Shown: positions 1 to 64,000 of the stretch, one piece after another
How positions within the stretch are numbered: position 1 is the stretch's first letter
Layout of the letters: every line of letters starts with the position of its first letter
Assembly (NCBI RefSeq): GCF_016827605.1
Contig: NZ_JAEPJQ010000001.1
Span: 372,001 to 436,000 of the forward strand
From: Hyunsoonleella ulvae
GTDB lineage: Bacteria; Bacteroidota; Bacteroidia; Flavobacteriales; Flavobacteriaceae
DNA length: 64,000 bases
Reading direction: 5' to 3'
The notes under the pieces: model-generated
Seen by the model: only the letters and a program-made list of their open reading frames with translations
Database searches by the model: none
Told to the model about the DNA's origin: nothing
Translations under genes and position numbers: made by a program

Positions 1-478
1 AAGAGACTATAAAGATGACATCACATTTTATTTTCTTGATTTTACAGAAGATTCAAAGGGTGCTTTAAGCTCAACGAGAAGACATAAAGAATTATCCAGC
101 TTACAGACCGTAATGGGCATAATGCTATTAAATATGTATTATGACAGGTACTTTGAAAATATTAAGGAAATAACATTTCCAGATATTAAAAAGGAAATTT
201 TATCTGGTGAAAACAGTAAGCATTTCAAAAAATTATGGTTTAAAGAAATAAGAGATGAATATTCGCCCAACGAATGGAAGCGTGTGATTACCAATATTAA
301 AAATACTATACGAGATTTTGAAAAATTAGGATGGGTAGAATCTATGGCTAAAGACGAGGGTGAAGACATCCACTTTAAGCTAAAAGAACCTATTTATCGT
401 TTTCAAAAATTATATGAAAAAGAAATAACCCACATTGATGAATTTATAGAGAACTACTTATTACAGACAAATGATTAA
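1..478 (+). CDS. jetB: Wadjet JetB-like (MukE-like) subunit, 5' end cut by window edge
   Basis: The reading frame is open to the first base of the window, so the gene starts outside it; the ATG at 113 is internal. About 158 C-terminal residues are visible. They form a small, charged, helical and winged-helix-like protein with no motif clear enough for recognition on its own. The call rests on context: it overlaps by 8 bases the start of an SMC-type ATPase gene, which is followed by a Toprim gene. That is the order jetB-jetC-jetD of Wadjet systems, in which JetB is the MukE-like kleisin partner (DUF4194-type). jetA would be expected to the left of the window. An alternative is an unrelated partner of an SMC-like ATPase. 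Confidence 0.6.
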   Translation, partial: RDYKDDITFYFLDFTEDSKGALSSTRRHKELSSLQTVMGIMLLNMYYDRYFENIKEITFPDIKKEILSGENSKHFKKLWFKEIRDEYSPNEWKRVITNIKNTIRDFEKLGWVESMAKDEGEDIHFKLKEPIYRFQKLYEKEITHIDEFIENYLLQTND

Positions 479-3400
479 ATACCCACGAATATATTCTTTT
501 TCTACAGTTGGAATCATAATGCATTTTAACCAAGATTATTTATTACACCCTATTAGGACAGATTTCACAGGAAAGAACGGAATAGGGAAATCACTTATTG
601 CCGACCTTTTTCAAATTCTTTTTATCTCAGATAAGCAAAAAATAGCGTTTGGTACTGAAAGCTTCAAGAACAATACGCGATTACTTCACACACTTCCTTA
701 TAAAACTTCAGACGCTTATATTTTTATTAATATTGAAGTAGAAAAAGATAGCTTTATCACTTTAGGCGTTAACATACCCAATAAAAAAAGCAGACCACTC
801 AAATCATTTTGGATTCTTAATAAAGCTCATGGTATAAATGATAATAATGAATTAAGTGATTTAAGCATTGCTAAAAACAACATACCATTTTTTAAGGATT
901 TTATTCATGATAATAGTATCCCACCAATAGAGAAACTTGCCATTAAACTAAGGGATGAAAAACAAATATATCTTAGAAGCTTTTCAGATAAGAATCAAAA
1001 AAATGAACTTTACACTTTCCTATTTGAAAATAGAGTATTACCAATCGACCTTTCTATAGAATCTAATCTTGACGCTTTTGCGAAAGTCATACAGTCGTTC
1101 TCAAAAGCAAAAACGTTAGACACAGATAGTGACGATAGCTTAAAGAGCTTTCTTTTTGAAGATAAAACAGACAACCTTAAATCTGAATATGAAAAACATA
1201 AAGCAGACTTAGAAAAACTCATTAATGATTACAAAGACCTTGAAGAATTAATTGCAGATATAGAAAATAAACAAGAACGTCTTACCAATTTAAGTTCTTT
1301 AAACAGCCTCTACCTCAATTCATTTAAGGAACACCTTTTAGTAGAATTCACGCATACTGAAAATGAAATTTTAAAAAAGAATCAATCATTAAAAGATATA
1401 AACACACAACTATTAGAAGAAAATAAACTAATTAAATCATTACAAACTGATAACCCAAAAGTTAAAAAAGCAGCTCTAAAAGCTAAAAAAGAACATGATA
1501 ATCTTGATAAAACCATAAAGCACTTAAAAGAATACAGCGACATTTTCGCTAAAATAGAAGCATTAGAATCTAAGGTGAATGAATTAGAATGTATTAAGTT
1601 ACCTGCAATTGAAAATGAAGCAAAAATCTCTATTAAGAATATCGAAACTTTTGAAATTTCGGAAATAAAACGTAGAATATCTCATTTTACAACTGTTTTT
1701 GAAGATTATGGTTCTCTTGAAAGCATCGAGCAAACCATTGAATCCCAAAAAGAGACACTTGATAATCGAAAGAGTTCACTCAAATCAAATAAAGCGGACA
1801 TTCGCGAATTACTTAACCTTCTCTCTAAAAATAAGAAAAACTCTCTGTTTGCTCAACTTTTATCGCAACAGAAAACATTAACTAAAAGTCAAGAAGCAAT
1901 TCTATTTGCAATCTTAAAAGGTGTTCATTGGAAGAAACCAAATGAAATAATCGCTGGCATTAGGTATGTTGAAAGTTTAGCATTTATGGATGAAAAATTT
2001 ATTGAAAATGATTCTGAAAATGATGGTTATTGGTTTAGTATGGGTGGCATAAAAGAGTTTATATCTTCAACAAAAGATAAACAATTATTCAAAGATAAAG
2101 ACAAACTTGGGAAAGCACTTTCTAATCAAACAACAAAACTGAACAACCAAATTAGTCTAATCGATAAAGAACTTTCACACATTGAATCCTTTTTTAGAGG
2201 TGAAAAATTTGAACAAAAATCAATACATATTGACCAAAAGTTAGACCAAAGAATTAATGACTTTTCTAAACTAAAAGATTTAAAACTTTCTTTAGGTTTA
2301 ATTCAAAATCTTGAAGTTAAAAAACAGAGCTTAAATACTCAAATTTTTAATGAGAACAAGCTATTAAAAAAAGTAGAGCTAAAAATCAATATTCCCATTG
2401 AAAAAAAGAACCTTGCTAATCAGCTAGAAAAACTTAAAGAAGAGTTAGAATCTATCGACATAAAAGAGCGAAACCTATCTTCTCAATATAGTTCTGATAA
2501 AAGTAAATTGGAAGAAAAACTACGATTTTTACCATCACTCAAAAACCAACCTTTGGATTTGGGAAAATCGCTTACAGATTTAGAAAATCAACGTAAAAAA
2601 ATTGAAACAGATTTTTACAAATATTTCCCAGATTTAGACATCAAGAATATAGATAAATCGAGGTACACAGGTATTGAAAGAAATCCTTTATATACTGAGT
2701 TTCAATCCAACAAAACTAATTATATAGGTGATTATAAAGGAATTATAAGCTCATTTGAACAAATTAAAAACGACCCAGAAATTAACGAACAAATTACACA
2801 AGTAACATATAACTTTGAAATACTTGAGCGTGTCCTTTTAGGTCCAAAAATAAAACACTCAGCTAATATTTCAGAAGAGCTTAAACAACTTAACAGTAGT
2901 AGATATAGAATGTTTGGTGCTATCCATGAAACGATGTTAAATATTTTTAAGCAAACCAAAGGAAAGTTTGATGAATATCATGAAACTATAAAAGCGTTAA
3001 ATAAATTTTTTAAAGGAAAGAAAATTAGTGGTAAATATTATTTTCAATTGGAATTTAACAAACCGTCAGACTTTGATATTAACTGGATTAATGATTTACA
3101 GGCCACATCCCAACAGGTGCATAGTGCAGGTGAACTTCCCTTAGGTGAATCTGTCGAGAGTTTTGTAGAGAATTTTTTCATGAAAACCACCAGTTTTAAT
3201 CAAAAAATAAAATTTTCTAATTTGCTTGACCCGAAGACGTATTTTGAGTTAAGGACAAAATTTACTGATGAGTTTGATAATGAAAAATCTGGTGGTAGTA
3301 CTGGCGAAAGTTATGCAGCGATTGTACTGCTAGGTATAGGTAGATTGTCCGTAGTTTTAAATGCTGATTTACCAGGACTTCGATTCCTTATTTTAGAAGA

Positions 3401-3644
3401 GGTTTCAAATTTAGATAATTTGAATTTTAGCACTTTCCCAAATATTGCTGAAGAATTCGGTTATCAGATTCTTACAATGACACCACGACCATTTGGCTCA
3501 GATACCGAACAAGGTTGGTATTTGCATCATTTAATAGAAGGTGCTGGCGATAAAAATATTAACTATCCTATTCCTAATAGTTATTTTAAAACCAATGAAG
3601 GCAGGGAAGATTTAGAAACGTATCTAAAAGCACAATCAAATTAA
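471..3644 (+). CDS. jetC: Wadjet JetC-like SMC/MukB-type ATPase
   Basis: A 1057-aa SMC-like protein. The N-terminal head has a Walker A motif GKNGIGKS (residues 34-41). Long charged coiled-coil stretches follow (about 230-460 and 550-730), separated by a short globular hinge-like segment (about 465-540). The C-terminal head has an ABC signature SGGSTGES (940-947) and a Walker B LRFLILEE (970-977). In Wadjet systems JetC is the motor that extrudes plasmid DNA so that JetD can cut it. The Walker B carries Glu where Asp is usual (EE instead of DE). There is no CxxC zinc hook, which argues against a Rad50/SbcC role. It overlaps jetB by 8 bases and is 2 bases from jetD, so the three are co-transcribed. 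Confidence 0.75.
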   Translation: MIKYPRIYSFSTVGIIMHFNQDYLLHPIRTDFTGKNGIGKSLIADLFQILFISDKQKIAFGTESFKNNTRLLHTLPYKTSDAYIFINIEVEKDSFITLGVNIPNKKSRPLKSFWILNKAHGINDNNELSDLSIAKNNIPFFKDFIHDNSIPPIEKLAIKLRDEKQIYLRSFSDKNQKNELYTFLFENRVLPIDLSIESNLDAFAKVIQSFSKAKTLDTDSDDSLKSFLFEDKTDNLKSEYEKHKADLEKLINDYKDLEELIADIENKQERLTNLSSLNSLYLNSFKEHLLVEFTHTENEILKKNQSLKDINTQLLEENKLIKSLQTDNPKVKKAALKAKKEHDNLDKTIKHLKEYSDIFAKIEALESKVNELECIKLPAIENEAKISIKNIETFEISEIKRRISHFTTVFEDYGSLESIEQTIESQKETLDNRKSSLKSNKADIRELLNLLSKNKKNSLFAQLLSQQKTLTKSQEAILFAILKGVHWKKPNEIIAGIRYVESLAFMDEKFIENDSENDGYWFSMGGIKEFISSTKDKQLFKDKDKLGKALSNQTTKLNNQISLIDKELSHIESFFRGEKFEQKSIHIDQKLDQRINDFSKLKDLKLSLGLIQNLEVKKQSLNTQIFNENKLLKKVELKINIPIEKKNLANQLEKLKEELESIDIKERNLSSQYSSDKSKLEEKLRFLPSLKNQPLDLGKSLTDLENQRKKIETDFYKYFPDLDIKNIDKSRYTGIERNPLYTEFQSNKTNYIGDYKGIISSFEQIKNDPEINEQITQVTYNFEILERVLLGPKIKHSANISEELKQLNSSRYRMFGAIHETMLNIFKQTKGKFDEYHETIKALNKFFKGKKISGKYYFQLEFNKPSDFDINWINDLQATSQQVHSAGELPLGESVESFVENFFMKTTSFNQKIKFSNLLDPKTYFELRTKFTDEFDNEKSGGSTGESYAAIVLLGIGRLSVVLNADLPGLRFLILEEVSNLDNLNFSTFPNIAEEFGYQILTMTPRPFGSDTEQGWYLHHLIEGAGDKNINYPIPNSYFKTNEGREDLETYLKAQSN

Positions 3645-3646
3645 GA

Positions 3647-4567
3647 ATGAATTGGACTGTATTAAAATCTCTACATCAGCTTTTTTTAGACCGAAAAACT
3701 AAAGTTAAGCATTCTCTAAAAGAAGATTCATCCTTTCAACTATTGGTATCTAATAAAGAAATTATAGAAGTAGGTAAAAACTATTTGCCTGGGCTTCTTT
3801 TTGATTCGTATTATAAAAAACATCATTTAAACCAGTTTCCTATTTATTTTGATTTTTTAGAAACCCATAATCTTTTAAAGAAACGATTTGAAGAAGAGGA
3901 TATAAAGACTCTAATTGAATTACAATCAAAGAAGCAAAGTGGTAATCTAATACCTAGTAGAGAACAATTAATTGAAGCACAAGAAACCGTTAGAGGGTTC
4001 TCAACAATGTTTTTTAAAAATGACAAGTACTTAGATAAAAAAGACTCATTAATAAAAGCCATTAATCAAATACTTGATATTACACTTGTAGAGAACAAAG
4101 ACCAACAGTATCTATACATACTTCAATGTGAAAAACCAGAATTAATTGTTCTTTGCGAAAATTTAGACTTTTTAAGAAAAGACAAAATGCCTCGTGAGAA
4201 TAATTATGAACTTTGGTACGCAGGTGGAAAAAATGTTCCCAAATTAAAATACGCAGATACGAGAGGACTTCCCATTTTTTATTCAGCGGATTGGGATGCA
4301 GATGGTTTAGAAATTTATGAGTTAGCCAAAGAAAAAATTCCGGAACTTCAACTTTTATTCCCAACGGCCATATCAAAAAGTATTGTTGATACTGAACATA
4401 GTAGTCATTGGAAAAATCAAGATAAACCAGAAGCACTTTCAAATTTAAGTTCTCATTTGTATTCAGAGAAGTACAAAGCAAAGATTAAAAAACTTATAGA
4501 GACGAATCATTGGATTATTGAGGAATCTAACGACTTAAAAAAAATGATTCAAAACAGTTTCTCTTGA
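3647..4567 (+). CDS. jetD: Wadjet JetD-like Toprim nuclease subunit
   Basis: A 306-aa protein whose C-terminal half has the Toprim hallmarks of the JetD/DUF2220 family: Glu171 in the segment CENLDFL, a GG turn in WYAGGKN (about 191-197), and the acidic triad DWDADG (Asp215, Asp217, Asp219). The N-terminal half (1-160) is helical and probably holds the DNA-binding arm. It is shorter than many JetD proteins. In known Wadjet systems this subunit cleaves small circular DNA loaded by JetABC. The ATG at 3647 follows the jetC stop by two bases. Its last 19 bases overlap the end of the convergent gene at 4549-5094, so the two transcripts are antisense at their 3' ends. Confidence 0.72.
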   Translation: MNWTVLKSLHQLFLDRKTKVKHSLKEDSSFQLLVSNKEIIEVGKNYLPGLLFDSYYKKHHLNQFPIYFDFLETHNLLKKRFEEEDIKTLIELQSKKQSGNLIPSREQLIEAQETVRGFSTMFFKNDKYLDKKDSLIKAINQILDITLVENKDQQYLYILQCEKPELIVLCENLDFLRKDKMPRENNYELWYAGGKNVPKLKYADTRGLPIFYSADWDADGLEIYELAKEKIPELQLLFPTAISKSIVDTEHSSHWKNQDKPEALSNLSSHLYSEKYKAKIKKLIETNHWIIEESNDLKKMIQNSFS

Positions 4568-5094
4568 ATATCTAAAATACCATCGTCTTTTGACACTTTA
4601 TTCTTTTTCAAAATTCCCTTAAGCGCTTTTCTTCGCTTATCATAAATCCATAATCTCAGATTTTTTAAGAGTCCTTTTTCATAATCCGACAGTTCTTTTG
4701 GTGCTATTTCAATCATAGCTTCTAATTGGTCTTTACTTTTGGTCTGTATTGCATATTGAAGTCCTAGCCATGTATAAATATTTACCCATTCTGTTTGCAT
4801 GGGTGCTTCAAAAGTTCTTGGCATCATGTAGGCTAAAGTCTCTGTAAGCGATGCCATTTTATCTCCTGTCATTGAGCACATTATTCTTGATAATTTTATT
4901 TTACCTAGAATGTCTTTTGGTATGGTGTCTTGCCATGCGCATTTAAAAACTATTATTGGACTCGCAAGGCAATCCATAAAATCGAAAACGAAATCGCTCT
5001 TTTCCTTTTTAGTTGGTTTTACTACCTTTTCCTTTATTATAATCGGCTTACATTCAAAACCGAAATCGAACTGAACTACTTTTAAATTTTCCAT
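4549..5094 (-). CDS. hypothetical mobile-element protein, 181 aa
   Basis: Not recognised as a known family. The protein starts MENLKVVQFDFGFE, has a basic stretch at about 20-35, then a mostly helical body with an aromatic region (WVNIYTWLG) and a basic C-terminal third. A longer frame begins at 5118 with MFNLKSHI. I reject that start because those bases belong to a repeated leader element (TTGTTTAACCTAAAATC), which gives the same false N-terminus in front of the gene at 7589. It lies downstream of the 55-aa gene at 5106-5273, probably in one operon. Its position beside parB and a DUF932-type gene suggests a conjugative-element maintenance or accessory role. It overlaps jetD tail-to-tail by 19 bases. 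Confidence 0.6.
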   Translation of the reverse strand: MENLKVVQFDFGFECKPIIIKEKVVKPTKKEKSDFVFDFMDCLASPIIVFKCAWQDTIPKDILGKIKLSRIMCSMTGDKMASLTETLAYMMPRTFEAPMQTEWVNIYTWLGLQYAIQTKSKDQLEAMIEIAPKELSDYEKGLLKNLRLWIYDKRRKALKGILKKNKVSKDDGILDIQEKLF

Positions 5095-5105
5095 GATGTG
5101 AGATT

Positions 5106-5273
5106 TTAGGTTAAACAATTAGTTAATAATACCTGGTAATTTTCAGGATGCTTTTCCCTGTAATAAGCCAAATGACTTTCTCCACTATCGACATCGTAAT
5201 TTTCACTACTTACTCGATAATGTTCTTCTGCTTCTTGTAATGAGATGCTGGGTTTTTCAGATACTTGTTTCAT
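5106..5273 (-). CDS. small hypothetical protein, 55 aa
   Basis: An open frame of 55 codons starting MKQVSEKPSISLQEAEEHYR and ending at a TAA inside the leader-like segment before the next gene. It is acidic and rich in Glu, Ser and Tyr, with no Cys pair, membrane segment or recognised domain. The support is positional: its ATG stands about 20 bases after leader copy A, just as the parB and DUF932-type genes follow copies B and C, so this leader would otherwise have no gene. It could be a small regulator or anti-restriction-type acidic protein, but nothing in the sequence decides this. Confidence 0.5.
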   Translation of the reverse strand: MKQVSEKPSISLQEAEEHYRVSSENYDVDSGESHLAYYREKHPENYQVLLTNCLT

Positions 5274-5290
5274 AATTCTAAGATTTTTTG

Positions 5291-5421
5291 ATTAAACAAT
5301 ATTTGAGCAGTACCTAAACGGAAGCTAAAATCACAGCTCAAAAGGAAACGGAATAAATAAGCGTTGGATGATGCGTAGGCTTTATGCTGTAGTCTTTTGA
5401 TGGGTGTATTTTACGAGTTTA
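5291..5421 (-). promoter_or_regulatory. repeated leader element, copy A
   Basis: A segment of about 130 bp nearly identical to 7345-7475 and 8441-8571, always directly upstream of a minus-strand gene; copies A and B stay similar for about 20 bp further, to about 5440 and 7495. On the minus strand it runs: TAAACTCGTAAAAT, then CATCAAAAGACTAC, GCATAAAGCC, TTCCGTTTCCTTTTGAGC, and finally TTGTTTAATC near the start codon. The arm TTTGAGC can pair with GCTCAAA about 30 bases later. It probably forms a structured 5' leader or protein-binding site that co-regulates the three genes. Confidence 0.75.
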
Positions 5422-5479
5422 CCTTTGCGCTGATATTGATTGAATAGGTTCTACTTTCCCTTTTTTATGAAGAACTATA

Positions 5480-5512
5480 TAAAAAAATAAGAGCCAGCAC
5501 GAATGCTGACCC
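5480..5512 (-). terminator. Rho-independent terminator after parB-like gene
   Basis: On the minus strand a 7-bp stem GTCAGCA / TGCTGGC (one G-T pair) closes a TTCG tetraloop and is followed by TCTTATTTTTTTA. It lies about 20 bases after the stop of the ParB-family gene, before leader copy A. Confidence 0.85.
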
Positions 5513-5531
5513 TTACTTCCAACAACAAAAG

Positions 5532-7328
5532 CTAATCGTTTAATTCCTGAATTTTCTTTTCAAGTTTCTCTATGCGCTCTTTCAAACGTGCTTCACGCTT
5601 GTTTCTCTCTTCTGCATATTCCTTTTCAATATTGGCAATTTTAGTTTTATAATACCCTTGCATCGCATTGTAGAATGAAATGTTCGTTAAGTTATTAACG
5701 TGATTGCTTTCGCCAAAATGTACTTGCTTGGTAAGGATATACCGAATCAACTTATAAAAGGTTTCCTTTTTGAAATTCTTTTTGAAGTTCTCGACAGTTT
5801 CCACATCAGTCTTTTTAGATGTGTTACCCAATAATTTTGAAAAGTGTTTTTGCCGACCTACATAATCCACATTGTTTTCATATAGGGTTAATGAGAAAGC
5901 TACCATTTCATCTACCGAAAGTGATTTCTTCTTTTCGATATAATCGGTTTGACGAATCATCTGAACTATGTCTTCAAATTGCTTGTTGTGCTCAATATGT
6001 CGCTTTCTGATTTCTCTTTCGTTGATTTTAACGATTTGCTCTTCAGGCGAACACTCTGCCATTTTTCTATTTGCTAACGGTTCAGAGTATGTAGAATTTA
6101 CAGTTTTTGAATCTTCTATTACCTTCACAAAGATTGCTTTGTGAACATACGTTTTTGGATGAAACATAATACCTTTTACGAATCCATTTTCTTTTGCGGA
6201 ATTATACACTTCCAATTCTTCCTTGTAATTATCAACCGCTTCTTCAAGTTCAGCTTTCAGCTCATCTTCAGAATAGTCGTAATGTTGGTATTCTGTCTTA
6301 ATTGCTTCCATTGTAGGTTCAATAGGTTCCTCGATTATTTCAACATCGTCCAGAAGATAGACTTTCAATCCATTTTTTTCCAATTGCGAAATAATGAGCT
6401 GGTTATTCTCGTCATCTGCCCAGTATTTGCGAATTTCAGGAATCAACAGCATATTCTCTTTCTTCGATTTTTCTATCAGGTTCAAAAATGACTTGCTTTT
6501 CTTCGTTTCATAACAAGCTGATTTTGTACACACCATTTTATCATCGCCGAATAAATTGCCTTGATTTGCTGCGTTGAACGGACATGTTGTACAGGCACCA
6601 GCTTTTGTTATTAATTTTTCATCGACCACATCGAAAGGTGCATTCTCCAAATCATAAGTCTGGTTTTTAATCATCTGATTAATTTGATGGGCATTAAAAT
6701 CCTCTCCCATTGTTTCCAGCATCATTTGCTGTTCCTCTGGCTCGAAAAGCGCCACACCTACACCTAACGAAATTGTCATTTCGCCATTACGAACAAAGAC
6801 TTTAAAACCTTCAATTAGACCTGCTAATTTTAAACGTTGCCTTACAAAGTTTTCTGTTCTTCCCAACCGTTTTGAAATCTCCGTTGGCGCATATTTTTCG
6901 CTCAGGAATGCTACAGCTTCGGCTTCTTCAGTAGGTTCAACATCTTGTCTTTGCAGATTTTCGATAATTTGAATTTCCAGAACATCATTATTATCGAATG
7001 CTCTAACGATGCTCGGAATGGTTTTCTTTTTCGCCAATTTGCTTGCGCGATATCGACGTTCGCCCATGACGATGATGTAATCTTTTCCAGATTTTCGGAC
7101 CGTAATAGGTTGTAGGACACCGTGTTCTTCGATGCTTTCAGCCAGTTGTTTTAGAGCTTCCTCGTTAAAGGTTTTTCTTGGTTGCATTGGGTCAGGAATA
7201 ATCCTTCCGATAGGTAGTTCTTGAACTTGAAGTCCAATGGCGCCTTGTGTCAATTTCTTCTTGACTTCATTTTTCATGGTGGCTGTTGCCTTTCCGTTTT
7301 TGCTTGTAGTACTTGCTTTTGTTGTCAT
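5532..7328 (-). CDS. ParB/RepB/Spo0J-family protein, large mobile-element type
   Basis: A 598-aa protein. Residues about 34-130 form the ParB N-terminal (ParB/Srx CTPase) domain, with the PDPMQPRK segment, GERR (89-92) and ENLQR (123-127). A KorB-like helix-turn-helix follows at about 147-170. A Cys cluster (Cys246, Cys249, Cys267, Cys272) could bind zinc. A long acidic middle follows, and the last 35 residues are a charged coiled coil. Chromosomal ParB is usually about 300 aa, so this is the long form common on plasmids and integrative elements, where it supports partition or element regulation. No parA lies beside it here. It is preceded by leader copy B and followed by its own terminator, so it is monocistronic. 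Confidence 0.85.
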   Translation of the reverse strand: MTTKASTTSKNGKATATMKNEVKKKLTQGAIGLQVQELPIGRIIPDPMQPRKTFNEEALKQLAESIEEHGVLQPITVRKSGKDYIIVMGERRYRASKLAKKKTIPSIVRAFDNNDVLEIQIIENLQRQDVEPTEEAEAVAFLSEKYAPTEISKRLGRTENFVRQRLKLAGLIEGFKVFVRNGEMTISLGVGVALFEPEEQQMMLETMGEDFNAHQINQMIKNQTYDLENAPFDVVDEKLITKAGACTTCPFNAANQGNLFGDDKMVCTKSACYETKKSKSFLNLIEKSKKENMLLIPEIRKYWADDENNQLIISQLEKNGLKVYLLDDVEIIEEPIEPTMEAIKTEYQHYDYSEDELKAELEEAVDNYKEELEVYNSAKENGFVKGIMFHPKTYVHKAIFVKVIEDSKTVNSTYSEPLANRKMAECSPEEQIVKINEREIRKRHIEHNKQFEDIVQMIRQTDYIEKKKSLSVDEMVAFSLTLYENNVDYVGRQKHFSKLLGNTSKKTDVETVENFKKNFKKETFYKLIRYILTKQVHFGESNHVNNLTNISFYNAMQGYYKTKIANIEKEYAEERNKREARLKERIEKLEKKIQELND

Positions 7329-7344
7329 AATACTTAAATTTTAG

Positions 7345-7475
7345 ATTAAACAATATTTTTGCAGAACCCAAACAGAAGACAAAATTTCTGCTCAAAAGGA
7401 AACGGAATAAATGAGTTGTGGGCGAAGCGTTGGCTTTATGCCGTAGTCTTTTGATGATAATATTTTGCGAGTTTA
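7345..7475 (-). promoter_or_regulatory. repeated leader element, copy B
   Basis: Second copy of the leader, upstream of the ParB-family gene; similarity to copy A continues to about 7495. It diverges from copies A and C in the predicted stem: GCAGAA pairs with TTCTGC here, whereas A has TTTGAGC with GCTCAAA. The sequence changes but the pairing is retained, which supports RNA structure. The end box reads TTGTTTAATCTAAAAT, 10 bases before the ATG at 7328. Confidence 0.75.
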
Positions 7476-7537
7476 TCTTTGTACCAATATTGATATAGAT
7501 ATCTCTCCCCTTTTTTAACAGAAATAAAGTATGAATC

Positions 7538-7570
7538 TAAAAAATGCTCTAGTTTTAAGGTACTAGAGCA
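7538..7570 (-). terminator. Rho-independent terminator after DUF932-type gene
   Basis: The minus strand has a 9-bp stem TGCTCTAGT / ACTAGAGCA followed directly by TTTTTTAG. It stands about 20 bases after the stop at 7589 and just before the upstream side of leader copy B. Confidence 0.88.
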
Positions 7571-7588
7571 ACCTTTAATTATTGGATA

Positions 7589-8425
7589 TTAAACCATTTC
7601 ATATATTTCATTGAATAGTTTTTTATCCCACTTTTCTTGTTGTGAAAATGTCTTCTTCAATGTATTGTGTAACATGGAATTGAAGGCATTGTAGCCTAAC
7701 CATAAATTCGGTTCCTCGTTTAGCAGTAGTGCTTCGTAGTTCAAGGTTTCAATAACTTCACGGGATTTCTTTGAAGGCTCTTCGTTTTTATCACTACATT
7801 CATATTTGAACAGCTTAGTTTTATCCAAAATTGCTTTTACAAATTCTTTTGTGTCGATGATTTTAAAGTCTTTCATCTTTTCAAATTTCTTGACGATGGT
7901 ATAAAACTCATTGTTCAGGAACTTATCGAATAAGCCATTCATTCTTGGCATAATCAATTCTGTATTATTTTTGCTATGCTTTATGGAAAACTCAATTTCT
8001 GCTTGCGAAACGTGCAGTCCATTTGAGCATACTTTTCTGTAAAAACCAAAATGTCCGGAAGTCTTCTCACTACCATCATAAGAATTTTTAAATCGTAGCA
8101 TGGGTAGTATTAAATCTTCCTTGTTTTTCAATTTAAACTGATTGCTATCTTCAATGATAAAATCTATTATGAAAGACCTATCATTTCTATTAACGCTTCG
8201 TTTGTGATAGTTTAGTCCAGCATCCAAAAGCATCTGTTCCGCTTTTTTGAAGAATAATTGATTGGGAATATGGCCATAACTGTTTGATACCACATTAACG
8301 ATTTTACCATTTGAGATAATGGCATTTTCAAGTCCTCTACGAGATTCCATCTGCGTGAGGCTTTTTAAGGATTTCATTTCTGAAGAAACAAAAATCTCAT
8401 CTTGTTGTAAATTACTTAAATACAT
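7589..8425 (-). CDS. DUF932/DUF945-type mobile-element protein
   Basis: A 278-aa protein resembling the DUF932 (phage/plasmid-like TIGR03299-type) family: a central segment of the form SFIIDFIIEDSNQFKL, then GHFGFYRKVCSNGLHVS, then a helical C-terminal part with LLNEEPNLWLGYNAFNSML. The family is found on plasmids, phages and conjugative elements and its biochemical role is not established. The start MYLSNLQQ at 8425 is preferred over an in-frame ATG at 8449, because the extra residues MFNLKSNI are encoded by the repeated leader box. Leader copy C lies directly upstream and a terminator directly downstream. Confidence 0.72.
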   Translation of the reverse strand: MYLSNLQQDEIFVSSEMKSLKSLTQMESRRGLENAIISNGKIVNVVSNSYGHIPNQLFFKKAEQMLLDAGLNYHKRSVNRNDRSFIIDFIIEDSNQFKLKNKEDLILPMLRFKNSYDGSEKTSGHFGFYRKVCSNGLHVSQAEIEFSIKHSKNNTELIMPRMNGLFDKFLNNEFYTIVKKFEKMKDFKIIDTKEFVKAILDKTKLFKYECSDKNEEPSKKSREVIETLNYEALLLNEEPNLWLGYNAFNSMLHNTLKKTFSQQEKWDKKLFNEIYEMV

Positions 8426-8440
8426 AATATTTGATTTTAG

Positions 8441-8571
8441 ATTAAACAATATTTAAGCTAGAACCAAACGGAAGCTGAAATCACAGCTCAAAAGGAAACG
8501 GAATAAATAAGCGTTGGATATTGCAATGGCTTTATGCCGTAGTCTTTTGATGGGTGTATTTTACGAGTTTA
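8441..8571 (-). promoter_or_regulatory. repeated leader element, copy C
   Basis: Third copy, upstream of the DUF932-type gene and very close to copy A. The pairing TTGAGC / GCTTAA is kept through a G-T pair, and an internal AGCTG / CAGCT hairpin is visible. The upstream edge (TAAACTCGTAAAAT) is shared with A, but the bases beyond 8571 differ, which marks the boundary of the conserved unit. Confidence 0.75.
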
Positions 8572-8665
8572 ACTTGCTTCACATATTGTATGAATAACTC
8601 TTTTTTTTAATAACGCTCTTGTTACTAAATATAGATTAATAAAATAAAAATCAGGTATAATTTAA

Positions 8666-8703
8666 AAACTAAAAACCCTCACAATTGTGAGGGTTTTTAG
8701 TTT
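8666..8703. terminator. bidirectional terminator palindrome
   Basis: A perfect 38-bp palindrome (two 19-base arms centred on CAATTG, with CCCTCACAA / TTGTGAGGG at the tip) flanked by A and T runs. It stands 24 bases after the stop of the ZntA-like gene and ends the divalent-metal gene block. Confidence 0.88.
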
Positions 8704-8726
8704 ACAAAAATACGCTTCAATAAGCT

Positions 8727-10691
8727 TTAATCAACCCATTTCATGCGCTGTAATCTAACAGCATTCAATATTGCTAACAATGCAACACCAACATCTGCAA
8801 AAACCGCTTCCCACATAGTTGCTAAACCACCTGCACCTAATATTAGAACAATTACTTTTACACCGAATGCTAATATGATATTTTGCCATACAATTTTGCG
8901 AGTGGAACGACTAATTTTAATAGCCCTAACTACTTTTGAAGGTTGGTCTGTTTGAATAATAACATCTGCGGTTTCTATTGCGACATCACTTCCCAATCCA
9001 CCCATTGCAATTCCTACATCACTTGCTGCTAAAACTGGTGCATCATTAATGCCATCGCCTATAAAAGCAATCTTATTATTAGGGTTTTGTTTTAAAATTT
9101 CAACTTCATTTAGCTTATCTTCTGGTAACAAACCGCCTTTAGCGATTTCGATATTTAACTCGGAAGCTACTTTTTGAGTAATGGAATCCTTATCGCCAGA
9201 GAGCATCATTATATTTTTGACACCTACTTTATGTAATGCTGTAATCGTTTCTTTTGCATCCTCTTTTAATTCATCTGCAATAACCACATAGCCTGCAAAT
9301 GTATTGTCTATAGATACCAAAACAATCGATTCTACAATAGTTTCTGTTTCTTCTAAAACATTAATATTATTGGCTGTCATTAGGGCTTTGTTACCAACTA
9401 AAACAGTCTTACCGTTTACGATACCTTTTAGGCCTTTACCTGCTATTTCAGATACTTCTGAAGCTTCATAATCTGTACCTTCATCTTTATATTCTAAAAT
9501 GGCTTTTGCGATTGGATGTGTGGATTGTTCTTCCATCGCCATCAGGTATTTCATAAACTCTTTCTCATCCCAATTGATAGCTTCAATCTTTTTAATTTTA
9601 AAGACGCCTTTCGTAACCGTCCCTGTCTTATCCATTACCAATGTATTTATCTTGGTCATGGCATCTAAAAATGAAGCGCCTTTAAACAAAATTCCGTTTT
9701 TTGAAGCTGCTCCCAATCCCCCGAAATAACCCAACGGAATGGATATAACCAAAGCACAAGGACAAGAAATTACCAAGAAAATTAAGGCTCTGTATAACCA
9801 ATCTCTAAACACATAATCATCTACAAAAAAGTATGGTAAAAATGTAACTGCAATAGCTAGAAACACAACTATTGGCGTATAAATTCGAGCAAATTGTCTA
9901 ATGAATAATTCTGTTTTCGATTTACGAGCTGTTGCATTCTGCACCATATCGAGGATACGTGCAATGGAACTATCCTTAAATTCTTTGGTGGTTTCTATTT
10001 CAATAACTCCATCCATATTAATACTTCCTGCAAATACTTTTTCGCCTTTTGCAATCGTATCAGGTTTGCTTTCGCCTGTCAATGCCGCTGTATTAAATGA
10101 GCCTTTTTCGGAAAGCAGAATACCATCTAAAGGGATTTTTTCTCCAACACGGACTTGAACTTTTTCTCCAATTTCAACCGTTTCTGGGCTTACAGAAATG
10201 TAATCATTATTGCGATATACCAAAGCTTCATTAGGACGAACATCGAGCAAAGCTTTAATATTACCCTTTGCTTTATTTACTGCTGCACTCTGAAATAATT
10301 CTCCAACCGCATAGAATAACATTACTGCTACTCCTTCAGGGTATTCGCCAATCACGAATGCACCTATGGTTGCTATAGACATTAAGAAAAACTCTGTAAA
10401 AACATCTCCTTTTTTAATGCTTTTCCACCCTTCCTTTATAACAGGAAAACCTACGGGAATATATGCCATAACATACCAAAGTATGCGAATCCATCCTTTA
10501 AAATATGGGAACATATCGAAATAGTCGATTGCAATACCAATCATTAACATTACAAAACTGAAAATTGCCGGCAAATAAATATTAAACTTCCCTATGTTCT
10601 CTGAACTACTATGATTGTGACCATCGTTTTGATTGTGATCTATTTCAGAATTTGGTTTTATATCTCGTAAATTGACTTTCTTTTTTTTCAT
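8727..10691 (-). CDS. zntA: P1B-type Zn/Cd/Pb-exporting ATPase
   Basis: A 654-aa heavy-metal P-type ATPase of the inner membrane that exports metal ions with ATP. Visible motifs are TGES (205-208), the transmembrane CPC (310-312) in the context SCPCALVISIPLG typical of the Zn/Cd group, DKTGT (354-358) with the phosphorylated Asp354, the STHP segment (about 391) and GDGINDAP (about 556). There is no N-terminal HMA domain; a His-rich tail (HNQNDGHNH, about 19-27) takes its place. It is last in the operon with the MerTP-like and GDCCVxC genes and is followed by a strong terminator. Metal specificity is inferred from motif type only. Confidence 0.9.
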   Translation of the reverse strand: MKKKKVNLRDIKPNSEIDHNQNDGHNHSSSENIGKFNIYLPAIFSFVMLMIGIAIDYFDMFPYFKGWIRILWYVMAYIPVGFPVIKEGWKSIKKGDVFTEFFLMSIATIGAFVIGEYPEGVAVMLFYAVGELFQSAAVNKAKGNIKALLDVRPNEALVYRNNDYISVSPETVEIGEKVQVRVGEKIPLDGILLSEKGSFNTAALTGESKPDTIAKGEKVFAGSINMDGVIEIETTKEFKDSSIARILDMVQNATARKSKTELFIRQFARIYTPIVVFLAIAVTFLPYFFVDDYVFRDWLYRALIFLVISCPCALVISIPLGYFGGLGAASKNGILFKGASFLDAMTKINTLVMDKTGTVTKGVFKIKKIEAINWDEKEFMKYLMAMEEQSTHPIAKAILEYKDEGTDYEASEVSEIAGKGLKGIVNGKTVLVGNKALMTANNINVLEETETIVESIVLVSIDNTFAGYVVIADELKEDAKETITALHKVGVKNIMMLSGDKDSITQKVASELNIEIAKGGLLPEDKLNEVEILKQNPNNKIAFIGDGINDAPVLAASDVGIAMGGLGSDVAIETADVIIQTDQPSKVVRAIKISRSTRKIVWQNIILAFGVKVIVLILGAGGLATMWEAVFADVGVALLAILNAVRLQRMKWVD

Positions 10692-10721
10692 TTGGTTTCC
10701 TTACTTATTGAAATTATTTTG

Positions 10722-10931
10722 TTAGCAGCAGCAGTTTTTTCCTTTTTGAATTGGCGGACATGGAACCGTTCCAAAAGAACAATACACACAACAATCTCCT
10801 TCATTCGGTTTCAAAACCGTTTTACATTTCTCGCATTCGTAGAAAAACTGACAAGCGTTTGTTGGCATCTCTTCAACCTTTTTATGTTTGCAATTTGGAC
10901 AAGTAATTTCTGATTTTAATATGACTTCCAT
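10722..10931 (-). CDS. GDCCVxC-domain small metal-binding protein
   Basis: A 69-aa protein with eleven cysteines: a CPNC pair near the start, a CEKC pair in the middle, the hallmark GDCCVYC (about 46-52), a CPP segment and a terminal CCC. This matches the GDCCVxC family of small zinc-ribbon-like proteins found next to mercuric-type transporters. It has no signal peptide, so it is probably cytosolic and may bind metal entering through the adjacent transporter. Its ATG overlaps the stop of the MerTP-like gene by one base, so the two are translationally coupled. Confidence 0.85.
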   Translation of the reverse strand: MEVILKSEITCPNCKHKKVEEMPTNACQFFYECEKCKTVLKPNEGDCCVYCSFGTVPCPPIQKGKNCCC

Positions 10932-11527
10932 TAATTCTGTTTTTTGTTAATTACTTTATAACCTGTTGCGTTAATTGCAATTTCAACTTCAGTTTCATTG
11001 GTTTTAGTTCTGTCGAACTCAACAACTGCATTTCCATTTTCGTAGGACGCTTTTGAGCTTAGAATTCCATTAAGTTTATTTACTTCGTGATTTACATGCT
11101 CTTCACAACTCGTACAAGTCATTCCGCTAATTTGAAATTTAGTTGTTTTAATGTCCGATTTGTCAACTACGACTATTTGCTTCTCTGTATTTGAGTAAAA
11201 AAATTTTGAATAAAATGGAAAAGCCAACATCACAATTGCAAAAACAGTTACTATTCCTAAAAACGCTTTTGACTGTATAAATTTCGAGTTTTCTTCAGTA
11301 TCACATTCGCAGTCAATTTTCTTTTGAGGTCTTAGTTTTTGATACCAAGCAAAACCAAGAATTAAAATTGTTAACCCTATTAGATAAGGTCTAAAAGGTT
11401 CTATCCAAGAAAACATTGAAGCAATCCCGCTTGTACCTGCAATCATTGCTAAAAAAGGTGTTATACAACACAATGAAGCTGCGATTGCTGAAATTAAACT
11501 CGTCCCTATTAATTTACTTTTCATCAT
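10931..11527 (-). CDS. MerTP-like fused mercuric/metal transport protein
   Basis: A 198-aa fusion. The N-terminal part resembles MerT, with an adjacent Cys pair in the first membrane helix (SLCCITP, about 20-26) and three membrane segments (about 5-35, 47-63, 88-107). The C-terminal part is a MerP-like HMA domain with GMTCTSC (about 134-140). In mer operons this type brings Hg(II) into the cell for MerA. Neither merA nor merR is present here; the gene sits with an exporting ATPase and a Fur-family regulator, so another soft or divalent metal may be the true substrate. A candidate operator and -7 box lie directly upstream. Confidence 0.82.
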   Translation of the reverse strand: MMKSKLIGTSLISAIAASLCCITPFLAMIAGTSGIASMFSWIEPFRPYLIGLTILILGFAWYQKLRPQKKIDCECDTEENSKFIQSKAFLGIVTVFAIVMLAFPFYSKFFYSNTEKQIVVVDKSDIKTTKFQISGMTCTSCEEHVNHEVNKLNGILSSKASYENGNAVVEFDRTKTNETEVEIAINATGYKVINKKQN

Positions 11528-11545
11528 TATTGTACTTAATTAAAA

Positions 11546-11553
11546 CAAAGATG
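11546..11553 (-). promoter_or_regulatory. candidate -7 promoter box of MerTP operon
   Basis: On the minus strand CATCTTTG, one base from the Bacteroidota TAnnTTTG consensus, 18 bases before the MerTP ATG. The 15-bp palindrome lies 13 bases upstream, where the -33 element would be. Confidence 0.5.
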
Positions 11554-11566
11554 AGTTAAAATACAA

Positions 11567-11581
11567 TGCAACGGAAGTGCA
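11567..11581. promoter_or_regulatory. candidate Fur-family operator, site 1
   Basis: TGCAACGGAAGTGCA, an imperfect 15-bp palindrome lying between the Fur-family gene and MerTP. It shares 12 of 15 positions and its position relative to the -7 box with the perfect palindrome at 17981-17995. It overlaps the expected -33 region, which fits a repressor site. Confidence 0.6.
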
Positions 11582-11582
11582 T

Positions 11583-11999
11583 TTATAATCCACTACATTT
11601 ATCACAAACACCTTTTACAACCAAGTTTATGTCTTCGGAAATAAAGCCATTTGGCACTTTTATTTGTGGAATTTTATGCTCGGTAAGACAAACCGTTTCG
11701 TTGCAGTTATTACAATGAAAATGTAAGTGTAAATCGGTTTCAATATCACAGTTACAGCCTTTTTCACAAAGCGCATATTTAGTAATGCCTGTGCCATCAT
11801 CTATTTGATGTACAATCGTACTTTCTTCAAATGTTTTTACTGTTCTATACAATGTAGTTCTATCTGCTTTATCAAAAGCATTTTCGATATCACTTAATGT
11901 TACTGCTACTTGTTTCTCAGCAAGAAATTTATAAATTAATAAACGCATTGCCGTAACACGTATATTTTTTGACTCTAATAATTGTTCTATGGTTTGCAT
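11583..11999 (-). CDS. Fur-family metal-responsive repressor
   Basis: A 138-aa Fur-family regulator. The winged-helix DNA-binding half (about 1-85) includes the recognition region DRTTLYRTVKTFEE. The dimerisation half has the histidine-rich HLHFHC segment (about 91-96) and two Cys pairs (CNNC at about 96-99 and CDKC near the C-terminus) for structural zinc. Its position between a CzcBA efflux operon and a MerTP-ZntA operon suggests a zinc- or cadmium-type sensor rather than an iron sensor. It is co-transcribed with czcB upstream (2-base gap). Two matching palindromes, in front of the first gene of each transcription unit, are its likely targets, which would also make it autoregulated. Confidence 0.88.
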   Translation of the reverse strand: MQTIEQLLESKNIRVTAMRLLIYKFLAEKQVAVTLSDIENAFDKADRTTLYRTVKTFEESTIVHQIDDGTGITKYALCEKGCNCDIETDLHLHFHCNNCNETVCLTEHKIPQIKVPNGFISEDINLVVKGVCDKCSGL

Positions 12000-12001
12000 A
12001 A

Positions 12002-13207
12002 TTAATGTTCGTGTTCTGCTTCTCCTTTTTTCATTTCAGCAATTAAATAATACGCATTATTATAAGCGAATTTTGTGGCTTTATCTTGTTCTTCAGCAAA
12101 TTTAACCGCTATCCAATTACCATCTTTTTCTCCTAAAAGCACTTCAACTGGCTTAAAACTCCAATCGTCATTTTCTTTTTCTACTGAAAAGACATAAAAT
12201 CTATCGCCTTCTTTTATAATTGCGCTTTCTGGCAATGCATGAGTTTCTGCGTTCTCAACTTGAATTTTACCTTTAATATACATTCCTGGAATTAGATTCC
12301 CTTTTTTGTTTTCAATTTCAGCATGGACGTGTAGTGCTTTAGGATTATCTTCAAAAGTTTTGCTTACCGAATAGATTTCTGCTGTAAGATCTTCGTCTGT
12401 ATTAGATTGTAAATTGAAAATCACTTTTTGACCTTTCTTTACTTTATAAACGTCTTTTTCGAACACCATTAAATCTGCATGAACGTGATGCGTGTTTACG
12501 ATTTCAAAAAGTTCGGTTTGCGGTTCTACATATTGTCCTGTTTTTACTTCAACTTTTTGGACAAAGCCTTCTATTGGACTACGTAATGATATACTTTGAG
12601 CAATGGTTCCATTTCGTACTGATGACGTGTTTATGTTTAATAGTCTCAATTGAGCTTCCAATCCATTTACCATAGCTTTAGAGGCATCATATTCTGCTTC
12701 GGCTTTTTGAAAACTTGCACCAGAGCCAACTCCTGCATCATATAATTTTTGCTGACGTTCATAGTTCTTCTTTAAAAAATTACTGTTGCTAAAAGCATTT
12801 AAATAATCGGTCTGCATTTTTATAATATTAGGATGAGATAAATATGCAACCACTTGACCTTTATTAACTTTATCGCCTTCAATAACTTTTATTGATACCA
12901 CATTTGCACCAACTACAGAAGTTATTGCTGCTTCGTTTTGTGGTGGTACTTCTAATGTGCCATTGGCTTCTACATAACCGCTCATATTACGCAATGCTAG
13001 GGTGTCTGTTTTCATTTTTAAGGCATCAAACTGTTGTTGTGATAGCATCACTTCTTCTTCATCACTATGAGCTTCTTCGGCTTCTGGCTTTACATCTTCA
13101 TTGTGTGCATGACCATCGCCTTCTTTATGGCTTTCTTTATTTCCACAGGCAACTACTAAAAGTGAAACTGTTAGTAATGTTAAGATTATATATCGTGTGT
13201 TTTTCAT
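12002..13207 (-). CDS. czcB: CzcB-type RND efflux periplasmic adaptor
   Basis: A 401-aa membrane-fusion lipoprotein: lipobox in LLVVACG (Cys21), a His/Glu-rich linker (about 28-50, HKEGDGHAHNED) likely to bind metal, then barrel-sandwich halves around a hairpin (about 85-215) and a beta-barrel domain. It links the inner-membrane pump CzcA to the outer-membrane channel. The ATG at 13207 stands 4 bases after the end of the CzcA-TolC gene, and the Fur-family gene follows after 2 bases, so all are one operon. Confidence 0.9.
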   Translation of the reverse strand: MKNTRYIILTLLTVSLLVVACGNKESHKEGDGHAHNEDVKPEAEEAHSDEEEVMLSQQQFDALKMKTDTLALRNMSGYVEANGTLEVPPQNEAAITSVVGANVVSIKVIEGDKVNKGQVVAYLSHPNIIKMQTDYLNAFSNSNFLKKNYERQQKLYDAGVGSGASFQKAEAEYDASKAMVNGLEAQLRLLNINTSSVRNGTIAQSISLRSPIEGFVQKVEVKTGQYVEPQTELFEIVNTHHVHADLMVFEKDVYKVKKGQKVIFNLQSNTDEDLTAEIYSVSKTFEDNPKALHVHAEIENKKGNLIPGMYIKGKIQVENAETHALPESAIIKEGDRFYVFSVEKENDDWSFKPVEVLLGEKDGNWIAVKFAEEQDKATKFAYNNAYYLIAEMKKGEAEHEH

Positions 13208-13211
13208 TTTC

Positions 13212-16200
13212 TTATTTATTAAAATATTGTAGTTGAAATGTGCTTTCTAAATAATTTATTAATGCTTCTTGAGCTTGTAATTCAGATTGAATAGCTTCTT
13301 TTATGAGTTGTGTAAACCCTGTATAATCTATCTCTCCTTCTTTATAGGCAAATAAAGCCCCCAATTTTTGTTCTTTCACAAGTGGTAACACCTCATTTTT
13401 ATAGAAAAACCAAGACGTTTTCCATTTTTGATAATTCTCTTTTGATTGTACAAACTTGGATTGTACTTCTTGTTTTTTGAACTGAATGTTCGTATCAGCA
13501 ATTTCCTTATCGATTTTTGCGGTTTTAACCTTTGCTTTATTTGTACCAGACAAAAAAGGAATGGAAACACCTGCTTGATAGGTATAAAACCCTGAATTAC
13601 CATTTAAGTTTTGTAAACCACCTTGAAAATTTAACTTGGGTAAATTATCTGCTTTGGCAGCTTTATATGTGGCTTCTGCTTCTGTTACCTGTAATTGTGC
13701 TATACCATATAAGGGATGTTCTTCTAAGTTAAAAGTATCAACATCAATTTCACTAGTGATTTCAAAATCATTGGGAACGGTATAGAATGTATCAGAAACC
13801 AACCATAGGTTTAACTGTTGTAATGCAATACTATATTCACTTTTTGATTGCATAAATTTATTTTGAATCTGTAAAGCTTGATTTTTAGCTGCTGAATATT
13901 CTAACCTTGAAATCGCTTCTACTTCATAATTTAATGCTACTGCTTTTTCAAAATTGGTATAAATTGAATCTAACTCTCTGTATAAATTATAATTCCTTTT
14001 ACTCTGCAAGGCATTTGCCCAGGCTTTTTTCACTTCCAATTCTAAATCTAATTCTGAAAGTTGAAACGCTTTTTGAGCTAGTTGAATGCGTTGTTCTTGC
14101 AATCGTTTTTTTGCAGAAATACCAAACACATCAATGTTGCTTTGACCAATTCCTATAGTTGTATAAATACCATTTCCGTTATTAATTTCCTCGCCTCCAG
14201 TAAAAATTTGAGTCGTTCCAAAATCATAAGCTGTACTTTTTAACTGCTCTTGTTTGCTGATTTCTAATTGCTTTTGTTTTAAAAGTGGAAAATTTTCTTT
14301 TGATAATTTAACCGCTTCATTCATCGAAATGATTGGCAACGTATCGTTAACTTCTTGGGCGTTTCCTGTTATTGGTAACAAAAACATAAAAGCTACCATA
14401 GCAGTAACTGTAATCACTTTTTTGTCTGCTCTAAACTTGAATGATTTGTTTTCTACCCAATGATATAATATAGGTAAAACGAACAATGTTAATAGTGTAG
14501 ATGTTAATAAACCACCAATTACAACCGTTGCTAAAGGCCGTTGTACTTCTGCACCAGCTGATGCCGAAATTGCCATAGGTAAAAAGCCTAAAACATCTGT
14601 AAAAGCGGTTAGCATAATTGGTCTAATTCTTCGTTTTGTTCCCTCTATAATTCTATCTTTAAGATTGGTAACACCTTCATCTTTCAACTCATTCAAACCA
14701 CTAATCATTACTAATCCATTTAAAACCGCAACACCAAATAAAACGATAAAACCGACTCCTGCCGAAATACTAAATGGCATATCTCGTAACCACAACGCTA
14801 CGACACCACCAATGGTTGCCATAGGAATTGCGATATAAATCATTAAGGTTTGTGGCAATGATTTTAAAGCAAAATAAATAAGTACAAAAATGAGCAATAA
14901 CGCAATTGGTACAACTGTTTGCAGTCTATTACTAGCACGTTCTAAATTTTCAAAAGCACCACCATAACGAATAAAATAACCTGATGGCAACTCTAGTTTA
15001 GCATCTAACTTGGATTTTATTTCTGTTACCAATGATTTTACATCACGTCCCCTTACATTAATACCAACATAGGTTCTTCTGTTTGTATTATCCCTACTTA
15101 TTTGCATTGGACCGGCTTTGTAGCTTATATCTGCAACTTCCCGAAGTGGAATTTGAGTACCAGACGGTAAGTTGATGTACAAATTTTGAACATCTGAAAT
15201 ATCCTTTCGATTTTGGGAATTTAATCTTACTACTAAATCGAATCGTTTTTCGCCTTCAAAAATAATTCCTGCTGTACCACCTGCAAAAGCCGATTGCACA
15301 ATTTGATTTAAGGTGTTTATTTGCAGTCCGTATTGGGCTAATTTATTTCTATTGTAAGTAATAGTCATTTGTGGCAACCCTGTTGTGGCTTCGGCTTTCA
15401 TATCTCCAATACCTTCAGTTCCTGCAATGATTTTGGATATTTCTTCTGCTTTTTGAGACAGGACATTTATATCTTCTCCATAAAGTTTTATGGCAATGTC
15501 TTCTCTAACACCTTCCAGCAATTCATTAAAACGCATTTCGATAGGTTGTGTAAATTCATAGTTAACACCAGGAACCATTTCTACCGCTTCTTTCATCTTC
15601 TCTATTAATTCATCTTTTGTAGTGGCTGTTGTCCATTCGCTTTTTGGTTTTAAAATCACAAAAACATCGGCTAAATCCATTGGCATTGGGTCTGTTGGGA
15701 TTTCTGCAACACCAATTCGACTTACAATTTTTTCGACTTCTGGAAACTTTGCTTTTACAATTTGTTCAATTTTTGTGGTCGTTTCAATCGTTTCTGTAAG
15801 CGAGCTTCCAGGTTTTAAAATGGCGTGAAATGCAATATCTCCTTCATCGAGTTGTGGGATGAATTCGCCTCCCATTCGACTAAACATAAAAACTGTTAGT
15901 CCGAATAGCACGACTGCAATGCCTATAATCCATTTTCCTTTTTGTATCGCTTTAACTAATAAAGGTTGGTATTTTTCTTCTACCCAATGCACAAATTTAT
16001 CGCCATAAGATTTTTTGTCTGACTTTGGTGCTCTTAAAACCAAGGCAGACATCATTGGCACATACGTCAAACAAAGTACCATTGCACCAATCATTGCAAA
16101 AATGAAAGTCAATGCCATCGGTTTGAACATTTTTCCTTCAATCCCTTCTAATGCCAAAATAGGCAGAAAGACAATTAGAATAATTAGCTGACCAAAAAAG

Positions 16201-17546
16201 GCTGCATTCATCATTTTTTTTGAAGCATTAGAAGCCACTTTATCTCTTTCTTTTGCAGTAAGTTTCTTCTTTTTTAGCACTTGTGATGCAATAAGAAAAA
16301 CGGTACTTTCTACTATAATTACTGCACCATCGACAATAATACCGAAATCTATTGCTCCTAAGCTCATTAAATTAGCCCAAACATCAAACACATTCATAAG
16401 GATAAATGCAAACAACAACGATAACGGAATAGTGGATGCCACTATTAAACCACCTCTCCAATTTCCTAATAAAAAGATGAGTACAAATATTACTATTAAT
16501 GCACCTTCAATAAGGTTTGTTGCTACAGTTGATGTAGTTTCTGCTATTAACTTACTTCGGTCTAATAAAGGTTCAATAATCACACCTTCTGGTAATGACT
16601 TTTCTATTAGAGCCATGCGTTCTTTTACATTCTCGATAACATCGTTTGAGTTTGCGCCTTTAAGCATCATTACCAAACCACCTACAACTTCTCCTTCTCC
16701 ATCTTGTGTTAATGCGCCATAACGAATAGCAGACCCAAATTGTACTTTGGCAATGTCGCCAATAGTTATAGGAATATTATTGGTGTTTTTTACTGTGATT
16801 TTTTTAATATCATCCAAACTACGCACTAAGCCTTCGCCACGAATAAAATTAGCTTGATGATTTTTTTCAATATATGCACCACCTGTATTTTGATTATTGT
16901 TTTCCAACGCTTCAAAGATATCGGTAATTGTTAATCCGATTGCTCGCAACTCATTTGGATCAACAGCGACTTCATATTGCTTAATTTTTCCGCCAATAGC
17001 ATTAACTTCAACAACACCTTCTACCATTGCCATTTGACGTTGTACAATCCAATCTTGCATGGTGCGCAAATCAGTAACTGAATATTTCTCTTTGTATTCT
17101 GGTTTGACTTTAAGTGTGTATTGATATATTTCTCCTAGACCAGATGAAATAGGACCCATTGAAGGTTCTCCAAATCCCTCGGGAATTTGTTCTTTGATGT
17201 CGTTGAGTTTTTCAGCGACTAATTGACGTGGCAGATACGTTCCCATATCATCGTCAAAAACAATGGTAACAACTGATAAGCCAAAACGAGAAATTGAACG
17301 AATTTCTTGGACATTAGGTAGATTGCTCATTGCTACCTCTACTGGATAGGTTATGATTTGCTCAATATCCTCTGTTCCTAAATTTGGTGCTTGCGTAATG
17401 ACTTGTACTTGGTTGTTGGTAATATCTGGTACCGCATCTATAGGTACTTGAGTCATACTCCAAATACCAGCTCCAACAATGGTAAGCGTTAGCAAACCAA
17501 TAATGAATTTGTTATTGATTGAAAAATCAATGAATTTATTAATCAT
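13212..17546 (-). CDS. czcA: CzcA-type heavy-metal RND pump fused to a TolC-like channel domain
   Basis: A 1444-aa fusion protein. Residues 1 to about 1040 are a full CzcA/CusA-type RND proton-driven metal exporter, with 12 membrane helices and two periplasmic loops. After about 1045 comes a second hydrophobic signal-like segment ending in NAQEVNDT, then about 380 residues of TolC/OEP-type coiled-coil repeats to the end. Such inner-plus-outer membrane fusions occur in Bacteroidota. How one chain places both parts is unclear; processing at the internal signal-like segment is a plausible inference. The frame is continuous across the junction. No separate tolC is present in this operon, unlike the copper operon at 18.1-28.3 kb. 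Confidence 0.9.
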   Translation of the reverse strand: MINKFIDFSINNKFIIGLLTLTIVGAGIWSMTQVPIDAVPDITNNQVQVITQAPNLGTEDIEQIITYPVEVAMSNLPNVQEIRSISRFGLSVVTIVFDDDMGTYLPRQLVAEKLNDIKEQIPEGFGEPSMGPISSGLGEIYQYTLKVKPEYKEKYSVTDLRTMQDWIVQRQMAMVEGVVEVNAIGGKIKQYEVAVDPNELRAIGLTITDIFEALENNNQNTGGAYIEKNHQANFIRGEGLVRSLDDIKKITVKNTNNIPITIGDIAKVQFGSAIRYGALTQDGEGEVVGGLVMMLKGANSNDVIENVKERMALIEKSLPEGVIIEPLLDRSKLIAETTSTVATNLIEGALIVIFVLIFLLGNWRGGLIVASTIPLSLLFAFILMNVFDVWANLMSLGAIDFGIIVDGAVIIVESTVFLIASQVLKKKKLTAKERDKVASNASKKMMNAAFFGQLIILIVFLPILALEGIEGKMFKPMALTFIFAMIGAMVLCLTYVPMMSALVLRAPKSDKKSYGDKFVHWVEEKYQPLLVKAIQKGKWIIGIAVVLFGLTVFMFSRMGGEFIPQLDEGDIAFHAILKPGSSLTETIETTTKIEQIVKAKFPEVEKIVSRIGVAEIPTDPMPMDLADVFVILKPKSEWTTATTKDELIEKMKEAVEMVPGVNYEFTQPIEMRFNELLEGVREDIAIKLYGEDINVLSQKAEEISKIIAGTEGIGDMKAEATTGLPQMTITYNRNKLAQYGLQINTLNQIVQSAFAGGTAGIIFEGEKRFDLVVRLNSQNRKDISDVQNLYINLPSGTQIPLREVADISYKAGPMQISRDNTNRRTYVGINVRGRDVKSLVTEIKSKLDAKLELPSGYFIRYGGAFENLERASNRLQTVVPIALLLIFVLIYFALKSLPQTLMIYIAIPMATIGGVVALWLRDMPFSISAGVGFIVLFGVAVLNGLVMISGLNELKDEGVTNLKDRIIEGTKRRIRPIMLTAFTDVLGFLPMAISASAGAEVQRPLATVVIGGLLTSTLLTLFVLPILYHWVENKSFKFRADKKVITVTAMVAFMFLLPITGNAQEVNDTLPIISMNEAVKLSKENFPLLKQKQLEISKQEQLKSTAYDFGTTQIFTGGEEINNGNGIYTTIGIGQSNIDVFGISAKKRLQEQRIQLAQKAFQLSELDLELEVKKAWANALQSKRNYNLYRELDSIYTNFEKAVALNYEVEAISRLEYSAAKNQALQIQNKFMQSKSEYSIALQQLNLWLVSDTFYTVPNDFEITSEIDVDTFNLEEHPLYGIAQLQVTEAEATYKAAKADNLPKLNFQGGLQNLNGNSGFYTYQAGVSIPFLSGTNKAKVKTAKIDKEIADTNIQFKKQEVQSKFVQSKENYQKWKTSWFFYKNEVLPLVKEQKLGALFAYKEGEIDYTGFTQLIKEAIQSELQAQEALINYLESTFQLQYFNK

Positions 17547-17622
17547 AGAATTATAGTTATAATGAATTTATAAATAAAGAATAGTTACCAAAGAGTATCG
17601 ATGGTAGCATAGATTTATAATA

Positions 17623-17639
17623 CACCTGCGTAGCAGGTG
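17623..17639 (-). terminator. hairpin after DUF6660-type gene
   Basis: A 7-bp perfect stem CACCTGC / GCAGGTG with a 3-base loop, 5 bases after the stop codon at 17644. No U-run follows, so it may be a weak terminator, a processing site or mRNA stabiliser between this gene and czcA. Confidence 0.45.
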
Positions 17640-17643
17640 CTCA

Positions 17644-17955
17644 TTACACTTGTGGTGGTTGTAAAACGGAATTCGTGAAGTCTTTTTCTGAACCGCTTAG
17701 GTATAAAACATCTTTTGTGGAAATAAAAGATAATTCTAATTTTAAATCCGGTATATCAAAATGCACAGCACTTACATGGCAGCATTGACAAATACAAAAA
17801 GGCGAACATAAATCTGAATCTTGATGTTGATGGTCTTTGTCCATTCCTTGTGAAATTTCTGTTTGAACCTCATTATCAAGCGTAACATTATCTTCGCAGG
17901 GTGCTAAATTAAGCGCGAAAATATAAATTGATAATATAAAAGCTAAAAATTTCAT
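17644..17955 (-). CDS. DUF6660-like secreted Cys/His metal-binding protein
   Basis: A 103-aa protein with an N-terminal signal segment (about 1-18, MKFLAFILSIYIFALNL), a His/Asp-rich stretch (DKDHQHQDSDLC) and a Cys-rich motif CSPFCICQCCHV (about 50-61). This resembles the small DUF6660-type proteins placed upstream of CzcA in Bacteroidota. It is probably exported to the periplasm and binds metal there. It is first in the CzcA-CzcB-Fur operon. The -7 box ends only 5 bases before the ATG, so translation may be leaderless. Confidence 0.65.
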   Translation of the reverse strand: MKFLAFILSIYIFALNLAPCEDNVTLDNEVQTEISQGMDKDHQHQDSDLCSPFCICQCCHVSAVHFDIPDLKLELSFISTKDVLYLSGSEKDFTNSVLQPPQV

Positions 17956-17960
17956 CGTAG

Positions 17961-17968
17961 CAAAGATA
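17961..17968 (-). promoter_or_regulatory. -7 promoter box of the czc operon
   Basis: On the minus strand TATCTTTG, an exact match to the Bacteroidota TAnnTTTG box. Its edge is 5 bases from the ATG of the first gene, and the candidate operator is 12 bases upstream. Confidence 0.6.
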
Positions 17969-17980
17969 TAAATTATTTAA

Positions 17981-17995
17981 TGCAATGGTATTGCA
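17981..17995. promoter_or_regulatory. candidate Fur-family operator, site 2
   Basis: TGCAATGGTATTGCA, a perfect palindrome with 6-base arms and a 3-base centre. It matches site 1 (11567-11581) as TGCAAYGGWAKTGCA and has the same placement 12-13 bases upstream of the -7 box, covering the -33 region. Confidence 0.65.
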
Positions 17996-18021
17996 AATAA
18001 CGTTAGTATGATTTTTTTATA

Positions 18022-18054
18022 ATAGAAGAGCCTTAAATAACAAGGCTCTTCTAT
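18022..18054. terminator. hairpin downstream of HMA lipoprotein gene
   Basis: A 13-bp perfect stem ATAGAAGAGCCTT / AAGGCTCTTCTAT with a 7-base loop. It separates the end of the copper operon from the start of the czc operon. The flanking U-run is poor on both strands, so it is a likely but not classical terminator. Confidence 0.65.
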
Positions 18055-18102
18055 ATTTATTATTAATAGTCATGGTCTGAATGATCCTCTTCCTTTATCT
18101 CC

Positions 18103-18501
18103 TTATTGATTCATCATCATTTCGTGGTCGTATTGACAACATCCTGGTAGGTTACTGTAAGCATCTTCATCTCCTGAAACTTTTTCTGTATCGTAACCTG
18201 ATGCTGCTATTGCTTTGTGAATTGCCATTGCATCTGTTTTAGCATCATCAAAAGACACATCTATTTTCTTTTTATCGACATCCCATGTTGCATTAGCAAC
18301 ACCTTCAACTTTGTTAGCAGCTTTTTCGATAGTTTTTTTACACATTCCGCAATTACCTCTAACACCAAAAGATATGTCTACCATAGCCATGTCTTTAGAT
18401 ACTTCCGTTTTTGTTTCTGTTGTTTCTTGCTTGGTTTCGTTTTTGCAACTCGTTAAACCTATAGCCATAATTACAGCTACACTTAAAATTACTTTTTTCA
18501 T
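18103..18501 (-). CDS. HMA-domain lipoprotein (periplasmic metallochaperone)
   Basis: A 132-aa protein. A signal peptide ends in the lipobox GLTSC (Cys19). A Thr/Lys-rich spacer is followed by an HMA fold with the metal-binding pair in GNCGMCKK (about 53-60). The C-terminal tail is Cys/His/Met-rich (PGCCQYDHEMMMNQ). It probably carries copper or silver in the periplasm to the CusCBA-type pump. It is last in the copper operon, 35 bases after the adaptor gene, and is followed by a hairpin. Confidence 0.85.
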   Translation of the reverse strand: MKKVILSVAVIMAIGLTSCKNETKQETTETKTEVSKDMAMVDISFGVRGNCGMCKKTIEKAANKVEGVANATWDVDKKKIDVSFDDAKTDAMAIHKAIAASGYDTEKVSGDEDAYSNLPGCCQYDHEMMMNQ

Positions 18502-18536
18502 TGTTAAAAAATTTAATTGTTATTATTTGATTTTTA

Positions 18537-20309
18537 TTATTCTATGACTTGTTTTACTTCTCCACAGGTTAGCATTGCACCACCAAAATATGGATTGATT
18601 ACTTTTTCTTCCCTGCTCAACCAGTACGCACCAATGTTATCGTCTACCATCGGACAAAACTCAACAAAGACTTTTTCATTGATACCAAATGTCTGAATCG
18701 TGCTAATTAAATGTGATGAAAGATGCTTAAAATGATTTCGTTGTGATTCAATATTTGATGCATTTGAAATTGATGTGGCAGATGCTTTTATTTCTTTTTC
18801 TAATGACATCCAATGACCATGAGCCTCTTTATCTTTTAATAGCTTCATATCAACTTTAGATAAATTACCCAGTAGTCTTTTCGATTCAGTTATTACATTA
18901 TTAGATTCATCTTTAAGTAAAGCATCTTTTAATTTGATATAATCATTAAAAACGACTTTCAATTGATTCTGAAAACCCTTGGACACTTTTACCCTCTCAT
19001 TCATATTAGAATGATTCGCGTTATTTGCTGAAGGATTATTTTCCATTCCAAGATGTCCTTCATGACCAGTCATAACTTTACCACCTTCTTTATTCATCAT
19101 TGATTTTTTGCCTTGTAATTGCGCTGCTGCATCAACGGTAAATGTTCCATTTGTTACTATCTCATCGTCAATTTTCAAACCATCTAACACTTCATAATTG
19201 TCGCCAATTTGATTCCCTAATGTAATTTTTCGCATTTCAAAAACAGGTTGAGCAGGGTCTGTTTTTATATAAACAACTGAACGTTCTCCAGTCCATAAAA
19301 CGGCTGTGGATGGAATGGTTAATGCTTGTTCTTTACTTGAAGTCACTCCTTTAATTTTCCCTTCAACAAACATTCCTGGCTTAAAAACGTTCTGTTTATT
19401 ATTAAGTACCGCTCTTAATTTCACAGTTCTTGTTCTTGTATCTAAAACAGGGTCAATAAAATCTACTTTAGCTTTAAATTCTTTATTAGCATAAGTATTG
19501 GTAGTGACTGAAATCTCTTGTCCTTTTTTAAATAAATCGATTTGATTTTCATACACATCAAAATTTGCCCAAACCGTGTTTAGATTAGCTATTTTAAGTA
19601 AAGGTTGACCTTGTTTGATATAATCGCCCTGTTCGACTAATTTCTCAGAAACCGTACCTGAAACCGTTGCATATACCGGAAAATTTTCTTTAACCTTACC
19701 AGAAGTTTCAATTTGATTAATTTGATTTTCAGAGAGCTTCCACAATTTTAATTTGTTGCGCACAGCTTTGTATAAAGCAGGTTGTGATTCTTTTAATGAA
19801 GCTGCTGTAATAAGTTCTTGTTGAGCTGCATATAATTCGGGCGAATAGATAGTTGCCAATAACTGTCCTTTTCTAACTTCCTCGCCTGTAAAACTCACAT
19901 TTAGACGTTCTATTCTTCCTGAAAAATAACTGACTTGAACGGCATTGGCTTCTTCATTCTCTACAATTTTTCCAGATAATTTAACTGTATTATCTTCTAC
20001 TTTACCATTGCCAACTATAGAGGTTTGAATATTTGCCAATGCCATAGCGTTTTCTGTAAGCTTGAATTGGTCTGCTAATAATCCTTCACTTCCATTTGCA
20101 GCAGGAATTAAATCCATACCGCAAATTGGGCAATCTCCAGCTTCTGGTTGCATAATCTGTGGATGCATAGAACACGTCCACATTTGATTGGTTTCTGTTA
20201 CTGCATCATGATTGTGTTCTGTTTCTGTATTTGACGAACCACCAAAAAGGAACCATCCTAATAGAAGTCCCACAGCTAATATTCCTATGTAAATTATATA
20301 TTTTTTCAT
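18537..20309 (-). CDS. cusB: CusB-type RND adaptor with metal-binding and DUF3347 domains
   Basis: A 590-aa adaptor. It has a membrane anchor (about 4-23), a His-containing linker, a heavy-metal-binding ribbon WTCSMHPQIM...CPICGMDL (about 44-66), the membrane-fusion core (about 95-400), a Met/His-rich stretch (MTGHEGHLGMENN, about 417-429) and a C-terminal DUF3347 domain (about 438-585) with FCPMVDDNIGAYWLS and a late Cys. The adaptor passes Cu(I)/Ag(I) to CusA. It sits 3 bases after copA, and the HMA lipoprotein gene follows. Confidence 0.9.
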   Translation of the reverse strand: MKKYIIYIGILAVGLLLGWFLFGGSSNTETEHNHDAVTETNQMWTCSMHPQIMQPEAGDCPICGMDLIPAANGSEGLLADQFKLTENAMALANIQTSIVGNGKVEDNTVKLSGKIVENEEANAVQVSYFSGRIERLNVSFTGEEVRKGQLLATIYSPELYAAQQELITAASLKESQPALYKAVRNKLKLWKLSENQINQIETSGKVKENFPVYATVSGTVSEKLVEQGDYIKQGQPLLKIANLNTVWANFDVYENQIDLFKKGQEISVTTNTYANKEFKAKVDFIDPVLDTRTRTVKLRAVLNNKQNVFKPGMFVEGKIKGVTSSKEQALTIPSTAVLWTGERSVVYIKTDPAQPVFEMRKITLGNQIGDNYEVLDGLKIDDEIVTNGTFTVDAAAQLQGKKSMMNKEGGKVMTGHEGHLGMENNPSANNANHSNMNERVKVSKGFQNQLKVVFNDYIKLKDALLKDESNNVITESKRLLGNLSKVDMKLLKDKEAHGHWMSLEKEIKASATSISNASNIESQRNHFKHLSSHLISTIQTFGINEKVFVEFCPMVDDNIGAYWLSREEKVINPYFGGAMLTCGEVKQVIE

Positions 20310-20312
20310 TTT

Positions 20313-22811
20313 CTATATTTTAATATTTCTTAATCTTAATGCATTCACTATTACTGACACCGAACTAAAACTCATGGCTAACGCTGCAATCATAGGCGAG
20401 AGTAAAATTCCGAAAAACGGAAACAAAACACCTGCTGCAATAGGCACTCCTAATGTGTTATAGATGAGAGCGAAAAACAGATTTTGTTTAATGTTCTTCA
20501 TTACGGCATCACTCAAATGTCGCGCCTTAACAATACCGTGTAAATCTCCTTTTACCAAGGTTATCATGGCACTTTCTATGGCGACATCTGTTCCCGTTCC
20601 CATAGCAACACCTACATCACTTTTAGCAAGTGCTGGTGCATCATTAATACCATCGCCTGCCATAGCAACGACTTTTCCTTTTTCTTGTAGTTCCTCTACT
20701 TCTTTGAGTTTATCCTCAGGCAACATACTTGCTTTAAAATCTGTAAGATTTAATTCTGTTGCTACTGCTTGTGCTGTGTCATGATTATCGCCTGTTAACA
20801 TGATGACTTCAATACCTTTGTCTTGAAGTTCTTTAATGGCTTTGGCGCTAGTTTCCTTAATTTTATCGCCTATTACTACATAACCAGTAACCGTTTTATC
20901 TATTGATAAATAAGAAACTGTTTTACCTTGTTTTTGATAAGCTTTTGCCTCTTCCTCCATTTGCGAGGTTATCTCTGCATTAGTATAATCCATCATCTTA
21001 GGATTTCCTAATGCTATTTTTTTACTATTAATAGTAGCTTCAACACCTTTACCTGTAACTGCGCTAAATGCTTCTGACTTTAAAATTTCAGCATTTTGTT
21101 CTTTTCCATATTTAACGGTAGCTTCTGCTAATGGATGTTCGCTGTTTTTGTTCAACGAAACAATATATTTCAGAATGTCATTTTCACTAAAATCAGTATC
21201 AAAAGACCCTACTGTTTCAACGGTTGGTTTTCCTTCGGTTATTGTTCCTGTTTTATCTACAATTAGCGTAGTAACCTTATCCATTTTTTCAAGTGCTTCA
21301 GCATTTTTAATCAATACACCATTTTGAGCACCTTTACCAACACCAACCATTACTGACATAGGTGTTGCCAATCCCAATGCACAAGGACAAGCTATTATCA
21401 AAACAGCAATAGCATTCACAAACGCAAACACATAAACGGGTTCTGGTCCCCAAATTGCCCAAACCGCAAAAGTTAGTAATGAGATAATGACCACAACAGG
21501 CACAAAATAACCTGATACTTTATCGGCTAAATTTTGAATTGGCGCACGACTTCTACTGGCATTATTAACCATGTGGATGATTTGAGAGAGTAGTGTATCG
21601 CTCCCCACTTTTTCAGCTTGCATTAAAAAAGATTGGTTGCCGTTTATTGTTCCGCTACTTACTTTATCATTTACTGTTTTATTAACAGGAATTGGCTCTC
21701 CTGTAATCATAGATTCGTCAATGGTTGTATCTCCTTCTGTTATCGAGCCATCCACAGGAATCTTATCGCCTGGTTTTACTTTTAGAATATCATTTAATTC
21801 AATAGCATCGATGGTTACTTCAACATCTTCGCCATCTACTATTTTTATAGCTTTATTGGGTGCTAACTTTAATAATTCTTTTACTGCTGAATTGGTTTTA
21901 CTATGCGCACGAGCTTCTAAAAGTTGACCTAAAAGCACCAATGTTAGAATGACGGTTGCTGCTTCAAAATAGACATGTACTGCTCCAGATTCTGTTTTAA
22001 ACTGACTTGGAAAAATATCTGGAAAAAACATACCAAAAACACTAAATAACCAAGCGACGCCTGCACCTATTCCTATGAGTGTAAACATATTAAGATTCCA
22101 TGTTTTTATGCTTTTATAGGCACGCTCAAAAAACATCCACGTCGCATAAAACACAACTGGAATTGATAGGACAAACTGAATCCAATTCCAATATTTTTGT
22201 TCCATTATATCGTATAATGGATTGTTGGAAAACATTTCACTCATTACGATTAAGAATATTGGCAATGTGAACACTACAGCAATCTTAAACTTCTTTAATA
22301 ATTTTTTATAGGTTTTCTCTTCTGCTGAACTATCTGCTTCCATTGGTACTAAATCCATTCCGCATTTAGGACAAGAACCTGCTTCATCTTTAATTATTTC
22401 TGGATGCATGGGGCACGTCCATTGTTCTGATGAAGATGTGGACAAATTTTGTTCTTCAACTAAATCCATTCCGCAGACAGGACAATCGCCTGGTTTATCA
22501 TAGTTTTTATCGCCTTCGCAATGCATAGGACAATAAAAAGTACCTGTTCCTGCTTTTGGTGGCTGTTTTTCCTTTTCTACTTTGTTATGGTGGTGTTCTC
22601 CTAATTTATGAATACTATAATTTCCGCTATCCTTCTCTAAAGCTTCTTGAAGTCTTTCTATGGGAATATGAGATTCCATTTCGATTGTTGCTTCTGCTCT
22701 TTCTAAATCAACTGAAGCCTTTGAAACACCTTCCACTTTTGAAAGTTTTTCTTCTACGTGACTGCGACAACCGTTGCAAGTCATTCCGTGTATGTGATAT
22801 GTATGTTTCAT
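20313..22811 (-). CDS. copA: CopA-type Cu(I)-exporting P-type ATPase
   Basis: An 832-aa P1B-type ATPase. An N-terminal HMA domain has GMTCNGC (9-15). Two metal-binding ribbons follow, YCPMHCEG...CPVCGMDL (about 93-117) and WTCPMHPE...CPKCGMDL (131-154), the same type as in the neighbouring CusB. The core shows TGEP, the copper-type CPC in ACPCALGLATP, DKTGT and GDGINDAP. It exports Cu(I) from the cytosol to the periplasm, where the RND system takes over. Its ATG overlaps the tolC stop by one base. Confidence 0.92.
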   Translation of the reverse strand: MKHTYHIHGMTCNGCRSHVEEKLSKVEGVSKASVDLERAEATIEMESHIPIERLQEALEKDSGNYSIHKLGEHHHNKVEKEKQPPKAGTGTFYCPMHCEGDKNYDKPGDCPVCGMDLVEEQNLSTSSSEQWTCPMHPEIIKDEAGSCPKCGMDLVPMEADSSAEEKTYKKLLKKFKIAVVFTLPIFLIVMSEMFSNNPLYDIMEQKYWNWIQFVLSIPVVFYATWMFFERAYKSIKTWNLNMFTLIGIGAGVAWLFSVFGMFFPDIFPSQFKTESGAVHVYFEAATVILTLVLLGQLLEARAHSKTNSAVKELLKLAPNKAIKIVDGEDVEVTIDAIELNDILKVKPGDKIPVDGSITEGDTTIDESMITGEPIPVNKTVNDKVSSGTINGNQSFLMQAEKVGSDTLLSQIIHMVNNASRSRAPIQNLADKVSGYFVPVVVIISLLTFAVWAIWGPEPVYVFAFVNAIAVLIIACPCALGLATPMSVMVGVGKGAQNGVLIKNAEALEKMDKVTTLIVDKTGTITEGKPTVETVGSFDTDFSENDILKYIVSLNKNSEHPLAEATVKYGKEQNAEILKSEAFSAVTGKGVEATINSKKIALGNPKMMDYTNAEITSQMEEEAKAYQKQGKTVSYLSIDKTVTGYVVIGDKIKETSAKAIKELQDKGIEVIMLTGDNHDTAQAVATELNLTDFKASMLPEDKLKEVEELQEKGKVVAMAGDGINDAPALAKSDVGVAMGTGTDVAIESAMITLVKGDLHGIVKARHLSDAVMKNIKQNLFFALIYNTLGVPIAAGVLFPFFGILLSPMIAALAMSFSSVSVIVNALRLRNIKI

Positions 22812-24031
22812 TATTGCTGTGTTAAATAATTAATAATTGTGGTTTGCACATAGTAAGTTTTAACAGACTCAATTTGATTCATTTGAAACTTCAATTGCAA
22901 TTCTTGTATGTCCAAAACGTCATTAAAATCAATCGTTCCTGTTTCGTAATTTTTAATAAGAATCTCTTCAGCATCTTTAGCTTGCTTTAAGTTCTTCGTT
23001 TGGGTTGCATAACTTATTCTTGCTGAAATCTTATCGTTTACTGCTTTATCCAATAGTATTTCTAATGCATTTGTGCGCTCTTGTTTTTGTGCCAAAATCT
23101 CTTGCTGTTGCAACTCATTTTGTTTGGTTTGGGATTTGTACTTATTATTAAATATGGGAATTGATACTGATACCATTGGCATAATTATATCTTTTCCATT
23201 GTCACTAAAATCCATGTTAGGACGTTCATCAACATTGATATAATCTAAACCGAAACCAATCATTGGACTACTTTCTTTTTGATTCAATAATTCAGATTGC
23301 TCTACCGACTGATAGAGTTTATCGAATTTTAGTAATTCAGGATGTAGAGATAAATTCCCAGAATTGATTTCAAAATCTTCTGAAGGAATTATTAACTCAT
23401 TAATAACAGAAACTTGTACATCCTTATTACGATTTAAAAGCTTATTAAAAGTAGTTTGTTCTGCTAAAAATTGTTGAACCAAAACATCTAACAATTGCTG
23501 CATTTCATTTTGACGCATTTGCAATCGTAATACATCTACAGCTGAAGCTTTGCCAACTTCAACCGATGTTAAAGCCAATGTTTCATAGGTTTTAAGTAGT
23601 TTAATATTCTCACTTAAAACTTCTTGTTTTGCTTTATTAGCGTAAAGATTATAATAGGATTGCGATACCGAAGCCATCAGTTTTCTTTTGGCAATAACAA
23701 TGTCTTCATATTTAGCATCTGCCAAAGCACTCACATAGTTTTCTCTTGCGGTTATGTTCCCAAACCAAGGCAACATTTGTTTTGCTGATACTTTGAAGCG
23801 TTGCGCTCCTGTTCGGGTTTCTGGTTCGCTTACGAAGTAACCCACACCAAATTCGGTATTAGGTAATGTATTTACTTCATTCACTTTTTCGGAAGCAATA
23901 CTATACTGTAATTCAAACTTTTGAATTTCAGGATTGTTATTTAATGCTTCATTAATAAGCGTTTCTAATTCTTGTGCATTAGAAACACTAAAAGCTAATA
24001 AACCTATGAGTGTATAAATTATTCTTTTCAT
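22811..24031 (-). CDS. CusC/TolC-family outer-membrane channel
   Basis: A 406-aa TolC-family protein with a signal peptide (about 1-19, ending SNAQE) and two long coiled-coil repeats typical of the outer-membrane efflux duct. It overlaps the RND pump gene by 4 bases upstream and copA by 1 base downstream, so it is coupled to both. It completes the copper-type CBA exporter, in contrast to the czc operon where this domain is fused to the pump. Confidence 0.9.
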   Translation of the reverse strand: MKRIIYTLIGLLAFSVSNAQELETLINEALNNNPEIQKFELQYSIASEKVNEVNTLPNTEFGVGYFVSEPETRTGAQRFKVSAKQMLPWFGNITARENYVSALADAKYEDIVIAKRKLMASVSQSYYNLYANKAKQEVLSENIKLLKTYETLALTSVEVGKASAVDVLRLQMRQNEMQQLLDVLVQQFLAEQTTFNKLLNRNKDVQVSVINELIIPSEDFEINSGNLSLHPELLKFDKLYQSVEQSELLNQKESSPMIGFGLDYINVDERPNMDFSDNGKDIIMPMVSVSIPIFNNKYKSQTKQNELQQQEILAQKQERTNALEILLDKAVNDKISARISYATQTKNLKQAKDAEEILIKNYETGTIDFNDVLDIQELQLKFQMNQIESVKTYYVQTTIINYLTQQ

Positions 24032-27000
24032 TTGTTTGCTCTTTTCAATTTAAACTCTTCTCTCCAGCTATATAATACCGGTACAATAAAATAAGAGGTA
24101 ATATCTATAACCATTCCGCCAAATATTGGAATTGCCATAGGTATCATAATATCACTTCCTTTTCCTGTGGATGTCAATACTGGTAACAGCGCTAAAATGG
24201 TAGTTACAGTAGTCATCAAACACGGACGAATACGTTTTTCGGCTGCTTGTAAAGCGGAAGCTCTAATGCTCTTTTTATCAGAAGGTTTTTCACGCTCAAA
24301 AGTTTGCGTGAGGTATGTTGCCATAACGACACCATCATCTGTAGCAATACCAAATAATGCTATAAAACCTACCCAAACCGCTACACTTAAATTGATAGTT
24401 TTCATATTGAAAAGGTCTCGCATATTCTCCCCAAACAAACTAAAATTGAAAAACCAATCTTGACCGTACAACCATATCATTATAAAACCACCTGCAAATG
24501 CAACCGTTATTCCTGTAAAAACCATTAGTGACGTAGTAACAGATTTAAACTGGAAATACAGAATCAAGAAAATAATAGCAAGTGCTAATGGTACAACTAC
24601 AGAAAGCGTTTTTTCTGCTCGTAACTGATTTTCATAAGTACCTGTAAATTTATAGCTGATGCCCTTTGGAACAGTTAATTCTCCTGAATCTATTTTCTGT
24701 TGAAATAAAGCTTGCGCATTTTCAACAACATCAACTTCTGCAAACCCATCTAATTTATCAAACAACACATAGCCAACTAAAAAAGTATCTTCACTTTTTA
24801 TGACTTGTGGCCCTTGCTCATACCGAATCGTCGCTAATTCACTTAATGGAATAGGACTTCCTTTTTCAACAGGAATATAGATGCCTTTTATATCTTCTGG
24901 ATTACCTCGTAGCTCTCTAGGGTATCGCACTCTAACAACATAGCGTTCTCTTCCTTCTACGGTTTGAGTAATAGCCATACCGCCAATGGCTACTTTCAGC
25001 ACACTTTGTACATCTTCTATAGATACACCATAACGTGCTATTTTTTCTCTATCAATATCAATAAGTAAATAAGGTTTCCCTACAATTCTATCTGCAAAAA
25101 CAGCTTGCTCTTTTACACCTTCTGCTTGTTTAAGAATGGTTTCTAGCTGCAATCCAAACGCTTCAATTTGTTTTAAATCTTGTCCTTTTACTTTTATTCC
25201 CATTGGTGCACGCATTCCTGTTTGAAGCATGACCAATCTGGTTTCTATCGGTTGTAATTTAGGTGCAGAAGTAACGCCTGGTAATTTGGTAACTCTAACT
25301 ATTTCATTCCAAATATCATCAGGACTATTAATTTCTGGTCGCCAATTACGATAGAATTCGCCATCATTATCTTCGATAAGTTGAGCATGTCTAACTTTTG
25401 TAAAAACAATATTTTCGGAATTATTAGGATTGGCGATAAATGTTCCATCTTTCAACTCAAAAGCACCATCGTCATTTACTTTGTAACGTTGTCTTTTTCC
25501 TTTTGAGTTACGCATGTATTCAGACTTATACTGAATCATGTTTTCGTACATAGATAAAGGCGCAGGATCTAATGCAGATTCTGTTCTACCAGACTTTCCT
25601 ACTACGGTTTCAATTTCTGGAATGGTGGCTACAGCCATATCTAATTGCTGAAGCACACGTTTATTTTCGGCAACACCTGAGTGTGGTAATGAGGTTGGCA
25701 TTAATAGAAAAGAGCCTTCGTTTAAAGATGGCATAAATTCTTTTCCTGTATTGTTCATAATCCATCCTCCAGAAACAACCACAGTTGCTGGAATAATTAA
25801 AAACAAAAGTTTGTTTGCTAAAGCCCAGTTTAAAATCTGTCCATAATAACTTCTAAAAATTGAAAATATTCCTAAAATTCCGAAGCAAATAATAGCTACA
25901 AAAATAAGATTGACTAAAATACTTCTGTCAAAGCCTAGTGGTCTCCAATATTCGGCAAGTAAAAAAATAATGGCAGTACACGAAATAATAATATTTACAA
26001 GATTGCTGTTTTTCTTATTTAGTTTACCCAAGACTCCAAGTAAACTAGTAATACCAAAAGCAATTAAAATAATCCCTAACCAATATCCAGTAACCATAAT
26101 TGCTATTCCAGCAATTATTAAAGCACCATTTATGATGTATTTAAATGACTTTTTAAATGATGTTTTTCTGAATAAATAAGCTGCTAATGGTGGGATTAGA
26201 AATAAGGCAATAACCAAAGATGCTGATAACGCCATCGTTTTGGTAAATGCTAATGGTCTAAACAATTTTCCTTCTGCACCAATCATTGTAAATACAGGAA
26301 CGAAGCTGATAATTGTAGTTAATACCGCAGTTAAAATCGCTCCAGAAACTTCGGCAGTCGCATTATAAACTACTTCATTCGTAGTTAACTCTGTACCATC
26401 TTCTCGTAATCGTAATTTGTCATCATCGAGATGGCGAATCATATTTTCTGCGAGAATGACGCCTACATCTACCATAGTTCCAATTGCAATAGCAATACCA
26501 GAAAGTGCTACAATATTGGCATCTACGTTAAACAGTTTCATGGTAACAAATACCATTAATACGGCGACAGGCAACAATCCAGAAATTAAAATAGAAGCTC
26601 TTAAATTGAAAACCATAACAATAATAACCAAAATGGTAATTAATATTTCTAGTGTCAACGCTTCATTAAGCGTGTCTAATGTTTCTTCAATAAGCTCGGT
26701 ACGATCATAGAAAGGAACAACTGTTAATTGAGATGTTCGTCCATCTGCCAATACCTTTGAAGGTAATCCACCTTTCAGCTCCTCAATTTGCGCCTTTACA
26801 TTATTAATGACTTCCATTGGATTTGCACCATATCGTGCCACTACAACACCACCAACGACTTCCGCACCTTCTTTATCCAATAAACCTCTTCGTGTTGCTG
26901 GACCTAATGATACTTTACCAATGTCTTTAATCTTAATTGAAGTAAAATCCTCTGAAGTAACTACAGCATTTTCAATATCTTCAACAGATTTCACATAACC

Positions 27001-27756
27001 CAAACCACGTACTAAATATTCAGCTTGATTAATTTCTATAGTCTGCGCACCAATATCTTGATTACTACTTTTAACCGCTTTTACAATCTGGTTTAAACTA
27101 ATGTTATATTGACGCATCAGCTCTGGATTGACATCCACCTGATACTCCTGTACATAACCACCAATGGAAGCGACTTCAGAAACACCGCTTGCAGTAGATA
27201 AAGCATATTTCACATAGTAATCTTGAATGCTACGCAGTTCGTGTAAATCCCAACCACCAGTAACATTTCCATTTTCATCTCTACCTTCAAGAGTGTACCA
27301 AAATATTTGTCCCAAACCTGTGGCATCTGGTCCCAATGCAGGATTAACACCTTCTGGTAATAATCCACTTGGTAATGAATTGAGTTTTTCTAGAATACGA
27401 CTGCGACTCCAATAGAATTCTATATCTTCTTCAAAAATGATATAGATACTTGAAAACCCAAACATAGAAGAACTACGAATGGTTTTTACTCCTGGAATAC
27501 CGAGTAAAGAAGTCGTTAATGGATAAGTGATTTGGTCTTCTATATCTTGTGGCGAACGACCATCCCACTTTGTGAATACAATTTGTTGGTTTTCTCCAAT
27601 ATCTGGAATGGCGTCAACCGCTACAGGGTTGCTTGGCAAAAATCCTGTATCCCAATTAAAAGGTGCGTTTACAGTTCCCCATCCTACAAAAAGGACGAGT
27701 AACAGAACTGCTACGAGTTTATTTTCTATTAAAAATTTGATGCTTTTATTTAGCAT
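24028..27756 (-). CDS. cusA: CusA/CzcA-type heavy-metal RND efflux pump
   Basis: A 1242-aa inner-membrane RND transporter. The N-terminus matches CusA: the first helix is followed by an insert and DAIPDIGENQQIV. Two large periplasmic domains and 12 predicted helices follow, with extra hydrophobic sequence after helix 6 (about 540-640) that makes it longer than typical 1050-aa pumps. Methionines such as in PAPLSMYENM and LQTGMRAPMG fit Cu/Ag handling. It lies in the operon HYC_CC_PP - cusA - tolC - copA - cusB - HMA protein. Confidence 0.92.
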   Translation of the reverse strand: MLNKSIKFLIENKLVAVLLLVLFVGWGTVNAPFNWDTGFLPSNPVAVDAIPDIGENQQIVFTKWDGRSPQDIEDQITYPLTTSLLGIPGVKTIRSSSMFGFSSIYIIFEEDIEFYWSRSRILEKLNSLPSGLLPEGVNPALGPDATGLGQIFWYTLEGRDENGNVTGGWDLHELRSIQDYYVKYALSTASGVSEVASIGGYVQEYQVDVNPELMRQYNISLNQIVKAVKSSNQDIGAQTIEINQAEYLVRGLGYVKSVEDIENAVVTSEDFTSIKIKDIGKVSLGPATRRGLLDKEGAEVVGGVVVARYGANPMEVINNVKAQIEELKGGLPSKVLADGRTSQLTVVPFYDRTELIEETLDTLNEALTLEILITILVIIVMVFNLRASILISGLLPVAVLMVFVTMKLFNVDANIVALSGIAIAIGTMVDVGVILAENMIRHLDDDKLRLREDGTELTTNEVVYNATAEVSGAILTAVLTTIISFVPVFTMIGAEGKLFRPLAFTKTMALSASLVIALFLIPPLAAYLFRKTSFKKSFKYIINGALIIAGIAIMVTGYWLGIILIAFGITSLLGVLGKLNKKNSNLVNIIISCTAIIFLLAEYWRPLGFDRSILVNLIFVAIICFGILGIFSIFRSYYGQILNWALANKLLFLIIPATVVVSGGWIMNNTGKEFMPSLNEGSFLLMPTSLPHSGVAENKRVLQQLDMAVATIPEIETVVGKSGRTESALDPAPLSMYENMIQYKSEYMRNSKGKRQRYKVNDDGAFELKDGTFIANPNNSENIVFTKVRHAQLIEDNDGEFYRNWRPEINSPDDIWNEIVRVTKLPGVTSAPKLQPIETRLVMLQTGMRAPMGIKVKGQDLKQIEAFGLQLETILKQAEGVKEQAVFADRIVGKPYLLIDIDREKIARYGVSIEDVQSVLKVAIGGMAITQTVEGRERYVVRVRYPRELRGNPEDIKGIYIPVEKGSPIPLSELATIRYEQGPQVIKSEDTFLVGYVLFDKLDGFAEVDVVENAQALFQQKIDSGELTVPKGISYKFTGTYENQLRAEKTLSVVVPLALAIIFLILYFQFKSVTTSLMVFTGITVAFAGGFIMIWLYGQDWFFNFSLFGENMRDLFNMKTINLSVAVWVGFIALFGIATDDGVVMATYLTQTFEREKPSDKKSIRASALQAAEKRIRPCLMTTVTTILALLPVLTSTGKGSDIMIPMAIPIFGGMVIDITSYFIVPVLYSWREEFKLKRANK

Positions 27757-27816
27757 TGGCTTTGATTATTAAACAGTTAGACATTGGCGTTAGAAAAACA
27801 CCGAATACAGCAAATT

Positions 27817-27842
27817 ATCCTTATGACATAAAGTCATAGGAT
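27817..27842 (-). terminator. imperfect hairpin between HYC_CC_PP gene and cusA
   Basis: ATCC(T)TATGAC / GTCATA GGAT arms with one bulged base and a 5-base loop. It is in the 108-base gap after the HYC_CC_PP stop. No clear U-run follows, so it could reduce rather than stop read-through into cusA. Confidence 0.4.
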
Positions 27843-27864
27843 AAATCAGTCTATTGTTTAAAAA

Positions 27865-28278
27865 TCAAATTAAATACGTCTCGTCAATTTTGTAGAGTTG
27901 CCTTATGACGAGTGGCGGTTTGTATTCTTCAAAAGAAGATACATTGTTATCTAAACCTTCAAAAAGGTTAATATAAGTATAAACAAATGAAGCGATGAAT
28001 ACTTGTTGTTCAAAAGAAATTTTGTCAACTTGTAATTGTAGTTCGTCTTGACCATCAACTACCAATTGTTCATCATTACAACAATTCTTTTTTGTAATAG
28101 AACAACCTTCAGTTGAAGGATTATCCATTTCCATTCCGCATCCTTCAGCTTTATGGAACATAGCAGTTTCTACCAAAGTATCTCCACAATAATGCATACT
28201 GAGCGTAAATGACATTGTAGAGAGTAACACTACAAAAGCCATTGCCAAAGACATTGCTTTATGGAATACTTGTTTCAT
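27865..28278 (-). CDS. HYC_CC_PP family periplasmic protein
   Basis: A 137-aa exported protein with a signal segment (about 1-27) followed at once by the motif HYCGD, then the Cys-rich CGMEMDN...GCSITKKNCCND and a late PPLV. These are the HYC, CC and PP marks of a Bacteroidota family found at the head of copper/silver efflux operons. It is probably a periplasmic metal-binding protein. I choose the ATG at 28278 over one at 28308, because a -7 promoter box lies at 28287-28294, between them. Confidence 0.82.
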   Translation of the reverse strand: MKQVFHKAMSLAMAFVVLLSTMSFTLSMHYCGDTLVETAMFHKAEGCGMEMDNPSTEGCSITKKNCCNDEQLVVDGQDELQLQVDKISFEQQVFIASFVYTYINLFEGLDNNVSSFEEYKPPLVIRQLYKIDETYLI

Positions 28279-28286
28279 ATTGAGTA

Positions 28287-28294
28287 CAAAGGTA
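28287..28294 (-). promoter_or_regulatory. -7 promoter box of the copper operon
   Basis: On the minus strand TACCTTTG, an exact TAnnTTTG match. It predicts a start of transcription only a few bases before the ATG at 28278. No TGCAA palindrome is present here, so this operon is probably not under the Fur-family regulator. Confidence 0.5.
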
Positions 28295-28367
28295 TAAAAT
28301 TTTAACAATTCCTAAATTTTGTTTAACAGAAGTTTAGATATAAAACTGCAAAAAACAAATAATCAAT

Positions 28368-29471
28368 TTACCACTTACCCATTTTTGATAGCACCTTTTT
28401 GTACTTCAACATTTGGATATCGTCTTTACAATATGGATGTTCTAAAAGTTCTTTAAGTTTACCTATAAACTCTTTTGAAACAAACCCTTTTTTCTTTAAA
28501 ACATCAAATAAAACGAGGGCTTGCTCTGCCCTATATTTAGCTTTTTTCAAAAACTCTTCTCCATTTTCTGGGTTTTCATAATGGTTTTGAATATCAAAAT
28601 GTTTATCAATATCTCCTTTGTATGCTACTAATAAGTTTTCAGCATTCTGTTGTGTAACTCCATTTGTTGTAAATACATAGTCTCTGTCTTGAGTAAGTCT
28701 ATTAATTCTCGTTTGTCCATCTGCGTAATCATTAGGATGAATCTCTAAATAATGTGAACGATCCAAGGGTAAAGTAATAACTGCTTTGGGATCATATAAA
28801 CCTTGAAATTTATTAGTTTCAAAATGCCTAATTGAAACTGGATTATCGCAAGTAATTATTGGCGCATTTGAATCTTCTATTTTAATTACATTTATTGTAC
28901 AATCGTATTTGTATTTAACAAAGTTTCCCCATTGTTCAAGATGGTTAACTAAGAAGGCAGTTCTTGAACGTTCATCGTACTGTTTTTTAACCTCCTCTAT
29001 TTCATCAATATGAAATTCCATTTTCTCTCCAAATAAATTCATTTTTATCAAACCATGTTCATTTGCTGTATGAGCTGCCCTATCAAAGATTTGTTTATTC
29101 ATACCTTTTTGAAGATTTAAAATTCTTGGTGTACGAAAATATAATGATAGACATACATATAGTATTTGAATTTTTTGCTCTTGACTAACTGTCAATACCT
29201 TTTCATCAACAAGTAATTTATATATTTTTGGAAACTCGCTATCAACATTTTCAGCATAATGTTTTTCTAAGGCGTATTTTACTTCATCTGATTCGGCAGG
29301 AATTGTATAAATGTTTTTTTCAAAACAAATATCTTTTGTGCTTATTTGCTCTAAAAGCATATCATTGTCCATTTTATAAACATCGACAAAATGATTTCTT
29401 TTTCTTCCTTCAACTGCAAAGTTCTTTAAATATGAACGTGGTATATAATGTTGCTTTATTGGATTTGACAT
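28368..29471 (-). CDS. DUF4238 domain-containing protein
   Basis: A 367-aa protein. The N-terminus KQHYIPRSYLKNF (about 6-18) and the central ITCDNPVSI (about 194-202) are the marks of DUF4238, a family of unknown function often scattered in defence and mobile regions. The rest is mostly helical with no membrane segment. It begins 4 bases after the stop of the 561-aa gene and is the last gene of a tight three-gene unit at the tRNA end of the island. Its role in the cassette is unknown. Confidence 0.8.
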   Translation of the reverse strand: MSNPIKQHYIPRSYLKNFAVEGRKRNHFVDVYKMDNDMLLEQISTKDICFEKNIYTIPAESDEVKYALEKHYAENVDSEFPKIYKLLVDEKVLTVSQEQKIQILYVCLSLYFRTPRILNLQKGMNKQIFDRAAHTANEHGLIKMNLFGEKMEFHIDEIEEVKKQYDERSRTAFLVNHLEQWGNFVKYKYDCTINVIKIEDSNAPIITCDNPVSIRHFETNKFQGLYDPKAVITLPLDRSHYLEIHPNDYADGQTRINRLTQDRDYVFTTNGVTQQNAENLLVAYKGDIDKHFDIQNHYENPENGEEFLKKAKYRAEQALVLFDVLKKKGFVSKEFIGKLKELLEHPYCKDDIQMLKYKKVLSKMGKW

Positions 29472-29475
29472 TATT

Positions 29476-31161
29476 CTATTCTTTTGTTGAGACTTCTTGT
29501 TTCATTAAAACTCGCCACGTTAAAGGAAAAGGCTGGCTTTTGTAGTGCCTACTTGCAACGTGAGCAACAATATCGAAACTATGCTTAAAAATTTTAAAGT
29601 CCTTTTCTGGTCCGAAGAGTTCCATTTCTGATACCATTTCTTTTTTGTACTCTTCTACATTCTCGTATATTGTTACAGAATGTTTTAGTGTTCCTTCGCC
29701 ACGACTATAATCCTGAACACATATTTTATTTTCCATTTCTTCAAGTGGAAACCATATTTGCAAGTTCAAATCTGGAAAAAGTTCAGTAGGGATCTTGCGG
29801 ACAAACTGATATAGGTCTTCATCCTTTAAAACTAAAGTGTATTCTGCCAATATAAGAACTATCATTGAAGACTGAATTTCACATTCTTCATCTCCATTAT
29901 GAATATCCACCAGCTTATCATAACTTTTTCTAAACAATGGGAAAAACTTATTTATTTTATATCTGTTATTAAAACCTAAAGTCATTTCAGAAATCCATTT
30001 TTTGGCTGGGTTAAAGTTTCTTGTAAAATTCATTAAGTTAAGTGCTAAAGCTATTTCAATACTATGCACATCGTATTCTGGATATTTTGAAGGTGGATTG
30101 TTTTTTATAAACAAACATAATCCGTTACTAATTGAAAGAGCGCTTTGGTAATATGTTTGAGCATGCTCTTCATTACCTTCTCTATAATGGATTCTAAACT
30201 CTTGTATTTCCGTTAACCCTATTGTTGCTATAATTCCTATTTCTTCCCAAACATTAAGACTGTACTCTAGACTATTTCTGCTGTATTTATATATACTGTG
30301 CTCTGTTTTGTAATGTTTAGCAACTTTGTTAAAATAATAGACACCTATATTTCTTTTTAAAGAATGGATTTTGTAAAATTCCTGTCTTACAAAATTTTTC
30401 TCCAAATGATTACCTTCTTGCATAAAGTGCCAGCTTAGTAACAAACATCGTTCACTTGCATAAATTGAAGGTTTCAAATTATTATTGTCTTGAGACCATT
30501 TATATATAATGTTAAGGCATAATCGTACCAGTCTTAACTTTTTTAATATTTGTCTTTTTTGTTTGGGTTGCTTGTCTAAAATTTTTTGAATCAGCGTATA
30601 GAAATGTGATAAATCATAATCTGGTAAATCTAAAAATGCCAAAGACTTTCTTAATAATGATTGATATTCTTGTGGAAATAGTTTTTCACTAACAAGATAG
30701 TCGTCAAGCATTGCAGTTATTTCGCCTGTACCCCAAAAATCATATTCAACAGCATCTGTAGTATTCTGGTCGATATATTGTGTCCAATCAACTAAAACAT
30801 TTTGATTTATAACACCATTAGTACAAACTATTATTTTTTTAGGAAGTTTTTTTAAACGATTTGTAAGTGATGTTGGAATAAACGTGTCTTTAATTTGGTT
30901 TAGAGTTGAGCGTATGGCGTTGACATCTCCATCCCAAGTGGTTCTTGTTAGATTACCTTGTTTTACAGCGAACAAAAACACCTTCTTAATACCATCTTCT
31001 GGATCAATACCTACAGCTGAAATATCTACACCAAATTGACGACCTTTCATTGGCTTTGAGATAGTTGTAAATTTCATTCCAACTAGCAGATCAGTCAGCA
31101 ACACATCAAGTTCTTTATCTTCTTTTAAAAGATTAATATATTCACTCAGTAAAAATCTCAT
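29476..31161 (-). CDS. unknown protein with PD-(D/E)XK-like N-terminal domain
   Basis: A 561-aa protein not recognised as a named family. The first 165 residues look like a restriction-endonuclease fold: acidic first helix, then GRQFGVDIS (Asp46), then a hydrophobic strand VFLFAVKQGN (Lys67), in the spacing of Mrr-type D-x(n)-xVK sites, although the usual Glu or Gln before Lys is Ala-Val here. A strand KIIVCTNG follows. Residues about 190-560 are alpha-helical and TPR-like. It overlaps the upstream gene by 4 bases. This could be a DNA-cleaving effector with a sensor repeat domain; that function is inference. Confidence 0.6.
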   Translation of the reverse strand: MRFLLSEYINLLKEDKELDVLLTDLLVGMKFTTISKPMKGRQFGVDISAVGIDPEDGIKKVFLFAVKQGNLTRTTWDGDVNAIRSTLNQIKDTFIPTSLTNRLKKLPKKIIVCTNGVINQNVLVDWTQYIDQNTTDAVEYDFWGTGEITAMLDDYLVSEKLFPQEYQSLLRKSLAFLDLPDYDLSHFYTLIQKILDKQPKQKRQILKKLRLVRLCLNIIYKWSQDNNNLKPSIYASERCLLLSWHFMQEGNHLEKNFVRQEFYKIHSLKRNIGVYYFNKVAKHYKTEHSIYKYSRNSLEYSLNVWEEIGIIATIGLTEIQEFRIHYREGNEEHAQTYYQSALSISNGLCLFIKNNPPSKYPEYDVHSIEIALALNLMNFTRNFNPAKKWISEMTLGFNNRYKINKFFPLFRKSYDKLVDIHNGDEECEIQSSMIVLILAEYTLVLKDEDLYQFVRKIPTELFPDLNLQIWFPLEEMENKICVQDYSRGEGTLKHSVTIYENVEEYKKEMVSEMELFGPEKDFKIFKHSFDIVAHVASRHYKSQPFPLTWRVLMKQEVSTKE

Positions 31162-32819
31162 TGCCTTCTTTTAAAATTTTGCCATAGTAACCGTTCTGTT
31201 GCTTGACCTATGGGGTCTATAAATTCGCCTCTTGGCATTTCGCCACTATGCGAAATAAGTGCTGGTGTCATCTTTTCGGTGTATTTGCCTTGGTATTTTG
31301 AAAATGTAGACTTTCCCGTTCTGTAATTGATATTCGTAATCATACTTAAAAATGATGAACTTTCTGACTCACTCTCTTTATAGGATTTATTAAATTTTCT
31401 ATTCTGTATTTTATTATAATATATCATTCTTCTCTCTGAAGGCGCAAACTCTTTTAGGTTTTCTAGATCTGAATACGCCTTGTATTTATCTTCCCCTTCA
31501 TCAACAATATCTTTTATTATTTTTTTAAGTTTTCTATTGGCAGTCTTCTTTTTTAAATTTAAAAACTCAATAGTTGAATAATAATTAAAAATTAAGTGGT
31601 TAATAAATAAATCAGCTAAGAAAATTACAACCTCTTTATTGTCTACTTTTTGTTCGAGTATGGAATATATCAAAGATAAAGAGGTGTCTTTATCATAAAC
31701 ATAGGCAAGTATTTTGTACGTGATATATTCAATATCGTAATCTGAAAAGTCCTTTATTAGAACTTCTGAAACCGTCAATCCTGATAAATCTCTCATATAT
31801 CTAGCACTATTCATTTCAAAAATGGCAATATGAAAATTTGGATTGTCTTTATTTAACCAATTTGTATATAGCTTTTGGAAATCTGAATAAAAATCATCGC
31901 AAAGTGTATTCAGCAAATGGCTGAAATATTCTATTTTTCTAGCATTTTTTGGACTTATCCCTACCCAATCTGTAATAAAACCAACTACCAAATCTAAATT
32001 GGTTTTAGCCACATTTTCCAATCGATAAGCCAATTGATTATACGCTCCTGCATGTTCTATATCAATGTGAAGCAACAATGGAAGATATTTTTTAAAGAGG
32101 TGTATTTCGTTACCTAAATCTATATTGTAATCCAAAAAGTAAATGAGCTCTAATTGAATTTCAATAGTCTTAATACTTGATAGCTTATCTATAATTTTAT
32201 CTGTATTTTTTAATTCATTTCTTTTATTTCTAATGGTAAAGAAAACTGATGGCCATAACTCCTTAAGAGTCTTATTATTAATAATACTATTGAATTGTTT
32301 CTCAATCCAGCTCACAAATGTTTTTGGTGTTGTTTTCGCTATCAAATCAATTTTGACGATAGATTTTATTCCTATTTCATTTAAGCTTATGTTATCATCT
32401 TCGATTAGGCGTTTAATTTCATCTATTGAAAACTTTTGGTCTGAATGATATAATCCGGATAGAATATCCATTAATGTAAAATACGAATCAGGATTTTTCG
32501 TTTCAAGTGTTTTTAAATAAATTTCTTTACCAAAAGAAGCATCCTCTTTTGCTTCGCGAGTAATGGCTATTTGAAGATTTCTTACAGGATAGTTACTTTT
32601 TAAGTTTTTAAGCAATTCTGGTAGTGCCTTAACATAAAGGTCTATATCAACATTTTTAATATTGTCACAAAAGGTTCTATAATCTTGCCATCGATTGGAA
32701 GGCTCTTTATTGTCTAATAAGTCTTGTAGAAATTGCAAATGAAAAGGGTTATAATTTTTGACTAAAGTTAAAAAAGAATTGATACCGTTCTGAAAAAGAG
32801 TAACAAAGTTTTTTTCCAT
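31158..32819 (-). CDS. HEAT-like helical repeat protein of unknown function
   Basis: A 553-aa protein starting MEKNFVTLF, almost entirely alpha-helical with repeated helix pairs of HEAT or ARM type up to about residue 440. A charged Lys/Ser-rich region and a distinct C-terminal tail (about 500-553, IGQATERLLWQNFKRRQ) follow. There is no catalytic motif, signal peptide or membrane segment. An upstream in-frame ATG at 32837 would add only MISFGR. It is the first gene of the three-gene unit, coupled to the next by a 4-base ATGA overlap. It may serve as a sensor or scaffold for the nuclease-like partner; this is inferred only from context. Confidence 0.6.
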   Translation of the reverse strand: MEKNFVTLFQNGINSFLTLVKNYNPFHLQFLQDLLDNKEPSNRWQDYRTFCDNIKNVDIDLYVKALPELLKNLKSNYPVRNLQIAITREAKEDASFGKEIYLKTLETKNPDSYFTLMDILSGLYHSDQKFSIDEIKRLIEDDNISLNEIGIKSIVKIDLIAKTTPKTFVSWIEKQFNSIINNKTLKELWPSVFFTIRNKRNELKNTDKIIDKLSSIKTIEIQLELIYFLDYNIDLGNEIHLFKKYLPLLLHIDIEHAGAYNQLAYRLENVAKTNLDLVVGFITDWVGISPKNARKIEYFSHLLNTLCDDFYSDFQKLYTNWLNKDNPNFHIAIFEMNSARYMRDLSGLTVSEVLIKDFSDYDIEYITYKILAYVYDKDTSLSLIYSILEQKVDNKEVVIFLADLFINHLIFNYYSTIEFLNLKKKTANRKLKKIIKDIVDEGEDKYKAYSDLENLKEFAPSERRMIYYNKIQNRKFNKSYKESESESSSFLSMITNINYRTGKSTFSKYQGKYTEKMTPALISHSGEMPRGEFIDPIGQATERLLWQNFKRRQ

Positions 32820-32876
32820 TCTACCAAAAGAAATCAAACTATATCAAATACTATTAAATGGACAAAAAGAAACAAA

Positions 32877-32897
32877 ATGTTGTACCTATGTTGTACC
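32877..32897. repeat. short tandem repeat at island end
   Basis: ATGTTGTACC occurs twice with one base between copies, about 60 bases from the 3' end of tRNA-Leu. Short direct repeats in this position are often arm-type sites for tyrosine integrases; that role is inferred. Confidence 0.4.
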
Positions 32898-32921
32898 CAA
32901 ACATTTTTCCGAGCTTATTTT

Positions 32922-32954
32922 AAATAAAAAAAGCCGAAGATTTCTCTTCGACTT
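32922..32954 (-). terminator. Rho-independent terminator after tRNA-Leu
   Basis: The minus strand has the stem AGTCGAAGA / TCTTCGGCT (one G-T pair), a short GAAA-like loop and a run of seven T. It begins 3 bases after the tRNA 3' end. Confidence 0.85.
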
Positions 32955-32957
32955 TTG

Positions 32958-33039
32958 TACAGGCGGCGAGACTCGAACTCGCACACCTCGCGGCATTAGA
33001 TCCTAAGTCTAACGTGTCTACCAATTCCACCACGCCTGC
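32958..33039 (-). tRNA. tRNA-Leu (anticodon UAG)
   Basis: An 82-nt class II tRNA. The acceptor stem is GCAGGCG / CGCCTGT with a G-T closing pair and discriminator A. The D-arm contains AATTGGTAGACAC. The anticodon stem is TTAGA / TCTAA around the loop CTTAGGA, giving UAG. A variable arm and the T-arm GCGAG TTCGAGT CTCGC follow. CCA is not encoded. The gene marks the border between accessory DNA (left) and core genome (right), and its 3' end faces the island, as in typical tRNA-site integration. Confidence 0.95.
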
Positions 33040-33069
33040 ATTTTATTTTTTTTAACACTAATAATTAGG

Positions 33070-33114
33070 TTAAATCCTAAGTCTAGCGTGTCTACCAATT
33101 CCACCACGCCCGCA
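33070..33114 (-). pseudogene. truncated tRNA-Leu copy (5' half)
   Basis: 45 bases matching 32996-33040 at 42 positions. They cover the acceptor 5' strand, D-arm and anticodon loop of tRNA-Leu, then break off just after the anticodon, into AT-rich sequence. The 3' half (anticodon 3' strand, variable arm, T-arm) is absent, so it cannot give a functional tRNA. It lies in tandem with the intact gene with a 74-base period. Confidence 0.85.
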
Positions 33115-33182
33115 AAAGGACTGCAAATATAATCAAGATTTTTAAATTCCAAACTTATCACATTAAAAAGTATTCTTTTTTA

Positions 33183-33190
33183 TACTTTTG
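33183..33190 (+). promoter_or_regulatory. -7 promoter box of dipeptidase gene
   Basis: TACTTTTG, an exact TAnnTTTG match, 21 bases before the chosen ATG at 33212. It also argues against the in-frame ATG at 33188, which overlaps the box. Confidence 0.55.
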
Positions 33191-33211
33191 GGCATAACCT
33201 TTTTTGCTCAC

Positions 33212-34603
33212 ATGGAGAATATTAAATCTTATATAAAAACCCACAAGGATAGGTTTTTAAACGAGCTTATTGCACTACTTAGAATACCATCAATCAGTGC
33301 AGATTCAGCTTATAAAAATGATGTATTAAAAACGGCAGAAGCTATAAAAACAAGCTTAGAAACTGCAGGCTGCAACAATGTTGAAATTTGTAAAACCGAT
33401 GGTTACCCTATTGTTTATGGAGAGAAAATCCTAGATAAAAACCTACCTACGGTTTTAGTATACGGGCATTACGACGTACAACCTCCAGACCCTTTAGAGC
33501 TTTGGAATTCTGCACCATTTGAGCCTGTGATAGAAAAAACAGAACTCCACCCCGAGGGAGCAATTTTCGCCCGTGGTGCTTGCGATGATAAGGGACAATT
33601 ATATATGCATGTAAAAGCCTTAGAATTTATGACCTCAACTAATCAGCTACCATGCAATGTGAAGTTTATGATTGAAGGCGAAGAGGAAGTAGGTAGTAAA
33701 AACCTAGCCACATTTGTAAAAAACAATCAAGAGAAACTAGAAAACGATGTGATTCTAATTTCTGACACAGGAATGATCGCCAAAGACACTCCATCAATAA
33801 CCACTGGACTTCGCGGTTTAAGCTATGTTGAAGTAGAAGTTACAGGGCCCAATAGGGATTTGCACTCGGGCTTATACGGTGGTGCTGTTGCCAATCCAAT
33901 TAATGTACTTTCTAAGATGATTGCTTCGCTTCATGATGAAAATAATCGCATTACCATTCCTGGGTTTTACGATAACGTAGAGTCACTTTCAAAAGAAGAG
34001 CGTGCCGAAATGTCCAAAGCGCCTTTTAATCTTGAAGATTATAAAAAGGCTCTCGATATCGAAGCTGTTTACGGTGAGGAAGGCTATACCACTAACGAGC
34101 GCAACTCAATTCGTCCCACACTAGATGTAAATGGTATTTGGGGTGGGTACACAGGCGAGGGTGCTAAAACCGTTATAGCAAGTAAAGCATATGCTAAAAT
34201 TTCTATGCGCTTAGTGCCAAATCAAGATTGGGAACACATAACACAACTGTTTAAAATACATTTCGAAAATATCGCTCCTAAAGGGGTAAAAGTTAATGTG
34301 ACACCGCATCATGGCGGACAAGGTTACGTTACACCTACAAACAATATAGGCTATAAAGCAGCCAGTAAAGCCTATGAGACTACTTTTGGCAAAACACCTG
34401 TTCCGCAAAGAGGTGGCGGCAGCATACCTATTGTAGCCCTTTTTGAGAAAGAACTTAAAAGCAAAACCATACTTATGGGGTTTGGTCTAGATAGCGATGC
34501 TATACACTCACCAAACGAACATTTTGGGATATGGAACTACCTAAAAGGTATAGAAACTATCCCCTATTTTTATAAATATTTTACAGAATTATCTAAAACG
34601 TAA
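33212..34603 (+). CDS. M20-family zinc dipeptidase
   Basis: A 463-aa metallopeptidase of the M20 carnosinase/PepV-like group that hydrolyses dipeptides in the cytosol. The two-zinc site is visible: GHYDVQPPDP (His86, Asp88), RGACDDKGQ (Asp125) and EGEEEVGS (Glu158 catalytic, Glu159 ligand). The lid domain includes DLHSGLYGG. The start MENIKSY is chosen because a -7 box covers the alternative upstream ATG. A DMT transporter gene follows after 3 bases, likely in the same operon. It is the first gene on the core side of tRNA-Leu. Confidence 0.9.
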   Translation: MENIKSYIKTHKDRFLNELIALLRIPSISADSAYKNDVLKTAEAIKTSLETAGCNNVEICKTDGYPIVYGEKILDKNLPTVLVYGHYDVQPPDPLELWNSAPFEPVIEKTELHPEGAIFARGACDDKGQLYMHVKALEFMTSTNQLPCNVKFMIEGEEEVGSKNLATFVKNNQEKLENDVILISDTGMIAKDTPSITTGLRGLSYVEVEVTGPNRDLHSGLYGGAVANPINVLSKMIASLHDENNRITIPGFYDNVESLSKEERAEMSKAPFNLEDYKKALDIEAVYGEEGYTTNERNSIRPTLDVNGIWGGYTGEGAKTVIASKAYAKISMRLVPNQDWEHITQLFKIHFENIAPKGVKVNVTPHHGGQGYVTPTNNIGYKAASKAYETTFGKTPVPQRGGGSIPIVALFEKELKSKTILMGFGLDSDAIHSPNEHFGIWNYLKGIETIPYFYKYFTELSKT

Positions 34604-34606
34604 TTT

Positions 34607-35476
34607 GTGAGTTACCTCAAAAACCAGCATGCTAACCATCTACTATTATTAGGTTTAGCTACCTTATTTATAAGTACATCAGGAGTATTAGGAAAATATA
34701 TTAACCTTCCCGCACCCATAATTATATGGTTTAGAAGTGTTTTGGCTGCTGTATTTCTATTTCTCTTTTGCAAGTATAAAAAGTTAAGTGTTAAACTTCA
34801 CTCCAAAAAAGATGCTCCTACTATTATAATTGGAGGTGTATTATTGGGGGCACATTGGGTAACATACTTTCTAGCATTAAAACTATCTAACGTAGCTGTG
34901 GGCATGCTTTCCATGTTTACTTTCCCTGTAATCACAGCGTTACTAGAACCTTTGTTTACCAAAACTAAACTAAACCCAATACACATTCTTTTGGGGTTTA
35001 TGGTGTTACTTGGCATTTATGTTCTTGCGCCAGAAATTAACTTCCAGAGTACTTATCTAAAAGGTATTCTTTTAGGGGTGTTTTCTGCTTGTTGTTATGC
35101 ACTAAGAAATCTTATATTAAAACGACATGTTACTACTTATGACGGTACTGTACTTATGATGCAGCAATGTATTATTGTAAGCTTATTACTAATACCCGTT
35201 TTATTTAATTTAGACATAACAGCAACCAAAACACAATTACCTTACTTACTAATACTGGGATTAGTTACTACTGCGCTAGGGCATTCCCTATTTATAAGTA
35301 GTTTAAAACATTTTTCTGTAAGTACAGCAAGTATCATAGGTAGTGCGCAACCTATTTTTGGCATTATTATGGCATATTTTTTCCTGAATGAAATACCAAC
35401 GTCAAACACTTATATTGGAGGCACTTTAATTCTGGCTACCGTGATTATTGAAAGTATTAGGTCAAAAAAAGCATAA
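34607..35476 (+). CDS. EamA/DMT-family transporter
   Basis: A 289-aa inner-membrane protein with ten predicted helices arranged as two EamA repeats (about 12-140 and 150-285). The family exports small metabolites such as amino acids; the substrate is not evident here. The start appears to be GTG at 34607, three bases after the dipeptidase stop. Coupling with a dipeptidase could mean disposal of excess amino acids, but this is inference. Confidence 0.85.
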   Translation: MSYLKNQHANHLLLLGLATLFISTSGVLGKYINLPAPIIIWFRSVLAAVFLFLFCKYKKLSVKLHSKKDAPTIIIGGVLLGAHWVTYFLALKLSNVAVGMLSMFTFPVITALLEPLFTKTKLNPIHILLGFMVLLGIYVLAPEINFQSTYLKGILLGVFSACCYALRNLILKRHVTTYDGTVLMMQQCIIVSLLLIPVLFNLDITATKTQLPYLLILGLVTTALGHSLFISSLKHFSVSTASIIGSAQPIFGIIMAYFFLNEIPTSNTYIGGTLILATVIIESIRSKKA

Positions 35477-35493
35477 TTCTAAAAATCTTTTAC

Positions 35494-35556
35494 TCTACAC
35501 TTGTAGAATATAAATTTTTATTCTACGTTTGTAGAAATAATTCTAACATTGTAGAA
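35494..35556. promoter_or_regulatory. three BlaI-type operators
   Basis: Three inverted repeats directly upstream of the BlaI-family gene: TCTACACTTGTAGA (35494-35507), TTCTACGTTTGTAGAA (35521-35536) and TTCTAACATTGTAGAA (35541-35556). The common half-site is TTCTAC / GTAGAA. The last ends one base before the start codon, so bound repressor would block transcription of its own operon. Confidence 0.8.
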
Positions 35557-35557
35557 T

Positions 35558-35923
35558 ATGAAACTATCAAGAACTGAAGAGGAATTAATGAATCACCTTT
35601 GGAAGCTCGAAAAAGCCTTTATGAAAGATTTATTGGACGTTTACCCAGAACCAAAACCAGCTACCACTACAGTAGCTACACTACTAAAACGTATGACTGA
35701 CAAAGGCTTCATAGGCTATACGTTGTTTGGAAAATCAAGGCAATACTACCCTTTAGTAAAAAAGAAAGACTATTTCTCAAAGCATGTAAATGGATTGATA
35801 AAAAACTTTTTTAATGATAGCGCATCTCAATTTGCATCATTTTTTACCAAAGAAACGAACCTAACCAAAGAAGAGTTAGAGGATTTAAAAAGATTAATTG
35901 ATAGTGAAATTAAAAAGAAATAA
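35558..35923 (+). CDS. BlaI/MecI/CopY-family transcriptional repressor
   Basis: A 121-aa winged-helix repressor: it opens with TRTEEELMNHLWKLEKAF-like family sequence (start KLSRTEEELM) and contains the recognition region TTTVATLLKRMTDKGF. The helical C-terminal dimerisation part is the target of cleavage in the BlaR/MecR systems. It pairs with the M56 peptidase gene 2 bases downstream. Three palindromic operators upstream indicate autoregulation. This pair is distinct from the second BlaI/M56 pair at 51.0-52.9 kb. Confidence 0.9.
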   Translation: MKLSRTEEELMNHLWKLEKAFMKDLLDVYPEPKPATTTVATLLKRMTDKGFIGYTLFGKSRQYYPLVKKKDYFSKHVNGLIKNFFNDSASQFASFFTKETNLTKEELEDLKRLIDSEIKKK

Positions 35924-35925
35924 CT

Positions 35926-37629
35926 ATGCTTCTAATCATATTAAAATCTATTATCTGTTTAGCTGTATTTATGATATTCTACAAACTGGCTTTAGAGAAT
36001 ACAAATGCTCACACCTTAAAAAGATTTTACTTGTTAAGTATTGTCGCAGTATCTATTGCAATACCTCTTATAACACTAGTAAAATACGTTGACCCCTCGA
36101 TAACTCTCAATACTAAAAACTTATTCCCCATAAAACAAGACATAGAGCAACAGATAATCAATAATTATACTAATCCAGTAGATTATGTATCAATTATTTT
36201 ATGGGCAATATATTACTTAGGCGCTATACTTTTTTTATTTAGATTCTTAAAAAACATATCTACTCTTGTCAAAAAGATAAAAACATCCCCAAAAACAAAA
36301 GTAGGCAATGTATGTATTGTACTATCAAAGGATAGCTCACTTCCCCACACGTTTTTCAATTATATTTTTTTAAATAAAAATGACTATGAGAAAAATGATA
36401 TTGATAAAGGAGTTTTTTTACATGAACAAACCCACGCCATACAAAAGCATTCAGTTGACATATTAGCAATAGAAATTGTACAGGTTATATTTTGGTTTAA
36501 CCCATTATTAATTTTACTTAAAAGATATATTAAGCTAAATCATGAGTTTTTAGCAGATAAAGCAGTATTATCTAGCGGAATTAGTACTTCAGAATACCAA
36601 AAGACACTCCTTTCTTTTTCATCAAACATAAAATATCCAACATTGGTCAATCCAATAAATTATTCATCACTCAAAAAACGATTTAAAATTATGAAAACAC
36701 AAACTTCAAAATCTAAACTTCTTCTAAAAGCACTTCTGTTACTACCTCTATGTATTATTTCTGTCTATGGATTTAGCCAAAAAGAAACAATTATAAAATC
36801 AAATAATTCCAATGTTGTAAATGGATTAACAATTAAGGACATTCAACTCATTATAAAAAATGAAGACGATTTAGTATTAAATGGTAACAAAGTAACCATT
36901 GAAAATTTAAAAGACGAAGTAAATAAATTAAATCCATTGTTAGATAATAAACAGAAACAGTATTTTTTATTTGCATACCTACTCATGGAGGATGACAAGT
37001 TGTATCCTTACACAAAAAAAATCTCAAACTTCTTAAGTTTAAACTGCGACATTAAGTCTTCTCAAATCGTAATTGTTAATGGTTTTAATCATCTTAATTT
37101 ATACAAAAGTCCATTTAATGGTAAAACAACAATAGAAGCCCAAGAGATCTTAGATAAACAGACCATAAACTTTACACCTTCAACTAAACAAGGTCCGTGG
37201 AAACTTAAAGTTGGCTTCAACACAGCAGATTTTACATTAAATAATAATCTTGACACCAATAAAAGCATCAACCAACAAGATATAAACGAATACAATAATT
37301 TGGTTGAAAAATTTAATAATTTATCTGATCATGAAAAAGTTGTAAAAGTCACAGATTTTTCAAGGTTACATGAGTTGTACCGCTTAATACCTCAAAACAA
37401 AAAAGCAGATCTCAAACCTTTCCCAGATTTTCTTACCCCACCAAAATCTGATGAAGAAATAATAATCGAAATGATTGAGAAAGGTGTAACTTGTTTTTTT
37501 AACGATAAAAAAATTGATGCTGAAAAAGCTATTTCCATCATAAAAAATAACAGACTCTTAAAAGCAACAACTAAACATGAAAACGGAGTAAGTATTATAA
37601 GTATGTATAGCGAGAGCTATAAAAAATAA
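35926..37629 (+). CDS. BlaR1-like M56-family membrane metallopeptidase
   Basis: A 567-aa protein. N-terminal membrane helices (about 1-20, 33-52, 80-105) surround the M56 domain with zinc motif HEQTH (166-170) and a downstream LNHEFLADKAV segment. A further helix follows (about 265-285), then a periplasmic C-terminal region (about 290-567) of no recognised type, which probably senses a signal. In BlaR/MecR systems the peptidase inactivates the BlaI-type repressor after sensing. There is no penicillin-binding domain, so the inducer is unknown and need not be a beta-lactam. Confidence 0.85.
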   Translation: MLLIILKSIICLAVFMIFYKLALENTNAHTLKRFYLLSIVAVSIAIPLITLVKYVDPSITLNTKNLFPIKQDIEQQIINNYTNPVDYVSIILWAIYYLGAILFLFRFLKNISTLVKKIKTSPKTKVGNVCIVLSKDSSLPHTFFNYIFLNKNDYEKNDIDKGVFLHEQTHAIQKHSVDILAIEIVQVIFWFNPLLILLKRYIKLNHEFLADKAVLSSGISTSEYQKTLLSFSSNIKYPTLVNPINYSSLKKRFKIMKTQTSKSKLLLKALLLLPLCIISVYGFSQKETIIKSNNSNVVNGLTIKDIQLIIKNEDDLVLNGNKVTIENLKDEVNKLNPLLDNKQKQYFLFAYLLMEDDKLYPYTKKISNFLSLNCDIKSSQIVIVNGFNHLNLYKSPFNGKTTIEAQEILDKQTINFTPSTKQGPWKLKVGFNTADFTLNNNLDTNKSINQQDINEYNNLVEKFNNLSDHEKVVKVTDFSRLHELYRLIPQNKKADLKPFPDFLTPPKSDEEIIIEMIEKGVTCFFNDKKIDAEKAISIIKNNRLLKATTKHENGVSIISMYSESYKK

Positions 37630-37678
37630 GCACAACTCACATAGAGTTTTAATTTCCCCAAAAAAAATGTAACAAAAT

Positions 37679-37739
37679 AAACGCTTTAACGTTCTAATAG
37701 TCAATCAATCAAAAAACTATCAGATATGTTAAAGCGTTT
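37679..37739 (+). promoter_or_regulatory. long hairpin overlapping the DUF4407 start codon
   Basis: Perfect 12-base arms AAACGCTTTAAC (37679-37690) and GTTAAAGCGTTT (37728-37739), with a 37-base loop. The right arm starts at the G of the ATG and is followed by five further T. The form is terminator-like and would also occlude the start of translation. Confidence 0.55.
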
Positions 37740-38826
37740 TTTTATTATCTGCTCTGGAGCAGATACCGACATCTTACAACAATGCTCCAAAGGGGAACAA
37801 AATAAATACGCAGGTATTGGAGCTACCGTTTTCTTTACTGCAATTATGGCATTTATAGCTGCTGGCTATGCCCTTTATACTGTTTTCGACAATCTATTTA
37901 CAGCTGTGTTCTTTGGTTTAATCTGGGGGTTGCTCATATTTAATCTAGACAGATATATTGTTTCTACCATTAAAAAAACAAATAATACTATTGATGAATT
38001 TATTCAAGCTACTCCCAGAATAATTTTAGCAATAATTATAGCTATTGTAATTGCAAAACCTTTGGAATTAAAAATTTTTGAAAAGGAAATTAATCAAGTC
38101 CTTTTAGAAGAAAAAAATGCTATGACATTGGCTAATCAAAACCAAATAGCTGCACAATACACTCCAGAAATAGACGCTTTAAGTTCAGAAATAACAAACC
38201 TTAAAGATGAGATTACGGCAAAAGAAATTGAAGTAAACAATCTATACGATGTTTATATTTCTGAAGCTGAAGGTACAGCAGGTACCAAACTACTAGGAAA
38301 AGGTCCTGTGTACAAAGAAAAAAGAGAAAAACATGATGCTGCACTTCTTGATTTACAGACCTTAAAAGAAAAAAACAAAACCAAGATACTGGAAGCAGAA
38401 ACTAAAATTACCGAATTAAAAGGCAGTTACAACACCAAAGTAATCAATACCCAACCTATTATATCTAATTTTGACGGTTTAATGGCACGTATTAATGCAT
38501 TAGATAAATTGCCATGGCTACCATCATTCTTTATTTTCTTGTTATTTTTAGCTATTGAAACAGCCCCTATTTTCGCAAAGCTACTGGCGCCCAAAGGGAT
38601 TTATGATTTTAATTTAGAAGACCAAGAAGATACCGTAAAAAATATCATCCTACAGCATAAAAACCAAAGAACTGCAATGGTAAGTACAGAAAATGCCATT
38701 GATGACCGTGTATATACCAATATTAAGACTGATGAAGAGCTTTATAAATACAAACACAAAAAAGCTCACGATTTCATACAACTAAAGGCCGATGCATTTT
38801 ACAAAAAACAAAAATCGGCTTTATAA
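37726..38826 (+). CDS. DUF4407 membrane protein
   Basis: A 366-aa DUF4407 protein: two N-terminal helices (about 30-75, GIGATVFFTAIMAFIAAGY and the next), a conserved NLDRYIVSTIKK segment, a third helix (about 95-112), a long coiled coil (about 125-250), a fourth helix (about 267-285, LPWLPSFFIFLLFLAIET) and a charged C-terminal tail. The family function is unknown. It appears to be transcribed alone, about 100 bases after the M56 gene. A terminator-like hairpin covers its start codon. Confidence 0.88.
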   Translation: MLKRFFIICSGADTDILQQCSKGEQNKYAGIGATVFFTAIMAFIAAGYALYTVFDNLFTAVFFGLIWGLLIFNLDRYIVSTIKKTNNTIDEFIQATPRIILAIIIAIVIAKPLELKIFEKEINQVLLEEKNAMTLANQNQIAAQYTPEIDALSSEITNLKDEITAKEIEVNNLYDVYISEAEGTAGTKLLGKGPVYKEKREKHDAALLDLQTLKEKNKTKILEAETKITELKGSYNTKVINTQPIISNFDGLMARINALDKLPWLPSFFIFLLFLAIETAPIFAKLLAPKGIYDFNLEDQEDTVKNIILQHKNQRTAMVSTENAIDDRVYTNIKTDEELYKYKHKKAHDFIQLKADAFYKKQKSAL

Positions 38827-38829
38827 TTA

Positions 38830-39111
38830 TCAAGAAGCTACTTTGTAAGACTGAAAGTAATCGTAAAGCTCCTTACAGCCTACCCCCACAATTGTAAATT
38901 CTTTTTGAAGATTTTTTGCATAAAAATAAGCGTTCCTAAAACTTTCTACGGCATGGGCATCAATAGCTTCCAAAGCATCAATACTAACAGTAAGTTTATG
39001 GTTTGCGTCTATCGCATCGTAGATTTTCTTTTTAAAAACTGAGGTGTTACTTTTGTTTAGAACTCCTTTTAGTTTAAAAAAATTATTGCAAGTAGTAATT
39101 TTTAAATCCAT
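38830..39111 (-). CDS. STAS-domain protein, paralog 1
   Basis: A 93-aa single STAS-like domain: MDLKITTCNNFFKLKG strand, VSIDALEAIDAHAVESF (the anti-anti-sigma type loop and helix, without an obvious phosphorylatable Ser) and IVGVGCKELYDYF. Such domains act as regulatory binding modules, for example anti-sigma antagonists or MlaB-like subunits. It is a close paralog of the gene at 39265-39543, and both start MDL and end with a GCKELYD segment. It ends 3 bases from the convergent DUF4407 gene. Confidence 0.75.
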   Translation of the reverse strand: MDLKITTCNNFFKLKGVLNKSNTSVFKKKIYDAIDANHKLTVSIDALEAIDAHAVESFRNAYFYAKNLQKEFTIVGVGCKELYDYFQSYKVAS

Positions 39112-39264
39112 ACAACAAATGTATTTTATCGATAAATTTGGGTTTTAATCGAAAAATTTATTTGCTAAGTTAAAAAAATATTTTAAAATTCCTACTTTTT
39201 TATACAGAATCCTGTTTTTATAACATACTCCTATACAACGTGAAGTTTAAAAATTCACGCATTC

Positions 39265-39543
39265 TTATGCTGCCTCGAAAGATTTAAAATGGTCATAAAG
39301 TTCTTTACATCCCAGACCAACGATGGATAACTGCTTATTTATCTTTAAAGATTCAGTATGTAAATCAGCTAGAGCATTTACACCAAAACGGTCCACACTC
39401 TCCAACCCTTCTACACTGATAGTAAGGCTATCAAATTTCCTGAATGCTTCTTGGAATTCTAAACGAAATGATTCAACGTTATTTTTGTTTAGAATACCTT
39501 TTAATTTGAAGAAATTATTACAACTAGTAATTCTTAAATCCAT
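39265..39543 (-). CDS. STAS-domain protein, paralog 2
   Basis: A 92-aa STAS-like domain protein, colinear with paralog 1 over the whole length (shared NNFFKLKG, LNK, GLGCKELYDHF). The central segment differs (VEGLESVDRFGVNALADL). It has its own upstream region, which shares the block CCCAAATTTAT with that of paralog 1, so the duplication included the promoter. No anti-sigma or kinase partner gene is beside it. Confidence 0.75.
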   Translation of the reverse strand: MDLRITSCNNFFKLKGILNKNNVESFRLEFQEAFRKFDSLTISVEGLESVDRFGVNALADLHTESLKINKQLSIVGLGCKELYDHFKSFEAA

Positions 39544-39761
39544 AATACATAATTTTTAATTCAACAATAAATTTGGGCTATTAATCAATTGACTTAGGCT
39601 GTAAATATAGATACTAAAATCATACATATAAGTATTTTTCGATAAACCTATTTTTACTCACGTTGAAAGTATCTTTGATGTCAATTTCATCGACGAGATA
39701 CAACATTGGCATGATTTTTTATTTACTTTTACCGAAGAATTACTATTGCACACCTACAGTT

Positions 39762-40193
39762 ATGAGAAAATTAATTACACTTTTTTGTTTTTTAGCTTTT
39801 GGTATTACCCATGCGCAGATTAATAAAGACTCTGACATAAAAGCTATTAATAAGGTATTAAAAAAACAACGCATTGCCTGGTCTAACAATGATATTGAAG
39901 GGTATATGGAAGGCTATTGGAAAAGTGACTCCTTGGCTTTTTACGGCAACAAAGGCGTAACCTATGGCTGGGAAAATACACTAGACCATTATTTAACCTA
40001 TTATCCTACGGCAGCTTACACTGGTAAATTAAGCTTTAAAATAAATGCGGTAAACAATATAGCTCCAGATGCTTATTATGTTTTAGGGGAATATCATATT
40101 AAAAGGGAGGTTGGTAATGCCGACGGCTTCTTTATGTTAGTGTTTAAAAAGATTAATGGAGATTGGAAAATTATTGCAGATACTTCTACATAA
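39762..40193 (+). CDS. secreted DUF4440/SnoaL-like (NTF2 fold) protein
   Basis: A 143-aa protein with a signal peptide (about 1-19, MRKLITLFCFLAFGITHAQ) and an NTF2-like domain with the DUF4440 pattern: KKQRIAWSNNDIEGYMEGYW at the first helix and DGFFMLVFKKINGDWKIIAD at the last strands. The family includes enzymes and binding proteins, and the ligand is unknown. The ATG at 39762 is chosen because it gives the signal peptide; a frame opening at 39663 has no such feature. Confidence 0.82.
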   Translation: MRKLITLFCFLAFGITHAQINKDSDIKAINKVLKKQRIAWSNNDIEGYMEGYWKSDSLAFYGNKGVTYGWENTLDHYLTYYPTAAYTGKLSFKINAVNNIAPDAYYVLGEYHIKREVGNADGFFMLVFKKINGDWKIIADTST

Positions 40194-40349
40194 TTCTTAT
40201 CCATTAATTCATGAAACAATATAGCTATAAGGTACTATTGATGATAGTATTAGTATTATAACTATTTAAGGATTAGTAACGGGAAAGTTTTTGTTTTTGG
40301 TTATAATGTTTCCATTTGGGGTAGGTTTATTTAAAAAGAAAATCAATAA

Positions 40350-40928
40350 TTATGTTTTCTTTACATAGTCGGTAATAATTACGATTTGTTGTCCACCTAC
40401 TTTACCCTCTATATAATTGGCATTTTCGTAATCTAAACGAATATTGCGAACTGTTGTTCCTTGCTTAGCTACCATACTAGTTCCTTTAACTTTTAAGTCT
40501 TTTATAAGTACAACAGCATTACCGTTTTCTAAAACAACCCCATTTACATCTCTGTGTATAATCTTCTCGCTATCATCTTTATCCTCGCCTGTAGCTCTTG
40601 CTAGTGCTAATGCTTCACCATCTAAATACATCATATCCAGCAAATCCTGAGGCCACCCTTCATTTCTAAGTCTTTGTAACAAACGCCAAGATATGATTTG
40701 AACTGCTACATGTTCGTTCCACATACTTTCGTTTAAACACCTCCAATGATTGGGGTTCATGTCTACATCTCCTTGTATTTGTTTTAAACAGGTTTCACAA
40801 ACCAAAATAGCGTTATCAGCATTTTTATTTAAAGATGGCGGAATTGTATATTGACTTAGATGCTCTTTTGAAGTACACAATTCGCAAGAATTACCACTTC
40901 TATCTTTTAGGGTTTGAAGCACACTCAT
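40350..40928 (-). CDS. PhnA/YjdM-family protein
   Basis: A 192-aa protein with two N-terminal Cys pairs (CELC, about 15-18, and CETC, about 44-47) forming a zinc ribbon, and a C-terminal PhnA domain (DVNGVVLENGNAVVLIKDLKVKG and VRNIRL). Although named after phosphonate use, the family has no confirmed catalytic role. It is convergent with the DUF4440 gene and separated from the MmcQ gene by about 50 bases. Confidence 0.85.
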   Translation of the reverse strand: MSVLQTLKDRSGNSCELCTSKEHLSQYTIPPSLNKNADNAILVCETCLKQIQGDVDMNPNHWRCLNESMWNEHVAVQIISWRLLQRLRNEGWPQDLLDMMYLDGEALALARATGEDKDDSEKIIHRDVNGVVLENGNAVVLIKDLKVKGTSMVAKQGTTVRNIRLDYENANYIEGKVGGQQIVIITDYVKKT

Positions 40929-40977
40929 ATTCGCTTGGTTTGTTTTTACAATGATAAGGCTTTTACATCCACAAAAC

Positions 40978-41352
40978 CTAGTCTTCTATAGTATTAAGTT
41001 GTTCCCGCATTTTCTTGGTCATACCTTTAATTACCATTTCGTAAGAATGATCTATTAAATCTTTAATGAGTTGTGGCTGTAACTCACCTTCATGAATATA
41101 CAACGTATTCCAGTGCTTTTTACTCATGTGGTATCCTGGGCGAATGCTATTGTGTTGTTCACGTAAAGTTTCAGAATATTCAGGATCCGCTTTTAAGTTT
41201 ATAGCGGCCTCGCCGCGTTCCCACCATTTTAAAGAAGCCAAAGCAAACATTTTACCTAAAACTTTAAATACTAAAGTATCTTCATCAAAAGGAAAATCTT
41301 CAGTGGTTCCTTTTTTACTTAAGCAATATGCTCTTATTTGTTCTATGTTCAT
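40978..41352 (-). CDS. MmcQ/YjbR-family protein
   Basis: A 124-aa protein of the MmcQ/YjbR (CyaY-like fold) family: the start NIEQIRAYCLSKKGTTEDFPF and the conserved GYHMSKKHWNTLYI (about 72-85) are diagnostic. It is thought to bind DNA, but its role is unclear. It overlaps the GNAT gene by 4 bases and is the last gene of the hemW operon. Confidence 0.88.
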   Translation of the reverse strand: MNIEQIRAYCLSKKGTTEDFPFDEDTLVFKVLGKMFALASLKWWERGEAAINLKADPEYSETLREQHNSIRPGYHMSKKHWNTLYIHEGELQPQLIKDLIDHSYEMVIKGMTKKMREQLNTIED

Positions 41353-41753
41353 TTTAACAATCGCTCCATTACTTTATCTGGATGTTTTAACTCAGTAAAT
41401 CCATACTGCTTATATAAACCATGAGCATCAGCTGTTTTTAACATCCAAACGCTACAGTTTTGCAGTTTCTCATCTTTAATTACAGTATCTATTAATTGTT
41501 TAGAGTAGCCATTTCCACGGTACTCTGGTAAAACAAAAACATCCATAAGGTAGGCAAAAACCACATAATCAGTAGCTACTCTGGCAAATCCTATTTGTTT
41601 CTCGTCAATGTAAACACCAAAACACAAACAATGTTCTATTGATGTTTTAACTTCATCGTAAGTTCTTCCTTTTGCCCAATAACTCTCGGTTAGAAAACCA
41701 TGTATTACATCTAATTGAAGCTTACTTTTATCTGTAGAGATTTCTACTATCAC
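41349..41753 (-). CDS. GNAT-family N-acetyltransferase
   Basis: A 134-aa acetyltransferase. The acetyl-CoA loop is visible as VLPEYRGNGYSKQLI (about 77-91), preceded by the VFAYLMDVFV strand. The substrate is unknown. It overlaps both neighbours by 4 bases. Confidence 0.88.
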   Translation of the reverse strand: MIVEISTDKSKLQLDVIHGFLTESYWAKGRTYDEVKTSIEHCLCFGVYIDEKQIGFARVATDYVVFAYLMDVFVLPEYRGNGYSKQLIDTVIKDEKLQNCSVWMLKTADAHGLYKQYGFTELKHPDKVMERLLK

Positions 41754-42358
41754 CCTAATTTCTTTATATGATTATTCTCAATTTGTAAGGCTGAATAGTC
41801 CAACTTCCATCCAATGGTCTCTACAATAGTTTCAATCAACAAAATAGTTTCTAAGGCTTCTTGTTGTGCTATTTGTATTAAGCCACTTTCAGGAATCTTC
41901 GCCTTAATATGTACCTTGGCCTCATTATGCAAATCTGTTAAATCACTAGCCTCGAACTTATTAAAATAACCATCAGATTTATCATAATAATTTAAATTGG
42001 TTTCAATGGATAGTACCTCTGGCTGTGGAAATTTCTCTAAGATTATCCTCTTCTTATCTGTATCTGATATCAGCTGAATTTTAGATAAATCATACCCCAC
42101 ATGGGCTTTAGCATTAATTACCACCAAAGCCTTCTTCTTGCTCGAAATTAATTTTAAAAACTTTTGTTTTACATCTTCATAATGGTAAATCTCTGCAAAA
42201 TCGCCTTCAACAGTAATAAATTTACATACTTTTTTAATCTTATTTAATAAAATAGTAGACTGTGCATTAACCAATTGTTTTTTCTTAAACGATTTTACAA
42301 TGGTTACGACTCCAAGAGTAACTAAAATTGCTACGATTATTGCTATAAAAATTTCCAT
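41750..42358 (-). CDS. DUF4230 membrane-anchored protein
   Basis: A 202-aa protein with one N-terminal membrane helix (about 3-22) and a DUF4230 domain, recognisable by AHVGYDLSKIQL and by KFPQPEVLSIETNLNYYD. The rest is exposed outside the membrane. The function is unknown. It directly abuts the cyclase-family gene and overlaps the GNAT gene by 4 bases. Confidence 0.85.
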   Translation of the reverse strand: MEIFIAIIVAILVTLGVVTIVKSFKKKQLVNAQSTILLNKIKKVCKFITVEGDFAEIYHYEDVKQKFLKLISSKKKALVVINAKAHVGYDLSKIQLISDTDKKRIILEKFPQPEVLSIETNLNYYDKSDGYFNKFEASDLTDLHNEAKVHIKAKIPESGLIQIAQQEALETILLIETIVETIGWKLDYSALQIENNHIKKLG

Positions 42359-43108
42359 TTACTCAATAACTTTATATAATACGGGTTTACTTGGTGTAGC
42401 GTCGTTTTCAAAAGGCGCGATTTGTAAATTTAAAATATACTTCCCATCTTCTATAGGATTGGGCACATAAATAAATTCTGTAATGGTAGCGTCCAAACGT
42501 AACTTTCCTTTGGTATTCCAAAATGCGTTATGTGCTAATAATTGACACTCATCTTTTTCTTTATCCACACTAGGTAAATCTATTAAAAGGTGTTTTATGC
42601 CTTTTTGTTTTAGGTAAATTGCCGTTTCTTCCAACAGATAGGTAGGATTGGTATTAGAATATTGCCTTGTTAGTTTTTCTAGAGTATTTGGCATAGTGCG
42701 AATCACAATCGCATCCCTTTTTTTATTACCCAAGGCAAATCGTATTTGCTTTTTAGAAATCACAAAGTCCTCTCCCAATTTTTCGGGAGCTACCGTAACC
42801 ACTTCTGATAAAAAAAAGAAGTGTTTTAGATTTTTATTAATGGAATAGACCTCTTCTGTAATATGGCCTACACATTCGGTATGGGTGCCATGTGCATGAG
42901 GGTTAAACTCAATATTATTAAAGTTAATACAAGCGCCATCTTTTACACTTGCTATCCAATTTTCGTCTTTAGCGGGTGTTATTTTAGGCGCATCAACATA
43001 CCACGCATTTACATTGTCTTTTGATGCGCGAAGTGGCATGGAAATATCCAATGGTTTAGATAAATCGATCTGTAACTTGCTAGAATTGTATTGTATTGTT
43101 GCTATCAA
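42359..43108 (-). CDS. cyclase-family metal-dependent hydrolase
   Basis: A 249-aa protein of the cyclase/kynurenine formamidase-like family, with the metal site NPHAHGTHTECVGH (about 68-81). It hydrolyses amides, lactones or related bonds in various pathways; no tryptophan genes are nearby, so the substrate is open. It overlaps hemW by 4 bases. It is only distantly similar to the second cyclase-family gene at 61708. Confidence 0.85.
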   Translation of the reverse strand: MIATIQYNSSKLQIDLSKPLDISMPLRASKDNVNAWYVDAPKITPAKDENWIASVKDGACINFNNIEFNPHAHGTHTECVGHITEEVYSINKNLKHFFFLSEVVTVAPEKLGEDFVISKKQIRFALGNKKRDAIVIRTMPNTLEKLTRQYSNTNPTYLLEETAIYLKQKGIKHLLIDLPSVDKEKDECQLLAHNAFWNTKGKLRLDATITEFIYVPNPIEDGKYILNLQIAPFENDATPSKPVLYKVIE

Positions 43109-44238
43109 GATAGATTTAATTTAAAAAGATTAGAGGCTATGCCATCACTTAAAAATTTACCTTTTTTTGTGGTTAAAAGTTTATCATCATCAATATACAA
43201 CAAATGTTCATTTATAAAAACTTCGGCTTGCTGTAGTAGGTATGCCTTGTAGACCTTACCAAAATCTTTTTCTACCTTATGTAGTGATACACCCCAAATT
43301 GTTCTAAGCCCTGTCATAACATATTCGTTAAACTTATCAGTTAAGGAAAGCGTTTCTACTTCTAAAGGCAATTTGTTTTGTTGAATACTCTTTATATACT
43401 TTATATTGTTGGACACATTCCAGCTACGTTGGTCACTGTTAAAAGAATGTGCAGAAGGTCCAATACCTAAATATGGTTTTCCTTGCCAATATGCTGAGTT
43501 ATTTTTACTAAAACAGTCTGGTTTGCCAAAATTGGACAGTTCGTAATTAACAAAGCCTTTTGCTTCAAGTTTTTCTACTAATATTTGAAATTGCGCTTCA
43601 GCCAATGCGTCATCCACATTATTTATAAGTCCTTTTTTTATGAAAGATTCTAGTGCGGTTTTAGGTTCTACAGTAAGCGCATAGCATGAAATATGCGGTA
43701 CATTAAACGACAGTGCTGTTTCTATATTCTCAATCCACTCCGCATTACTCAAACCTGGTATACCATAAATTAAATCTACAGAAATATTTTTGAAATACTT
43801 TGTTGCTTCATACAAACTTGCCTTTGCTTCATTTGCATTGTGTGCACGATTCATCAGTTTTAAATCTCTTTCAAAAAAAGATTGAACACCAATACTTAAT
43901 CTGTTAATTCGAGTAGTTGCTAAATCGTTTACTTGTTTGGTTGTTAAATCGTCTGGATTAGCTTCTAAAGTAATTTCTGGATCTTTAACCACTTTAAAAT
44001 TGTTATAAACTGCATCAACTAACAACTGTATATCGTTTTTAGTTAAAAGCGAAGGTGTGCCTCCTCCAAAATATATAGTTTCTACTGTTTTATTTTGAAG
44101 TTCGTCTTGTCTCAAAATTAGTTCTTGAACTAAACATTGAATAAGTTCTTCTTTCTTTTTTAATGACGTAGAAAAATGAAAATCGCAATAATAACATGCT
44201 TGTTTGCAAAAGGGTATATGAATATAGATTCCGGCCAT
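43105..44238 (-). CDS. hemW: HemW-type radical SAM heme chaperone
   Basis: A 377-aa radical SAM protein. The iron-sulfur motif CKQACYYC (Cys11, Cys15, Cys18) has the HemW spacing, followed by FGGGTPS and a C-terminal HemW domain. The start AGIYIHIPFC and the SIGVQSF segment are typical. HemW inserts heme into respiratory proteins and is distinct from HemN. It is the first gene of a five-gene operon, and its ATG stands directly at the end of a terminator-like U-run from the upstream gene. Confidence 0.93.
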   Translation of the reverse strand: MAGIYIHIPFCKQACYYCDFHFSTSLKKKEELIQCLVQELILRQDELQNKTVETIYFGGGTPSLLTKNDIQLLVDAVYNNFKVVKDPEITLEANPDDLTTKQVNDLATTRINRLSIGVQSFFERDLKLMNRAHNANEAKASLYEATKYFKNISVDLIYGIPGLSNAEWIENIETALSFNVPHISCYALTVEPKTALESFIKKGLINNVDDALAEAQFQILVEKLEAKGFVNYELSNFGKPDCFSKNNSAYWQGKPYLGIGPSAHSFNSDQRSWNVSNNIKYIKSIQQNKLPLEVETLSLTDKFNEYVMTGLRTIWGVSLHKVEKDFGKVYKAYLLQQAEVFINEHLLYIDDDKLLTTKKGKFLSDGIASNLFKLNLS

Positions 44239-44271
44239 AAAAAAGACAAGATATTAAACTTCTTGTCTTTT
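44237..44271 (-). terminator. Rho-independent terminator upstream of hemW
   Basis: A perfect 10-bp stem AAAAGACAAG / CTTGTCTTTT with an 11-base loop and a T-run on the minus strand. It ends the lipoprotein gene (stop 44297). The T-run joins the hemW ATG with no spacer. Confidence 0.85.
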
Positions 44272-44296
44272 ACAACTTTATAAAATTATTTTTAGA

Positions 44297-45172
44297 TTAA
44301 AATGGATATACATCGTTAATGTAACCGTCAGTAATCTCAATAGTTTCATTTCCATTTACAGCGGTAAGAGAGAACGAACCTTTAATTTGATTAATTCCAA
44401 AACCTGTTAAATGCTCATCAATTTTAAATATCCCAGATGTTTTATATTCAATAAACTCACCTATGCTAGGATCATACCTTGAAAAAGAGATTTTATTGTA
44501 TGTACTATTCTCATCAAACTGGAAACTCCCTATAGAATCAACATCACCATAAATGATAACATAAGATATACTATATTCGTTATCGCTATAGTGGTTATAA
44601 GAACGAGGACTACCAGCAAAACCTCCAGAAGAACTTGAACTAGTAGCATACCAATTGTTCCCATCAACTACGGCAGAAACTTCTAATCCAGATATTTGAG
44701 GCATAATTTCTCTATATTCTACATTAAAACTACCCTCGGCATATCGAGTTTCTGAATCAATATCATATTCATCTTCATATAAATTTCCAGAGAATTTAGC
44801 TGCTACTCTCTTATTAGCTTCATCAATACCTATCAGTTCAAAATTAAAATAGTTAGATTTAAAATATTCGAAAGCCCAGTACGAATTCGGAAATCCACCA
44901 GATCCACTTTCATTAGCAAGTGCAGTTGCTGAACCTAAATTTCCATATACATTGAATTGAACACCAAAACTATCACCACTATCTGTAGTACCAAGAACCT
45001 CCATTGTATTTTCTGATCTTAACGCAGTCCAATTAGAAATATTAACATCTTGGTTTTCAAATTTGTACAAAAAAGAGTCTTTATTATCAATTTCATTAGA
45101 ATTGCTATCACTTGAACAAGAAACAATAAATAAAAACAGAAATAGAGCACTTAACGCGTTTAGAATTTTCAT
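44297..45172 (-). CDS. hypothetical lipoprotein, 291 aa
   Basis: A 291-aa protein with a signal peptide and lipobox (LFIVSC, Cys19) followed by a Ser/Asp/Asn-rich linker typical of Bacteroidota surface lipoproteins. The body is rich in beta-strand and aromatic residues (DUF6252-like in general form), but I cannot assign a family. It is transcribed alone, with a terminator after it. Confidence 0.75.
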   Translation of the reverse strand: MKILNALSALFLFLFIVSCSSDSNSNEIDNKDSFLYKFENQDVNISNWTALRSENTMEVLGTTDSGDSFGVQFNVYGNLGSATALANESGSGGFPNSYWAFEYFKSNYFNFELIGIDEANKRVAAKFSGNLYEDEYDIDSETRYAEGSFNVEYREIMPQISGLEVSAVVDGNNWYATSSSSSGGFAGSPRSYNHYSDNEYSISYVIIYGDVDSIGSFQFDENSTYNKISFSRYDPSIGEFIEYKTSGIFKIDEHLTGFGINQIKGSFSLTAVNGNETIEITDGYINDVYPF

Positions 45173-45244
45173 GTAATTTGGAGTTTAATTCGTTTACCCC
45201 AAATATACCAAAATAACTAACTTAAAAAAGAATAGTCTTACAAA

Positions 45245-45796
45245 TTAACCAACTTTATCAGGGTTATTTTTCACAAAACTAGCCCAACCAGAGTAACTCT
45301 TACCAACTTCAATTCTTCCTGAATTATAAAAGTGACACACCGCTGCGGCTAAGCCGTCGGTAGCATCCAAGTTTTTTGGCAAGGTTTTTAACCCCAACAA
45401 CCCTTGTAGCATTTTTGCCACTTGTTCCTTACTAGCATTTCCGTTACCAGTAATAGCCATTTTTATTTTTTTTGGCAAGTATTCAGTAATAGGTATTTGT
45501 CTGCTTAAACCTGCTGCCATAGCTACGCCTTGCGCCCTGCCTAACTTTAACATACTTTGTACATTTTTGCCATAAAAAGGTGCTTCGATAGCTATTTCAT
45601 CTGGGTGATGAGTATCTATAAGCTCAATAGTACGTTCAAATATAAGTTTCAGCTTTACGTAGTGATCATCATATTTTTTTAAATCCAGTTCATTAAGCTG
45701 TAAAAAACTCATTGTTTTTCCAACAACTTTTATGAGTCCAAAACCCATAATTGTTGTTCCTGGATCTATCCCTAATATTATTCTTTCTTTTTGCAT
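45245..45796 (-). CDS. ruvC: crossover junction endodeoxyribonuclease RuvC
   Basis: A 183-aa Holliday-junction resolvase. The four catalytic acids are present: Asp11 (ILGIDPGT), Glu71 (AIEAPFYG), Asp144 and Asp147 ([11 protein letters not shown]). It acts with RuvAB to resolve recombination intermediates. The start MQKERI is chosen over an ATG 21 bases upstream because it matches the family length and gives a TGATG overlap with the preceding gene. Confidence 0.95.
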
Positions 45797-46434
45797 CAAT
45801 TTCCACAAAAATAGCAACCACTTAGTGATATAGATACACCAAAAGTTACAGTTAGTAAATTACCATTAAAAGCACCAAAACCATCAGATACAGGATTAAA
45901 ATCTTTTCCGAAACCAAAAATATAAGATGTATCCATATATAAGGTTAGGTTATCTGAAACACCATAGTGCAATTCTAAACCTGTTACAACATTTATAAAT
46001 GAGACATTATTGTTAGCATAATCCCCTAATGGTTTTATCATACTAACACCAGGTCCTGCATGCAGAAACACACCCATTCTTTGCGAAAACGATAAAACCC
46101 CAGAAGCATCACAAACACCTTGTAAATTGATGCGAGAGTAGTTTAACTTAAATTCTGGCGACGTATTATCATTTGAGATCCTACTAAAACCATAATCTAA
46201 TTTTGCCCCTAATTGCGATGTAAACATATACTGCATACCCAAATTTACAGCAGGAAAGTTAATAGGCTTCCCTTTAAAGGTGGTAACAAATCCACTTGAA
46301 GACGGACTACTTACCCCTACTGCGATTTGTGCTTTAATCTTGCTGGTATCGACTTGTGAAAAACCATTGAAACCCCCAACAAATAATAGCACCAAAAAAC
46401 TAATAGATTTAAGTACGTTTATTTTTGGGTTCAT
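45796..46434 (-). CDS. outer-membrane beta-barrel protein
   Basis: A 212-aa protein with a signal peptide (about 1-27, ending GFSQ) and alternating strands consistent with an 8-stranded porin-like barrel ([30 protein letters not shown]), ending in an aromatic/Gly-rich strand. The start [10 protein letters not shown] gives the signal peptide. It is coupled to ruvC by a one-base overlap and divergent from the flippase-like gene, 31 bases apart. Confidence 0.78.
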
Positions 46435-46465
46435 AATTAGTTTAATGATTATTTTGCAATTGGAA

Positions 46466-47434
46466 ATGCTATATAACTCGGTACCATACAAAACTAAACA
46501 ATTCTTTTTTGTACTTATTAAATTAAGTATCGTGGTTGGAGCGGGATATTTTATTTATGAAAAGCTAACTAACAACAACACATTAAGTTTTTCAAGTTTT
46601 ATTCAATTTACATCAAAAAATGGTGTTTTTACCCCAAAACAGGTCTTTTTTTTAATGATTTTATCCATTTTTAATTGGTTTTTAGAAACCTTAAAATGGC
46701 AAACCTTGGTAAATCCAGTGAAACACATCTCTTTTAAAAAAGCGCTCGAACAGAGTTTGGGAGCTCTTACCGCATCTCTTTTTACTCCAAATCGCATAGG
46801 AGAATACGGTGCCAAAGCTATGTATTTTATTCCTGCTCTAAGAAAGAAAATCATGCTCACAAACTTAATTAGCAATGTACTTCAAATGAGTATTACCTTT
46901 ATACTTGGCATTATTGGTTTTACTGTATTCGTTACTAAATATGATGTTGGAATAGACTATTACAAAATTGCCAGATATGTTTTAATTGGGTTACTAATTC
47001 TGGTTTTTGCGCTTTTGGGCATACAGAAAAACCGATTTAAAATAAGAGGGTTTTCTATTGAAAAATTGAACATTTTTTTAAAGGGTTTCCCAAAACTCAG
47101 ACTCTTATTGGGTTTATTATTATCACTTTTTCGTTATGTTACCTTTTCATTTCAATTCTTCTTTATACTTCGTTTATTTAATGTAAGCATATATTATTTT
47201 GAAGCTATGACAGTTATAACCTCTATGTATCTAATTTCATCTATAATACCATCTATTTTTATTTTTGATGCTGTTATCAAAGGTAGTGTTGCTGTTTTTT
47301 TATTTTCATTTTTAAACATCAACCCACTTATTATCATATGTACCGTTACCTTGATGTGGATTTTAAATTTCGTTATCCCAAGTTGCTTTGGTAGCTTTTA
47401 TGTACTAAATTTCAAATTGCCTAAAAACGAATAA
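46466..47434 (+). CDS. lysylphosphatidylglycerol synthase TM-like (flippase-like) membrane protein
   Basis: A 322-aa inner-membrane protein with about eight helices. It matches the UPF0104/LPG_synthase_TM family, with LKWQTLVNPV, the SLGALTASLFTPNRIGEYGA segment (about 95-115) and SSIIPSI. Members move lipids or lipid-linked sugars. The start at 46466 avoids overlap with the divergent gene; a longer frame from 46280 runs through that gene. The glycosyltransferase gene starts immediately after its stop, so the two probably form a lipid or glycan module. Confidence 0.82.
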   Translation: MLYNSVPYKTKQFFFVLIKLSIVVGAGYFIYEKLTNNNTLSFSSFIQFTSKNGVFTPKQVFFLMILSIFNWFLETLKWQTLVNPVKHISFKKALEQSLGALTASLFTPNRIGEYGAKAMYFIPALRKKIMLTNLISNVLQMSITFILGIIGFTVFVTKYDVGIDYYKIARYVLIGLLILVFALLGIQKNRFKIRGFSIEKLNIFLKGFPKLRLLLGLLLSLFRYVTFSFQFFFILRLFNVSIYYFEAMTVITSMYLISSIIPSIFIFDAVIKGSVAVFLFSFLNINPLIIICTVTLMWILNFVIPSCFGSFYVLNFKLPKNE

Positions 47435-48577
47435 ATGGCCGTTTCAAGTATTATCATTACCATCTTATACCTACTCTTAATTGGTGGGTTTATTTGGGGT
47501 TTCGATAAAGTAAAAAGTGGTGTATTAACTGATAGTCCTGCCAAAACCAAATTTTCTATTATTATTCCCTTTAGAGATGAGAGTAAAAACCTGCCACAAT
47601 TATTACAATCTATTTATCAATTAAATTATCCAAAACATCTTTTTGAAATACTTTTGGTGGATGACGACTCCACAGATAATTCTATAGAAATTATAAACAC
47701 ATTTTTAGAAGCGTCCACCAGAGGCAATGCTGTAACGGTCACTATCAGAATTATCAAGAACAAACGTGTATCTAACTCTCCTAAGAAAGACGCCATATAT
47801 ACCGCCATAAATAGTGCAACACACCAATGGATTTTAACAACTGATGCCGATTGTATCTTACCTGAATTTTGGCTGGATTGTTTTGATGCTTTTATACAGC
47901 AACACAACCCCACATGTATTGTAGCTCCTGTGGCTTACACTGATGACAACACATTTTTAAGCCGTTTTCAACAATTGGATTTTTTAAGCCTTCAAGGTGC
48001 TACAATAGGTGGTTTCGGTATAAAAAAACCTTTTTTGTGTAATGGTGCGAATTTCGGGTATACAAAAGCTGCTTTTAGAGAGGTAGACGGTTTTAATGAC
48101 AACAATACCATAGCAAGTGGCGATGATATTTTCCTTCTAGAAAGTATCATAAAAAAATATCCCACTTCAGTAAAATACTTAAAACATGAACATGCTATTG
48201 TAACTACAAGGCCCCAACCAACTTGGCAACAATTAATTTCCCAACGCTTGCGTTGGGCAGCAAAAACCGGACATTACAACAATTGGTTTGGTAAATTTAC
48301 CGGGGCGATTGTTTTCCTTATGAACTTCACATTTATTGCTCTCCCTATGGGTTCGCTATTTGGATTTTTTAATATTAAAGTATGGGTGTATATTTTAATT
48401 ATTAAATTGAATATCGACTTTTTATTACTTTATAAAACCTCGGCATTTTTCAATCAACGAAAGGCATTTCGAAGTTTTTTAACCAGCTTTTTTCTCTATC
48501 CCTTTTTTAGTGTGTACATAGTCTTTCTATCTGTTTTTAAAAGCTATGATTGGAAAGGAAGAACTTTTAAAAGATAA
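47435..48577 (+). CDS. family 2 glycosyltransferase with membrane helices
   Basis: A 380-aa protein. An N-terminal helix (about 3-22) precedes a GT-A domain with SIIIPFRDES, LLVDDDSTD, the DxD in TTDADC (137-139) and the QRLRWAAKTGH motif (QxxRW, about 269). Two to three C-terminal helices follow. It resembles processive or lipid-carrier glycosyltransferases. It abuts the flippase-like gene with no gap. Confidence 0.9.
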   Translation: MAVSSIIITILYLLLIGGFIWGFDKVKSGVLTDSPAKTKFSIIIPFRDESKNLPQLLQSIYQLNYPKHLFEILLVDDDSTDNSIEIINTFLEASTRGNAVTVTIRIIKNKRVSNSPKKDAIYTAINSATHQWILTTDADCILPEFWLDCFDAFIQQHNPTCIVAPVAYTDDNTFLSRFQQLDFLSLQGATIGGFGIKKPFLCNGANFGYTKAAFREVDGFNDNNTIASGDDIFLLESIIKKYPTSVKYLKHEHAIVTTRPQPTWQQLISQRLRWAAKTGHYNNWFGKFTGAIVFLMNFTFIALPMGSLFGFFNIKVWVYILIIKLNIDFLLLYKTSAFFNQRKAFRSFLTSFFLYPFFSVYIVFLSVFKSYDWKGRTFKR

Positions 48578-48595
48578 TTTATTAGATTTAACAAG

Positions 48596-49330
48596 ATGAA
48601 AGTATTTGATAAAACTACCAATCCTGCTTTTACAAGTTATTTTTTTAATAACGATGAATCTGCACCAAAAACAATGACAGTTACTGGGATTTTTATCAAG
48701 TCTATGTTGTCCATAATCCTAATGATCATCATTTCTGTAGGTATTTGGAAACTTTACAGTGAAGGTCATACCATAAAATGGTATTCTATGGGAGGTATGT
48801 TAGCTGCCATTATTATTAGCATAGTAATTTCGGTAAGGCAACATTGGGCACATATTTTAGTACCTCTTTATGCTATTGCCAAAGGTTTCTTTCTTGGAGC
48901 TACTACAGCTTATGTACACGCTAGGTTTCCTAATTTTCCTTACCAAGCCATTGGCATTACCATGATAACTTTTTTTGTTGTGCTTGTACTGTACCAAACC
49001 AGAATAATTGTTGTTACTAAAAAACTGAGAAGTATAATAATTACAGTTGCTGCCAGCATCTTTGTAATTTACATTATCTCTTGGATTTTGGGATTTTTTG
49101 GAATAAAAGTATTTATATGGGGCACCTCATGGCCCGCAATAATTTTTAATGTTGTGGCTGCTATTTTTGCAGCATTATCCCTGTTACTGGATTTTGATTA
49201 TATAGAACGCCACAAAAACAAATCTCCTAAATATAAAGAATGGTTAGCCACTTGGGGGCTACTGGTAACACTGGTTTGGCTGTACTTAGAAGTATTGCGT
49301 TTAATGCGAAAACTAGCTATTAGATTTTAA
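48596..49330 (+). CDS. Bax inhibitor-1/YccA-family membrane protein
   Basis: A 244-aa protein with seven predicted helices, matching the YccA/BI-1 family through the start VFDKTTNPAFTSYFF, the AIAKGFFLGATTAYVH segment and the late ALSLLLDFDYIE. The family includes pH-sensitive calcium leak channels. It follows the glycosyltransferase by 18 bases and converges with the TonB-like gene, overlapping by 4 bases. Confidence 0.88.
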   Translation: MKVFDKTTNPAFTSYFFNNDESAPKTMTVTGIFIKSMLSIILMIIISVGIWKLYSEGHTIKWYSMGGMLAAIIISIVISVRQHWAHILVPLYAIAKGFFLGATTAYVHARFPNFPYQAIGITMITFFVVLVLYQTRIIVVTKKLRSIIITVAASIFVIYIISWILGFFGIKVFIWGTSWPAIIFNVVAAIFAALSLLLDFDYIERHKNKSPKYKEWLATWGLLVTLVWLYLEVLRLMRKLAIRF

Positions 49331-49803
49331 TCTACCTTCACGATTAAAGGCAATTCAAATTCCGTTGTCACAGGTTGGCTTCTCTTAATTGCAGGGTTTA
49401 TTTGTGGTAACACCTCTAAACTTTGCAGTATTAATTTTTCCAGTTCAGGTATTTCGGCCTTTGTAAGCACATCCATTTTAGCGTCTAGTAAAGTAATCTT
49501 ACCAGTATTTGTGGCTCTTAACTTCAGCATTAAAGTATCATTAATATCTTGCGTTACTACTATTATCTGCTTCTGAAGAAAGGCACTAATCTCAGCATAT
49601 ACAGTACTTTCAAAACAGGCTTTTTTATCAGTTTTAGACATCAGGCTATCACACCGAGGAAAACTTGGGTACATATCTACCTCATCCCAATTAAATGTTT
49701 TTAGGTCTTCTTTTAAGATAGCTTCTGGCGTAGTTTTTTTTACATTAAAGTAATCGCAGGAATATACCACTAAAACTAAAAGAATAATATAGCACTGTCT
49801 CAT
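49327..49803 (-). CDS. lipoprotein with degenerate TonB-like C-terminal domain
   Basis: A 158-aa protein with a signal peptide and lipobox (VVYSC, Cys16). Its body resembles the C-terminal domain of the M56 protein at 51017-52519: both have YPSFPRCDS or YAPTFPECDS, a second Cys about 14-16 residues later, a helix, and an ending of the form LPLIVKVD or LPIVFQVVD. This is a TonB-CTD-like fold, separated here as an independent lipoprotein. It lies downstream of the TPR gene, probably in the BlaI/M56 operon. Confidence 0.65.
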   Translation of the reverse strand: MRQCYIILLVLVVYSCDYFNVKKTTPEAILKEDLKTFNWDEVDMYPSFPRCDSLMSKTDKKACFESTVYAEISAFLQKQIIVVTQDINDTLMLKLRATNTGKITLLDAKMDVLTKAEIPELEKLILQSLEVLPQINPAIKRSQPVTTEFELPLIVKVD

Positions 49804-49873
49804 TAATAGCTTATGAAACCGAAAAGTACAATTTTTTTGAAATTATATGTAATATTTATTTCAAGATATGCTT

Positions 49874-51016
49874 TTAGTCTGTCCCATCTTTTTGGTCTTT
49901 AAACTGTTCTTCTTTTAATTTACTTATGTAATGGTCTACCATTTCGTTCATTCTACCATTTGGAAATTTCTTTTTCACAGCTTCAAAAGCTTTTATTTTA
50001 GCATCATAATCTTCATAATATTTTCCTAAAATTACAGCTAATTTAAAATGTAGAAATTCATTATCTGGCGATTCACGTATAGCCTTTTTTAGAGCCTTTA
50101 TAGCCTCAGGATATTTTTTTTGGTAACTAAATGCTTTTGCTAGAGTACTATACTCTTGGTGTAAGGGCTTATCTAAAAAAGAAAGTGCTTTACTTAAGAA
50201 CTCCTCTGCTTTAGGGTAATTTTCCAATTCAAGATAATAACCACCTATTGTATACAGCGCATCAGTATCAGTTGGGTTGTACTTTAATGCCATTAATCTA
50301 TATTTTAAAGCTTCTTTGTATTGGTAATGATACCCATAGCAAAGACTTAACTTTTCATAAATAAACTCTGAAGTTTCTCCAAGTTCTATTAATTGTTTGA
50401 ACCATTTACCTGCCTTTCTGTAATCTTGTTGCCAATAGTATTTTTGGGCTTTTAAATTTATGAGTTCAATATTCTTAGGATAGGTTTCCAGTCCTATTCT
50501 TATCAAAGAATCTACTGCAGTGTATCTACGCTTTTGTAAATTGTATTTAGCGACTTTATAGATAGCTTTTTGATGTGTTTTATCTAAATTAAAAGCTTTG
50601 ATAAAACTTTTAATCGCCAAGGAGTCTTTAATTTGCTCTTGTACCAAACCCAGCTCATAATGGTAATTTGGGTTGTTTCCATGTATAGAAATTAGTGTTT
50701 TATACATTACCAAAGCTGTTTCAAAATTTTTAGTCTTTGAAAGTAATTTTGCAAATTCGTATTTCAATAAAATGTTATCGGGATATGCCTCAATAGCAGC
50801 TTCAAAATTGCTAAGAGCCAGATCATAATTCCCTATTGCTACATATGCTTTTGCTATTTTCTCAAATACTTCATCCTGATTTTTATGTAATTTATAATGG
50901 TTAATAGCTTTAGTATAATTTCCATTTAGGAATAAACTATCTGCAATGTTTAAAACCGAAGTTTGTGCTTCGGTTTTAAAAAATAGTGTTAGAAACAATA
51001 AAAAGATTATTCTCAT
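49874..51016 (-). CDS. TPR-repeat protein
   Basis: A 380-aa protein with a signal peptide (about 1-17) and about nine tetratricopeptide repeats (for example YDLALSNFEAAIEAYPDN, YKEALKYRLMALKYNPTD, YPEAIKALKKAIRESPDN). It is a periplasmic scaffold for protein contacts. It begins right after the M56 gene stop with no gap, so it belongs to that signalling operon. Confidence 0.85.
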   Translation of the reverse strand: MRIIFLLFLTLFFKTEAQTSVLNIADSLFLNGNYTKAINHYKLHKNQDEVFEKIAKAYVAIGNYDLALSNFEAAIEAYPDNILLKYEFAKLLSKTKNFETALVMYKTLISIHGNNPNYHYELGLVQEQIKDSLAIKSFIKAFNLDKTHQKAIYKVAKYNLQKRRYTAVDSLIRIGLETYPKNIELINLKAQKYYWQQDYRKAGKWFKQLIELGETSEFIYEKLSLCYGYHYQYKEALKYRLMALKYNPTDTDALYTIGGYYLELENYPKAEEFLSKALSFLDKPLHQEYSTLAKAFSYQKKYPEAIKALKKAIRESPDNEFLHFKLAVILGKYYEDYDAKIKAFEAVKKKFPNGRMNEMVDHYISKLKEEQFKDQKDGTD

Positions 51017-52519
51017 CTAATCTACTACTTGAAAAACTATTGGTAATGTATATGGTACGTTTACTTTTTTCCCTTTTTGTTCTCCTGGAATCATTTTTGG
51101 CAAAGCGTTAATAACCCTAATAGCTTCTTTTTCCAGTTCTGGGTGTGGAGCCCTTGCCTTTACATCTATTATATCTCCTTCTTTACTTATCTTAAAAATC
51201 ACATGAATACGCTGTCTGCCTTTTAAATTTAAATCTTTGGCAAGTTCAGTATTGAAATTTCTATTTACAAACCTTGAAATAGTTTGAGAGGTACATTTTT
51301 TTCGTTCTTCATTAAGTTCAGAATCACATTCAGGAAAAGTTGGCGCGTATTCAATAGCGTAAAAGGGCACTTCAACTCCATTAAACATCTGTTCTCCTTT
51401 ATTTAATTTGGTTTCAGGCCTATTACTATCAAATTCTATACTTTTCCCATTTATTTTTAAAATAATCTTATAATATTTATCAGTCCCTGGCACTTTTCTA
51501 TTTATATAATCTTCTAATATTTTTGTTTTGGCATCAGTTGAAAGCTCTTTAAAGCTACTTACCTTCAATGTTATTACACCATCTCTAGTGATTTCTTTAA
51601 TCTGGCTATCTTCTATTTTATCTTGCCTAACAATTTCTTTTGTTTCTTCCTTTGCACAAGAACTATAGATAAGCATTATTAAAATTACAGGAAGTAGTAT
51701 ACCGTATTTCCATAAATTTTTTTGTTTCGATTTTGATTTTTGTAACATAATAATTCGTTTTTTGATTAATGATTGTTTAAAAAATGGATTGATGAACGAG
51801 ACATTTTTAGTCTCAAATACTTGTGATAGTAAATTTTGATAGTATTGGGGTTTTCCCTGATATTGCAATGCTTTAGCATCAGCTATGTATTCGTGTATGG
51901 TCTGAATTCTTCTTTGGTAGACATAAACCAAGGGGTTATACCAAAACATAATTTTAAGCCCCTCAAAAAACAACAAGTCTAAACTGTGTTTTTGTTTAAT
52001 ATGAATCGTTTCATGTTGAAGTATGGTCTCCTTTTCTTTTGCTGGTATATTGTCCCCGAGAAAAACATAGTTAAAAAAAGAAAATGCAGATACACTATCG
52101 GGAAGCTGTATAATGGTATAATTTCCTTGACGTAGTTTCGGACTTGTTATTATCAATTTTATGATTCTAAAAATCTTGAAGAAAAATAATACAGCAACTA
52201 GAGTCGTTCCCAATATAAACAGGGTTTTCCACGACATAAAATTTGCTGTTTCAGGAACTACAGCATCCAAACGAATTTTAGAAACAGCATCTGTTTTGGT
52301 CGCTCCAATAAATATTTCTGGTAAGTGAATTATATAATCCTGTGGAACTATCTCACGAAATTGAGGTATTTTAATCAACGGAAGTAGTGTAGATAAAACT
52401 GGAGTTATTAGGAGATAACACCTATTCCAATTAAAAAATGTCTCTCTCTTTAAAAACGCATCGTAAATGATTAAAAAGAGTAACTGAAATACTATGGTTT
52501 GTATGATATAATGTAGCAT
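51017..52519 (-). CDS. BlaR1-like M56 peptidase with TonB-type C-terminal domain
   Basis: A 500-aa protein. N-terminal helices (about 5-22, 33-50, 98-120) and the M56 domain with HETIH (169-173) are followed by another helix (about 276-292) and a TonB-CTD-like domain (about 385-500) in the periplasm. This architecture is common in Bacteroidota. The peptidase probably cleaves the partner BlaI-type repressor when the periplasmic domain is triggered. It follows that gene by 1 base. Confidence 0.87.
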   Translation of the reverse strand: MLHYIIQTIVFQLLFLIIYDAFLKRETFFNWNRCYLLITPVLSTLLPLIKIPQFREIVPQDYIIHLPEIFIGATKTDAVSKIRLDAVVPETANFMSWKTLFILGTTLVAVLFFFKIFRIIKLIITSPKLRQGNYTIIQLPDSVSAFSFFNYVFLGDNIPAKEKETILQHETIHIKQKHSLDLLFFEGLKIMFWYNPLVYVYQRRIQTIHEYIADAKALQYQGKPQYYQNLLSQVFETKNVSFINPFFKQSLIKKRIIMLQKSKSKQKNLWKYGILLPVILIMLIYSSCAKEETKEIVRQDKIEDSQIKEITRDGVITLKVSSFKELSTDAKTKILEDYINRKVPGTDKYYKIILKINGKSIEFDSNRPETKLNKGEQMFNGVEVPFYAIEYAPTFPECDSELNEERKKCTSQTISRFVNRNFNTELAKDLNLKGRQRIHVIFKISKEGDIIDVKARAPHPELEKEAIRVINALPKMIPGEQKGKKVNVPYTLPIVFQVVD

Positions 52520-52520
52520 T

Positions 52521-52883
52521 TTAATTCTCCTTTTTATTAATATCCTTTAAAACGGCTTCCAAGTCTTTTATATCCATATCATTCTTTTTAACAAAAAAGG
52601 ATACCATACTTTTAAAAGACCCTTGAAAGTAATTGTCTACCAATTTATTTATAGATTGGTTGCTGTAGTCTTGTTTTGCTATTAGGGGAAAATAAACATG
52701 CCCTTTTCCTTGTTTTTCATAATCTACAAACCCTTTATTTTCTAAAATCCTAACTATTGTGGATACTGTGTTATATGCAGGTTTCGGCTCTGAAAATTGC
52801 TCTATTATGGCTTTTACATTAGCTTTTCTCAATCGCCACAAAATTTGCATGATATCTTCCTCTGCTTTTGTAAGTTGTTTCAT
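52521..52883 (-). CDS. BlaI/MecI/CopY-family transcriptional repressor
   Basis: A 120-aa winged-helix repressor (start MKQLTKAEEDIMQILW; recognition region YNTVSTIVRILENKGF). It pairs with the M56 gene 1 base downstream. The start at 52883 is chosen over one at 52907 because it matches the family N-terminus and leaves the operators outside the gene. Three palindromes upstream suggest autoregulation. Confidence 0.9.
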   Translation of the reverse strand: MKQLTKAEEDIMQILWRLRKANVKAIIEQFSEPKPAYNTVSTIVRILENKGFVDYEKQGKGHVYFPLIAKQDYSNQSINKLVDNYFQGSFKSMVSFFVKKNDMDIKDLEAVLKDINKKEN

Positions 52884-52901
52884 TTTATTGTGAATTACAG
52901 T

Positions 52902-52965
52902 GTTCAACTAAAAAGTTAGTTGAACAAATATAACTAAAAATTTAGTTTCAACTAATTTTTTAGTT
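52902..52965. promoter_or_regulatory. three BlaI-type operators, second locus
   Basis: GTTCAACTAA-4-TTAGTTGAAC (52902-52925), ACTAAA-2-TTTAGT (52933-52946) and AACTAA-4-TTAGTT (52950-52965) share the core ACTAA...TTAGT. They lie directly upstream of the second BlaI-family gene and differ from the TTCTAC...GTAGAA sites of the first locus. Confidence 0.75.
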
Positions 52966-53019
52966 TAAAATGTAACATAATAGTTATAAATGCGTCTTAA
53001 TTAATAGAAACAAACATTT

Positions 53020-53523
53020 ATGGACATTATTTTAATACTAATTGCTGCACTCTTTATGTTGCTTGGTATTATAGGTAGCTTTTTACCCGTATTGCCAGGC
53101 CCTATTACCAGTTGGATAGGTTTACTCATTATACATTTTACAGATGCAATTCCAATGCACACAACTTACTTGGTAATTACATTTATAATTGCAGCTCTTA
53201 TATGGGTGTTAGATTATATTATTCCCGCCATAGGCACCAAACGTTTTGGAGGCTCTAAATATGGCATGATTGGTACCACTGTAGGTTTAATTATTGGATT
53301 ATTATCCCCTATTCCTGGTAGTATTATTATTGGACCTTTTGTTGGTGCTTTGGTAGGTGAGTTAATTAATAAAAACGATTCTAAAACTGCTATAAAAGCT
53401 GCTTTCGGTTCCTTTATTGGGTTTTTAACCTCAACCTTTTTAAAGTTTATTGTAGCTGTGATTTTTCTAGGATTGTATGTTGGCAAATTAATCGAATATA
53501 GTACCCCTCTTTTTGGCATATAG
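53020..53523 (+). CDS. DUF456 membrane protein
   Basis: A 167-aa protein with four to five helices and the Gly-rich segments typical of DUF456: LLGIIGSFLPVLPGPITSWIG at the start, GTKRFGGSKYGMIGTTVG in the middle and PFVGALVGELI. The function is unknown. It is divergent from the BlaI operon and separated from it by the operators. Confidence 0.9.
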   Translation: MDIILILIAALFMLLGIIGSFLPVLPGPITSWIGLLIIHFTDAIPMHTTYLVITFIIAALIWVLDYIIPAIGTKRFGGSKYGMIGTTVGLIIGLLSPIPGSIIIGPFVGALVGELINKNDSKTAIKAAFGSFIGFLTSTFLKFIVAVIFLGLYVGKLIEYSTPLFGI

Positions 53524-53536
53524 CTATAATGAAGTA

Positions 53537-53565
53537 GCCCTGTGGGTCTCTCACCTCCACAGGGC
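53537..53565. terminator. hairpin after DUF456 gene
   Basis: A 9-bp perfect stem GCCCTGTGG / CCACAGGGC with an 11-base loop, 14 bases after the stop. There is no T-run, so termination is probable but not certain. Confidence 0.5.
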
Positions 53566-53666
53566 CTGTAAATTGCTATTATCAACAAAAAAATCGAGGG
53601 ATTAATTAATCTGATATGTTGACAAATCAAAGATACCAATAAGTTTTTTCTTCCAGCTGCGGAAAA

Positions 53667-53685
53667 ACCGTAATATTGTTACGGT
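53667..53685. promoter_or_regulatory. inverted repeat of unknown role
   Basis: ACCGTAA-5-TTACGGT, perfect 7-base arms in the 260-base gap between the DUF456 gene and the response-regulator gene. No gene starts here, since the two converge. It could be a hairpin or a protein site. Nothing else is evident in this gap. Confidence 0.35.
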
Positions 53686-53784
53686 GAAATCGTAAGGTAT
53701 TGACATGTAAACACTTACAGAGATTTAAAAAAGCTACTTGTTGTCGAAAAAAATATTTTAACAAAAAAACAAGACTTGCTTTAA

Positions 53785-54465
53785 TTATATAAAACCTTGC
53801 CTACGGGCAGCATTAAGTAAGGATTCATCCTGTCCGTCTTCAATATCAAAAAGTTCTTTCAATTGCTTTTTTCTTTTCTCTACAGCACTTAAAGATATAT
53901 CTAGATGTGATGCTAAATTTTTGGTTTTTACACCTTGAGATAGTAAATACAATATTTTTCTGTTTTTGTCATCAATCACAATATCACTAGTAATCGATTT
54001 TCTAATAAAACTATTTACGGTACCACTGTAAAAGGGAGGATTGTTAATTACAGCCTGGAAAGCACTCGCTAATTCACTTGATGTTAAATCGCTCTTTATC
54101 AAGAATCCTTCTGGGTCTATATTTTTTATGATGTTGTGGATCCTAAAAGATTCATTAAACATTGTAAGAATTATAATTTTTGCATTTGGCAGTACTTTGC
54201 GTACGTATTCCGCTAGGTCTTCCCCAGAATTCATACGGCCATCAGAGGATGGCGGTAAACTTATATCTACAAACAATAAATCGTAGGGTAAGTTATTATC
54301 TACGGCTTTACTGATATAGTTTAATGCTTCATCACAATTATTAGCTATGTCTATATCTAACTGTTGGTGATCTTTTTTGGTAAACTGTAGTGTATTTTGA
54401 TACCCTTCGATAATAATAGGGTGATCATCAATCATTAAGATTTTTATGTTTTCGGGCTGGTTCAT
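53785..54465 (-). CDS. NarL/FixJ-type response regulator
   Basis: A 226-aa regulator. The receiver domain shows the acidic pocket (MIDDHP) and phosphoacceptor Asp67 in LLFVDISLP. A C-terminal LuxR-type helix-turn-helix follows (about 170-220, KTKNLASHLDISLSAVEKRKKQLKELF). Its gene starts 3 bases after the histidine kinase stop, and the two form a two-component pair. Confidence 0.92.
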   Translation of the reverse strand: MNQPENIKILMIDDHPIIIEGYQNTLQFTKKDHQQLDIDIANNCDEALNYISKAVDNNLPYDLLFVDISLPPSSDGRMNSGEDLAEYVRKVLPNAKIIILTMFNESFRIHNIIKNIDPEGFLIKSDLTSSELASAFQAVINNPPFYSGTVNSFIRKSITSDIVIDDKNRKILYLLSQGVKTKNLASHLDISLSAVEKRKKQLKELFDIEDGQDESLLNAARRQGFI

Positions 54466-54468
54466 AAG

Positions 54469-56313
54469 TTATAGGTATTGGGTTGGAACCTTAATACTTA
54501 CGGTTGTTCCTATATTTTTTTCTGATGCAATATGCAAAGTGCCATCAAGTTCTTTAATTCTAGCATTCATGTTTTTAAGACCTATACCAGACTTCGCCTT
54601 ATTCACATCAAAACCAGAACCGTCATCTTTCACTTTTAAGCAAATTACGTTATTTTCTAGTCTTATCCCAATATTTATTTGTTTTGCATTAGCGTGCTTG
54701 TGTATATTATGCAATGTTTCCTGCAAAATACGGTATATGTGAATTTTAGATTTATTGGATACACCATCCCAATTTATGGTATCATCATAATTTAAATCAT
54801 AGTCTAATTTATATACTGTGGTTTGTGTTTCTACCATAGATTTTATGATGTCTATAAAACCTGCACCAGAAACAAAATCTGTGTTTAATTCATGAGATAC
54901 CTTTCTAATATCGTCCTCAATGGTTTTAAGTTCGCTTATGTATTGTCCTCTTGTTTTAATAGCTTCAGTTGTGTTATTTAAATTCAAGCTATCTAAACTT
55001 AATCGAGTACCAAACAACCTGCCCAAAACCCCATCATGAAGCTCTTGGGATATACGCTGTTTTTCTAGTGTTCTTGCTTCTTCTACTTTTTCGTGTTCCC
55101 CTAACATTAAGTTGTATATTTCCTCGTTAGCTTCTTGTTGTTGCTTTGCAAATTTTAATTCCTTGTTCTTTGCCCGTTGGGATATGATAATATAGATAAG
55201 CACCCCAGATACTAGTAAAACACTAGATAGTATAAAGAGCCACATACGTTCTCTGGCTATACGAATATTTTCTTGCTCTATTTGTTGTGTTTCAAAGCGT
55301 ATTCTTGCTGATTTGTTTCTAATATTTCGTTCTGCTTTCTGCAGACTATCACTGAGTTTAACATAAGCCCTAAGATGATCCGCAGACTTTTCCCCGTCTT
55401 CTATTTTTGATAGAAGTATTAAAGATTTTAAAAGGTCATCATTATGGTATTTATCTGAAATCCTTTTAGCTTTATAAGCATAATATCTAGCAGAATCCTT
55501 TTCTCCTTTATTATTATAGTACTCAGCAAGATGTTGGTTTATAATTATAGAATTATAATTGTCGAGACTAATACTTTCTGCAATTCTCAGAGCTCTTAAG
55601 TAGAGTTCGGGAAGTTCATCATATTTTTTTGATAACAAAAGTGTATGTGCATAATTGTCAAGAACTAGAGCGTAAAAGTCAGGTCTCTGATTTACTAAAT
55701 CCTCATTAGCTAGTATTTTCTCAAACTCATTGACAGCAAGTTCGTATTTACCTGATCGTCTGTAGGTCTTAGCCAGATTATTTAATGAATTATCTATACT
55801 TGCTTTGAAATCTCCAGATAAATTTCGTTTGATATCCAGTGCTATAAGGTAATATTTAATTGACTCCTCAAATTGTTCTAATTCGTCATATACAATACCT
55901 AAATTATTATAAGCATAAGCTATATATTGTTTAGCTTTATTAGATTCATCTAATGACTCTAAAAGAGATATTACTTCAATTGAAGTAACTTCACTTCCTA
56001 AATAATCTTTTTCATTTTTTTGAATTACCGCAATACCATACAAGGTCATACCTAATTCTAAGTCCTTGTTTAATTTTCGAAAAATTTTTTCTGCTCTGTG
56101 GTAGTAGGTATATGCACTATCCGATTGACCTGTTGTCTTTCTGTATATCTCTCCAATCGAATAGTGTGCTTTAGCAACAAGAAGCGAGTCTTGTATATTT
56201 TTATTCCTAAGATAATGTGTTTGAATAGAATCAATTAAATCTAAACTCTTTTTTTGACAGTTTGCAAAACCAAAAATGAAGAAAATAAATATATAAAAAA
56301 GAGAAGATTTCAA
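54469..56313 (-). CDS. TPR-containing sensor histidine kinase (HisKA_3 type)
   Basis: A 614-aa kinase. A signal segment (1-20) leads into periplasmic TPR repeats (about 45-290), a short coil, one membrane helix (357-377), a dimerisation helix with phosphoacceptor His426 in ELHDGV, and a HATPase domain (about 520-614) with HNIHKHANAK and GSGFDV...SGIGLKNM. This is the NarX-like class common in Flavobacteria. The signal sensed by the TPR domain is unknown. Confidence 0.92.
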   Translation of the reverse strand: MKSSLFYIFIFFIFGFANCQKKSLDLIDSIQTHYLRNKNIQDSLLVAKAHYSIGEIYRKTTGQSDSAYTYYHRAEKIFRKLNKDLELGMTLYGIAVIQKNEKDYLGSEVTSIEVISLLESLDESNKAKQYIAYAYNNLGIVYDELEQFEESIKYYLIALDIKRNLSGDFKASIDNSLNNLAKTYRRSGKYELAVNEFEKILANEDLVNQRPDFYALVLDNYAHTLLLSKKYDELPELYLRALRIAESISLDNYNSIIINQHLAEYYNNKGEKDSARYYAYKAKRISDKYHNDDLLKSLILLSKIEDGEKSADHLRAYVKLSDSLQKAERNIRNKSARIRFETQQIEQENIRIARERMWLFILSSVLLVSGVLIYIIISQRAKNKELKFAKQQQEANEEIYNLMLGEHEKVEEARTLEKQRISQELHDGVLGRLFGTRLSLDSLNLNNTTEAIKTRGQYISELKTIEDDIRKVSHELNTDFVSGAGFIDIIKSMVETQTTVYKLDYDLNYDDTINWDGVSNKSKIHIYRILQETLHNIHKHANAKQINIGIRLENNVICLKVKDDGSGFDVNKAKSGIGLKNMNARIKELDGTLHIASEKNIGTTVSIKVPTQYL

Positions 56314-56362
56314 ATTAATAGCTATTAATACATTTAATCAAAAATATTTATAATTTTTTAAT

Positions 56363-56402
56363 TAAAATAAAAAAGGTTCCCCTAATAATTTAGGGAAACC
56401 TT
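56363..56402 (-). terminator. Rho-independent terminator after small lipoprotein gene
   Basis: The minus strand has the stem AAGGTTTCCCTA / TAGGGGAACCTT (near perfect) and then TTTTTTATTTT. It lies 26 bases after the stop at 56429. Confidence 0.85.
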
Positions 56403-56428
56403 ATATCTGTACTTAGATGAAGTTCTAC

Positions 56429-56575
56429 TTAATCATCCGCATTACCTCCGGTATATATCTTCGGTTGTGTGTTTGGGTCTGTCAATAAATCATCTTCATT
56501 TAAATCTTGTTTTACACAAGAAGTTAATGATGCAAATAATACTGCTAAAATTAATGTAATTTTTAGGGCTTTCAT
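56429..56575 (-). CDS. small lipoprotein, 48 aa
   Basis: A short protein, MKALKITLILAVLFASLTSC followed by 28 polar residues rich in Asp, Asn and Thr. The lipobox ASLTSC places the lipidated residue at Cys20, so the mature protein is 29 residues. A strong terminator follows, which supports a real transcription unit. It lies upstream of the histidine kinase gene on the same strand but is separated from it by that terminator. The function is unknown; small acidic lipoproteins of this size are frequent in Flavobacteria. Confidence 0.72.
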   Translation of the reverse strand: MKALKITLILAVLFASLTSCVKQDLNEDDLLTDPNTQPKIYTGGNADD

Positions 56576-56584
56576 ATGTATTCA

Positions 56585-56941
56585 ATTTTAAGGTTATACA
56601 ATTTTTCTCTTAACTTTTTTAGTCAAAACCAAATACATGTTGATCTTGACTGAGGGAAAAATGGATAATTAATTAAAATCGAATGCAACGAAGCAAACGA
56701 AGCTATTTTCTTTTGAGGGGATTTGAGACCGAGGGGTCAAAAAAAGGATTAATTAAGCTTTATTTATGAGCGGAGGGATATATTGCTCTAAAGCACTGCT
56801 AAATTACGTTCAATACATACAATAACTACAAAATAATCGATGAAATGTAATTTTTATCGATGAAATACATGAAATATATATGCTATATATAAATAATGAC
56901 AAATACGAACAACTTAAATGATAAGCTATTAATTATCAATA
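56585..56941. other. intergenic region without a gene
   Basis: An AT-rich stretch of about 360 bases between the LacI gene and the 48-aa lipoprotein gene. It holds two direct copies of ATCGATGAAAT (56836-56846 and 56856-56866, 20-base period), a short GACC...GGTC inverted repeat near 56727-56738, and stop codons in all frames. It should contain the promoter of the lipoprotein gene. No RNA gene could be recognised. Confidence 0.5.
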
Positions 56942-57946
56942 TTATAGGGTAGATTTACTTTTTACTAAAGTTGTCTTTACTATTTTTGTAGTATAATCAT
57001 CCTTGGATGCGGCCCCATTATTAAGGCGTTCTATTAATAATTGTGCTGCTTTTGCTCCAATTTTTTTAGCATGTTGACGAATGATTGTTAACTTGGGTAC
57101 CGAATGCACCGATACGGACTTGCTAGAAAACCCTACTACAGAAATATCTTTTGGTACTTTCTTCTTAAAGTCTCTCGCCATGTTTATGGCAACCACCCCT
57201 GAAGTACTATCTGCTGATACCACTCCATCAATGTCCTTATACTTTTTATATAGTCGCTTTACTTTTTGCTGGGTATCATCTCCTTTTTTTATGCGTAGTA
57301 CTTGAGTACCTAGCCCCTCTTCTAACATGGCTTTATTGTAACCGCGTTCTCGTAGCTTACCTACGCTTATGTTATCTATGTTACTAATAAACACAATGTG
57401 CTTTCTTTTTTTGGCTATCAAGCTTTTTGTGGCATTGTAGGTAGCCTCAAAATCATCAACAATTACTTTGTCACATTTTACATCGTGTGCAACCCTATCA
57501 AACATTACAATTGGTAGTCCTTGACTAATGGTTTCTTTAAAATGATTTATTTCGTTTTTGGTTTGTGTTTCTTCTGCTATGCTTAAAATAAAACCATCTA
57601 CACTTCCATTGGCCAAAAGCTGCAAACTGTCTTTTTCCTTTTGCAAGGATTCGTTAGAGATGCATGTTATGATATTGTAACCATGTAAATTGGCTTCTCG
57701 TTCTATCCCAAAAAGTACTTTGGCTAAAAAGTGATTAAGAATATCTGGAATTATAACTCCTATAGTTTTTGTTCTATTCTGCTTTAGGCTTAACGCTACT
57801 TTATTTGGTTTATAATTGTAAGATGCTGCTAATTCCTTAACTTTTTTTCGTGTTTCTTCTCCAATTTCTTCGCTATTATTTAATGCTTTTGATACTGTTG
57901 AAATTGAAACACCTAGTTCTTTGGCAAGTTGTTTTAGGGTAACCAT
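56942..57946 (-). CDS. LacI-family transcriptional regulator
   Basis: A 334-aa regulator. The N-terminal helix-turn-helix is LKQLAKELGVSISTVSKALNN, followed by the hinge YKPNKVALSLK and a periplasmic-binding-protein-like effector domain. The start MVTLKQLAK at 57946 is chosen, as the family requires, over an ATG 30 bases upstream. It is last in the sugar-acid operon and probably controls it, together with the GntR-type regulator at the other end. Confidence 0.92.
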   Translation of the reverse strand: MVTLKQLAKELGVSISTVSKALNNSEEIGEETRKKVKELAASYNYKPNKVALSLKQNRTKTIGVIIPDILNHFLAKVLFGIEREANLHGYNIITCISNESLQKEKDSLQLLANGSVDGFILSIAEETQTKNEINHFKETISQGLPIVMFDRVAHDVKCDKVIVDDFEATYNATKSLIAKKRKHIVFISNIDNISVGKLRERGYNKAMLEEGLGTQVLRIKKGDDTQQKVKRLYKKYKDIDGVVSADSTSGVVAINMARDFKKKVPKDISVVGFSSKSVSVHSVPKLTIIRQHAKKIGAKAAQLLIERLNNGAASKDDYTTKIVKTTLVKSKSTL

Positions 57947-58023
57947 AGGGACTAATTGATTAAAACGAGAATGCAATTTACAAAAATAGAACCCTAAAAA
58001 ACTAAATTTTCGGCAATTGAGGT

Positions 58024-59049
58024 TTAAATTACAGTAACTGGCAGCTTGGTTTCGGCAGATTTATAGACTGCTTCTTGTACTCTTAGCGTTTTTAAGTAAT
58101 TAGGCCCGTTGGTTTCAAAAGGGGTATTTGTCATTAAATTATCTATAAAATCCTTTTGAAAAATGTAACAACAATCGCCTGCAAAGCCTATATTGTTATG
58201 CGTATATATGTGCTCTGTTTCTGGTTTCCCAAGTGCTTGTATGGTTATTTTACCATCTGTGTATAAACGAATAGTACCTTTAGAACCTTCAACCAGATAT
58301 TCGCCAAATGTATACCTAGGGTTAGAAAAATTATTTTCATTATACCTATTCGCATCCCAAAGCGCTGTTGTATCAGATTCAAAATTTAAAAGCATTAACC
58401 CGGCGTCCTCTCCTTTTATTACTGGATTTAAACGTTTCAAAATAGCGAATACGCTTTTTACTTCTCCAGCATGATAACGAAACGTATCAATAAAGTGTAC
58501 TCCTGTTTCGTAAATTAATAGTTTTTTATAATCTCTAAAATAGGGTTGTCTGGATAAATACGCATCTTCTCCCCATCCATCTCCCATACGGGATCTAAAA
58601 TTTAAATTGAATAGCTCCCCTACTTCATCGTTATTTATCAACTTTTTAATCTCTCTATGCCAAGGTTGAAACCTAAAATTCTCATGCACTACAAACCTCA
58701 CATCCTTTTGCGAAATATAATCTACAATCTTTTGTGATTCCTCTAAAGTTGGTGCTAATGGTTTTTGGCAAATAATATGTACCCCATTATCTGCAGCGAA
58801 TTTACACATCTCAAAATGGGTTTCTGGAGGTGTAATGATATCTACAAAATCTGGCTTTTCTTGAAGAATCATCTCTTTATAGTCTGTATAGTGCTTCTTT
58901 ACACCATATGCATCCATAATGCCTTTGGCACGACCTAGGTTAGAATTACACAAAGCTGTTATTTCTACTTCTGGTATGCGTGTCCAGGCTTCGTATTGAA
59001 ATTGACTGAAATAGCCTGCGCCTATGGCGACTCCTTTTAATTTAGGCAT
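58024..59049 (-). CDS. Gfo/Idh/MocA-family oxidoreductase
   Basis: A 341-aa NAD(P)-dependent oxidoreductase. The Rossmann domain starts GVAIGAGYFS, followed by DIITPPETH, CQKPLAPT (Lys-Pro of the EKP-type motif) and the C-terminal catalytic fold with YETGVHFIDTFRY (His of the active site). Enzymes of this type oxidise or isomerise sugars, inositols and sugar acids. It overlaps the MFS gene by 8 bases, so it serves the same pathway. Confidence 0.9.
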   Translation of the reverse strand: MPKLKGVAIGAGYFSQFQYEAWTRIPEVEITALCNSNLGRAKGIMDAYGVKKHYTDYKEMILQEKPDFVDIITPPETHFEMCKFAADNGVHIICQKPLAPTLEESQKIVDYISQKDVRFVVHENFRFQPWHREIKKLINNDEVGELFNLNFRSRMGDGWGEDAYLSRQPYFRDYKKLLIYETGVHFIDTFRYHAGEVKSVFAILKRLNPVIKGEDAGLMLLNFESDTTALWDANRYNENNFSNPRYTFGEYLVEGSKGTIRLYTDGKITIQALGKPETEHIYTHNNIGFAGDCCYIFQKDFIDNLMTNTPFETNGPNYLKTLRVQEAVYKSAETKLPVTVI

Positions 59050-60298
59050 TGCTTAATTTTTGATTAGGATTCATAAAATACCAACAGAATATAGCTATAA
59101 AACCTAGTGCTGCGGCTATATAAAAATAGGTTTGGTCTGTTCCTGTCCATTCCCGTAAATAAGGAAACGCAAGTGATGTTATAAAAGCTCCTATATTTCC
59201 TGCCATATTCATCATTCCTGATACTTTCCCTGAGTTTTCCTCACCTATATCCATACAAAAAGACCACGACGGACTCAATGTCATATCTGCTCCAAAAATG
59301 GCTACTGATAAGCACAATACAGCTCCTAATGGCGTTTCCATAAACAGACTAGATAAAACCCCTAAAACAACAAGAATAAAACCTATAGTTGCTGGTAATT
59401 GTCTTGATAATTTCCAATTGCCTTTTTTATAAATGGCGTCCACCATAAAACCAGACGTCCAGTTACCTACAGCTCCTGCTAAAAGTGGTAACATGGCATA
59501 TAATCCTGTGGTAACAAGATTTAAATCGTACTTTACTTTTATATAAGGGAACAACCATGTTAGCGTAAAATAAAAGATAAAATTACTCCCTATGTATTGT
59601 ATCATAGTGAGTATAACATTTTTAGAGCCCAAAATTTTACCTACAGGTAAATTCCCTCCCTTTTTTTCTACTTCTTGCTGTCTGTTTTTCACTATAAACG
59701 CCTTCTCCTTATCGTTTAACCCTGGGTGATCTTCTGGTTTATTTCTAAAGAATAGATAAAACAATACCGCAAACAAAACTCCAACGGCTCCAAAGAAGTA
59801 AAATATGTTTCGCCAACCCCAATCTGCTATTAAATACGCAACTAGAGGAAGTGCAAATGCAGCCCCTAATCTTGATCCCGAAAAATTAATACCCTGAAAT
59901 GCCCCACGCTCCTTTGTTGGCACCCACGAAAACGCTGCTCTGGATATGTTTGGAAATGCGCCTGCTTCTCCTGCTCCGAAAACAAATCGGAAAAATAGTA
60001 TTGAAACATAATTCCATGCCAGCCCTGTTAAAGAGGTAAAGGCAGACCATAAAACCATGATCCAGGTCATTACCTTTCTAACTCCATACTTATCTCCTAA
60101 AGCACCACCAGGAACTTGAAACAACGCATAACCTAATGCAAATGCGCCTAATACCCAACCCATTTCCTTATCGGTTAAACTCAAATCTCCTGCAATGGCA
60201 TCTTTTGCTGAAGAGATACATACACGATCTATGTATAATAGAAGTGTAATTAAAAAAGAACCTAAGAAAAATCGATAACGCTTGGAATTGTTAATCAT
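59042..60298 (-). CDS. MFS transporter, anion:cation symporter (GudP/ExuT) type
   Basis: A 418-aa transporter with 12 helices. The sequence YIDRVCISSAKDAI at helix 1, GYALFQVPGGALGDKYGVRKV in the loop 2-3 motif and RFVFGAGEAGAFPNISR are typical of the ACS group that takes up hexuronates, glucarate and related sugar acids. It overlaps the kinase gene by 4 bases and the oxidoreductase gene by 8. It probably imports the substrate of this operon. Confidence 0.9.
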   Translation of the reverse strand: MINNSKRYRFFLGSFLITLLLYIDRVCISSAKDAIAGDLSLTDKEMGWVLGAFALGYALFQVPGGALGDKYGVRKVMTWIMVLWSAFTSLTGLAWNYVSILFFRFVFGAGEAGAFPNISRAAFSWVPTKERGAFQGINFSGSRLGAAFALPLVAYLIADWGWRNIFYFFGAVGVLFAVLFYLFFRNKPEDHPGLNDKEKAFIVKNRQQEVEKKGGNLPVGKILGSKNVILTMIQYIGSNFIFYFTLTWLFPYIKVKYDLNLVTTGLYAMLPLLAGAVGNWTSGFMVDAIYKKGNWKLSRQLPATIGFILVVLGVLSSLFMETPLGAVLCLSVAIFGADMTLSPSWSFCMDIGEENSGKVSGMMNMAGNIGAFITSLAFPYLREWTGTDQTYFYIAAALGFIAIFCWYFMNPNQKLSNA

Positions 60299-61704
60299 GG
60301 TGTTTTTAGTTTAGTTATTATGGTTTGCAGTGTGGTGGTATCACCTACATTACCCGGAAAGACTATATAAGGTAATTTTGGTAATTTGGTTTCTGTGCCC
60401 ATTTCCCAGGTTGGTATCCCTGGTTGTATTTGCCCCAATACTTTAGAGCGCTTCATACCCAGACCTTTGGTTGCCAAATCATGAGATGTAATACCGCCTT
60501 TTGCCAAGAGGTATTTTGGTCTTGCGGTAATCCCTTTTACAATATCTACCAAAGCATTGGATATTTTACTTGCGATATCTACCGTATCATTGGCATCTGT
60601 TCCTGTAATTAATTTACGGCTTGTAAACACAATTACATCTTGTCCTTTAGAGATAGTATCGTCAATGGTAGAAACCAATGATTCTATATACGCATTTGAG
60701 GAATCTAAAAGTACTTTGGACACATCTACCTCAACAATTTGTGTTTCGTTAAATAAAGACAACGCATTTGCTAATTGTTCTGAGGATTTCTTTACGTATG
60801 AGCCTACAATGGTTAATCCGCCATTATTATTGCGTTTATCCAAGATATCTTCTGGCATCAATACTCCTTTGGGTTTTAGACCTATATATGAAGGTACAAA
60901 AGAGCTTGAGGTTCTGTATATAATGTGTTTTCCTTGGGATTCAGCTAACAAAAGTGCTGATGTTACTTTATCTAAATCACTGTAATTTAAACTATCAAAA
61001 ACACAATAGGATGTGGCTGGTATTTCTAAAATATTTGCTGCAAGTTCTTGCACGTCGTATTCTCTTATCTCTTCTATTGAAAAAGAAAATACTTCTGAGG
61101 CCTTTATTTTTCCTTTGGACTTTTCCTCGATGTACTCTTTTAAGTTGCTTTTTGAATATGAAAATGAATGGTCTTGAGCAAATGGGGTTTCATTCACTGG
61201 AGTTAACACATCTTCTTCCTTAATGTAGTGGTTACTATTTAAAGTTATCCTGTTACCTTCAAACATCACTGGAATAAAAACAGTTATAGCATGTTCTAAG
61301 TTTAAATACTGTTGAAGCGTTTCTGGCTCCAAAGGAAAGTGCCCACGTAAGGTAGAATCGCTCCTACTTAAAACAATAAACTTTTTTTGTGTTAACTCTG
61401 ATGCTTTTAAAAGATGTTTGGCAATCTCTTTATAAATTTCAAAGGTGGCCTCAGGGGTTAAACTTCTGGAATTTGTAAGCACATAAAATACTGGTGTACC
61501 TTCTAAAAATTCTTTAACAAAAACATCAACGCTCCAAGAACTTAATAGTGGTATATCGTATACTGTTTGGTTTCCGGTTGGGTCATCGTCTATAACAACA
61601 AGAATTTTATTTAAGGTTGAAAAAAGTGTTTTGTTTTTAGTACGATAATCATTCGTATCTACACTTGGTAATCCTTTGGTTATATGTTTTAAACTAACGC
61701 TCAC
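60295..61704 (-). CDS. four-carbon acid sugar kinase family (DUF1537) protein
   Basis: A 469-aa kinase. The N-terminal domain has the motif DDDPTGNQTV (about 38-47), and the C-terminal nucleotide-binding domain has LLAKGGITSHDLA (about 395-407) and GIPTWEMG. Members phosphorylate threonate, erythronate, 2-oxo-tetronate or related acids. The DDDPTG form is a distinct subgroup from classical OtnK/DtnK (DDLTGA), so the substrate is uncertain. It is followed by the transporter gene with a 4-base overlap. Confidence 0.88.
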   Translation of the reverse strand: MSVSLKHITKGLPSVDTNDYRTKNKTLFSTLNKILVVIDDDPTGNQTVYDIPLLSSWSVDVFVKEFLEGTPVFYVLTNSRSLTPEATFEIYKEIAKHLLKASELTQKKFIVLSRSDSTLRGHFPLEPETLQQYLNLEHAITVFIPVMFEGNRITLNSNHYIKEEDVLTPVNETPFAQDHSFSYSKSNLKEYIEEKSKGKIKASEVFSFSIEEIREYDVQELAANILEIPATSYCVFDSLNYSDLDKVTSALLLAESQGKHIIYRTSSSFVPSYIGLKPKGVLMPEDILDKRNNNGGLTIVGSYVKKSSEQLANALSLFNETQIVEVDVSKVLLDSSNAYIESLVSTIDDTISKGQDVIVFTSRKLITGTDANDTVDIASKISNALVDIVKGITARPKYLLAKGGITSHDLATKGLGMKRSKVLGQIQPGIPTWEMGTETKLPKLPYIVFPGNVGDTTTLQTIITKLKTP

Positions 61705-61707
61705 TAT

Positions 61708-62349
61708 TTATCTCTCTATTGCTATAACACGTGCTGGAGCACCATCCCCATCTTTTATTTTTAACGGAAGTGCAATGAGCTCAACATTATTAGATCTTAA
61801 GCTTTCAATATTTGTAAGGCCTTCAATGATCACTACACCTTCAAGGAGAATCTCATGAATTTTAGTAACTTCTTCTAGATTATTCACATCGGCTACTGAT
61901 GGTGGCTCTACCCCAATCATTTTTACTTTATTATGAATACACCAATGCGCTAGGGCTTCGCTAATTCTGGGTAATTCGTCCCTATATTTTTGCGTACCCA
62001 TATGTTGTGACCAACCCGTCCAAATAATTAAACTATCGCCAACTGCAAAGTTTTTAATGATGTCTTCTGAAATATGTTCAACACCAATCAATCCTTTAGA
62101 ACCTACCTCACGAGCATCTACCACCCATGCATTGCCTACAAAATCTGAAACTGGCATTTCATCGATGGTTTGATTACTTACATTAAAATGAAAAGGTGCA
62201 TCCATGTGCGTACCCACATGCGAATAAAAAGTGAGCGTGCTAGCGTTCCAGCCATCTTTATCTTTAGTTTTTGCTATTTCTTTTGAAAAACCATTGACAC
62301 CATTGTGATACGGCATTGTAAGATCAATAACACGACTCATTTTTTTCAA
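61708..62349 (-). CDS. cyclase-family metal-dependent hydrolase
   Basis: A 213-aa cyclase/kynurenine formamidase-like protein with the metal site YSHVGTHMDAPFHF (about 42-55) and the ERV-like end. In a sugar-acid operon a lactonase or amidohydrolase step would fit. It sits 2 bases after the dehydrogenase gene and 3 bases before the kinase gene. Confidence 0.87.
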   Translation of the reverse strand: MKKMSRVIDLTMPYHNGVNGFSKEIAKTKDKDGWNASTLTFYSHVGTHMDAPFHFNVSNQTIDEMPVSDFVGNAWVVDAREVGSKGLIGVEHISEDIIKNFAVGDSLIIWTGWSQHMGTQKYRDELPRISEALAHWCIHNKVKMIGVEPPSVADVNNLEEVTKIHEILLEGVVIIEGLTNIESLRSNNVELIALPLKIKDGDGAPARVIAIER

Positions 62350-62351
62350 TC

Positions 62352-63398
62352 TTATAAGTTAGCTATTACGGCATCAGCCACATCAGAAGTACTGGCACTA
62401 CCCCCTAAATCTACGGTTAAAACACCTTGAGTTGTAGATTTATCTATGGCTTCCATAATGTTATTTGCTGCTTCTGTTTCTCCTAAATGTTCTAGCATTA
62501 ATGCAGCCGACCATATTTGCCCATAAGGGTTAGCTATATTTTGTCCTGCAATATCTGGAGCAGACCCATGGATTGGCTCAAACATTGAAGGAAACTCTTT
62601 TTCTGGATTGATGTTTCCACTACCGCCTAAACCAAGACTCCCCATAATGGCACCGCCTAAATCACTTAAAATATCTCCAAATAGATTGGTGGTTAATACC
62701 ACATCAAATTGCTCTGGTTTCAACACAAACATTGCTGTAGAATTATCTATATACATTTGTTGGTGCTCTACATCTGGGTACTGTTCTGCAACCTCGCCTA
62801 TTACTCTATCCCAGTAGGATAAGCTGTTAATTAAGGTGTTAGATTTTGTAATGTGCGTTACCTTATTTCTTCTTGTTCTTGCTAATTTAAATGCATAGTG
62901 CGCCACACGCTCAATACCTTTTCTAGTAAAAACACTGGTATCTATACCCATACCATTTTCAAAATCTGGTAGATATTGCCCTCCCATCTGCACAAACTCT
63001 CCTTCGTTGTTCTCTCTTACAATTACAAAATCGATATGTTTTTCAGAACGTATAGGTCTAGTAACACCTGGATAGGTACGAACAGGTCTGTGGTTTACAT
63101 ATTGATTAAAATGCGTACGCACCTTAAACGTGTAATCTTTTGCCGGAAGTGTATCGTCTACCGCTGGAAGCCCAACAGAGCCAAAATATACCGCATCAAA
63201 TGCTCTAAGTGTATCTATCCCATCATCTGGTAAAAACTTATTGTGTTTTTGATAATAACCAGCACCCCAATTAAATTCTTCGGTATCAATTGAAAAGTTA
63301 TGCTTCTCAGCAACTGCCTTAATTACTCTTAATCCTTCAGGTACAATTTCGTTTCCGATACCATCTCCTGGTACAACTGCAATTTTGTAATTACTCAC
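62352..63398 (-). CDS. tartrate/isopropylmalate-type decarboxylating dehydrogenase
   Basis: A 348-aa NAD-dependent beta-decarboxylating dehydrogenase: GDGIGNEIVPE at the start, the VRENNEGEF substrate loop, the signature NLFGDILSDLGGAI...GLGGSGNIN (about 239-265) and EPIHGSAPDIAGQNIANP. It is closest in form to tartrate dehydrogenase (TtuC) rather than LeuB, judged by VRENNEGEFVQMGG and the FKVRTHFNQYVNHRPVR segment. It could oxidise and decarboxylate a phosphorylated four-carbon acid. It overlaps the GntR gene by 8 bases. Confidence 0.88.
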   Translation of the reverse strand: MSNYKIAVVPGDGIGNEIVPEGLRVIKAVAEKHNFSIDTEEFNWGAGYYQKHNKFLPDDGIDTLRAFDAVYFGSVGLPAVDDTLPAKDYTFKVRTHFNQYVNHRPVRTYPGVTRPIRSEKHIDFVIVRENNEGEFVQMGGQYLPDFENGMGIDTSVFTRKGIERVAHYAFKLARTRRNKVTHITKSNTLINSLSYWDRVIGEVAEQYPDVEHQQMYIDNSTAMFVLKPEQFDVVLTTNLFGDILSDLGGAIMGSLGLGGSGNINPEKEFPSMFEPIHGSAPDIAGQNIANPYGQIWSAALMLEHLGETEAANNIMEAIDKSTTQGVLTVDLGGSASTSDVADAVIANL

Positions 63399-64000
63399 TT
63401 TTTTGAATTTTATGTTGATTTATTAATAATTCTTTTGATTGGTTAATGTGTAACCTTGCTAATGTTTCCGCTTTATCGCCATCTCCATCTTCTATCGCTT
63501 TAATGATATCAAAATGTTCCTCTAAGGTTTCTTCAGGTGTTCTTACCAAACCATGCCCTACTACTTTATCATGTATGTTACTAAAAAAGTAGATGTTATC
63601 CAATGGTGCGTTTTCGGTAAGTTGTATTAATAGTGAATGGAAATGCTCATCAGCCTCTGCATACGCCTGTTCATCTATTGTTTTCTGATTTACAAATGGC
63701 GAAAAACACGCTTTTAACTGTTCTACTATAGCCTTGTCCCTTTTATTAGCTAAGAGTCTAGCTGCCATGCCTTCTAAGGCTTCTCTACATACATATATAT
63801 CTATAATTTCTTTGTAATCCAATACACGTAGATACATCCCTCTGCGTGGAATACTCTCCACAAGGTATTCGTTTTCTAATGCTAAAAGTGCTTTCATTAA
63901 AGGGGTTCTACTCACACCTAACTCCTCAGCAATTTTTTCTTGGACTATTTTCTCGCCTTGCTTTAATTCGCCACTGCGAATCATTTCTTTGAGACGATTG
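63391..64000 (-). CDS. GntR-family (FCD) regulator, 5' end cut by window edge
   Basis: The frame is open to the right edge (codons NRLKE precede the internal ATG at 63984), so the true start lies outside. The visible 203 residues include the winged-helix end (LKQGEKIVQEKIAEELGVSRTPLMKALLALE) and an FCD effector domain with the metal-binding positions YVCREALEG, DEHFH and the late His in ARLHINQSK. It is a FadR-type repressor that senses organic acids. It is first in the operon of seven genes and overlaps the dehydrogenase gene by 8 bases. Confidence 0.9.
   Translation of the reverse strand, partial: NRLKEMIRSGELKQGEKIVQEKIAEELGVSRTPLMKALLALENEYLVESIPRRGMYLRVLDYKEIIDIYVCREALEGMAARLLANKRDKAIVEQLKACFSPFVNQKTIDEQAYAEADEHFHSLLIQLTENAPLDNIYFFSNIHDKVVGHGLVRTPEETLEEHFDIIKAIEDGDGDKAETLARLHINQSKELLINQHKIQKSE

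Follow-up and report, generated by a model that had tools for sequence, protein, structure and literature searches.

What kind of signal would a mobile element repeat in front of several of its genes? The question is raised by three near-identical segments in the window, a stretch of 64,000 nt from Hyunsoonleella ulvae, which the initial annotation took for a cis-regulatory RNA or operator. The three copies are real and form one direct-repeat family of 162 nt (5285-5446, 7339-7500 and 8435-8596, the latter two with 78% and 86% identity to the first), although the end points originally assigned to them cut off the -7 box and the closing clamp. Each repeat contains one long imperfect hairpin, and the hairpin part is separated by 22-24 nt from the start codon of its own minus-strand gene (Table 1). 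As had been described, these genes are separate: copy 1 precedes a 55-aa ORF with a 181-aa protein behind it, copy 2 a ParB-family protein of 598 aa and copy 3 a DUF932 protein of 278 aa. The description of a repeated, structured and probably cis-acting element before separate mobile-element genes is thus upheld, and such an element would define a common regulon. Our reading, at a probability of roughly 0.75, is that an integrative conjugative element carries the three segments in its leading region as Frpo-like single-stranded-DNA promoters.

Table 1. Coordinates (window numbering) of the three repeat copies, their parts and the genes behind them.
Feature	Position	Strand	Remarks
Copy 1, predicted single-strand promoter hairpin	5297..5438	+	Repeat family D1; compensatory pairs counted
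Copy 1, outer clamp	CAATAT 5297-5302 / ATATTG 5433-5438	+	
Copy 1, 5' core arm AAAAGGAAACGGAATAA	5340..5356	+	Core conserved across Bacteroidota
Copy 1, 3' core arm TTATGCTGTAGTCTTTT	5382..5398	+	One change from consensus
Copy 1, -33 box CTTTTG	5394..5399	+	TTG-to-TA spacing counted in representatives
Copy 1, -7 box TACCTTTG	5420..5427	+	In predicted bubble; sigma-ABfr consensus as given in PMC7366714
55-aa ORF behind copy 1, then 181-aa protein	5106..5273	-	Mechanical ORF
181-aa protein, second gene behind copy 1	4549..5094	-	189 aa from upstream TTG; no match in Pfam
Copy 2, predicted single-strand promoter hairpin	7351..7492	+	Clamp ATATTG 7487-7492
Copy 2, core arms	7394-7410 and 7436-7452	+	
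Copy 2, -33 box CTTTTG	7448..7453	+	
Copy 2, -7 box TATCTTTG	7474..7481	+	
ParB-family protein, 598 aa, behind copy 2	5532..7328	-	Pfam ParB_N E 9.9e-31, HTH_ParB 8.3e-6
Copy 3, predicted single-strand promoter hairpin	8447..8588	+	Clamp ATATTG 8583-8588
Copy 3, core arms	8490-8506 and 8532-8548	+	
Copy 3, -33 box CTTTTG	8544..8549	+	
Copy 3, degenerate -7 box TAACTTG	8570..8576	+	
DUF932 protein, 278 aa from ATG, behind copy 3	7589..8425	-	Pfam DUF932 E 2.1e-15, scanned as the 286-aa form from upstream TTG

Within the genome, matches at E<=0.001 comprise the three copies only. The block CATCAAAAGACTAC is exact at all three; allowing up to two mismatches it has 4 matches in the window against 0.65 expected by chance, the fourth lying at 43013 with 2 mismatches. 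The initial annotation had pointed to Rfam, where the copies found no match: at the gathering threshold tRNA alone was recovered from the window, and up to E 5 the 13 sub-threshold hits all fell outside the copies. A window copy searched by BLAST against plasmids likewise gave no match. The same comparison for a relative from another family (L013) returned three weak matches, at E 0.05, to Morganella and Citrobacter plasmids, and in one of the matched plasmids a hairpin close to a replication gene looks, by eye, similar in part.

The wider search of Bacteroidota that the initial annotation had called for reached far beyond recent duplications. The hairpin core occurs in 21 of 395 sampled Bacteroidia genomes, its own included, spread over 11 families, and the core pattern is also found in at least 119 stretches of a wider collection of genome contigs; the reversed-pattern control gave 0 in every row listed for the 395 Bacteroidia genomes. 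The two core arms are usually non-identical and differ from each other in a fixed manner. The family was detected through the core pattern together with whole-hairpin folds. Because the 3' core arm of copy 1 is one change off the consensus, the strict pattern misses this copy, and it also misses the ssb-side hairpins, so that all counts are lower bounds. The 352 pattern matches, both strands counted, reduce to 156 distinct copies among the matches listed. The analysis continued with 154 of these, whose arms are unequal as usual; the equal-armed L062 copy, which is counted in both orientations, was excluded. Enough flanking sequence was available for 149 copies, which yielded 94 representatives after removal of copies at least 80% identical; 69 of the 94 have a -7 box in range.

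The plus-strand 3' arm of the window copies carries a Bacteroidota promoter, CTTTTG-N20-TAnnTTTG, which is degenerate in copy 3. Its boxes match the housekeeping consensus that PMC7366714 gives for sigma-ABfr (-7 TAnnTTTG, -33 TTTG), and TTTG-N20-TAnnTTTG itself is present in copies 1 and 2; the difference from an ordinary sigma-ABfr promoter is that here a single folded strand would provide both promoter strands, one from each arm. In double-stranded DNA this promoter faces away from the minus-strand gene, whereas folding of the hairpin aims it at the gene. The strand bias extends to the relatives. Of the 94 representatives, 31 have TAnnTTTG on the 3' arm (mean 9.0 and maximum 15 in shuffles) and none has it on the gene-direction strand, and a relaxed motif is found on the 3' arm in 70/94 versus 3/94 on the gene-direction strand (shuffled 29.4, maximum 37). 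The commonest spacing places TTG 20 nt before TA (25 instances in 69 representatives), and a TTG at 18-22 nt is present in 20 of 21 flavobacterial representatives versus 20 of 48 others. Moreover, the -7 box tends toward the unpaired bubble of the predicted fold: in 57 of the 69 representatives it shows less pairing than the flanking positions (Wilcoxon 3e-9).

Does the structure itself show signs of selection? A local stem, TTTGAGC/GCTCAAA with its variants, had been described as varying in sequence with its pairing preserved. Across 46 related sequences (45 distinct) this stem has 0 two-sided pairs, and its 94.6% of paired cells equals that of shuffled columns; with zero compensatory pairs it was rejected as a covarying structure. 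Compensatory changes do exist, but in a different, long-range pairing between the element halves. In the window's own group this pairing has 37 compensatory cells, which are sequences rather than events and come from related sequences, against 13.4 in shuffles, and a covariation score of 0.062 against 0.033, each value reached in 0 of 500 shuffles. Two-sided changes were found at 4 pairs, and 70 of the 500 shuffles had at least as many; there were 9 further pair types, a number that all 500 attained.

Judged with DNA parameters against shuffles, the window copies fold weakly. The lowest-energy fold of copy 1 pairs both arms at an energy no better than shuffles (z -0.3), copy 2 has a z of -1.0, and that of copy 3 (z -3.3) keeps the core stem and loses the clamp. 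Divergent relatives fold strongly, for example L020 at -42.4 versus -17.8 kcal/mol (z -6.9). The arms of divergent copies co-evolve: for divergent outer arms the native fold reaches -30.2 kcal/mol versus -21.9 kcal/mol when arms are swapped between dissimilar copies, and native arms beat the mean of their own swaps in 73 of 94 representatives and all 20 swaps in 47. For most flavobacterial copies native arms are no better than swapped ones. Given this weakness against swaps and shuffles, it is the 37 compensatory cells and the relatives that carry the case in flavobacteria.

The genes behind the hairpins are oriented as a promoter pointing out of the fold would require. Among 126 distinct copies, ORFs of at least 100 aa start on the predicted side only in 77 and on the other side only in 8 (both sides, 11; neither, 30); for representatives alone (n=79) the figures are 48 and 6, with 6 for both and 19 for neither. 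Many hits precede genes of mobile elements, with DUF932, SSB and RadC chief among them. Namely, Pfam assigned DUF932 to 24, SSB to 20, RadC to 8, DUF6943 to 4, ParB_N to 3 and ArdA to 1 of 114 downstream proteins (at least 95 aa, with an M start, taken from the first three ORFs downstream in the 94 representatives; 116 before 2 duplicates were removed). At the 94 loci, a set of five profiles that includes two overlapping ones for DUF932 gave 108 same-strand hits, 93 of them downstream, versus 2 on the opposite strand. The gene for the 181-aa protein is also found behind a hairpin in L047 and L074. In 33 of 85 representatives (at least 1 kb downstream required, with some holding 1.5 kb) there is no SSB, DUF932, RadC or ParB within 2.5 kb, and several loci, such as L020, L021 and L026, instead have a gene that runs toward the hairpin.

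In the element itself, the genes for a coupling protein, a DUF5712 protein and a mobA-like protein are followed by RadC and SSB, all on the minus strand, an order that L074 resembles. We take the DUF5712 gene to be the relaxase, from its position and its kinship. The mobilization genes and RadC/SSB are on the side that the predicted transcripts face, and a fourth, divergent hairpin just outside the window precedes SSB-RadC. Relaxase matches at the loci of the 154 copies lie on the same strand downstream in seven cases (L054, L060, L074, L096, L129, L135 and the query's own locus, L077), on the opposite strand upstream in five (L070, L100, L150, L154, L161) and on the same strand upstream in one (L065), a mixed result in which the five opposite cases count against the leading-region reading. 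According to PMC11541004 the relaxase is typically on the lagging side. Gene order and strand are consistent with a leading region if oriT precedes mobA and the relaxase side lags.

The repeats, the core found across the phylum, the strand-specific promoter, the co-evolution of the arms, the position in the bubble, and the orientation and content of the genes are results of computation, and a probable course of events can be assembled from them. The plus strand, presumably the transferred one, would enter the recipient with its 5' end (oriT) first, and each segment would fold on itself as an incoming single strand. Of a Bacteroidota housekeeping promoter, TTTTG-N20-TAnnTTTG, the non-template strand would come from the 3' arm and the template strand from the 5' arm; the -7 box would lie in or beside the unpaired bubble, with the CAATAT/ATATTG clamp shutting the far side. 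RNA polymerase would then start in the bubble, roughly 30-45 nt before the ATG, leave the hairpin and follow the single strand into the minus-strand gene. Its use of the predicted promoter, its start point and its timing in the recipient are what we infer here. Because the polymerase would start in the folded single strand, ParB, DUF932, the 55/181-aa pair and, from the fourth hairpin, SSB-RadC would be made as establishment proteins ahead of the second strand. Once the DNA became double-stranded, the arms would pair with their own complements, the promoter would aim away and expression would end.

The F plasmid offers the closest parallel. Its Frpo segments fold as single-stranded DNA into a promoter, and Frpo1 and Frpo2 are required for early expression of ygeA and ssb/yfjA in recipients (PMC9849209). 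Like the copies described here, Frpo1/Frpo2 of F, as well as the Frpo/ssi-like promoters of ColIb-P9, are repeated near-identical segments before separate leading-region genes; in F, the sequence upstream of ssb and that upstream of the gene preceding DUF932 share 89% identity over 559 bp. The F leading region encodes SSB, ParB-family and DUF932 proteins, as do the genes behind the Bacteroidota hairpins. In contrast, the boxes of F Frpo are TTGACA/TATAAT and those of the present hairpins are of the Bacteroidota type, TTTG/TAnnTTTG; F is a MOBF plasmid, whereas we describe a chromosomal element with a DUF5712-type mobilization gene and predicted promoter activity. A blastn search of the 94 representatives against F 50000-67000 gave two hits at E<=0.01 (E 0.003), 16 and 21 nt long and both outside the Frpo repeats, and any sequence match to F Frpo appears no more than chance-like. 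Sequence homology would show common descent; function does not need it. Samuel et al. 2024 (PMC11541004) report predicted single-stranded-DNA promoters upstream of leading-region genes, and their Frpo-like candidates resemble ours in this predicted position and in genes on the transferred strand, which for ours is the presumed one. That search began from known Frpo/ssi sequences and the TTGACA/TATAAT consensus, and the main text of the article has 0 occurrences of 'Bacteroid' and 'DUF932'. Among the literature matches listed, from a search with preprints and most subscription journals outside it, none described single-strand promoters in Bacteroidota.

Could a more conventional element account for these observations? 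The RNA leader and the protein operator proposed initially have both become less likely. The conserved promoter sits on the strand opposite to the gene direction and would serve the gene only as folded single-stranded DNA. An RNA leader would be co-transcribed from an upstream double-strand promoter and fold in the 5' UTR. The conserved, structured sequence 22-24 nt from start codons would suit it, and where one DNA strand folds into a hairpin, so does RNA of the other strand, yet the promoter of such a leader is hard to find. We searched 92 representatives for gene-direction promoters of the TAnnTTTG type, strict and relaxed, and they are scarcer than in shuffles both within 95 nt upstream of the core (1/92 versus 3.9; relaxed, 9/92 versus 16.5) and at 40-200 nt (7/92 versus 10.4; relaxed, 15/92 versus 32.0). 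Copies 1 and 2 have no gene-direction TAnnTTTG within 200 nt upstream, and copy 3 has one candidate double-strand promoter at 8705-8712. Together with the stem that lacks compensatory change and the Rfam result, this makes a leader improbable. A double-stranded operator, in which the core arms are half-sites for an element-encoded regulator such as the ParB protein, seems more improbable still. The core is indeed an inverted repeat of conserved sequence and the element encodes ParB, but the arms show a fixed difference, and paired co-evolution of the long outer arms accompanies their divergence, which a protein site does not need; ParB matches occur in 17 of 94 representative loci. An operator role of the core could coexist with promoter function.

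An invertible promoter lies between recombination repeats, and here there is a hairpin of about 140 nt instead. Phase-variable promoters of this kind are known in Bacteroidales (PMC4747536, PMC8748976), and one in the OFF orientation, as in Bacteroides, would share a Bacteroidota promoter between inverted repeats that faces away from the gene in double-stranded DNA. However, the orientation here is nearly fixed to the gene, as the 108 same-strand versus 2 opposite-strand hits attest, and the arms are unequal and their outer parts complementary only in part; we consider this reading very unlikely indeed. The least improbable of the rivals, though still a doubtful one, is a single-strand initiation site (ssi) that, through RNA polymerase or primase, mainly primes the complementary strand and has gene expression as a side role or not at all. 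Both roles are assigned to Frpo in the title of a paper by Masai and Arai (1997) that PMC9849209 and PMC11541004 cite; directly behind some copies there is no gene of the leading type, and pCfr-33795cz, outside Bacteroidota, has a faintly similar hairpin near a replication gene (E 0.05). Against priming as the main role stand the 77-to-8 gene orientation, the gene families found behind the hairpins and a distance to the three start codons that is short and constant; on these grounds we argue that expression is a selected role of the hairpins.

Taken across the phylum, it seems to us fairly probable that the hairpins are a family of single-stranded-DNA promoters for the unusual Bacteroidota RNA polymerase. 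This family would be unrelated in sequence to F Frpo and of independent origin, yet it would control SSB, ParB and DUF932, the establishment genes so controlled in enterobacterial plasmids; one element would hold at least two hairpin lineages, and second-strand synthesis would be the off-switch. In the F plasmid, genes have been demonstrated to be expressed early, from the single strand as it comes in (PMC9849209). If this holds in Bacteroidota, conjugation would have in single-strand promoters a general device, one that may be convergent. In this phylum, which is rich in conjugative elements, the core pattern would then mark establishment genes, including those for DUF932, RadC-like, 181-aa and DUF6943 proteins, and would predict the transferred strand from sequence alone.

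A single 162-nt repeat family was found in three copies, each before a different minus-strand gene whose start codon lies 22–24 nt past the hairpin part, in agreement with the repeated leaders described in the initial annotation. These copies are the only genome-wide matches to the repeat at E<=0.001. At the core of the repeat are two 17-nt arms, which on the + strand of copies 2 and 3 read AAAAGGAAACGGAATAA, 25 nt, TTATGCCGTAGTCTTTT; the second arm of copy 1 differs by one change. The arms form an inverted repeat but are unequal, and their differences are maintained across copies with the exception of L062 (Prolixibacteraceae bacterium JC049), where both arms are identical inverted repeats; the other 154 copies are unequal. 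Using one copy as a BLAST query, relatives were detected in 11/296 sampled genomes of the order, and a search with the core pattern found 21/395 sampled genomes of the class, in 11 families (own genome counted in both); the reversed control pattern gave 0 in all rows listed for the class-level search. The core pattern was also present in at least 119 genome_contigs stretches and 3 viral_contigs stretches. Among the 80 genome_contigs matches listed, all but five have titles that, read by eye, name Bacteroidota, and the five are MAGs or bacteria with other labels.

Coordinates of the repeats, related hairpins and neighboring features (window positions unless stated)
Feature	Position	Strand	Content or gene side
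Copy 1	5285-5446 (hairpin part 5297-5438)	genes on -	55-aa ORF and 181-aa protein without Pfam match
Copy 2	7339-7500 (hairpin part 7351-7492)	genes on -	ParB-family protein
Copy 3	8435-8596 (hairpin part 8447-8588)	genes on -	DUF932 protein
TAnnTTTG of copy 3	8705-8712	gene-direction strand
Fourth, sequence-divergent hairpin	genome C1 about 369939-370109 (L165:17940-18110), outside the window on its left		before the element's own ssb-radC pair; fold z -2.0
Wadjet-like cluster	113-4567, extending left to about genome C1:370506	+	121-aa, 1057-aa SMC-like and 306-aa proteins
Metal-efflux cargo	8727-28308	-	P-type ATPase, MerT/HMA protein, Fur-family regulator; RND pumps by eye
1444-aa ORF	13212-17546		putative fusion of an RND pump with an outer-membrane factor
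tRNA gene, right of the metal cargo	32958-33039	-	possible attachment site of the element
Loci of opposite geometry: L070, L100, L150, L154, L161			relaxase and MobC-like gene on the opposite strand, 3'-arm side of the hairpin
Gammaproteobacterial plasmid pCfr-33795cz	L167:2480-2570		partly similar hairpin near replication gene; E 0.05, possibly chance

Among divergent relatives, the outer arms differ in sequence yet pair, with a mean native energy of -30.2 kcal/mol versus -21.9 kcal/mol when 5' and 3' arms were exchanged between dissimilar copies. Once copies at least 80% identical had been removed, the native fold was better than the mean of its own swaps in 73 of the 94 representatives and better than all 20 swaps in 47. 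Hand-picked single examples gave the following z-scores (L020 -6.9, L046 -6.1, L044 -5.3, L115 -4.3, L013 -4.2, L057 -1.1). The flavobacterial group of the window is the weak part of this comparison, as most of its copies fold no better than swapped arms, and copies 1, 2 and 3 have z-scores of -0.3, -1.0 and -3.3.

We counted covariation within the window's group (46 sequences, 45 distinct). The long pairing contains 37 cells changed on both sides versus 13.4 when shuffled, and its covariation score is 0.062 versus 0.033; each value was reached in 0/500 shuffles, and sliding the partners by 1–3 columns left 0–4 two-sided cells. The number of pairs with two-sided change (4, reached by 70/500 shuffles) and of further pair types (9, reached by 500/500) was not distinctive, and the 95.5% share of paired cells is biased towards the structure because the structure derives from a single copy. 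The local stem TTTGAGC/GCTCAAA, proposed in the initial annotation to keep its pairing through sequence changes, showed zero two-sided change in this group, and that part of the proposal was not borne out.

Bacteroidota promoters carry a -7 box, TAnnTTTG, and a TTTG near -33 (PMC7366714). In copies 1 and 2, TTTTG-N20-TAnnTTTG lies on the + strand within the 3' arm, while the -7 box of copy 3 is degraded to TAACTTG. On this presumed T-strand, TAnnTTTG occurs in the 3' arm of 31/94 representatives (shuffled mean 9.0, maximum 15) versus 0/94 on the gene-direction strand of the other arm; with a relaxed motif the counts are 70 versus 3 of 94 (shuffled 29.4, maximum 37). A TTG precedes the -7 box by 18–22 nt in 20/21 flavobacterial and 20/48 other representatives. 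As double-stranded DNA, the 3'-arm promoter faces the side opposite the gene. When ORFs of 100 aa or longer were counted, 77 of 126 copies had them exclusively on the near side, 8 exclusively on the far side, 11 on both and 30 on neither; near exceeded far at other cut-offs (68 versus 5 at 60 aa, 52 versus 10 at 150 aa) and among representatives alone (48 versus 6, n=79). If the + strand folded on itself, the 3' arm would act as non-template and the 5' arm as template, and the same promoter would then face the gene.

In the 69 representatives with a -7 box 18–55 nt past the core, predicted mean pairing probability drops to 0.34–0.37 at the A, n and n of TAnnTTTG. Pairing of the box is below that of its flanks in 57/69 (Wilcoxon 3e-9) and below the arm mean in 56/69, and another dip lies 17–19 nt before it. 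A clamp, CAATAT/ATATTG, comes after the box in the window copies; four of its six pairs are found in 45/45 sequences and the remaining two in 43 and 36; such invariant pairs count neither for nor against the structure. The fourth hairpin follows the same plan of stem, bubble with TATTTTGC, and clamp with a run of T/A. A motif search placed hairpins like it upstream of 6/19 SSB matches, own counted; in L104, L095, L096 and L073 the stem letters of these ssb-side hairpins changed with pairing retained, and locus L074 likewise has one.

A Pfam scan of 114 proteins downstream of the hairpins identified DUF932 (24), SSB (20), RadC (8), DUF6943 (4), ParB_N (3), PRTRC_E (3), AbiEii (3), DUF6266 (2), ArdA (1) and mobilization families (1 each). 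Five cluster-built profiles gave 108 same-strand matches (93 downstream) and 2 opposite-strand matches over 94 loci, where two of the profiles are DUF932 and both may match one gene. SSB, DUF932, RadC or ParB lies within 2.5 kb in 52/85 representatives having at least 1 kb downstream and is absent in 33; several of 20 gene maps of such or similar loci show a converging gene behind the hairpin. In L020, L021, L026, L112 and similar loci, the hairpin adjoins a DUF6943 gene (assigned by Pfam in L020 and L112 and by eye in the others) and a converging gene, without ssb or DUF932; the L020 stem is very stable and its converging gene has no Pfam match. The hairpins of L053 and L115 immediately precede a DUF6266 gene (a Pfam match in L053) and lie away from every transfer region that was recognised.

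Left of the window, the + strand of the genome encodes a tyrosine integrase, a TraG-type ATPase and TraM, after which the - strand carries genes for a type IV coupling protein, a DUF5712 protein, a mobA-like protein without a Pfam match, RadC and SSB. We take the DUF5712 protein to be the relaxase by kinship, and its position also fits. An oriT usually lies before mobA. The relaxase side is typically lagging (PMC11541004). If both premises hold here, RadC-SSB and the window genes would form the leading region, and the + strand would be transferred 5' end first, matching the strand and orientation required by the hairpins. L074 carries on one strand the hairpin, a 181-aa protein, SSB, a DUF6876 protein, a mobA-like protein, DUF5712 and the coupling protein, and L129 appears similar. 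Over all loci, relaxase matches were on the same strand downstream in 7 cases (one being the query's own locus), on the opposite strand upstream in 5 (PF03432 by Pfam in L100) and on the same strand upstream in 1. Within the presumed leading region, on the opposite strand, lies the cluster that we take to resemble the Wadjet (JetABCD) defence system; PADLOC matched JetC only weakly (E 2.5e-4) and gave nothing for three other proteins.

The closest parallel is Frpo, the single-stranded-DNA promoter of the F plasmid. Its two copies, Frpo1 and Frpo2, share 92% identity and are separated by about 5 kb; both are predicted to form ssDNA stem-loops carrying promoter boxes, and leading genes depend on them for their early expression in recipients (PMC9849209). 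The F leading region (NC_002483) encodes SSB, a ParB-family protein and PsiB, with DUF932 near traM. Gene set and layout closely parallel those of the element, whereas the promoter boxes differ; comparing the hairpins with F by sequence gave two chance-like matches and nothing further. A 2024 survey of leading regions searched by known Frpo/ssi sequences and sigma-70 boxes, and 'Bacteroid' is absent from its main text (PMC11541004). We found no description of single-strand promoters in Bacteroidota in the literature searched.

The weak window folds, the boxes of copy 3, the five opposite loci and the copies without leading-type genes fit less well with an Frpo-like role. The hairpins are Frpo-like in the features visible in their sequence, with + as the presumed transferred strand, and we consider it most likely, at a probability of roughly three in four, that they are a Bacteroidota counterpart of Frpo.
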